A stretch of 24,759 nucleotides of DNA from a virus. A program made the translations under genes and the position numbers. The DNA is taken from positions 1 to 24,759 of the IMG/VR virus record IMGVR_UViG_3300017963_006700, one strand, 5' to 3'. The notes under the pieces are model-generated. The model worked only from the letters and a program-made list of their open reading frames with translations. It was not told where the DNA came from and made no database searches. Shown piece by piece: positions 1 through 24,759 of this stretch (positions are counted from its first letter, which is position 1; each line of letters opens with the position of its first letter).

Positions 1-156
1 CAGAGTTTGGATGTCGCGGGTGTTCGCATTTACAGCGACTCGACACAACCAGTTTCGCACAAGCAACTCTGACTCACGTTCGTTTGCCCGCAAACCTTGG
101 ATCAAACTTTTGATCGAGAAAACGGTTTGCCGGCGGTTATCGTCGCTTTTTGGCAC
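1..156 (-). CDS. Hypothetical protein, N-terminal part (runs off left edge)
   Basis: This open frame starts at a GTG at 154-156 and continues without a stop for 52 codons to the window edge, so only the N-terminus is seen. It begins MPKSDDNRRQTVFS and continues with a basic, probably helical stretch. A purine-rich GAGAGG lies about ten bases before the GTG and may be the ribosome binding site. The start overlaps the last 20 bases of the upstream zinc-ribbon gene, in keeping with the tight packing of this operon. No family is recognised. Its position after nuclease, ATPase and SSB-like genes suggests a replication or recombination role, but that is context only. Confidence 0.5.
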   Translation of the reverse strand, partial: MPKSDDNRRQTVFSIKSLIQGLRANERESELLVRNWLCRVAVNANTRDIQTL

Positions 157-319
157 GTTGTTTTTGCCTCTCTCGAACAGTCATGCGTTTAGTTGGATCC
201 GAGAAGTAGTCACCTCCCTCGTCTGGATCATCGTCAAACCATGCGTTGCATCGAGCACACACATAGGTCCGGTGCCCGTGTTCAGCCACCTTTTTGGAGT
301 GACAAAAAGGACATCGCAT
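137..319 (-). CDS. Small zinc-ribbon protein
   Basis: A 60-residue protein starting MRCPFC. It has a CxxC pair at residues 3-6 and a second CxxC pair (CARC) at about 21-24, which together form a classic zinc ribbon. An acidic stretch (DDDPDEGG) and a strongly basic C-terminus follow, which suits nucleic-acid or protein contacts. Its ATG shares one base with the stop codon of the preceding SSB-like gene (TAATG), so the two are probably translationally coupled. The fold call rests on the cysteine spacing. The function is unknown; small zinc ribbons of this kind are common in phage replication operons. Confidence 0.65.
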   Translation of the reverse strand: MRCPFCHSKKVAEHGHRTYVCARCNAWFDDDPDEGGDYFSDPTKRMTVRERQKQRAKKRR

Positions 320-930
320 TAGAAGGGGATTTCCTTTTCGCCTTCTTCTGGTTTAATCGAGGGCGCCTTGGCGACATCCTCCCGTGGAGCTTGTGCCGGC
401 TTGGGTGCTGAAGGTTTGCCGGTTGGCTTATCTCCGTTGCGCTTTACGTTGCCGGCCAAGGCGCGGAACTGTGACCCGTATTGCGCTTCGATTACTTTGG
501 CTGTTTCCAAATCAACAACACCCGCTCGTTGACCAGGAGTGCGATCGTACGCATTGACCCACTCGATTCTGTAGCGAGTCTTGTCTTTGTAGGTATCGCT
601 GTTCACCACAAACTGGCTGGGGGTTGGCACCCAGGAATTGCCATAGACCGAAGCGAGGTTCATGTCCCAACCTGCATATTTGGCAAGTGCTTCAGCTTGT
701 GATTGGTTGATCTTGCCGTCCTTTTTGATGATGTAGATGTCGCCGGTAGCGAAGATGTTGTACTCGCGACAATCGACCCACTCTTTATTTTCCGGATCCC
801 ATGCCTCGTCGATGCGGGCAGAGATCCAGATTGCCGTTGCACCGCTTTGCTGTTGCACCAATCCATATTCGGTGATCAGTCCACGAAAATTGCCGGCTTG
901 TGCAATTTCTCGTCGTTCGGTATTGGTCAT
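319..930 (-). CDS. Putative single-stranded DNA-binding-like protein
   Basis: A 203-residue protein. I chose the ATG at 928-930 because a good Shine-Dalgarno (AAAGGA) sits six bases upstream and because this ATG overlaps the stop of the ATPase gene as ATGA; an in-frame start ten codons further up is less likely. The N-terminal ~140 residues look like one beta-rich domain. They are followed by a low-complexity Pro/Ala/Lys linker and an acidic end finishing GEKEIPF. Bacterial SSB proteins end in an acidic tail with a terminal D/E-IPF tip that recruits partner proteins, so the architecture matches an SSB-like role. The neighbours, a PD-(D/E)XK nuclease and a RecA-like ATPase, fit a phage recombination cassette. 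The domain itself was not recognised, so the name rests on tail and context. Confidence 0.5.
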   Translation of the reverse strand: MTNTERREIAQAGNFRGLITEYGLVQQQSGATAIWISARIDEAWDPENKEWVDCREYNIFATGDIYIIKKDGKINQSQAEALAKYAGWDMNLASVYGNSWVPTPSQFVVNSDTYKDKTRYRIEWVNAYDRTPGQRAGVVDLETAKVIEAQYGSQFRALAGNVKRNGDKPTGKPSAPKPAQAPREDVAKAPSIKPEEGEKEIPF

Positions 931-1955
931 GTTGTGTCCTTTCCAAATAGGAGTTGCCAAAGGGTAGTATCACCTCCCGTGTAGGGAATGTTTTCCGATA
1001 GAGTGCGGCTTTTGGCCCAATGTGTTGGAAGTTCGGTTGGATAGATGGTTCGTGTTCCGCTTCCTTTGGCCTTGCCGTCGTCGTCAACGAATGTGTCAAA
1101 GCCGAGGTAGAACATGTGGTCACACCACTCTTTGACTCGATGCCGAATCGACGCCTTGCCTTTTTTGGGTGATTGCAGACGGGGTTCGTACCGAATCCAA
1201 TCTTCGCCGCCGGGATTTGGTACTTCTGCGGTACAGTCATGACACGTGGCGATTATGTGTTTGCCACGTCGGGTCAATGCGTCTAGGTCACTGAGCAACA
1301 GAAGAAAGGTCTCGTAAACGTGCATGTATCCTTTGCCCCACCCATACCCTTCGATCGAGTTGACGGGACCGCCCTTTTCATGCCGTATGTTTTGTAGCGT
1401 CCAGTCAATGGCCAACTCTTCGATTTTCGTGAAGCTGTCGATTACAACACCGCCGAAGCGTTCAAGCAGTTTGGTATCGTGGAGAACTAAACGAACTGTG
1501 TCCCATGTGGTTGGTGTCGGGTCAATTCGGGTCACATTCAGGAACCGCGTGCCCTCTTCGATGTCCACAAACAGTAGTTCTCCCACTACCGTTTCAGCCA
1601 ATGCCGCCAGGGTACTCTTTCCAACGCCGCCAGGACCGTAGAGTACGATCTTGTGTCCCGCCCCTGTGCTTAGACCTCGGGATACCCCAATTGAGGTTTC
1701 TGAGGTGGTTTCTGATTCGTGCGATTCAGTCTGGGGTGTCATTGCCAGCTGGAATGTTGGTGCCGGCTCTGGTGTTTCCTGGGTGGTTTCTGATTCGTGC
1801 GATTCAGCCTGGGGTGTCATTGCCGGCTGGAATGTTGGTGTCGGCTTTGGTGTTTCCTGGATGGTTTCTGATTCGTGCGATTCAGCCTGGGGTGTCATTG
1901 CCGGCTGAGATGTCGGTGCCGGTTTCGGTATTTTCGGAAATGTTGCGGGCTTCAT
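927..1955 (-). CDS. Phage RecA-like/AAA P-loop ATPase with N-terminal 26-residue repeats
   Basis: A 342-residue protein starting MKPATFPK at the ATG at 1953-1955, four bases after the nuclease stop; GGAGC upstream is the likely ribosome binding site. Residues ~11-90 are tandem 26-residue repeats rich in Thr, Glu, Pro and Ser and are probably disordered. The NTPase domain follows: Walker A GPGGVGKST at 107-115, a Walker B-like VVIDS around 170-174, and a later HIIATCHD strand typical of the AAA_24 type of phage nucleotide-binding proteins. Such ATPases accompany phage nucleases and SSBs in recombination or replication modules, as here. The substrate is unknown. The repeat extension is unusual for the family. 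Confidence 0.75.
   Translation of the reverse strand: MKPATFPKIPKPAPTSQPAMTPQAESHESETIQETPKPTPTFQPAMTPQAESHESETTQETPEPAPTFQLAMTPQTESHESETTSETSIGVSRGLSTGAGHKIVLYGPGGVGKSTLAALAETVVGELLFVDIEEGTRFLNVTRIDPTPTTWDTVRLVLHDTKLLERFGGVVIDSFTKIEELAIDWTLQNIRHEKGGPVNSIEGYGWGKGYMHVYETFLLLLSDLDALTRRGKHIIATCHDCTAEVPNPGGEDWIRYEPRLQSPKKGKASIRHRVKEWCDHMFYLGFDTFVDDDGKAKGSGTRTIYPTELPTHWAKSRTLSENIPYTGGDTTLWQLLFGKDTT
1707..1940 (-). repeat. 78-bp in-frame tandem repeat, about three copies
   Basis: The motif GGTTTCTGATTCGTGCG recurs on the plus strand at 1707, 1785 and 1863, exactly 78 bp apart. The copies are nearly identical for the first two units and decay in the third. Because 78 is a multiple of three, the array encodes the 26-residue repeats at the N-terminus of the P-loop ATPase without breaking the frame. 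The near-identity at DNA level suggests recent expansion by slippage or unequal recombination. Confidence 0.9.
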
Positions 1956-1959
1956 TATT

Positions 1960-3006
1960 TTATTGCTCCAGTTCGGGATGAATGTTGTCGAGGATTTGGA
2001 ATTCTTCGGGTAGTTCGTCGATGACATTGATGTGTGACGAACACAGCGCAAAGTACGGACAGAAGGGGCACGTATCGCGAGATACGGTACGATACCAACG
2101 GTCCTGTCGTTGTGCTTCACGAAGAGTTTTTTGCACTTCCCACAACTCGGACATGCACTCATTGATGTCGTCGTCGAGTCGAGGGATCTCACGGCAAGCG
2201 TAGTAGAATGCTGGACGCAGACCGATGTCGTTGATGAGCTTGCGGGACCACTCTTCCGGTGTCATCGGACGAGTTTGAAGGATCCAGCCTTTGGCTTTGT
2301 CGGGTGTTTGGCGAGGCTTTTTTCCATCCTTGGTCATTACGCGCTGTCCGTCGGCGTCCAGCACAATCTTTATTCCGTCCTTGTCTTGCAGGGGCACCCT
2401 TTCAGGCCGGATGGTCGGTTTGCGGGTCACGTCGAAGAAGACGGCTGATACGTCGTATCCAAGGTGGCGGGCTGCGTACAGGTAAATGGTCAGTTGATGG
2501 TCAAGCTGAAGGCGGCGCCAAAAATCAGAGTTTTCGTTGAGATCTTCGCTGTAAAGTTTGTGTTCCAGTACCACAAGTCGGCCGTCGATTTTGGCGATGC
2601 CGTCGATTTTGCCGGCCAGCATGAAATTGCGGCTTGCGGCATTCGTTTCCGGGTTTATTAACGGTAGGTAAAAGGGTTGTTCGCTTTCGATGAACTCTAT
2701 TTCTCGGTCGGCCCATCGCCATTCATATCCGGACAGCAATGCTGCAATAGTTTCCTGTTCGATCTTCCAAGTGTATTCTTCAACTTGGGGGGGTGCTTCA
2801 CCATAGTAAGCACGGGCGGTATCAATGGCGAGGTCGAGATCGCAGCCTTGCTTGAGAGTGTGAAGTCCTGCGTGGTACGCGCTACCCATTCGCAATGCCC
2901 GGCTGTCGGTTACACGGCGAATGCCCTGTTCGTATTCCCACCAGGATCGGCGGCGACAAACCTGGAAAGAGTGCTTGCGGGAGTGTGTGAGGAGTTGTTT
3001 TTCCAT
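1960..3006 (-). CDS. Cas4/RecB-like PD-(D/E)XK nuclease with probable Fe-S cluster
   Basis: A 348-residue protein. The nuclease core shows GKID with Asp135, then LEHK with Glu148 and Lys150 (the E-x-K motif), followed by a QLxxY-type motif near 171-175. His46 in GSAYHAG matches the conserved RecB-family histidine. A lone Cys17 near the N-terminus and a C-terminal C313-x2-C316-x5-C322 cluster give the four-cysteine arrangement used by Cas4, AddB and Dna2 for a [4Fe-4S] cluster. The protein is therefore probably a metal-dependent DNA exonuclease for phage recombination or end processing. It starts at 3004-3006 behind an AGGAAGGA ribosome binding site and leads the operon nuclease - ATPase - SSB-like - zinc ribbon. 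No cas genes or arrays are nearby, so it is not a CRISPR component here. Confidence 0.8.
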   Translation of the reverse strand: MEKQLLTHSRKHSFQVCRRRSWWEYEQGIRRVTDSRALRMGSAYHAGLHTLKQGCDLDLAIDTARAYYGEAPPQVEEYTWKIEQETIAALLSGYEWRWADREIEFIESEQPFYLPLINPETNAASRNFMLAGKIDGIAKIDGRLVVLEHKLYSEDLNENSDFWRRLQLDHQLTIYLYAARHLGYDVSAVFFDVTRKPTIRPERVPLQDKDGIKIVLDADGQRVMTKDGKKPRQTPDKAKGWILQTRPMTPEEWSRKLINDIGLRPAFYYACREIPRLDDDINECMSELWEVQKTLREAQRQDRWYRTVSRDTCPFCPYFALCSSHINVIDELPEEFQILDNIHPELEQ

Positions 3007-3032
3007 GGTTCCTTCCTGGTTTGAGACTGGAG

Positions 3033-3062
3033 AAAAAAGCGGCGCATGACATCATGCGCCGC
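3033..3062 (-). terminator. Intrinsic terminator/attenuator just ahead of the nuclease gene
   Basis: On the minus strand a perfect 10-bp stem (3053-3062 with 3039-3048) closes a four-base loop and is followed directly by six T residues (3033-3038). This is a textbook Rho-independent terminator. A second perfect 8-bp hairpin lies just upstream at 3065-3083. The nuclease start codon is only 26 bases beyond the T-run, and its Shine-Dalgarno lies in that gap. There is no room for a new promoter, so the module must be transcribed by readthrough. Confidence 0.85.
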
Positions 3063-3121
3063 GCGATTGCGAATCTCGCAATCAGATCGCGGGGCAAACA
3101 GCCCGCCACCAATTTTTGGAA

Positions 3122-3194
3122 TGGGGGAGGTTGGACTCGAACCAACGACCTCCAGGTTATGGGCCTGGCGGGCTACCAACTGCCCTACTCCCCA
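3122..3194 (-). tRNA. tRNA-Met (CAT), with initiator-like features
   Basis: A complete 73-base cloverleaf without encoded CCA. The acceptor pairs over six positions but has a T1-C72 mismatch. The D-arm is GGGC/GCCC with loop AGTTGGTA, the anticodon stem is CCAGG/CCTGG, the variable loop is AGGTC, the T-arm is GTTGG-TTCGAGT-CCAAC, and the discriminator is A. The anticodon loop CCCATAA gives CAT, but position 33 is C instead of the near-invariant T. An unpaired 1-72 and a purine11-pyrimidine24 (G11-C24) pair are hallmarks of initiator tRNAs. The anticodon stem has only two of the three usual G-C pairs. A CAT anticodon could also be tRNA-Ile2 if modified to lysidine. Confidence 0.85.
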
Positions 3195-3231
3195 TAAAGA
3201 TTCTTGGTCAATCCTTTTGTTGCCCATGATT

Positions 3232-3576
3232 TCATTTCTTGAATCTTGTTCGGGTTTGTCTCAACACATCGATCATTTGTCGCCAATCATGCACGTGAAT
3301 ACCCTTGCGCCAATGTTTGTTCAGCACGCACTTTGCACTTGATGGCCACCATTCTGCGAGTGTGCCCTCTTTGTGGAATATCCAATGGTGTCCGTGGTTC
3401 TTGACCTCTACGCTCCACCCGTTGTGCTCACACCAAAGCTGCACCTCTTCGAAGTGTTGGGCGTTCGTTTCTTTTCGGCGATCGTGTCTAGCCATGGCAG
3501 GTTCATCCTTGCGAAACGGAACGAGCTTGCTCCGTCCGGCCGTTGCGATGTCCGGGTAGGTTGACTTGCGGCTCAT
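3232..3576 (-). CDS. Conserved-looking hypothetical phage protein (AEWWPSSAK motif)
   Basis: A 114-residue protein whose ATG overlaps the stop of the 47-residue gene upstream by four bases (ATGA), indicating coupling. An internal Met at residue 28 is an alternative start. The region from about residue 40 onward (LWCEHNGWSVEV, then GHHWIFHKEG, AEWWPSSAK, HVHDWRQMIDVL) has the look of a compact alpha/beta domain. I recall similar motifs in uncharacterised phage proteins but cannot assign a function. It is the last protein gene before the tRNA-Met. Confidence 0.65.
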   Translation of the reverse strand: MSRKSTYPDIATAGRSKLVPFRKDEPAMARHDRRKETNAQHFEEVQLWCEHNGWSVEVKNHGHHWIFHKEGTLAEWWPSSAKCVLNKHWRKGIHVHDWRQMIDVLRQTRTRFKK

Positions 3577-3716
3577 GACGATTCTTCTGTTTTCTCTGCG
3601 GCAAAAAATGTTGTGTCCTCATACGTTTCTCGCAACGCCTCAAGGCACAAGTCGCGATCATCTTGGTGCAGGAATTGCGCAGTAACCTCGTCGTTGCATA
3701 TAATCATGTATTTCAT
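3573..3716 (-). CDS. Small hypothetical protein (47 aa)
   Basis: The start at 3714-3716 (MKYMIICNDEVTAQFLH) has a clear AAGGA ribosome binding site eight bases upstream, and its stop overlaps the next start as ATGA. The sequence is acidic at the C-terminus (EKTEESS). A much longer open frame extends upstream through the structured RNA region, but that extension has no coding character. No family is recognised. Confidence 0.6.
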   Translation of the reverse strand: MKYMIICNDEVTAQFLHQDDRDLCLEALRETYEDTTFFAAEKTEESS

Positions 3717-3818
3717 GCCAATGTCCTTACGTGTCAGTCGCTCCAATCCTGGGCGAGTTGTTCTAGCCGGTCCTTGACTATCCGTCTTTCTCCCAAGTCG
3801 TTTTGAAATTCCGGAAAA

Positions 3819-3900
3819 GGCAGTGGTGCGGAGTCGAACCGCGTCTCTGGTGTCCGTATTGGCGGCGCGCCCCAGTGCGTTGCCGAACGCCTGCCACTGC
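3819..3900 (-). ncRNA. tRNA-like element of class II length, anticodon arm unclear
   Basis: A perfect 7-bp acceptor-like helix (GCAGTGG/CCACTGC) encloses a D-arm-like segment, GGCGTTCGGCAACGC. At the 3' side, flush with the acceptor, is a T-arm with loop TTCGACT and four of five stem pairs. The 82-base length fits a class II tRNA. I cannot form a normal anticodon arm with T33: the best candidate, around GCGCGCC, pairs poorly. The discriminator would be C. It may be a degenerate tRNA, or the last domain of the neighbouring structured RNA locus. Confidence 0.5.
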
Positions 3901-3905
3901 AAAAG

Positions 3906-4092
3906 TCTCTGGCCGCATGTGCCGGGGGAATTTAACCCACCGCTTGCTGGCAGGGAGTGACCCTGCTTTTGCGGGCTCACACCAGAACAGGCACCCATAC
4001 CGCTCCCACTGAGAGCTAAGCATCCACCTTGCCAGACGCCGTTAACGGCCGTCTTATGCGTCAACCCAAGGCTTTGCGGGTGCGGCCAGAGA
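3906..4092 (-). ncRNA. Structured RNA domain closed by a perfect 12-bp helix
   Basis: TCTCTGGCCGCA (4092 to 4081, minus sense) is perfectly complementary to 3917 to 3906, closing a 187-base domain. Inside are a hairpin with palindrome GCCGTTAACGGC (4034-4054), a GCTC/GAGC hairpin near 4005-4019, a perfect 6-bp hairpin GCAGGG/CCCTGC (3951-3967), and a T-arm-like hairpin with loop TTAAATT (3924-3940). A 12-bp perfect inverted repeat over this distance is not expected by chance. An open frame crosses part of the region, but it shows no recognisable protein and overlaps the tRNA-like element. Confidence 0.55.
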
Positions 4093-4094
4093 AG

Positions 4095-4303
4095 TGCAGC
4101 GGGCCGGAATTGCACCGGCTTGGCAATCGGGAGCGGTCGTTTCCCTCGCCCGTGACGAACGGGCCCCGCCATCGAAGACGGGCGGCTTGTTGGCCCACAT
4201 ATCGCATTAGGGCTTCGCAACCACCATGCGTGCCAATCTCGCAAGGTCGCCGGAATACCTGTTCCGATTCGTCGTGCGTGTCGCTGTCCACGCCGCCGCT
4301 GCA
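4095..4303 (-). ncRNA. Structured RNA domain with tRNA-like end
   Basis: TGCAGCGG (4303 to 4296, minus sense) pairs perfectly with CCGCTGCA (4102 to 4095). Flush against the 3' strand of this closing helix is a T-arm-like hairpin, GCCGG-TGCAATT-CCGGC (4103-4119), the same geometry as acceptor plus T-arm in tRNA. The 176 bases between hold a series of simple hairpins (GCGTG/CACGC, CGGAA/TTCCG, CCGCC/GGCGG, GCCCGT/ACGGGC, GGGA/TCCC). A 76-residue GTG-started frame crosses it without a ribosome binding site. A structured RNA is the better explanation, but it is unverified. Confidence 0.5.
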
Positions 4304-4309
4304 AAACTG

Positions 4310-4420
4310 TCAGAGCTTGTGCCGATCTCGGATGCGTTGGAAATCTGCCTGCATTTTCCAGCAGCACAGGAAACCAAGTATCCAACCGAAAAGGACGCCA
4401 AACCCGGCAATGAATTCCAT
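4310..4420 (-). CDS. Tiny single-span membrane protein (36 aa)
   Basis: The ATG at 4418-4420 has an excellent AAGGAG ribosome binding site seven bases upstream. The product starts MEFIAGFGVLFGWILGFLCC, a single hydrophobic segment of about 20 residues, followed by a basic, soluble tail ending in QRIRDRHKL. This is a small bitopic membrane protein with an N-out/C-in charge pattern. Phages use such miniproteins as holins, spanin parts or superinfection factors, but nothing here decides which. It sits alone between two structured RNA domains. Confidence 0.65.
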   Translation of the reverse strand: MEFIAGFGVLFGWILGFLCCWKMQADFQRIRDRHKL

Positions 4421-4444
4421 CGTTTCGCTCCTTATGTAAAAGAA

Positions 4445-4790
4445 GAATTGGCCTCGCCACGACTCGAACCTGGAAGAGGCGCAGGCAGACGGGCCAGTCG
4501 TACACACCGAGCGAACTCGGGACGGACTCGATACCGTCTGGCTTGTTGTCTTTGTCCACCACAGCGTTACGCGCGCCTACTGTGGAATTGTCGGCGTTAA
4601 CTACACCGAAAAAGTTACCACCCATGCGGGTCGCCAAATACTTCGCCGTCTGCCTGCGCAAGACGATAGGGGGCCGAGCACGGCTTGCCCCCCGTCGTTG
4701 TTCCTGACTGACTTGCTCCCGCCCAATTTGGCTTCGGACGCCGTGTAGAACTTGCAACAGGCGGTGACGGGTTTTTCCTGTTGCTCCATA
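4445..4790 (-). ncRNA. Highly structured RNA domain with 14-bp long-range helix
   Basis: In minus sense a perfect 8-bp hairpin GCAACAGG/CCTGTTGC (4754-4784) comes first. A 10-bp hairpin with a three-base bulge (4662-4696) follows. Next is a perfect 14-bp long-range helix pairing 4646-4659 with 4479-4492. The 153-base interior holds four hairpins: CGGTGT/ACGCCG (4592-4608), CCACAG/CTGTGG (4559-4585), GACGG/CCGTC (4521-4538) and CCGAG-TTCG-CTCGG (4507-4520). A T-arm-like hairpin with loop TTCGAGT (4457-4473) and a T-rich stretch complete it. A 62-residue frame (4601-4789) crosses it, but the pairing density argues for a functional RNA. Confidence 0.6.
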
Positions 4791-4823
4791 CCCACCAGAG
4801 GTCAGTCGTGCTTTGGGTAGTTC

Positions 4824-4867
4824 AAAAAACGCGGCGCACCGACCTCTCCGAGAGATGGCACGCCGCG
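4824..4867 (-). terminator. Intrinsic terminator within the RNA locus
   Basis: In minus sense CGCGGCGTGCC (4867 to 4857) pairs with GGTGCGCCGCG (4840 to 4830), eleven base pairs with two G-T wobbles. It is capped by an inner CTCTC/GAGAG stem and followed directly by six T residues (4829 to 4824). It would end transcripts carrying the DUF1580-like gene and the hairpin array behind it. The downstream structured RNA (from about 4790) has little room for its own promoter. Confidence 0.8.
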
Positions 4868-4876
4868 ATCTAAGGA

Positions 4877-5039
4877 GGCCGCAAGTCGTCGGCCGAAAAT
4901 CTCTCGACCCAACTTCGGCAAGAAGGTCGAGAAGAGATTGTTCAGTAAACGCCTCGCGCCGAGGGGGCAAGACTCGACGCGAGGCAACGGATGCGATTGT
5001 TGACAAGGACGGGGGGACCATCGCCAACAATCGTCCTTG
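4877..5039 (-). ncRNA. Hairpin array/possible pseudoknot downstream of the HTH gene
   Basis: Consecutive strong helices fill this segment: CGATTGTTG/CAACAATCG (5033-5025 with 5002-4994, 9 bp), a 13-bp hairpin at 4951-4985 with a nine-base loop, an imperfect 12-bp hairpin at 4898-4939, and GGCCG/CGGCC at 4877-4894. CAAGGACG (5039-5032) can also pair with 5011-5004, interleaved with the first helix, so the 5' part is either a pseudoknot or a two-state switch. The array ends in the terminator at 4824-4867, so it could be an independent RNA or a structured 3' UTR of the gene before it. Confidence 0.55.
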
Positions 5040-5076
5040 ACGCAGCGCCCTACACATCCCCGTAACCCTCCGTGCA

Positions 5077-5385
5077 TCAAACTCCGTGTGTTGCTGCCAG
5101 TTGGCGCTTCCGCTTCTCCGAAGCTTTCTTGGCGCGACCTTTTGCAGCCTTTTGGGCACTTGCCCGTTTTGTGGCCTTAGCCTGAGCCACTTCGTTGTGA
5201 AACTTGTCGAGATCGGATTGGCGAATTCCGTAGCGGGGGCCGATCGAAACAGATGGGATTAGCTTGACGCCGCAGACACCGTGCCAGATCCATCGATAGA
5301 CGGTTTCCGGGTTTAGGTGTGGCCTACCGCCGGCGCCCGGATACATTTGGGCAACTTCGTCGACGGTGAAAATCTTGTCATCCAT
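5077..5385 (-). CDS. DUF1580-like helix-turn-helix protein
   Basis: A 102-residue protein starting MDDKIFTVDEVAQMYPG at 5383-5385, behind a strong GAGGAG ribosome binding site and a good promoter. An N-terminal winged-helix/MerR-like HTH (residues ~5-65: TVDEVAQMYP, then NPETVYRWIWHGVCGVKL, SIGPRYGIRQSDLDKF) is followed by a very basic Lys/Ala/Arg tail. This layout matches the DUF1580 family that I associate with planctomycetes, and such small HTH proteins act as excisionases or repressors. Lying divergent to a small gene and close to attP and integrase, it is a good candidate for the recombination directionality factor or lysogeny regulator. The length fits the family. Confidence 0.7.
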   Translation of the reverse strand: MDDKIFTVDEVAQMYPGAGGRPHLNPETVYRWIWHGVCGVKLIPSVSIGPRYGIRQSDLDKFHNEVAQAKATKRASAQKAAKGRAKKASEKRKRQLAATHGV

Positions 5386-5410
5386 GATTTTTGCTCCTCG
5401 AATGTCGTCA

Positions 5411-5438
5411 ATTATCCACACTTGCCCATATATGTCAA
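5411..5438 (-). promoter_or_regulatory. Sigma70-type promoter for the HTH gene
   Basis: In minus sense a perfect -35 TTGACA (5438-5433) is followed after 16 bases by GATAAT (5416-5411). It lies about 26 bases upstream of the HTH start codon and close to its GAGGAG ribosome binding site. Confidence 0.65.
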
Positions 5439-5458
5439 TAAGTCCCTGCATTTTGTTC

Positions 5459-5473
5459 ACAAACATAGTTTGT
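5459..5473. promoter_or_regulatory. Operator-like palindrome ACAAACATAGTTTGT
   Basis: A perfect 6-bp inverted repeat around ATA lies about 20 bases upstream of the -35 of the minus-strand promoter, in the divergent regulatory region. The size and placement suit a dimeric HTH regulator site. Binding is inferred. Confidence 0.45.
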
Positions 5474-5500
5474 AAGTCTTTGCACCATAACGATTTACAA

Positions 5501-5517
5501 CCCAAAAATTTTTTGGG
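5501..5517. promoter_or_regulatory. Perfect palindrome CCCAAAAATTTTTTGGG
   Basis: Eight bases on each side of a central T are perfectly complementary, lying six bases upstream of the predicted plus-strand -35. It could be an operator or a bent A-tract element. It resembles a bidirectional terminator core, but no gene ends here, so an operator role is preferred. Confidence 0.45.
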
Positions 5518-5522
5518 GGTGG

Positions 5523-5550
5523 TTGCCTCTAGTTGAAAAGAGTCTAAAAT
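5523..5550 (+). promoter_or_regulatory. Candidate plus-strand promoter
   Basis: TTGCCT (four of six matches to -35) and TAAAAT (five of six to -10) are separated by 16 bases. Transcription would begin shortly before the ribosome binding site of the small gene at 5575. Confidence 0.4.
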
Positions 5551-5574
5551 TGTGGAGAAATGTTGAGGGGCAAA

Positions 5575-5844
5575 ATGCCTGTAACCAAGAATGGACAATA
5601 TGACGCGTCGGATATTCGGATGATTTCCACCCGAATGAGATCTCTTTGCCAACAAATCGAGGGGATCGCGGACGAAATGGCTGGCCGAGATGTGGTGCTA
5701 TCGATAGCAAGCGACTCTTCGAAGAATACGGCCCTGGAACGGTTTGGACGGTGGGTGGCTGCCGTTGAAAAATCGTGGACTGAATGGGTGACGAAGAACG
5801 CCAAGCAGGATGGGTCCGATTCTGGGTCCGATTCAGAAGGATAG
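5575..5844 (+). CDS. Small acidic hypothetical protein (89 aa)
   Basis: The start MPVTKNGQYDASD at 5575 is chosen because GAGGGG lies just upstream. An ATG at 5560 has no usable spacing to a ribosome binding site. The body is probably helical (RMISTRMRSLCQQIEGIADEM, then ALERFGRWVAAVEKSWTEWV), and the end is a short Gly-Ser-Asp repeat. The DNA for that tail contains two copies of TGGGTCCGATT, the motif that recurs on the other side of the attP core, so the 3' end may double as integrase-arm DNA. No family is recognised. Its divergent position to the HTH gene suggests a lysogeny-control or integration accessory role. Confidence 0.55.
   Translation: MPVTKNGQYDASDIRMISTRMRSLCQQIEGIADEMAGRDVVLSIASDSSKNTALERFGRWVAAVEKSWTEWVTKNAKQDGSDSGSDSEG
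5811..5833 (+). repeat. Two TGGGTCCGATT repeats (left arm-type sites)
   Basis: The 11-mer occurs at 5811-5821 and 5823-5833, twelve bases apart, in the same orientation as the copies to the right of the tRNA-like core. They lie inside the end of the small gene. Integrase arm-site function is inferred from the flanking arrangement. Confidence 0.5.
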
Positions 5845-5971
5845 GGGCCGTTTTCCTGTGGTGGTGAATGGTGATCCGTGGAGAACAGTAGGGTTATGAA
5901 ATAGGCCGGTGTTTACCTAAGTCCTTTTCTGCGAATGACTTCGGCAAATGCCCCCACCTTCGATTGGTGTC

Positions 5972-6015
5972 CTACGGAACCGAAGGTTACACGTTCGAAT
6001 CGTGTGGGGTGTACC
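5972..6015 (+). other. attP core: 3' half of a tRNA-Arg-like gene
   Basis: From the anticodon loop onward the sequence reads as a tRNA: loop CTACGGA (anticodon ACG), stem strand ACCGA, variable AGGTT, T-arm ACACG-TTCGAAT-CGTGT, acceptor strand GGGGTGT, discriminator A and CC. Bases upstream do not pair with the anticodon stem, so the tRNA identity begins at the anticodon loop. Tyrosine integrases often cross over there, and their phages carry the 3' half to restore the host gene. It lies about 110 bases upstream of the integrase start. The 127 bases between 5845 and 5971 show no gene. Confidence 0.7.
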
Positions 6016-6067
6016 TTGCAAGTCGTTGGAATGAAAGGATTTAGACAACTTCGGCCCATTATCATCT

Positions 6068-6120
6068 TGGGTCCGATTTTTGGGCTTTTGGGTCCGAATG
6101 TCGGCCGGAAAGGTCCGAAG
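6068..6120 (+). repeat. Three GGTCCGA repeats at 21-bp spacing (right arm-type sites)
   Basis: TGGGTCCGATT at 6068, TGGGTCCGAAT at 6089 and a weaker AAGGTCCGAAG at 6110 start exactly 21 bp apart, two helical turns, so they present the same DNA face. With the two copies left of the core they bracket the tRNA-like segment, as arm-type integrase sites do. Confidence 0.55.
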
Positions 6121-6124
6121 TGTC

Positions 6125-7240
6125 ATGTCGTTTCCCAAATACCGGCGCCGGGCAGATCGAGATTGGGCATTCGTCGAACATCATGGGCGGAGAATACGTC
6201 TTCCTGGCTCGTACGGCTCCGTAGAGAGCCGACAAGCGTATGCGAAATTCATTGCGGCGATCGCGCGGGAGCCGGCTCAGACGCCGCTTGAGGGCCCTGA
6301 TTCGACAATTACGGACTTGTGCCAACGGTTCCTGGATCACGCTTTGTTGTACTACCAACCTCGACCTGGCCGACCTGCAACGGAGTATGAGCATTTCCGG
6401 ATAATCGCCAAGGTTCTTTTGTTTTACTGTCCAGACCTTGAGATTGGCGATTTTGGGCCGAGAGCCCTGAAGGAGGTTCGACAATTGATGATTACCGGCC
6501 GGTGGACGTGTCCACCAAGACCGTGGGCCCGAACCACGATCAATCGTCAAATTGGCAGATTGAAGCGAATGCTGCGCTGGGGCGTGGCCGAAGAACTTGT
6601 TCCGCCGACAGTCCTCCAAGCCTGTGAAGCCGTTGCTCCTCTAAGAAAGGGTCGCAGTGAGGCGGGGGAATCTCCACCCATTCAGCCGGTTGATTTGGCA
6701 CATGTTCGCGCTGTTTTGCCGTACGTGTCGTCGGTCATCGCAGCAATGATTCGGCTTCAAATGGCTACCGGCATGCGCAGCCAAAATGTTTGTGGAATCA
6801 CGCCGGGTCAAGTCGATCGCTCTGAAGAGGTGTGGGTCTACAAGCCGATTGTTCACAAGACTGATTATGCCAATCGACAATTGATAGTGTTTTTAGGAAG
6901 CCGTGCCCAAGAGGCTCTTCGACCCTTCTTGTTGCGATCCGATGACGCCCATTGCTTTTCTCCACAAGAGTCTGCCGGGCATGGTCGAGATCACTACGAC
7001 ACAACAAGTTATCGTCAAGCGGTGCGGTATGGGATCGCCAAGGCAAACCGATATTTGGGTGAAGCAATTCCCTTTTGGACTCCGCATCAGTTGCGCCACA
7101 CAAAGGCAACGGAGATTCGACGAGAGTTTGGGGTCGAGGCGGCTCAGGTTTTTCTAGGGCATTGCTCTGCTGATGTTACGCAAGTGTATGCACAACGCGA
7201 CTTGTTGTTGGCTCGACGGATTGCACAGCAGATGGCATGA
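6125..7240 (+). CDS. int: Tyrosine-type integrase (planctomycete-like)
   Basis: A site-specific recombinase of 371 residues if started at MSFPKYRRR (6125); starts at 6080 or 6098 would run through the arm-type repeats and are less likely. Counting from 6125, the catalytic residues are Arg218 (TGMRSQN), Lys245 (IVHKTDY), the HQLRH motif near 321-325, His346 (FLGHC) and nucleophile Tyr355 (QVYAQRD). The N-terminal domain (KYRRRADRDWAFVEHHGRRIRL) and the core-binding SAM-like domain are present. The overall pattern, including TEIRREFGVEAAQVFLGHCSADVTQVYAQRD, strongly resembles integrases I associate with planctomycetes. It sits next to its probable attP, supporting integration into a tRNA-Arg gene. 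Confidence 0.93.
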   Translation: MSFPKYRRRADRDWAFVEHHGRRIRLPGSYGSVESRQAYAKFIAAIAREPAQTPLEGPDSTITDLCQRFLDHALLYYQPRPGRPATEYEHFRIIAKVLLFYCPDLEIGDFGPRALKEVRQLMITGRWTCPPRPWARTTINRQIGRLKRMLRWGVAEELVPPTVLQACEAVAPLRKGRSEAGESPPIQPVDLAHVRAVLPYVSSVIAAMIRLQMATGMRSQNVCGITPGQVDRSEEVWVYKPIVHKTDYANRQLIVFLGSRAQEALRPFLLRSDDAHCFSPQESAGHGRDHYDTTSYRQAVRYGIAKANRYLGEAIPFWTPHQLRHTKATEIRREFGVEAAQVFLGHCSADVTQVYAQRDLLLARRIAQQMA

Positions 7241-7380
7241 GGGTCTAACGCATATTCAACAATCTTCGCATGAGGTCGCGTAAGATGAACTGCGTTGAGA
7301 TATGCTTTAGCTTCATTTAGCGAAACAGTGATTGCCAAAAGGGTGTTGCCGTCGACAATCAAGTGAATGGCTTGCGACAC
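7144..7380 (-). CDS. Possible small protein convergent with integrase
   Basis: A GTG-started frame of 78 residues. Its first ~50 residues (SQAIHLIVDGNTLLAITVSL, then NEAKAYLNAVHL and HAKIVEYALD) read like a compact beta-alpha-beta protein. The last third overlaps the integrase coding end by 97 bases on the other strand and looks like shadow sequence. No good ribosome binding site is visible. Apart from this frame, 7241-7500 holds only AT-rich sequence and the leader of the small gene at 7501. Confidence 0.3.
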   Translation of the reverse strand: MSQAIHLIVDGNTLLAITVSLNEAKAYLNAVHLTRPHAKIVEYALDPHAICCAIRRANNKSRCAYTCVTSAEQCPRKT

Positions 7381-7500
7381 GATGTTATCCAGTAAATGAG
7401 ATCATTCAAAATGCATAATTGATAGTTTACCACTGGCTAATTTGTGATGCAATGAGGAACTTCTTTTTTTGGTGGGGGAAAGGTTAAGGGAGGTAGTCTT

Positions 7501-7605
7501 GTGGTCGACTATCAGGAAAAAACAAAGTTGGTGGGGTGGGTAATCCTTGCGGCCGTGGCAGCTTTTACCTTATGGTGTTTATTGCAGCCGACGCCTTGGC
7601 GATGA
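7501..7605 (+). CDS. Tiny single-span membrane protein (34 aa)
   Basis: GTG start with a very strong GGGAGG ribosome binding site seven bases upstream. The product begins MVDYQEKTK and then has a continuous hydrophobic segment (LVGWVILAAVAAFTLWCLL), ending QPTPWR. It is a bitopic miniprotein with a charged N-terminus, encoded on the integrase strand and convergent with the sulfotransferase gene. The role is unknown; a lysogenic-conversion or lysis miniprotein is possible. Confidence 0.5.
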   Translation: MVDYQEKTKLVGWVILAAVAAFTLWCLLQPTPWR

Positions 7606-7621
7606 AGTGGGGAGTGACCAC

Positions 7622-8389
7622 TCAAAGGTTGTACCCGTAGTGGCACAAGACAGGTCCAAGATGTTTGTTGAATGCGACCTGTTCTGAAGTGTCGATGGAT
7701 CGCCATTTGTGATTGGCGGATTTGAGAAGTTCGACGCCAAGTTTCTTGGTTGGCAGTTCGGCAAAGCGGCAAATTTCAGACAAGACGATTTCGGGCGAAG
7801 CGACCAGTCGTTCGTACTTGAGATGCAGGACTGGATGCAGAGCCGAAGAAGCCATGATTGAGTGCATCAAGAGTTTCCATTGCAGCCCGGCAAGAACATA
7901 GAAAGATCGATCTGATTCTTCCCAGATCTGTTGATCTTCCGGCGATAGTTGTCCCCATCGCCACTGAGTTGGTCCCTGCCAACCGTGCCACCATGGCTGT
8001 TGCATCAGCGACCATGCAACGGCTCGACCATCTCGCATCAAGTGAATGAATCGTGCATCCGGAAAGATCCGACGAACAAACTCCAGTCGGGGCCAACCGG
8101 TATACTTTGTGAGAAATCGGGTTCGGTTGGCTTGTTCGCAGAAATGCGCAAACGATTGTTGGATTTCCATGCGATTTTGTTCGGGTACCGCATCGATGCC
8201 TCGAAGATCACGACACGGTCGCGAAAAGCAATGGAACCCTGCTTTTGTCCAAAGGTCATACGGTTCGGGCAAGGGGGTGTGGCCAATGCAAGGCCATGCA
8301 AGATCCGGGTGGTTTGCCAGTAGCCGAAACAGCAATGTTGTTCCGCTGCGACCGGTGCCGATGATGAACAGGGGTTTTTCAGGCAGCAT
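7622..8389 (-). CDS. Sulfotransferase (PAPS-dependent)
   Basis: A 255-residue protein that would transfer sulfate from PAPS to a hydroxyl of a glycan or other acceptor. The 5'-phosphosulfate loop is GTGRSGTT at residues 11-18 in the usual N-terminal strand-loop-helix. The 3'-phosphate motif is FIHLMRDGRAVAWS, with Arg119 and Ser127 in the expected places. Length matches the family. It is the last gene of the glycan cassette, overlapping the GT4 gene upstream by 11 bases. The acceptor is likely the glycan built by the neighbouring enzymes (inference). Confidence 0.85.
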   Translation of the reverse strand: MLPEKPLFIIGTGRSGTTLLFRLLANHPDLAWPCIGHTPLPEPYDLWTKAGFHCFSRPCRDLRGIDAVPEQNRMEIQQSFAHFCEQANRTRFLTKYTGWPRLEFVRRIFPDARFIHLMRDGRAVAWSLMQQPWWHGWQGPTQWRWGQLSPEDQQIWEESDRSFYVLAGLQWKLLMHSIMASSALHPVLHLKYERLVASPEIVLSEICRFAELPTKKLGVELLKSANHKWRSIDTSEQVAFNKHLGPVLCHYGYNL

Positions 8390-9341
8390 GAATTTGTCTT
8401 CGTTCGTGGATTAGCCGGCGAAACAAAGCGTAGTAGGATTTGGCAACGAATTGCCAATCCCACACCTGGATGGATTTGAGCATTTCCGTTGCCAGGGAGA
8501 GATAGTTTTCAGTGGCGATGTCGACGGCTTTTTCAATCGCTTCGATTGATCGCTCGACAAACAATCCGTTGACACCATGTTTGATCAATTCCGGCATGTT
8601 GCCGACGGGGGGAGAAAGTATGGTGCAACCGCAACTGGCCGCTTCCAATGCGGGATTCGGCGTGCCCTCACTGTTGCTGGCACACACATAGATTGTGGCC
8701 GAATTGTACCAATCGACCATTTCCTCGGTTGAGTAGAAATGAACGCCAGGTTCTCCTTGGTGCCGACCCTTGGTTGAGTCAACGCGGCGCAGGTCACACT
8801 CGATACCTCGTTTTTCCAATCGCTCTTTCAGGGGCAACATGATTGATCGATAGTTTTTCAAGTCGCGATTCGGTTCCGTGTGAAAGAAGCTGCCGACCCA
8901 AATGACTTTTGGCTTGCGTTGATGCAGAGGGATCTTTACGCGAAATGCGTCTTGGTCGACACCGTTGGAAATCCATGTCGAGTTTGGGATTGTACCGGCC
9001 AGGTGCCAGGCAGCACGATTGTTGAAAATCACGTGGTCCGAGGCGCCCTTGAAGGTTTCAAAGTGAAATCGCCCTTCACGCGGCCCCTCGTTGATCCAAC
9101 CGGTGTTGCAGCCGGTTACGATGATGCCGTCGTGTCCCAAGTCGGCAAGATGTTGACGGAGGTGGGGGGCATGGAAGTAGCACAATTGGAGATAGATGTC
9201 GTATGGTTCTGTGGGCAGGTTGGGCTTCCTTCCTTCACCTGTTGCGACATGAAAATCGTTTGGTGCGTGCTTCAACAATCCCATGCAGCGACGGTGGTAT
9301 GCCCACCCAGGTTTATCATATCCGAGCCATGCACGGTGCAT
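8379..9341 (-). CDS. GT4-type glycosyltransferase
   Basis: A 320-residue GT-B fold enzyme. The C-terminal donor domain carries the E-x7-E signature (EGTPNPALE, Glu225 and Glu233), followed by SCGCTILSPPVGNMPELI and the NGLFV strand typical of GT4 enzymes. The N-terminal half (MHRAWLGYDKPGWAYHRRC) begins directly with an acceptor-domain strand and is shorter than in many GT4 proteins. An AAAGGA ribosome binding site overlaps the end of the methyltransferase gene before it. It would transfer a sugar from a nucleotide-sugar donor. It shares a WYNS...E-x7-E stretch with the enzyme at 11323-12264, suggesting duplication. Confidence 0.85.
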   Translation of the reverse strand: MHRAWLGYDKPGWAYHRRCMGLLKHAPNDFHVATGEGRKPNLPTEPYDIYLQLCYFHAPHLRQHLADLGHDGIIVTGCNTGWINEGPREGRFHFETFKGASDHVIFNNRAAWHLAGTIPNSTWISNGVDQDAFRVKIPLHQRKPKVIWVGSFFHTEPNRDLKNYRSIMLPLKERLEKRGIECDLRRVDSTKGRHQGEPGVHFYSTEEMVDWYNSATIYVCASNSEGTPNPALEAASCGCTILSPPVGNMPELIKHGVNGLFVERSIEAIEKAVDIATENYLSLATEMLKSIQVWDWQFVAKSYYALFRRLIHERRQIHAA

Positions 9342-9346
9342 CGTGT

Positions 9347-9964
9347 TTAGTCCTTTACTTGGTAGATGAAAATGGGGTAAAACTCGGGGTATCGTTTCCG
9401 TTCATTGCATGGGAAAAAGAGTGTGTCGCGTAGCGGCCACCCTCGGCGCTCGATCATCTCTTGGAATTCTTGGCCGAGAGACATCTTGTGAAAGTCCCAG
9501 GCAAAGAACGCGCCACGGTTGGCCGACATGGAAACGCTATCCAGTATTTCTTGATAACGATTGATGCCGGGATGCTTGGCGCGTTCGATCTTGACGGGAT
9601 ATTCGTACGGCCAATCGGATTGCAGCCAATTCATGGCAGTGATCCAGTCGAAACCGATTTCTGGAAACGGATTCCCAAGATTGAAGTTGGCTTCGATGAT
9701 TGTTTTCAATCCAGTACGCCTGCGTGCCAGTTCGGCATGGTCCGGCTCGATGTCGCAGCCATACAGGTGATCCGCCGGGAAGCCGTGGTCATTATGCAAG
9801 AGTCGCAACAGTTCGCCGCTGCCGCAACCTGTGACCAGGACACGGCCAGGACGTTGCGACATTCGTGCTGCCAGGTCTGAGAGTGTCGGCGTGTGTCGGG
9901 CGCCGTCTTTCAACCAAGGACAGATCTCTAAGTCACGGTACAAATAATCTGAATCGTTCGACAT
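9347..9964 (-). CDS. Class I SAM-dependent methyltransferase
   Basis: A 205-residue protein with motif I RVLVTGCGSGELLRLLH (residues ~41-57) and an acidic residue after strand 2 in YGCDIEP (Asp71). The C-terminal sheet includes FFAWDFHKM and FYPIFIYQV. It is a typical small-molecule or sugar methyltransferase fold. The start overlaps the deacetylase end by 32 bases. Within the cassette it probably methylates a sugar hydroxyl or amine. No substrate-specific motif is visible. Confidence 0.75.
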   Translation of the reverse strand: MSNDSDYLYRDLEICPWLKDGARHTPTLSDLAARMSQRPGRVLVTGCGSGELLRLLHNDHGFPADHLYGCDIEPDHAELARRRTGLKTIIEANFNLGNPFPEIGFDWITAMNWLQSDWPYEYPVKIERAKHPGINRYQEILDSVSMSANRGAFFAWDFHKMSLGQEFQEMIERRGWPLRDTLFFPCNERKRYPEFYPIFIYQVKD

Positions 9965-10562
9965 CGGTACAAAACTCCGGGTAATTCTTTTCGGCGTCCC
10001 AGACTTTTGTCTGGGTACACCCGTGGCGGTAATAGTCCAGCAGCTTCATTTTCTTGTCGCGGTCGAACTGGTAGATGATGTCACCCTCTGGGTCGATCGC
10101 ATGTACGTTCGTCGGGCTTGTCTCCATCGTGAGATCATGGCAGAGCTTATGTTGATGGCGTGCTGTTGCCCAACCGTCGGCGTATTTCTCTGCCGTGTAA
10201 TCACCATCTTTGCCGTGTGTGAAGACAAGCGTTGGCCGTATGGCTTTCATCAGCGTTTCCAGCCAATGTAATCCCTTCGCGTACAAGGAATGGTTGGCTT
10301 CAAGCATTTGCGGCAATCTCGCTCGGTAGGCAAACGCCCGAACCGCCAGGCAAACGCGGGCAAAGGCGCCCCAACGACAAGCAATTCTTGCCGGTTCACG
10401 TTCTGCTTGCTCTGGTGTCTTGGGTGAATTGCAGAATTTGGCGCCGGTCAGAACCGCAATGTGAATCTCGATCCGGTCACAAGCCAACGACAGCATGGTT
10501 CCACCAAAGAACAAGGCTTCGTCGTCGGGGTGAGCAACGACAAACAGGGCTTTTCCGTTCAT
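9933..10562 (-). CDS. PIG-L/LmbE-family N-deacetylase
   Basis: A 209-residue protein starting MNGKALFVVAHPDDEALFFGG. The zinc-binding AHPDDE motif is at residues 10-15, and later TLVFTHGKDGDYTAEK and WATARHQHK supply the second metal-site histidines. The family removes acetyl groups from N-acetylglucosamine-containing lipids and sugars. The start overlaps the methyltransferase stop as ATGA. In this cassette it would expose an amino group on an aminosugar, which a methyltransferase or sulfotransferase could then use. Length is normal for the family. Confidence 0.85.
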   Translation of the reverse strand: MNGKALFVVAHPDDEALFFGGTMLSLACDRIEIHIAVLTGAKFCNSPKTPEQAEREPARIACRWGAFARVCLAVRAFAYRARLPQMLEANHSLYAKGLHWLETLMKAIRPTLVFTHGKDGDYTAEKYADGWATARHQHKLCHDLTMETSPTNVHAIDPEGDIIYQFDRDKKMKLLDYYRHGCTQTKVWDAEKNYPEFCTDVERFRLFVP

Positions 10563-11326
10563 GATGTTTCCTTTTGCGTAACCACCAGGAATCTCCCGAC
10601 CTGATGCTGGACGTGAAGAATCTTCACACCAAGCAATTGGCAAAGGCGATTGATGGATTTTTCCGTAACAAAGATGGTTTCGGTCTGTCGAATTTCGATG
10701 GGGTCGCCAAGGGATTCGGCCGAGAAAAAGAGTATGCCGTTGGTATTGAGCGTTCTTAAAAGCGATCGCAGAACGTCATGGGGTGATTTGACGTGCTCAA
10801 ACGCCTCGGAAAAGAAGATGGCGTCGGCATGTACGTCTGGCACCTGTGGCAGGTCGACGACATACCCTTCGTGCCCTTGGCTTTTGACATGCTCGATGTA
10901 GGTTTTGCAAATATCCAGGCCGATGCGATGCTTCCACTGGGGGTATTGCGATGCAACGTCGAGGAGCGTTCCCATGCCGCAAGCGGCGTCGATGATCGTT
11001 TGTCCGTCTGGGAGGTATGGGGCAGCGAAGTCGTAACGGGCCTGGCTTCCGTGGGGAAGATCCTTTTTGACTCGCTTCGCCGCATGTTCGTCGGAGTGTC
11101 CCTGGAACGAGTCGATTGGATTGCGATAGACTGCTTCACATTGCAAACACCGATCGTAGGAATACAGATCCGGTGCGTTCAGCGTAGGGACGTGGTGAAT
11201 TGCAATGCCGTCTAACACGGCTGATTCCTGCAACCGCAATACTGGAATGCGCCAATAGCGTTCAATGATTGACGTGGACCGACAAACGGGGCAACAAGTG
11301 CGGTCGAAGTCGCCAGCGATTTTCAT
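10559..11326 (-). CDS. Methyltransferase with N-terminal zinc-binding domain
   Basis: A 255-residue protein starting MKIAGDFDRTCCPVC; the start overlaps the GT4 stop by four bases (ATGA), so longer upstream frames are rejected. CPVC at 12-15 and CLQC at 60-63 form a split zinc site in the N-terminal domain. The SAM-binding fold follows, with TIIDAACGMGTLLDVA (~110-125), IGLDI and a FFSEAFEHV motif IV. The layout resembles sugar C- or O-methyltransferases that carry an N-terminal zinc module. It probably acts on the glycan of the cassette. Confidence 0.75.
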   Translation of the reverse strand: MKIAGDFDRTCCPVCRSTSIIERYWRIPVLRLQESAVLDGIAIHHVPTLNAPDLYSYDRCLQCEAVYRNPIDSFQGHSDEHAAKRVKKDLPHGSQARYDFAAPYLPDGQTIIDAACGMGTLLDVASQYPQWKHRIGLDICKTYIEHVKSQGHEGYVVDLPQVPDVHADAIFFSEAFEHVKSPHDVLRSLLRTLNTNGILFFSAESLGDPIEIRQTETIFVTEKSINRLCQLLGVKILHVQHQVGRFLVVTQKETS

Positions 11327-12264
11327 GACTCTCTTCCTGTGCTGTAACGGGCACAAAATGTTTCGTCGACCAGTTGGTAGTAATTGCCGGCCAGTCGTGC
11401 CCAACTCCATTCCGCAATTTCTTTTTTGATGTCGGGCAACCAGTACAGATAATTGCGATTGGCCTTGCAGATCGCGGTCACAAAGGAATCCACTGTCGGC
11501 GACACAATCAATCCGTTTTTGTTTGGCTTGATTAGCTCCGGAACAATGCCGACGGCCGTAGAGACAATGCCGCATCCACATGCCATTGCCTCCAACACGG
11601 TATTCGGCAACCCTTCCATGACACTGGTACAAATCAAGAGTCGACCGGAGTTGTACCACTTGACCATTTCCTCGCGCGAGCGAAGAGATTCGCCGTTGGG
11701 GTCCACTACGATGACTTCCATTTCAATTCCCAACGGTCGGAGTTTTTCTGCAACCTCCATCGCCAAGGTGTGCCGCTTCACGTCGGCTCGTTCTTGTCCT
11801 TGATTGATGATTCCGGCGCACCACAAGGCTTTTGATGGTCGGTCAATCGGTGGAACGGTAATACAAAATTCATTCAAGTCAACCCCGCTAGGTGCTAACC
11901 GCAGCTTGGGTCGACCTCCCCGAGCCAAAGCGAAACACTGACGAGATTCGACGAGAACTAGATCCGAGCATTCATGTAACATGTTGAGCTTTTCGACATA
12001 GCGCGGGTAGCACGTGTTGTAGCGGCTCAACAGAACGGCATTGGGCGCCCGTCGGCAGCACGTTTCGTACAGTTCTTCATGAACATTGCTGCCAAGGTTG
12101 ATGATCACATCGGCATCGTCGTAATTCCATTTCCGAGTGTGGCCGGTCCACTGGTCAATGGCGACATCCCAATGGGGAGGGGCGTATTTGGCAATTGCAT
12201 CGGCATGGTTTTTGGCGTTCCAGCCAAGATGTTCGACCAACAGGTACACTTTAAGTAATTGCAT
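11323..12264 (-). CDS. GT4-type glycosyltransferase
   Basis: A 313-residue enzyme. The second of two adjacent ATGs (12262-12264) has the better spacing to GGAG. The E-x7-E motif EGLPNTVLE is at 217-225, followed by ACGCGIVSTAVGIVPELI and NGLIV; LRLAPSGVDLNEF in the middle is the usual GT4 hinge element. The first 14 bases overlap the end of the sulfotransferase gene. It is a close structural relative of the enzyme at 8379-9341 but divergent in the N-terminal acceptor domain, so the two probably add different residues. Confidence 0.85.
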   Translation of the reverse strand: MQLLKVYLLVEHLGWNAKNHADAIAKYAPPHWDVAIDQWTGHTRKWNYDDADVIINLGSNVHEELYETCCRRAPNAVLLSRYNTCYPRYVEKLNMLHECSDLVLVESRQCFALARGGRPKLRLAPSGVDLNEFCITVPPIDRPSKALWCAGIINQGQERADVKRHTLAMEVAEKLRPLGIEMEVIVVDPNGESLRSREEMVKWYNSGRLLICTSVMEGLPNTVLEAMACGCGIVSTAVGIVPELIKPNKNGLIVSPTVDSFVTAICKANRNYLYWLPDIKKEIAEWSWARLAGNYYQLVDETFCARYSTGRES

Positions 12265-12871
12265 CATAGAACTCCACAATCTTGTGTTCGAGTTTTAGGA
12301 GTTGTTGTTCTTGATCTTCTCGCCAAATTGCGTGTCCCACGACGGATCCTCCCGCGTTTTGTGGTGGCAAGTTGTCAAGAACGGTTGGATCGTATGGATG
12401 TCCGATCGCATCGAGAACACAACAAAAATCATGCTTTAGGTTTTCGGTGCGGCCGATGAAGTTGATATTCGGTTTCTCCAATGGACCGGTGTATTGTTCG
12501 AACATTTTTGTCAGAAAGCCAGGAGCATGATCAATTACTCGTTGGATAAACTCACCGAAGTCAACATGTCGCAATCGTTGGAGTGGATAGGTCGGGTGCC
12601 AATGCCAACGATCCCAATTGTGTGGTCGCCCGGCAGAATAAGTCCACCATGAAGCGTACCAATGGAGTGGGTGTCGAATGAATGCAAAAGTAAACTTCGC
12701 ATCGGGACAACTGTCCTTGGTGCAATGCCGATCAGCACACGTGTCGTCTTGTGGGGATGAAATAAAGCGAGTCGTACATTGGGTTCGAAACAAGGCTTCT
12801 TCTACCCAAAGCCCACCGGTCTTTGCGATGTGAAGAAAGGATGCGTCGTAATCGGGTAGATAAATTGCCAT
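12251..12871 (-). CDS. Sulfotransferase, HIPKTGG-type
   Basis: A 206-residue protein starting MAIYLPDYDASFLHIAKTGG, two bases after the methyltransferase stop. HIAKTGG (14-20) is the phosphosulfate-binding motif of the membrane-carbohydrate sulfotransferase type (HIPKTGG in relatives). FAFIRHPLHWYASWW (Arg66, Ser74) is the 3'-phosphate site. It is a different subfamily from the one at 7622-8389, so the cassette probably makes two distinct sulfations. A cluster of cysteines (QCTTRF, TCADRHCTKDSC) is unusual and could bind metal or form disulfides. Confidence 0.8.
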   Translation of the reverse strand: MAIYLPDYDASFLHIAKTGGLWVEEALFRTQCTTRFISSPQDDTCADRHCTKDSCPDAKFTFAFIRHPLHWYASWWTYSAGRPHNWDRWHWHPTYPLQRLRHVDFGEFIQRVIDHAPGFLTKMFEQYTGPLEKPNINFIGRTENLKHDFCCVLDAIGHPYDPTVLDNLPPQNAGGSVVGHAIWREDQEQQLLKLEHKIVEFYDAIT

Positions 12872-12872
12872 A

Positions 12873-13475
12873 CTACTTTTTTTGGAGAATGCACATTGCC
12901 GATAACCAACCGATTTGTTGCTCAATTACTTCCAGTCCGTATTTGTTTACGGCCGGTTCGATCATTTCCCATGTGACCTCGCACCAATCCCAAATGTTGT
13001 GGAGCATGACGTGTTTGTAAAAGTCGCGACTTGGTGCATAGTCATGTACGGCAATCAAGTCACCTGATTTTAGGTGTTCGCTGAAGACAGCCAGTTCTTT
13101 TGGTTTGTCTCCGCCGTCGCAGAAAACGAAAGTGCGCCCGGGTTGCCGAATCATTAAGGCAATATCCTTTTGGAAATCCCAACAGGATCCATGCCAGCAA
13201 TCCACGTCGAGTTCTTGCAAGAGTTGGTTGTTGCGTGGTTTGTTGTCGAACGTAGTAAATCGGGCGCCGGTAGTCAGGGCGTAGATGTGAAACAAGACGG
13301 ACAATCCGCCGTTGCCTGTTCCGATCTCAATGATCTGCTTGAAAGGGCCGTATTCTTCAAAGATCATATTGAATGCTGCCAAGGCGTTTTGGTTTTGCGA
13401 CATGCAAAGTCCAAAGAACTTCAATCGCTCCGGTCCTCGTCCTGGCACATCAGTTTCGATCGGTGTCATTCGCAT
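12873..13475 (-). CDS. SAM-dependent methyltransferase (CmcI-like)
   Basis: A 200-residue protein with motif I IIEIGTGNGGLSVLFH (from residue 48), Asp77 after strand 2, then VFCDGGDKP and DLIAVHDYAP, a pattern typical of the Methyltransf_24/cephalosporin-hydroxylase-like group that includes rhamnosyl O-methyltransferases. Its start overlaps the previous gene by 26 bases; Met3 is an alternative. It probably O-methylates a sugar of the phage-encoded glycan. That substrate is inferred from the neighbours. Confidence 0.75.
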   Translation of the reverse strand: MRMTPIETDVPGRGPERLKFFGLCMSQNQNALAAFNMIFEEYGPFKQIIEIGTGNGGLSVLFHIYALTTGARFTTFDNKPRNNQLLQELDVDCWHGSCWDFQKDIALMIRQPGRTFVFCDGGDKPKELAVFSEHLKSGDLIAVHDYAPSRDFYKHVMLHNIWDWCEVTWEMIEPAVNKYGLEVIEQQIGWLSAMCILQKK

Positions 13476-14124
13476 TTTTTTGTCCTACAAAAATGATGGT
13501 GCCGCATTGCCGACAGACTAGCTGTCGGCCGACCAACAACTCGTCGTACCCTCGTCCGCAGTGTTCGCAAACAATCGGTCCAGAACGCTTGGCGACATCG
13601 CGAATGTGTTCGTTCACGTCCCAGCCAAACAGTTCTGTAACATTGATGATCCGCACCCCTTGCGGTGGGTTTCGTACTGTGCGGCACAAGGGACCGTGTT
13701 CGCCAGGCGTGCCCTCTTGTACCATGCGATCGATCCATGCCTGGACAAATTCCATTGCCCTTGCTGTTCGATTGAGAACAATAATGCCACATGTTACATC
13801 CATGTTGCCCGTGGCATCGTGAACCCCAACGTCGAAGAGGTTGAGGTTGGGTAGGGGGTCAACGCGATTCAACCGACAGTCAACATCTACCCATGCGATC
13901 GGTCGAGCATGGGGGGCGTCCGTATCACACCAAATTTTGCCGGCTAGACAGTCGCGGAGAAAGTAAGGTTTGTGTCGCACATTGCCATACCAGTCGCCAG
14001 GTGGATCAATCAATCGAATGCTATGCTCCAGGTTGAGTCGTTGACAATCGGCGATCAGTTTTTCTCGGGCAATTGCATAGAACGTGGGGGTTCGCGTTGC
14101 ATAACTGACGATGAGGGGACGCAT
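13450..14124 (-). CDS. DxD glycosyltransferase with C-terminal zinc ribbon
   Basis: A 224-residue protein starting MRPLIVSYATRTPTFY behind GGAGAAG; an in-frame Met nine codons earlier lies inside the previous gene and is rejected. WVDVDC (Asp80-x-Asp82) is a metal-binding DxD motif of GT-A fold enzymes, with GNMDVTCGIIVLN and WIDRM in the positions seen in nucleotide-diphospho-sugar transferases. The last 40 residues add a zinc ribbon (C186-x2-C189 and C204-x2-C207), an unusual fusion that may recruit the enzyme to a protein partner. It adds one sugar, possibly initiating on protein or extending the chain. Confidence 0.7.
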   Translation of the reverse strand: MRPLIVSYATRTPTFYAIAREKLIADCQRLNLEHSIRLIDPPGDWYGNVRHKPYFLRDCLAGKIWCDTDAPHARPIAWVDVDCRLNRVDPLPNLNLFDVGVHDATGNMDVTCGIIVLNRTARAMEFVQAWIDRMVQEGTPGEHGPLCRTVRNPPQGVRIINVTELFGWDVNEHIRDVAKRSGPIVCEHCGRGYDELLVGRQLVCRQCGTIIFVGQKNANDTDRN

Positions 14125-14137
14125 TGTGCTTCTCCGA

Positions 14138-15148
14138 TCACAGGCTGTCAAACAGTCGTTTCCAGTTGGCCCAAATCATATCCGGATTGGCGAGATCTTC
14201 TTCAAGGCGTTCTCTGGCTCGGCCCGTCAGTTCCATCCGTTGGTATTCGTTTTCAGCCAAGGTCTTGCAGGCATCGACAACAGCCGTTTTGTCTTGGCAG
14301 AGAAACCCTGTCTTTCCGTGAACGATCATTTCTTGCCAACCTCCAGCATCGTCGACAACAATGGGCACCCCAACCGACATTGCTTCAAGACCGGTTCGCG
14401 GCCAATTTTCAGGTTTATGTGTGAGTTGCACCATAGCGTGAAGCGATTGAAGGAATGTTTGTGGCGATTCGGCGCCTTCCGGCAAGATTTCGACCCAGCT
14501 TGGTACTGGCCCACGAATCGAGAATGGTTGAAATCCCATGACCCGAGCGGTAACAGGAGCATCGATTGTTTCGCGAATGGCCGTGTAGATTTCCCATGTA
14601 TCTGTTGCAAATTTCCAGGGGTGAGATCGGGAGAGTCGCCCCAAAACAAATTTGCCTCCCTGTCGATGTGGATTGGGGAGATATGGAAACTCCGAACAAT
14701 CAAAGGCACCTCGAATCAAATGACATTGACTGCGGCGTACACCTCGTTTTTTGTATTCGGGCCATAATCCGTTTAGTTGAAAGTGGCTTTGGAAAAGGTA
14801 TTTTGTCATCAAGGGGTGCTTGCGATAGTAGTCAGCCTCGTATCCGGAGAGATACGAGCAACACGGTCCCCATACGATCTTGGCGCCTTCGAAAACTTCC
14901 GGGTGCGCAGTTACTTCCGGGTTGCATAGGGCGACAACAATTTCCCCCCTCAAATCGCCGGGGGAGATCATAGTTGTTTTGCAGCCAATCATCTCAAGTC
15001 GGCATTTCCATTCGAGATCAGGTTTCCATGTGGGGAAAACCGTTACTGGCACCTGTTTTCTGCGCCACAACTTGATCGTGTGCCACAACTCTGACGGCGC
15101 CCCACCGATCCGGTTTGGATAACCGGCTACATAGATGGTGTTGTGCAT
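14138..15148 (-). CDS. GT4-type glycosyltransferase
   Basis: A 336-residue GT-B enzyme and the first gene of the cassette, ten bases after the structural gene that ends at 15158. The N-terminal loop RIGGAPSELWH (13-23) matches the GGA-type acceptor/donor loop of GT4 enzymes. ENWPRTGLEAMSVGVPIVV provides the E-x7-E motif (Glu247, Glu255), and HGKTGFL follows. GLEAMSVGVPIVVDDAGG is typical. The absence of any promoter-sized gap shows that it is transcribed with the virion genes. Confidence 0.85.
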   Translation of the reverse strand: MHNTIYVAGYPNRIGGAPSELWHTIKLWRRKQVPVTVFPTWKPDLEWKCRLEMIGCKTTMISPGDLRGEIVVALCNPEVTAHPEVFEGAKIVWGPCCSYLSGYEADYYRKHPLMTKYLFQSHFQLNGLWPEYKKRGVRRSQCHLIRGAFDCSEFPYLPNPHRQGGKFVLGRLSRSHPWKFATDTWEIYTAIRETIDAPVTARVMGFQPFSIRGPVPSWVEILPEGAESPQTFLQSLHAMVQLTHKPENWPRTGLEAMSVGVPIVVDDAGGWQEMIVHGKTGFLCQDKTAVVDACKTLAENEYQRMELTGRARERLEEDLANPDMIWANWKRLFDSL

Positions 15149-15157
15149 GATTGATCA

Positions 15158-15562
15158 CTACGGAGTTGCGTCGCGCAGCACCCCTATGTGGAGTGTGGTT
15201 GCTACTCCTCCAATGTTGGTGACATAGAATTTCGTCACATCGGCCGTGATTGGATTTGTGTAATAGCCGTTTGTTTCATCGGCTTCCGTCCAGACCAATC
15301 CCAAGTCTTCGTCGATGTTGAGAACGAAGTCGCGCCCGCCACTGGTGGCCGCGTTTGCCTCCAGCATCAGATCCGAATCCGTTGAGTAAATGAGGATCGC
15401 CTTCAACTGCGACTTGTCGATTGCAATGTCGACTTGTTTGTCGGAATCAGTGGCCCCGACTGATACCTCGACATATTCGAATGCATCAGCGGTGATTTGT
15501 TTGGCGGCGGTTTGCACCCAACCGTCGCATGACAGTTTTCTGGTTAGTGTTGCAGTAGGCAT
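15158..15562 (-). CDS. Putative virion structural protein (134 aa)
   Basis: The second ATG (15560-15562, MPTATLTRKLS) is chosen because AGGAG sits six bases upstream; the first ATG touches the ribosome binding site. The protein is all-beta in appearance (FEYVEVSVGAT, QLKAILIYS, DLMLEANAATSGG, VTKFYVTNIGGVATTLHIGVL) and ends in short strands like tail-fibre or head-decoration jelly-rolls. It is the last virion-type gene before the glycan cassette and a candidate decorated protein. No family is recognised. Confidence 0.55.
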   Translation of the reverse strand: MPTATLTRKLSCDGWVQTAAKQITADAFEYVEVSVGATDSDKQVDIAIDKSQLKAILIYSTDSDLMLEANAATSGGRDFVLNIDEDLGLVWTEADETNGYYTNPITADVTKFYVTNIGGVATTLHIGVLRDATP

Positions 15563-15571
15563 CAGCATCTC

Positions 15572-15934
15572 CTATGAGCTAGTTTTTTGGAGGGAAATCC
15601 ATCTCTCACAAGCATGAGTTGGTCGATCTCGTCGTTGGATTAGTGCGACAAACCAACGACAGGGGGTATTGCCGTGTGGGTTGAATTTAGGACAATCTGT
15701 TTCACAAAACATTTTGCAGGTTCGACAACAAGCCAGACGTTTGAGAATCGTTTCTTCGGACAAACCGGTCATTTCCGCTTTGACGGCTTGTGCGATTCTC
15801 CGTTCGAGAGAAAACTCTCGGGAACCTTCTGGACAATTTCGGTGGGGAGGTCGATCGATAACAAAAGGGTATTCCCAGTTGCATTCTTGGCACTGCCAAA
15901 GTCCGTTGTTGTTTTTTTCGAATAGACAATCCAT
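15572..15934 (-). CDS. Cysteine-rich, double zinc-finger-like protein
   Basis: A 120-residue protein with eleven cysteines. The N-terminal part (C15-x2-C18 and C34) is a zinc-ribbon-like module. The C-terminal part (C69, C70, C73, C77, C81, C92, C109; CCRTCKMFC) could bind zinc or an Fe-S cluster. A long charged helix separates the two. It sits among tail genes, four bases from the very cysteine-rich protein upstream. The function is unknown. Confidence 0.6.
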   Translation of the reverse strand: MDCLFEKNNNGLWQCQECNWEYPFVIDRPPHRNCPEGSREFSLERRIAQAVKAEMTGLSEETILKRLACCRTCKMFCETDCPKFNPHGNTPCRWFVALIQRRDRPTHACERWISLQKTSS

Positions 15935-15937
15935 TGA

Positions 15938-16390
15938 TCAAACCGCAGTTGCCAGGCAGGTAGAAGCCGCTGCATTACAGATGCTAAACGGTGTTTGGGT
16001 GTTGTAGGTGACGCTTTGGTTGTTCCATGCCGAACAATCAGGGGTGGCGCCGAATGTTTCCGCGTACGAAAAGTCGAATTGGCATACACCAACGGCCCCG
16101 ACGATCTCTACTCGTAAGGTGAGCCCATCCATGTACGCCGTAATGTCGCATTGTGCGCCGGAGTATTCCCATTGACACCGGCCACTTGCATGTGGTGTGA
16201 GCGTCAATACGAATGTGTCGTTGAAATCCGAACAGCACGGCCAGCCAGTGACGCCGGCAATCGTTATGGACAACTGGTTTGGCGCAGTGCCCGAACATCC
16301 CGTACATCCACAGCAACAGCTTGAGTCCATGGCAATTTTGTTGCTGCCGGAAAAAAGAATCTTGTTGTTGTTGAACTGAATGTTTCCCAT
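15938..16390 (-). CDS. Cysteine-rich putative virion protein
   Basis: A 150-residue protein starting MGNIQFNNNKILFSGSNKIA, placed at the first ATG after the upstream stop. It has thirteen cysteines, five of them in the segment DSSCCCGCTGC (residues 23-33). The rest is beta-strand-rich with alternating Thr/Val/Phe. The N-terminal leader (ILFSGSNKIAMDSSCCC) resembles a recurring motif I recall from planctomycete-associated phage-like regions. It may be a disulfide- or metal-stabilised virion-surface or fibre-tip protein. Function not established. Confidence 0.6.
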   Translation of the reverse strand: MGNIQFNNNKILFSGSNKIAMDSSCCCGCTGCSGTAPNQLSITIAGVTGWPCCSDFNDTFVLTLTPHASGRCQWEYSGAQCDITAYMDGLTLRVEIVGAVGVCQFDFSYAETFGATPDCSAWNNQSVTYNTQTPFSICNAAASTCLATAV

Positions 16391-16397
16391 TGTCTCG

Positions 16398-17423
16398 TTA
16401 TGGACAGGCATCCCCGGTGTGAATGTCGGTCCAGTTGCTTTCGTCTTCTGTGATGTGAGCCCAGACTTTTCGTGTTTTCTTTTGCAGCTTCAGGTTGGTC
16501 GTGTCGACTTGAAAATTTGTCATGACTTCTTGTTCTCGTAACTTGCCCATAAATGCGTAGAATTCTTCTTCTTGATCGTCCCAATATGCGGCCACCCAAT
16601 CATTGTCTTTGCCGGCGGTGCAATGTCGATCGTTGGCAAATTCAACGGGTTCATTCCCGTCGGCATCCATCCACAAGGCTTCTTTGGTTGGCAAGACGAC
16701 GAGGGCCGAGTCGATGCTGATAACCGAATCGGATCCGCTCCAATCGGCATCAGCTTGTCCGATAACCAATTGGGCATGGGGTTGGAGTGAAACAAACTCC
16801 CAGGCATTTCGATCGGGGCAATACTGGATCCAACCTCGGGAACCCAGTACGGGTGGCGTACCATCCTTGTACGCTCGGCCTCGCAAGCCTAAGAAGTCCG
16901 TTGCTTCGACCTCGATGCCTGTGTCAATTTGTAGGCTGCCTTCGAGATACGGCAACAGGTGACACGTTGCCGTACCAAAAGGCTCCAGGGCATCCTTCAG
17001 TTCGATTCGCCACCTGTCCAAAGGTGGGCTGACACACTCCAGCGTTCCTTGAGAATCGGTGACGTAGATTCGCTGGCCTGCGCCATAGGGCATCATTCCG
17101 AAAGATTGGTCGCTGCCATTTTGAAAACCTGCGGGAAGTTCGATTATCTCGGCTTGAGCATTAGTGTTTACGGCCCAAAGTTTGCTTGGGTGTCGAACCA
17201 CCGGTTTCCCTCTAGCAATCCACTGCTTTGTCGTTCCGTCAACGGCAAAACTTGTCGTCAATTCGTAGAGTAGCACCTCCTGTCCTGTTAGCGGGATGAT
17301 GGCGTGTCCGTCTTCGCTGCTGTGCGTACCGACACCGCGCAGCGGTCGTGTGGCAAGTCGCAACAAGTCATTGAGCCACTTGCGGATCGTGCGAAGATTT
17401 GTACCAGGTGGAAGGGGGTCCAT
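16398..17423 (-). CDS. Putative tail/appendage protein (341 aa)
   Basis: The start is the ATG at 17421-17423 (MDPLPPGTNLRTI); a GTG one codon earlier is possible. After a short basic helical N-terminus (RKWLNDLLRLATRP) the protein is beta-rich with many Trp, Gly and Asp residues, e.g. TKQWIARGKPVVRHPSKLW, RIYVTDSQGTLECVSPPLDRW and LDFLGLRG-like strands. It follows the tail tube region and probably forms a baseplate or fibre component. No family is recognised. Confidence 0.5.
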   Translation of the reverse strand: MDPLPPGTNLRTIRKWLNDLLRLATRPLRGVGTHSSEDGHAIIPLTGQEVLLYELTTSFAVDGTTKQWIARGKPVVRHPSKLWAVNTNAQAEIIELPAGFQNGSDQSFGMMPYGAGQRIYVTDSQGTLECVSPPLDRWRIELKDALEPFGTATCHLLPYLEGSLQIDTGIEVEATDFLGLRGRAYKDGTPPVLGSRGWIQYCPDRNAWEFVSLQPHAQLVIGQADADWSGSDSVISIDSALVVLPTKEALWMDADGNEPVEFANDRHCTAGKDNDWVAAYWDDQEEEFYAFMGKLREQEVMTNFQVDTTNLKLQKKTRKVWAHITEDESNWTDIHTGDACP

Positions 17424-17428
17424 CACAC

Positions 17429-18220
17429 TTACTTGGAATAACAGGTATTGAGGTCTGCCGTCGGGTACTCAAATTGTTCCCCGTTTTCGTTGTAGACGTA
17501 TTCAAATTGTCCGGTCGCTTTGCGAAGGAATTTGTTCCAGTACTGCGGATCGAATTCAGCGGTGTGAATGATTCGGTAACGTGTGTATCCTTCGGTTGTG
17601 AATTGTCGTGAAATGCGAGGCTTTTTATACATCAGCGTTCCAGCCGGAAAATTGATGCCCAGAACATCTGCATGAACAAGAGTGTTGTTTGTGTGGCCAA
17701 TACAGGAGACACATCCTGAAGGAATGCTGATTACACCTTTTTCTTCGCGTATGTAGAGTGCCTTGGGTGTGGCAATCTGGACGGTTGATTGTTCGTCCGG
17801 TTTCAGGTATGTGGGATCGTCAACCTGTCCGGAGTTCCACATGAGATTGCGATGTCCCAGGCTTTGCCACAGATCAACGCCGTCGAATGTTTCACTTACC
17901 ACCCCCGTAGAATTGAGTGCGGCGACATTGGAATTGTATTCCAAGGTCAGTACGGCATCGTTGTAGCTTAGGTAGTGTTCGTTTTGAGCGCTGGATTGCG
18001 AGTTTTCCATTGGGCCAGCCTTCACCTTCCAAATGTAGGCTGCCCAGTTGGAGTCATATTCTGCCGGCCACCGATTGTTGCCTGAGTCCCAAATTTGATC
18101 GAGGAATGTTCCTACGTCGCTCCACGCCATGTGGACCTGGCGAATTCCTTTCATTCCGTCTTCGGTTACAAACCGAAGGGGCGTTCCTTGACAATCCCAA
18201 TGGTCAACAGATGGGGCCAT
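17429..18220 (-). CDS. Putative tail protein (263 aa)
   Basis: The ATG shares one base with the stop of the coiled-coil gene (TAATG). The protein contains a mid-region GCVSCIGHTNNTLVH and a C-terminal section reading RQFTTEGYTRYRIIHTAEFDPQYW followed by NENGEQFEYPTADL. I associate that ending with uncharacterised structural proteins in planctomycete phage-like loci. It is mostly beta-strand. The position between tail tube and terminal appendage genes suggests a tail-tip or baseplate role. Confidence 0.5.
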   Translation of the reverse strand: MAPSVDHWDCQGTPLRFVTEDGMKGIRQVHMAWSDVGTFLDQIWDSGNNRWPAEYDSNWAAYIWKVKAGPMENSQSSAQNEHYLSYNDAVLTLEYNSNVAALNSTGVVSETFDGVDLWQSLGHRNLMWNSGQVDDPTYLKPDEQSTVQIATPKALYIREEKGVISIPSGCVSCIGHTNNTLVHADVLGINFPAGTLMYKKPRISRQFTTEGYTRYRIIHTAEFDPQYWNKFLRKATGQFEYVYNENGEQFEYPTADLNTCYSK

Positions 18221-18612
18221 TACGGCATCTCCAGAAGTTCATCGAGCTTATTGATTATTTGTTGTGCTTGATTTACCATCGCTGTCTTGAGTTCCACCAG
18301 GACTTCACGTAGCGAGTTGATTTGATTCGGCAATTCCTGCAAGTTTTGTGATGCTTGCAGTGGAGGTGTACCGCTGATTTGCGGTTCCGCTTGTTTGAGT
18401 TGCGGCAAACCGGTTCCGATGTGTTGTTCGCCAAACATGGGTGCGGGGACTTGAGCTTTCAAGTCTGGTAGACTGGAGAGCACATCGTCGTGTTCGACGT
18501 TTGCCTCGGCTGCTTGTTGCGCAACGCGACTTGGAGCCAAAGGGTCTTGATCTTCCTTTGGCAACATGGAGGAGGGCAGTTGTTTGGTCAGTTCTTCCCA
18601 GTCTGGTGGCAT
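18220..18612 (-). CDS. Small coiled-coil virion-region protein (130 aa)
   Basis: The start MPPDWEELTKQLPSSML at 18610-18612 lies four bases after the tail tube stop; an upstream in-frame ATG would overlap that gene by 150 bases and is rejected. The N-terminal two thirds are Pro/Gln/Ala-rich and probably disordered. The C-terminal ~45 residues (LPNQINSLREVLVELKTAMV onward) have a clear heptad pattern of hydrophobic residues, a coiled coil. It may be a tail assembly chaperone, minor tail protein or scaffold, but no family is recognised. Confidence 0.5.
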   Translation of the reverse strand: MPPDWEELTKQLPSSMLPKEDQDPLAPSRVAQQAAEANVEHDDVLSSLPDLKAQVPAPMFGEQHIGTGLPQLKQAEPQISGTPPLQASQNLQELPNQINSLREVLVELKTAMVNQAQQIINKLDELLEMP

Positions 18613-18616
18613 GGTT

Positions 18617-19453
18617 TTAATCCCAGAATATGGTGCCGTCGGGTTGAATGATGTGTCCTTGAGATCCGTCTTTCCAGCCGGTCCACCGTCCCCGGAAACT
18701 CGCCGCCCAGAAGCGGGCTTGTGTGTCGCCTTCACTGTGAATGACCATTTTGCTCTGGACATCGAATAGTCGGAACCAATTGATGTCCCAGTATTCCGGC
18801 GTCGAGTTCACGTTGATGTGAACCGCGTACACACCGTTGTTGACGGGCAGATCGGCCGGGTTGGAAAAAAGAACGAGACCCTGCAAGAAGGCTCGAACAT
18901 TTCCTGCCTTGCGATAGATGTATCCGTTGGTGTTGGCCGATACGTAACCGTCTTCCATTCCAGGCCCCCTGGCAGACGGGCATTCAATGGTCAGTTCCAT
19001 GTGCTGCATCTCGGCAACACTGCTGCCGTCCAGGGTCATTGTCAGTCCACGTGCAATGTCCGGATCGGGTGATCCACTGTCGGTAGCGGTGTAAGGGCCT
19101 TTGCCAAGGGCACTACTGCCTTGCGCAAAATCGACCACGTGATAAATGAATCGTCCGCGATTGACCGGAAAGACAATGTGAGCACGGGACGTATAGGCTG
19201 ATCCCTGGTAGCCTTTTCCGTTGCGGCTGGCTCCGGTGAACGTCCAAAGATTGCCTGGCATCCGATAGGGGGTATGCCCCTTGGCGGTGTAGCGTCCCTT
19301 CCAGTCTACGTTGCCGGCCTTGTTCAATTCGCCGCCGTCGGTTGACGCGCAAACCATGACGGGAAGATCGGCAATCTCTCGAATCAACCATTCCTCAATG
19401 CACCGCTGGCCGTCGATGGCACCATTGACACCGGAAATCACGTCGTCGGACAT
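18617..19453 (-). CDS. Probable major tail tube protein
   Basis: A 278-residue protein opening with ISGVNGAIDGQRCIEEWLIREIADL and then NKAGNVDWKGRYTAKGHTP, MPGNLWTFTGA and GRFIYHVVDFAQGSSALG. This order of a short N-terminal strand, a helix, a Gly-rich strand pair and a long beta-hairpin matches phage tail tube (major tail) proteins of the lambda gpV/XkdM-like fold. It lies after head-tail joining genes, where such a protein is expected. No tape measure gene follows within the window, so the assignment is tentative. Confidence 0.5.
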   Translation of the reverse strand: MSDDVISGVNGAIDGQRCIEEWLIREIADLPVMVCASTDGGELNKAGNVDWKGRYTAKGHTPYRMPGNLWTFTGASRNGKGYQGSAYTSRAHIVFPVNRGRFIYHVVDFAQGSSALGKGPYTATDSGSPDPDIARGLTMTLDGSSVAEMQHMELTIECPSARGPGMEDGYVSANTNGYIYRKAGNVRAFLQGLVLFSNPADLPVNNGVYAVHINVNSTPEYWDINWFRLFDVQSKMVIHSEGDTQARFWAASFRGRWTGWKDGSQGHIIQPDGTIFWD

Positions 19454-19462
19454 GTGAACACC

Positions 19463-19978
19463 CTAAGCTGGAGTAAGTGAGGAAGTGTCGAAATAGAAAT
19501 GGATCAAACCTTGCCAAACAACCTTCCATCCTTTGTGGATGTCATCCGGCTTGATTCCTTCGTTGGCATCCAGCAATCGACAATCTTTGATCGGGCTTTG
19601 ACTTCCCCATGTGATGGCTTCCATGGTGTCGATCCAAGGAGTCAAGGCTCGCAAGATGATGAATTCCAGATCGAGCAACCCATCGGTTTCGTCGGTGTTG
19701 TTGGCCAACCATGTATCGCGGGTTTTGACTTCGATGGTGAACCGCTTCCAAAACTCACTTCCACTCGAATCGGTGTATTGGTGTGTTTTGTGGCCATGGG
19801 TCCGAATTATGACTTGGGGGAAGTCAGCCGGCATAACGCGAGGGTGAAGAGGATTGGCAACACTCTCAGTCAGTTTGATTCGATTGCCGGTCGCGACGGC
19901 AGAAGTGAATGCACTGCTGGCCTCCAAGAGAGTCCACAATGCTTCTACGGCAGCGGTAAGAGGATTTGTTGTTGCCAT
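19463..19978 (-). CDS. Head-tail joining / tail terminator-like protein
   Basis: A 171-residue protein starting MATTNPLTAAVEALWTLLEA at 19976-19978, where the ATG overlaps the previous stop by one base. The layout is helix at the N-terminus, then FPQVIIRTHGHKTHQYTDSS and KRFTIEVKTRD strands, a long helix (LLDLEFIILRALTPW), and final strands VVWQGLIHFYF. This is the general pattern of tail completion/terminator proteins (gpU-like). The position next to the gp36-like gene supports it. A longer frame upstream is a shadow of the previous gene. Confidence 0.5.
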   Translation of the reverse strand: MATTNPLTAAVEALWTLLEASSAFTSAVATGNRIKLTESVANPLHPRVMPADFPQVIIRTHGHKTHQYTDSSGSEFWKRFTIEVKTRDTWLANNTDETDGLLDLEFIILRALTPWIDTMEAITWGSQSPIKDCRLLDANEGIKPDDIHKGWKVVWQGLIHFYFDTSSLTPA

Positions 19979-20361
19979 TACACGGCATCCTTGATGATGC
20001 GAGTCCCGTCCTTGTATGCAAACAATTCCTTGTACGCTCGCTCTTCCAAATTGGAGAGAGCGTGCTTGCCGTTTTCCACGCCGGAATGGTCGATGCCACA
20101 GGTGGTGTAAAGCCAAATGCCGTGAAAGGTGGCTGCGAGGTTTGTGATTCCGACTGGTACATTTCCATCTTGATCCTGAATGGGAATTTTGTACTGTGTG
20201 TTTTGTAGGTATTCGTCGATGATGTTGTCGCCAATCAGAATTCCTTGAGCGATGCGAGCAGCAATTGTTGTTGCATTTCCGTCGCGATCCTTGTCGGCCC
20301 ACACTCCAACATTGATTGTGCCAAAGACTTGTTCGACATCAGTTTTGCTGTGGTAAGCCAT
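19978..20361 (-). CDS. Gp36-like head-tail connector (DUF1320-type)
   Basis: A 127-residue protein. The N-terminus MAYHSKTDVEQVFG, then ARIAQGILIGDNIIDEYLQN, TQYKIPIQD and VGITNLAATFHGIWLYTTC match the helical pattern of DUF1320/Mu gp36-type proteins: a start helix, an insertion to a conserved xxLxxxAxxxAxxxL segment and a C-terminal helix. Those proteins form the neck ring between portal and tail. It has a GAGG ribosome binding site and lies directly after the adaptor gene. The assignment is by pattern only. Confidence 0.5.
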   Translation of the reverse strand: MAYHSKTDVEQVFGTINVGVWADKDRDGNATTIAARIAQGILIGDNIIDEYLQNTQYKIPIQDQDGNVPVGITNLAATFHGIWLYTTCGIDHSGVENGKHALSNLEERAYKELFAYKDGTRIIKDAV

Positions 20362-20372
20362 CTTTGCATCCT

Positions 20373-21563
20373 CTATTGAACGTCGGAATCGTACGGATAG
20401 TCAGCCAGGCGTTTGTGAAGGTAATTGAAGCTGCCGGCGATTCGTCGTTGTCGCGTGCGCTTATCATTTCCAGCCGCTTGTTGCAATGCTCGCTCGGCTT
20501 TTGCGAACAACCGTCCTGCGTCTTCAAGCCCCAGTGCATCGCCGAGGAATTTTTCCGTACATGCCATGACTGCCGGGTATGCAGCACGATTCAGATCAAT
20601 GGGGTCGCTAATGATGTATCCAACATCGGTGCGAGTGGCTGAAAACGTGCTGTCGGCTGTTGCGGCCAACAAATCGGCAACGGCAGCAATAGCCCGTTCC
20701 TCGACAAATGGATTGCGGCCTTGGTAGCTGGTTGGTTGGGATGAGTTTCGACTGAGGCGAATGATCGAGTTGACCATGTCCGCTTCAAACTTTGTGCTTG
20801 TGCCAGCAATTGCCGCACTGTCGGAAACAACACTCACGTTTCCAGGAAACTCCAAGGCTACATCCTGTCCGCAATACCGGAGAGTTCGTGCATGTCGTTT
20901 GATGGTCAGATCTAGCGTTTGGTCGCTGTCGATCGGTGGCCAGAGATAAACTGCTAGGCTGCCAAACATATCCGGAGCTTCAGCCACACAATACTTTTGC
21001 ACATCACCAGTTGTATCGTCCCATTTTTCAAGAGACAGCAAGGACGGCATGGCTGAAGGGTTGACTTCCATCCAACTGTTCTCGCCGACTATGCCGACAA
21101 TGGAGAGAAAATCGGCTGGGAGAACGTAATACTGTCGATACAGCGAATAGGATGTACCCGCTGCTACGTCGGCATCGGGACAGAAATTCGGGTCGAGGGT
21201 CAATACGGTTGTGCTTTCTACCGTAGCCACCCGACTTACTACATTGTTGCCGGATGCCGTTGTGAATTTGATCACTCCGTCGATTGCCCAGCTTGGCCAC
21301 GTGTTTCCGGTCAGAGTTACCATGCGTTCGTGTGTGCCGCCGGTGTAATCGTAGGCAATTGTTCCGGTGGTTTGTGGTGCCTTGAGATGCAGCCGCCAAG
21401 GCCGCAAAAGGAACGTCCAATCGTGATAGTTGGTGACTTCCTCGTAGGCACGTACCGTAGACCATTTGATCAGTTCGAGGTTGGGGCTTTTTCCTCGCTG
21501 GTTGGCCCACTTTTCCAAGTGTTCGACGACATCGGCATAGAGCAATAGTCGTGGAGCCGGCAT
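20373..21563 (-). CDS. Neck/adaptor-like protein
   Basis: A 396-residue protein whose ATG shares one base with the preceding stop. The opening (LLLYADVVEHLEKWANQRGK, then IKWSTVRAYEEVTNYHDWTFLL) is typical of phage adaptor proteins that contact the portal (SU10-adaptor-like). A beta-rich insert follows (MVTLTGNTWPSWAIDGVIKF, ATVESTTVLTLD). The C-terminal half returns to helices (VEERAIAAVADLLAAT and DAGRLFAKAERALQQ). Position right after the portal region fits a head-neck protein. Family assignment is moderate. Confidence 0.5.
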   Translation of the reverse strand: MPAPRLLLYADVVEHLEKWANQRGKSPNLELIKWSTVRAYEEVTNYHDWTFLLRPWRLHLKAPQTTGTIAYDYTGGTHERMVTLTGNTWPSWAIDGVIKFTTASGNNVVSRVATVESTTVLTLDPNFCPDADVAAGTSYSLYRQYYVLPADFLSIVGIVGENSWMEVNPSAMPSLLSLEKWDDTTGDVQKYCVAEAPDMFGSLAVYLWPPIDSDQTLDLTIKRHARTLRYCGQDVALEFPGNVSVVSDSAAIAGTSTKFEADMVNSIIRLSRNSSQPTSYQGRNPFVEERAIAAVADLLAATADSTFSATRTDVGYIISDPIDLNRAAYPAVMACTEKFLGDALGLEDAGRLFAKAERALQQAAGNDKRTRQRRIAGSFNYLHKRLADYPYDSDVQ

Positions 21564-22072
21564 CAGAGATCTCCAGACAGTTCGGTTTTTCGCTTTTCGA
21601 ACAAGTCGGTGTATTCTGTGGTACTCAGGTCGTCGATGGTTGCCTCGCTGTCATGAAGTTCTGCCTCGATGTCGTCTTTTACAACGTCGTCGGCAACTTC
21701 GTATGGCCCATCGGCTGTTTCCGGATAAACGGGATCTGCGTGTAGACTGCCGCTGAGTCCCCATCCTTTTTCTTCGCAGAGTCGTTGCACATCGTCGGGT
21801 CCGTCGTACCAACCGTCGACACCAAGCGGTTCACTGGCCAATTGGTGAGAAAACTGTTTGCCATGAATGTTGACGCCGGCAGCCTCCGCTTTGCGCTTTG
21901 CGGCGGCCAACATCCGTTCGTTACCGCCGAACGGCACTTCTCTGTTCTGTGCTCGGAACCGCGTTTCCGTGCCGACAATCGCGTGGCATAGTCCCGCAGC
22001 CCCGCAGTCTTGGGTTTCGCCGGTTTCGTAGTCTTGCCAAACCCGACGACCGTTTTTTACGAGATATGGCAT
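21563..22072 (-). CDS. Hypothetical protein between portal and adaptor
   Basis: A 169-residue protein with an AGGAAG ribosome binding site. The N-terminus (MPYLVKNGRRVWQDYETGET) looks like a short beta-sheet. The middle, with HGKQFSHQLASEPLGVDGWYDGPDDVQRLCEEKGWGLSG in conserved-looking blocks, suggests a small folded domain. The last 50 residues are strongly acidic (VKDDIEAELHDSEATIDDL), as in scaffold or assembly proteins. The major capsid or scaffold would be expected here, but this is too short and shows no capsid-fold pattern. Function unknown. Confidence 0.55.
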   Translation of the reverse strand: MPYLVKNGRRVWQDYETGETQDCGAAGLCHAIVGTETRFRAQNREVPFGGNERMLAAAKRKAEAAGVNIHGKQFSHQLASEPLGVDGWYDGPDDVQRLCEEKGWGLSGSLHADPVYPETADGPYEVADDVVKDDIEAELHDSEATIDDLSTTEYTDLFEKRKTELSGDL

Positions 22073-22081
22073 TGGTGCTTC

Positions 22082-23980
22082 CTAGCTTTGTGATGGTTCG
22101 ACATCGGCGCCGGTATTGGCTCCCTGCTGTTGTTGCATTGCGATCGCCATGATGTCTTGCTGGTCTAGCATGATTTGGGATACGTCCGTTTCCATGGCAT
22201 TACCGACAAGCTGTACCAATTCGTTAAAGGGTCGAATGGCGCCGTGCATTGCAAGTTGCTGGTAGGCTGGCATCAATGTTTGTACGAGTTGTTGACTGTC
22301 TTGAACCGCTTTTTGAATGTTTTTTCGCCGCCCACTGCCGGCCTCGATCGTGTAGGTATAATCAACGGCAGCGGTCTTGGGATCGTCGGTTTCGATGAGA
22401 GTTGCCCATAATTGTGTGAGCGGGCCGGGGGCAATTTGATCATTTCCAACAGCCGATTGAGGTATCTGGGGAGTGTCGGCAAACAATCCCGATACTTGGT
22501 CGGACTCGACAAACAGCCGCGTCATGAAACCTTCTTTTGCGGCGAGTCGACTGTTACAGGCTTCGACGGCATCTGCAAAATCGTTTGGCCGTGATGATAC
22601 CCCCTGTTGTCGGATTTGCACCTCGGCACTGGATCGGATTTGTGTTGGTCCCGGTTGGGCGCCATACAGCAGAGGATCCATTCCAGTCATTCGCTCAAAG
22701 GCGCGTTCGGCTAAATGAATCACCTTCCAAAGATCTGCATTGACTTTGGGAAATTGCACAATATGAATGTGTTTCTTAATTTCATCAACGTCTTTTTTGG
22801 CGGTGAAAACGATTTCTTGATCGAGACCATAGTTGATAGCATTTACAATGGTAAGATCCAGCAACTCCGACAAAATGATGATGTCGCGGCATGTTGCCCG
22901 CACTCGGCAAAACAGGAAGGAGTAAGCGTGATCGATGAAACTCTGTAACGGCAATGCGGCTTCAAGGGGTGATGTCGCCCAAGGGTCGTCGCCGTTCGGA
23001 TAGAAGTCTAGAAAGGTTGTTGGCCATGGATTGGCCGGATCAGTGTAAAAGGGGATTGGCCACTTCAACGCTTTCGCGACAATGTCCGGCCCTTGTTGTT
23101 TGATCCATGGCGACAAGTTCAACGGATAGTCGACACCAGGCATTATGACAAGCCAGGCATTATCTTGTTCATTGAGATGTCCAAATGCCTTCAACTCGTC
23201 CGGTGTCTGTTGAAACTTTTGGCCAATGCCGACTCCTCGGGTGTAGATTTCGTAGTAAGCGCAGAGGTCCGGCCTATCCTTGCCTGTTGTTTGCTTTTTG
23301 CCGGCTTTCTGTTCCAAGAATGCTTGATACTTACCCTGGAGTTCTCGTCCTGGAATGTGATACTCTTCGGCCACGCTCCAAACACTTCTTTCTCGCAAGC
23401 GGTACATCCAACCTGCATCTCGCACCTTCTTTGTGTTTGGATCGATTCCCCAGTTGTCAACGCTATCACCCAGAGAAGATGGAATCATGCCTCGGGGGCC
23501 GGGAACCATTTCATGGACCCATACGCCTCGTCCTTTAACAAGTGCCTCTTGAATGACGGGGCGCACTTCGTCTTGGAGACCATATTCGGTGGGCAAGTAG
23601 TTCAACCACCATTGCAGCAGCCAAGCACTGATTTGTTCGTTCTCGGGTGCCGGCAGATTTTGGACGTATTTCTTGAGTTCCGACGGCGGCATCGGTCGTC
23701 GAGGTGCGACTTGTCGATTTGGAACACGATGATGGAGGTATGGCAAATAGACATTGCAGAATTCCCGAGAGAGATTGCGTCTGCATTTGTGGAATGGTTG
23801 TCCGTTCGGAAACGGGTTGCCTTCCGGTGTTGTGTAGAGATCCTTGTAAAGGTCGGTAAAACCTTTTCCCAAGAAGCCCCAAGCACGTTCGGCAGCTTTT
23901 CCAAACTTTTGCTGCTTATCTTCATCGGCGTCGTGAATTTGTTTCTTCCACAGATCGCAGATTGTAGATTCGATTGCCAT
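22082..23980 (-). CDS. Portal protein
   Basis: A 632-residue protein, long enough for a podovirus/P22-type portal. The helical N-terminus (ICDLWKKQIHDADEDKQQKF) and central sections such as YYEIYTRG, DPWATSPLEAALPLQSFIDHAYSFLF and HLAERAFERMTGMDPLLYG (a long hinge helix) are typical of portal wing and stem. The segment SSAEVQIRQQGVSSRPNDFA followed by helices and a Gln-rich end matches the family's crown. Its place at the head of the virion operon, ahead of adaptor and neck genes, agrees. It forms the dodecameric DNA channel at one capsid vertex. I cannot name a close relative. Confidence 0.7.
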   Translation of the reverse strand: MAIESTICDLWKKQIHDADEDKQQKFGKAAERAWGFLGKGFTDLYKDLYTTPEGNPFPNGQPFHKCRRNLSREFCNVYLPYLHHRVPNRQVAPRRPMPPSELKKYVQNLPAPENEQISAWLLQWWLNYLPTEYGLQDEVRPVIQEALVKGRGVWVHEMVPGPRGMIPSSLGDSVDNWGIDPNTKKVRDAGWMYRLRERSVWSVAEEYHIPGRELQGKYQAFLEQKAGKKQTTGKDRPDLCAYYEIYTRGVGIGQKFQQTPDELKAFGHLNEQDNAWLVIMPGVDYPLNLSPWIKQQGPDIVAKALKWPIPFYTDPANPWPTTFLDFYPNGDDPWATSPLEAALPLQSFIDHAYSFLFCRVRATCRDIIILSELLDLTIVNAINYGLDQEIVFTAKKDVDEIKKHIHIVQFPKVNADLWKVIHLAERAFERMTGMDPLLYGAQPGPTQIRSSAEVQIRQQGVSSRPNDFADAVEACNSRLAAKEGFMTRLFVESDQVSGLFADTPQIPQSAVGNDQIAPGPLTQLWATLIETDDPKTAAVDYTYTIEAGSGRRKNIQKAVQDSQQLVQTLMPAYQQLAMHGAIRPFNELVQLVGNAMETDVSQIMLDQQDIMAIAMQQQQGANTGADVEPSQS

Positions 23981-23994
23981 GCCTCAATCCGACT

Positions 23995-24534
23995 TTAGCT
24001 AGCCGGCTCCGGTGTTTCTGCTTGTCCGGTCTTGTGAATTTGCTTTGGGCCGGATTTGCCTTTTCTTTTTCGCTTTGGGGGCGACTCGACCGACGGTTTG
24101 TCCGGCGATTCGACTTGCTGCTCAACCGGCTTTGGGGCACGACTTCGCAATTGGACCTGGAGAATTGCCAACTTCTCGTCGATCTCATCGAGGCGTTTGG
24201 CGACGGCTCGTTGCTGTTTCTCGGATTCGGCAAGGTCGTAGATGCCCGATGTGTTGTCTTCGAAACGTGCCGGGCGCAGTTTGACTTGCCAATCATCTTT
24301 GTGGACACAGGACTCGCGCCATTCCCACTGTCCTTCCACGGCGACGATGATATGGCACGTTTGGGGTGATTCGACTTGTGCCACAAAGCCGAAGAACTTT
24401 TGATGCCTGTTGTTCAGGGCAGACGGATGCGGCCACAAGACAACGCGATCGCCGGGTTCCAACGGTGGCGCCTTATGTGGTTCTGGCAGATTGTCTACGG
24501 TTAGAGGTTGGGATCCTAAAAAATCGTTGCTCAT
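23995..24534 (-). CDS. Hypothetical protein with KOW/SH3-like and coiled-coil parts
   Basis: A 179-residue protein with an AAGGAG ribosome binding site. The N-terminal half (LEPGDRVVLWPHPSALNNRHQKFFGFVAQVESP onward) looks like a small beta-barrel of the SH3/KOW type. A predicted coiled coil (KQQRAVAKRLDEIDEKLAIL) and a basic Pro/Lys-rich tail follow. It lies between the partial gene upstream and the portal. No family is recognised. The gap to the portal is 14 bases, so they are co-transcribed. Confidence 0.6.
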   Translation of the reverse strand: MSNDFLGSQPLTVDNLPEPHKAPPLEPGDRVVLWPHPSALNNRHQKFFGFVAQVESPQTCHIIVAVEGQWEWRESCVHKDDWQVKLRPARFEDNTSGIYDLAESEKQQRAVAKRLDEIDEKLAILQVQLRSRAPKPVEQQVESPDKPSVESPPKRKRKGKSGPKQIHKTGQAETPEPAS

Positions 24535-24551
24535 GAGTTTCTCCTTGGCGG

Positions 24552-24758
24552 TTAGAGTTCGATTCCTCGGCGGCCTTGTCGTCGCTGCCGTCGGGCTTCT
24601 GCCGCTTGGTAGGATGCGAACACGGGGTCGGGTTTGGGGGTTGGTGTCTCTTGTGGAAATCGATATGAGGGGTTGTAGTGTGCGCCGTATTCGAGACCTT
24701 GCAGCACATCTTCGGGATTGGTGCGATCCTTTGCTCGTTTCTTGGGATTCTTTGCTTC
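24552..24758 (-). CDS. C-terminal end of an upstream phage protein (partial)
   Basis: The frame is open from the right edge for 68 codons to a TAA at 24552-24554. It ends in a basic tail (RRQRRQGRRGIEL), preceded by a Pro-rich segment (FPQETPTPKPDPVF). The position just before the portal operon would suit a terminase large subunit, but the visible end shows no terminase motif, so the identity is not claimed. Confidence 0.5.
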   Translation of the reverse strand, partial: EAKNPKKRAKDRTNPEDVLQGLEYGAHYNPSYRFPQETPTPKPDPVFASYQAAEARRQRRQGRRGIEL

Positions 24759-24759
24759 C

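Follow-up and report, generated by a model that had tools for sequence, protein, structure and literature searches.

Virion glycosylation has been described for mycobacteriophages, and the closest counterpart to the locus reported here is that of Corndog (Cluster O). In this phage an O-methyltransferase and glycosyltransferases, gp35-38, are encoded between the portal and protease genes, were detected in infected cells and have been suggested to modify the capsid (PMC4351075), and glycosylation of the capsid and tail tube has been reported (Freeman et al. 2023, cited in PMC11600133 and PMC12363180). Che8 and Myrna are listed alongside Corndog as having glycosylated virions (cited in PMC12363180 and PMC11600133). 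The cassette analysed here resembles the Corndog genes, as far as described gene content allows, in having methyltransferase and tandem glycosyltransferase genes inside a virion operon, co-directional and tightly packed, an arrangement also seen in three further phages, L123, L124 and L121. The two differ in that Corndog has four such genes and a Mycobacterium host whereas our cassette has ten genes, including sulfotransferases and a de-N-acetylase, neither of which is reported in the accessible parts of the Corndog account.

O-antigen seroconversion by temperate phages depends on genes of the GtrABC type, which need a membrane flippase and membrane transferases. The cassette is like these genes in that its glycosyltransferase genes adjoin the integrase and att region of a temperate phage, but it has neither the flippase nor the membrane-bound glucosyltransferase. 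Decoration of the Nod-factor or heparan type uses the NoeE sulfotransferase, an N-deacetylase and methyltransferases, and here the likeness lies in the chemistry, namely sugar transfer, de-N-acetylation, sulfation and methylation. The Nod-factor pathway has NodA, NodC and NodB, whereas the cassette has a PIG-L enzyme instead of NodB; neither the NodA acyltransferase nor the NodC chitooligosaccharide synthase was present among its Pfam and NCBIfam matches.

Gene content and packing of the cassette

The window, by which we mean the whole stretch of DNA analysed, is one IMG/VR record, linear and 24,759 bases long, and all its recognizable genes except the integrase lie on the minus strand. In descending coordinates these are a small gene whose function was not recognized, the portal gene, two more head genes, small unmatched genes and the cassette (7622-15148, minus strand throughout). 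The ten genes encode three GT4 and one GT-A-like glycosyltransferases, three SAM methyltransferases, one PIG-L de-N-acetylase and two PAPS sulfotransferases. These enzyme classes (glycosyltransferases, methyltransferases, PIG-L and sulfotransferases) had been named in a preliminary description, and Pfam, motifs and orthologs agree with it, the assignment of ST1 being weak and those of the GT-A-like protein and MT1 motif-based. Pfam matches above cut-off cover the three GT4 enzymes, two of the methyltransferases, PIG-L and one Sulfotransfer_3 protein. Catalytic motifs are intact, all those sought being present except one pattern in ST2, and several gene starts differ from the longest-ORF starts.

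The first gene encodes GT4a (14138-15148; PF00534, E 1.4e-12) and is followed by that of the GT-A-like glycosyltransferase with its C-terminal zinc ribbon (13450-14124). The latter protein has a DVDC motif and no match in Pfam or NCBIfam; its L123 ortholog keeps DVDC and all four ribbon cysteines. MT1 (12873-13475), a predicted class I SAM methyltransferase, is recognized by an EIGTGNG motif only, with no family match and no ortholog in L123. AlphaFold, run on single sequences, reached a pLDDT of 44 for the GT-A-like protein and 37 for MT1; these models were not usable, and the GT-A fold is putative. ST1 (12251-12871), of the carbohydrate type, scored 19.9 bits (E 9e-4) against Pfam Sulfotransfer_2 (PF03567), under the curated cut-off of 22, and weakly against phrog_3347, 'galactose-3-O-sulfotransferase' (E 2e-4). 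Since both PAPS motifs, KTGG and RHPxxxxxS, are present, it probably works like a PAPS sulfotransferase despite the sub-cut-off score.

GT4b (11323-12267; PF13692, E 1e-16) and GT4c (8379-9341; PF13692, E 1e-14) are paralogs (29% identity, E 1e-36), and between them lie MT2 (10559-11326; PF13489, E 7e-14), PIG-L (9933-10562; PF02585, E 1.4e-10, 42.2 bits against a cut-off of 28.2) and MT3 (9347-9964; PF13649, E 1e-6). The HxDD zinc motif of PIG-L reads AHPDDE, and AHYDDE in the L123 ortholog. The operon's last gene encodes ST2 (7622-8389), a Sulfotransfer_3 enzyme (PF13469, E 1.8e-25, 90.9 bits against a cut-off of 27) whose 5'-phosphosulfate motif, GTGRSGTT, fits GxxRSGTT. One sulfotransferase pattern has no literal match in ST2, and its RDGRAVAWS stretch is kept in the L123 ortholog. 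ST2 matched the NoeE model at E 2e-7, far under the model cut-off, and has distant similarity to protein-tyrosine sulfotransferases, so that it may sulfate a tyrosine of a virion protein directly.

No clear transmembrane segment was found in the ten proteins, the sole hydropathy peak (1.88) lying within the catalytic core of GT4b. The cassette contains no flippase, polymerase or priming transferase gene, and none for sugar-nucleotide biosynthesis. A thiol pathway (bacillithiol or mycothiol) built on the GT4 and PIG-L genes was considered and rejected, as there is no cysteine ligase and the matches fall far under cut-off.

The gaps ahead of the ten genes, in transcription order, are 9, 13, -26, 1, -17, -4, -4, -32, 5 and -11 bases, GT4a beginning 9 bases past the preceding operon gene. 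The preliminary description of overlapping genes with no promoter-sized gap is thus borne out, both within the cassette (-32 to +13 bases) and at its junction with that gene. Promoter- and terminator-like sites in the cassette showed no excess over shuffled sequence.

The phage and its virion operon

A second contig, IMGVR_UViG_3300017971_007513, matches window positions 6158-24759 at 99.6-99.9% and carries the operon 4.3 kb further upstream. Besides a terminase large subunit (TerL; phrog_2, E 1e-21) and an SSB-like protein, this extension encodes a putative decoration protein and the C-terminus of a capsid protein, weakly matched to phrog_9953. Amid these head genes lies a DPD-motif protein whose only family call is an unknown PHROG, and which may be another glycosyltransferase. 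Against the phage collection, TerL matched distant terminases from many tailed phages; the scan of the genome contigs with it found no relative. Within the cassette the two contigs, which may not be fully independent samples, differ at three synonymous sites and one nonsynonymous site. An assembly artefact, in which a host locus had been joined to phage DNA, is ruled out by their agreement together with the syntenic cassette of the divergent phage L123.

The portal protein (22082-23980, minus strand) was identified by position and by homology to prophage genes adjoining terminase. It is 28-32% identical to terminase-adjoining proteins of Singulisphaera sp. GP187, a Planctomycetales MAG and the IMG/VR phage L009, and has a further relative in G372, another genome sampled from Planctomycetota. 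A head-tail connector-like protein (20373-21563, minus strand) is 28-33% identical to the product of a gene shortly after the portal in L087, L088 and L089; the portal relatives share the connector too. The upstream operon spans capsid and terminase through portal on the strand of the cassette, and the claim that the cassette follows structural genes holds on the PHROG match of the terminase, the portal conserved with Planctomycetota prophages, the weak capsid C-terminus and position.

From the connector to the cassette (15158-19453, minus strand), the genes, including those directly before the cassette, had no database matches and are presumed from their position to be tail or other virion genes. 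Among them, 15572-15934 encodes a Cys-rich product and 15938-16411 a Cys- and Ser/Thr-rich one, whose Ser/Thr content of 20% is the highest among the operon proteins measured.

Beyond the low-coordinate end of the cassette at 7622 lies a tyrosine integrase gene (6080-7240, plus strand; PF00589, E 6e-13; phrog_1, E 3e-32), convergent with the cassette, and past it an excisionase-like gene, a tRNA-Met, an exonuclease and a Sak4-like recombination protein. Just upstream of the integrase, a tRNA-like 3' end with the T-arm ACACG-TTCGAAT-CGTGT (5972-6015, plus strand) was read from the sequence as a putative attP core. The Rfam tRNA search of this core gave no match, as expected for half a tRNA, and two patterns run against the sampled genomes for its attB did not find the host site. 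The recovered genome is incomplete. The virus is read as a temperate tailed phage, and since its portal and connector have relatives in Planctomycetota genomes, its host is probably a planctomycete.

Related cassettes in phages and searches of host chromosomes

Scanning viral contigs with a profile of GT4b and GT4c revealed relatives of the cassette in other phages, among them the uncultivated L123 (IMGVR_UViG_3300037504_000129) and L124 (IMGVR_UViG_3300032731_000382). In L123, directly 3' of the tape-measure and tail genes, the co-located set recurs as a tandem array of eight genes out of the ten: GT4a (38% identity), ST1 (42%), GT4b (55%), PIG-L (44%), MT3 (34%), GT4c (51%), the GT-A-like gene (45-47%; 45% in the cassette-wide comparison) and ST2 (43%). 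Gene order is that of the window except that the GT-A-like gene is relocated, and MT1 and MT2 are missing. L124 is an HK97-type phage (terminase phrog_9, portal phrog_12, capsid phrog_10) in which the tail genes are followed by orthologs of GT4a (40%) and GT4c (42%), the only two recognizable, alongside a methyltransferase gene and more putative glycosyltransferase genes; ahead of GT4a stands a short Cys-rich gene that shares 34% identity with 15572-15934. This cassette ends near genes resembling host chromosome. In L121, the terminase gene is directly followed by a gene resembling glycosyltransferases, a methyltransferase gene and a GT4c relative (31%).

The terminase, portal and capsid families of L123 and L124 differ from those of the window phage, L123 having a phrog_38 terminase and a phrog_4523 protease-capsid protein. 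Judged from these comparisons, the recurrence of eight genes together in a divergent phage is not chance. Because the module stays together across this divergence, moves between structural lineages and keeps its place where the virion genes end, there is strong sequence-based evidence that the cassette works as a single unit linked to the virion programme. No cassette was recognized in the stretches of the portal and terminase relatives (the Singulisphaera prophage, L009 and G372) that were read by eye and by tblastn, which argues that, by gene content, the cassette is accessory. Searches of the phage collection with the portal, GT-A-like, ST1 and ST2 proteins gave no matches, and tblastn with GT4c gave one weak match, to an unannotated record.

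No intact copy of the block turned up in the sampled Planctomycetota chromosomes. Sulfotransferase relatives occur there as single genes, the GT-A-like gene was found in 0 of 284 genomes apart from one short zinc-ribbon match, and the PIG-L query matched none of 119 genomes, a weak piece of evidence. On these grounds we rejected the idea that the whole cassette is a host locus, although the searches covered a few hundred genomes with single- or two-sequence queries and absence is suggestive rather than proof.

A proposed role and its rivals

We consider it somewhat more probable than the contrary that the cassette is an exchangeable module closing the late operon of a temperate phage at its 3' end, and that it glycosylates virion proteins and gives the particle a sulfated, methylated coat. 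The cassette would be expressed late, alongside the virion proteins, and its soluble glycosyltransferases would act in the cytoplasm, assembling an oligosaccharide straight onto a capsid, decoration or tail protein. PIG-L would strip N-acetyl groups from this glycan, the methyltransferases would cap its hydroxyls and the two PAPS-dependent enzymes would attach sulfate, the outcome being a charged, methylated glycan coat. We infer virion proteins as the acceptor, and likewise the glycan chemistry, the identities of the sugars and the order of the reactions; the phage would benefit through shielding, stability or adsorption. As a guess, a candidate acceptor is the product of 15938-16411, the protein richest in Ser/Thr among those measured and encoded a short way ahead of the cassette. 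Counting against this proposal, the cassette has no genes for making sugar nucleotides, and it is an accessory trait, unrecognized in the stretches read of relatives that have its portal and terminase.

A virion-protein target is favoured over the host envelope. Remodelling of the envelope, in which a host surface polysaccharide would be decorated, either by the prophage or in late infection, so that superinfection is blocked or adsorption changed, is unlikely but is the main rival, as the cassette ends beside an integrase and putative attP, a common site of conversion genes, its glycosyltransferases resemble exopolysaccharide and LPS enzymes, and the L124 cassette ends close to host-like genes. 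The lack of any membrane protein, flippase, polymerase or priming enzyme, and of a GtrABC-like set, argues against exported polysaccharide and GtrABC-type conversion, and no separate promoter-sized gap precedes the cassette. Furthermore, related sets recur at the same place, the ends of virion operons, in phages with unrelated structural genes, and it is this that makes a virion coat probable. Virion glycosylation is thus supported by operon position, by the absence of membrane, flippase and polymerase genes and by the published Corndog case.

Hypermodification of DNA, whereby the glycosyltransferases and tailoring enzymes would modify phage bases against host nucleases, appears quite improbable. 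Virus-encoded glycosyltransferases can hypermodify DNA, according to work as summarised elsewhere (Pyle et al. 2024, cited in PMC12619734), and a metagenomic study suggests that transferase systems, sulfotransferases included, act in nucleotide modification (PMC10829341). However, no hydroxymethylase, thymidylate-synthase-like or TET-like gene was found in the window or the extension of this incomplete genome, and the cassette sits with the virion genes, away from those for recombination. That a host polysaccharide locus was acquired by chance and is drifting, or was mis-assembled, is barely credible: the solitary sulfotransferase relatives in Planctomycetota chromosomes could be read in its favour, but the two contigs agree, L123 is syntenic, the motifs are intact and the GT-A-like gene is missing from the 284 genomes bar the ribbon match.

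The preliminary description held that no described phage has this combination. For sulfation plus de-N-acetylation this stands, within the open-access literature and sequence collections, where a sulfated, methylated sugar coat on a virion is known in no described phage; the general kind of system, on the other hand, has been described in Corndog (gp35-38), Che8 and Myrna. More tentatively, and with less than even confidence, we propose that several phages with unrelated structural genes, probably infecting Planctomycetota, have in common an exchangeable cassette giving a virion coat of sulfated, de-N-acetylated, O-methylated oligosaccharide, a charged glycan of a heparan- or Nod-factor-like kind.

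Phage virion glycosylation has so far been shown in a few mycobacteriophages. If our reading is true, it would reach environmental phages whose hosts are probably Planctomycetota, with a far larger set of chemistries that includes sulfation, and would be a module moving between phage lineages. Since Planctomycetes are known for the metabolism of sulfated polysaccharides, phage particles dressed in sulfated glycan would hint at a connection with the glycans that their hosts use.

Putative attachment site and early region

Immediately upstream of the tyrosine integrase gene (6080-7240, plus strand) lies a tRNA-like 3' end (5972-6015), in which the T-arm ACACG-TTCGAAT-CGTGT is followed by GGGGTGTACC. 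Judged from its sequence, this element is probably the core of attP; no match to it was found in the sampled Planctomycetota with up to three mismatches allowed. The early region of the phage carries a complete tRNA-Met(CAT) gene (3122-3194), and the N-terminal part of the Sak4-like recombination protein frame (927-2192) contains a PTFQPAMTPQAESHESET-like peptide in three tandem copies that are nearly identical.

Glycosyltransferase-like genes on other contigs

Among the head genes of the overlapping contig L002, a DPD-motif protein (1215-2006), possibly a GT-A enzyme, is flanked by a putative decoration protein and the terminase; its only family match was one unknown PHROG. On L122, a 232-kb viral contig, at least six glycosyltransferase-like genes stand in tandem (5393-12750) after a 1521-aa presumed structural gene.

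Repeated motifs and local divergence

In a related phage (L009 and L087), several reading frames have the peptide motif (R)QMAFMP or HLAFMPP close to their beginning, a pattern that would fit a short DNA element repeated ahead of the phage's genes. Between the window and L002, one 179-aa gene before the portal gene contains 37 differences (15 nonsynonymous). Because differences are dense at 24238-24534, whereas the two contigs are otherwise ~99.9% identical, the comparison suggests recombination or fast change there.
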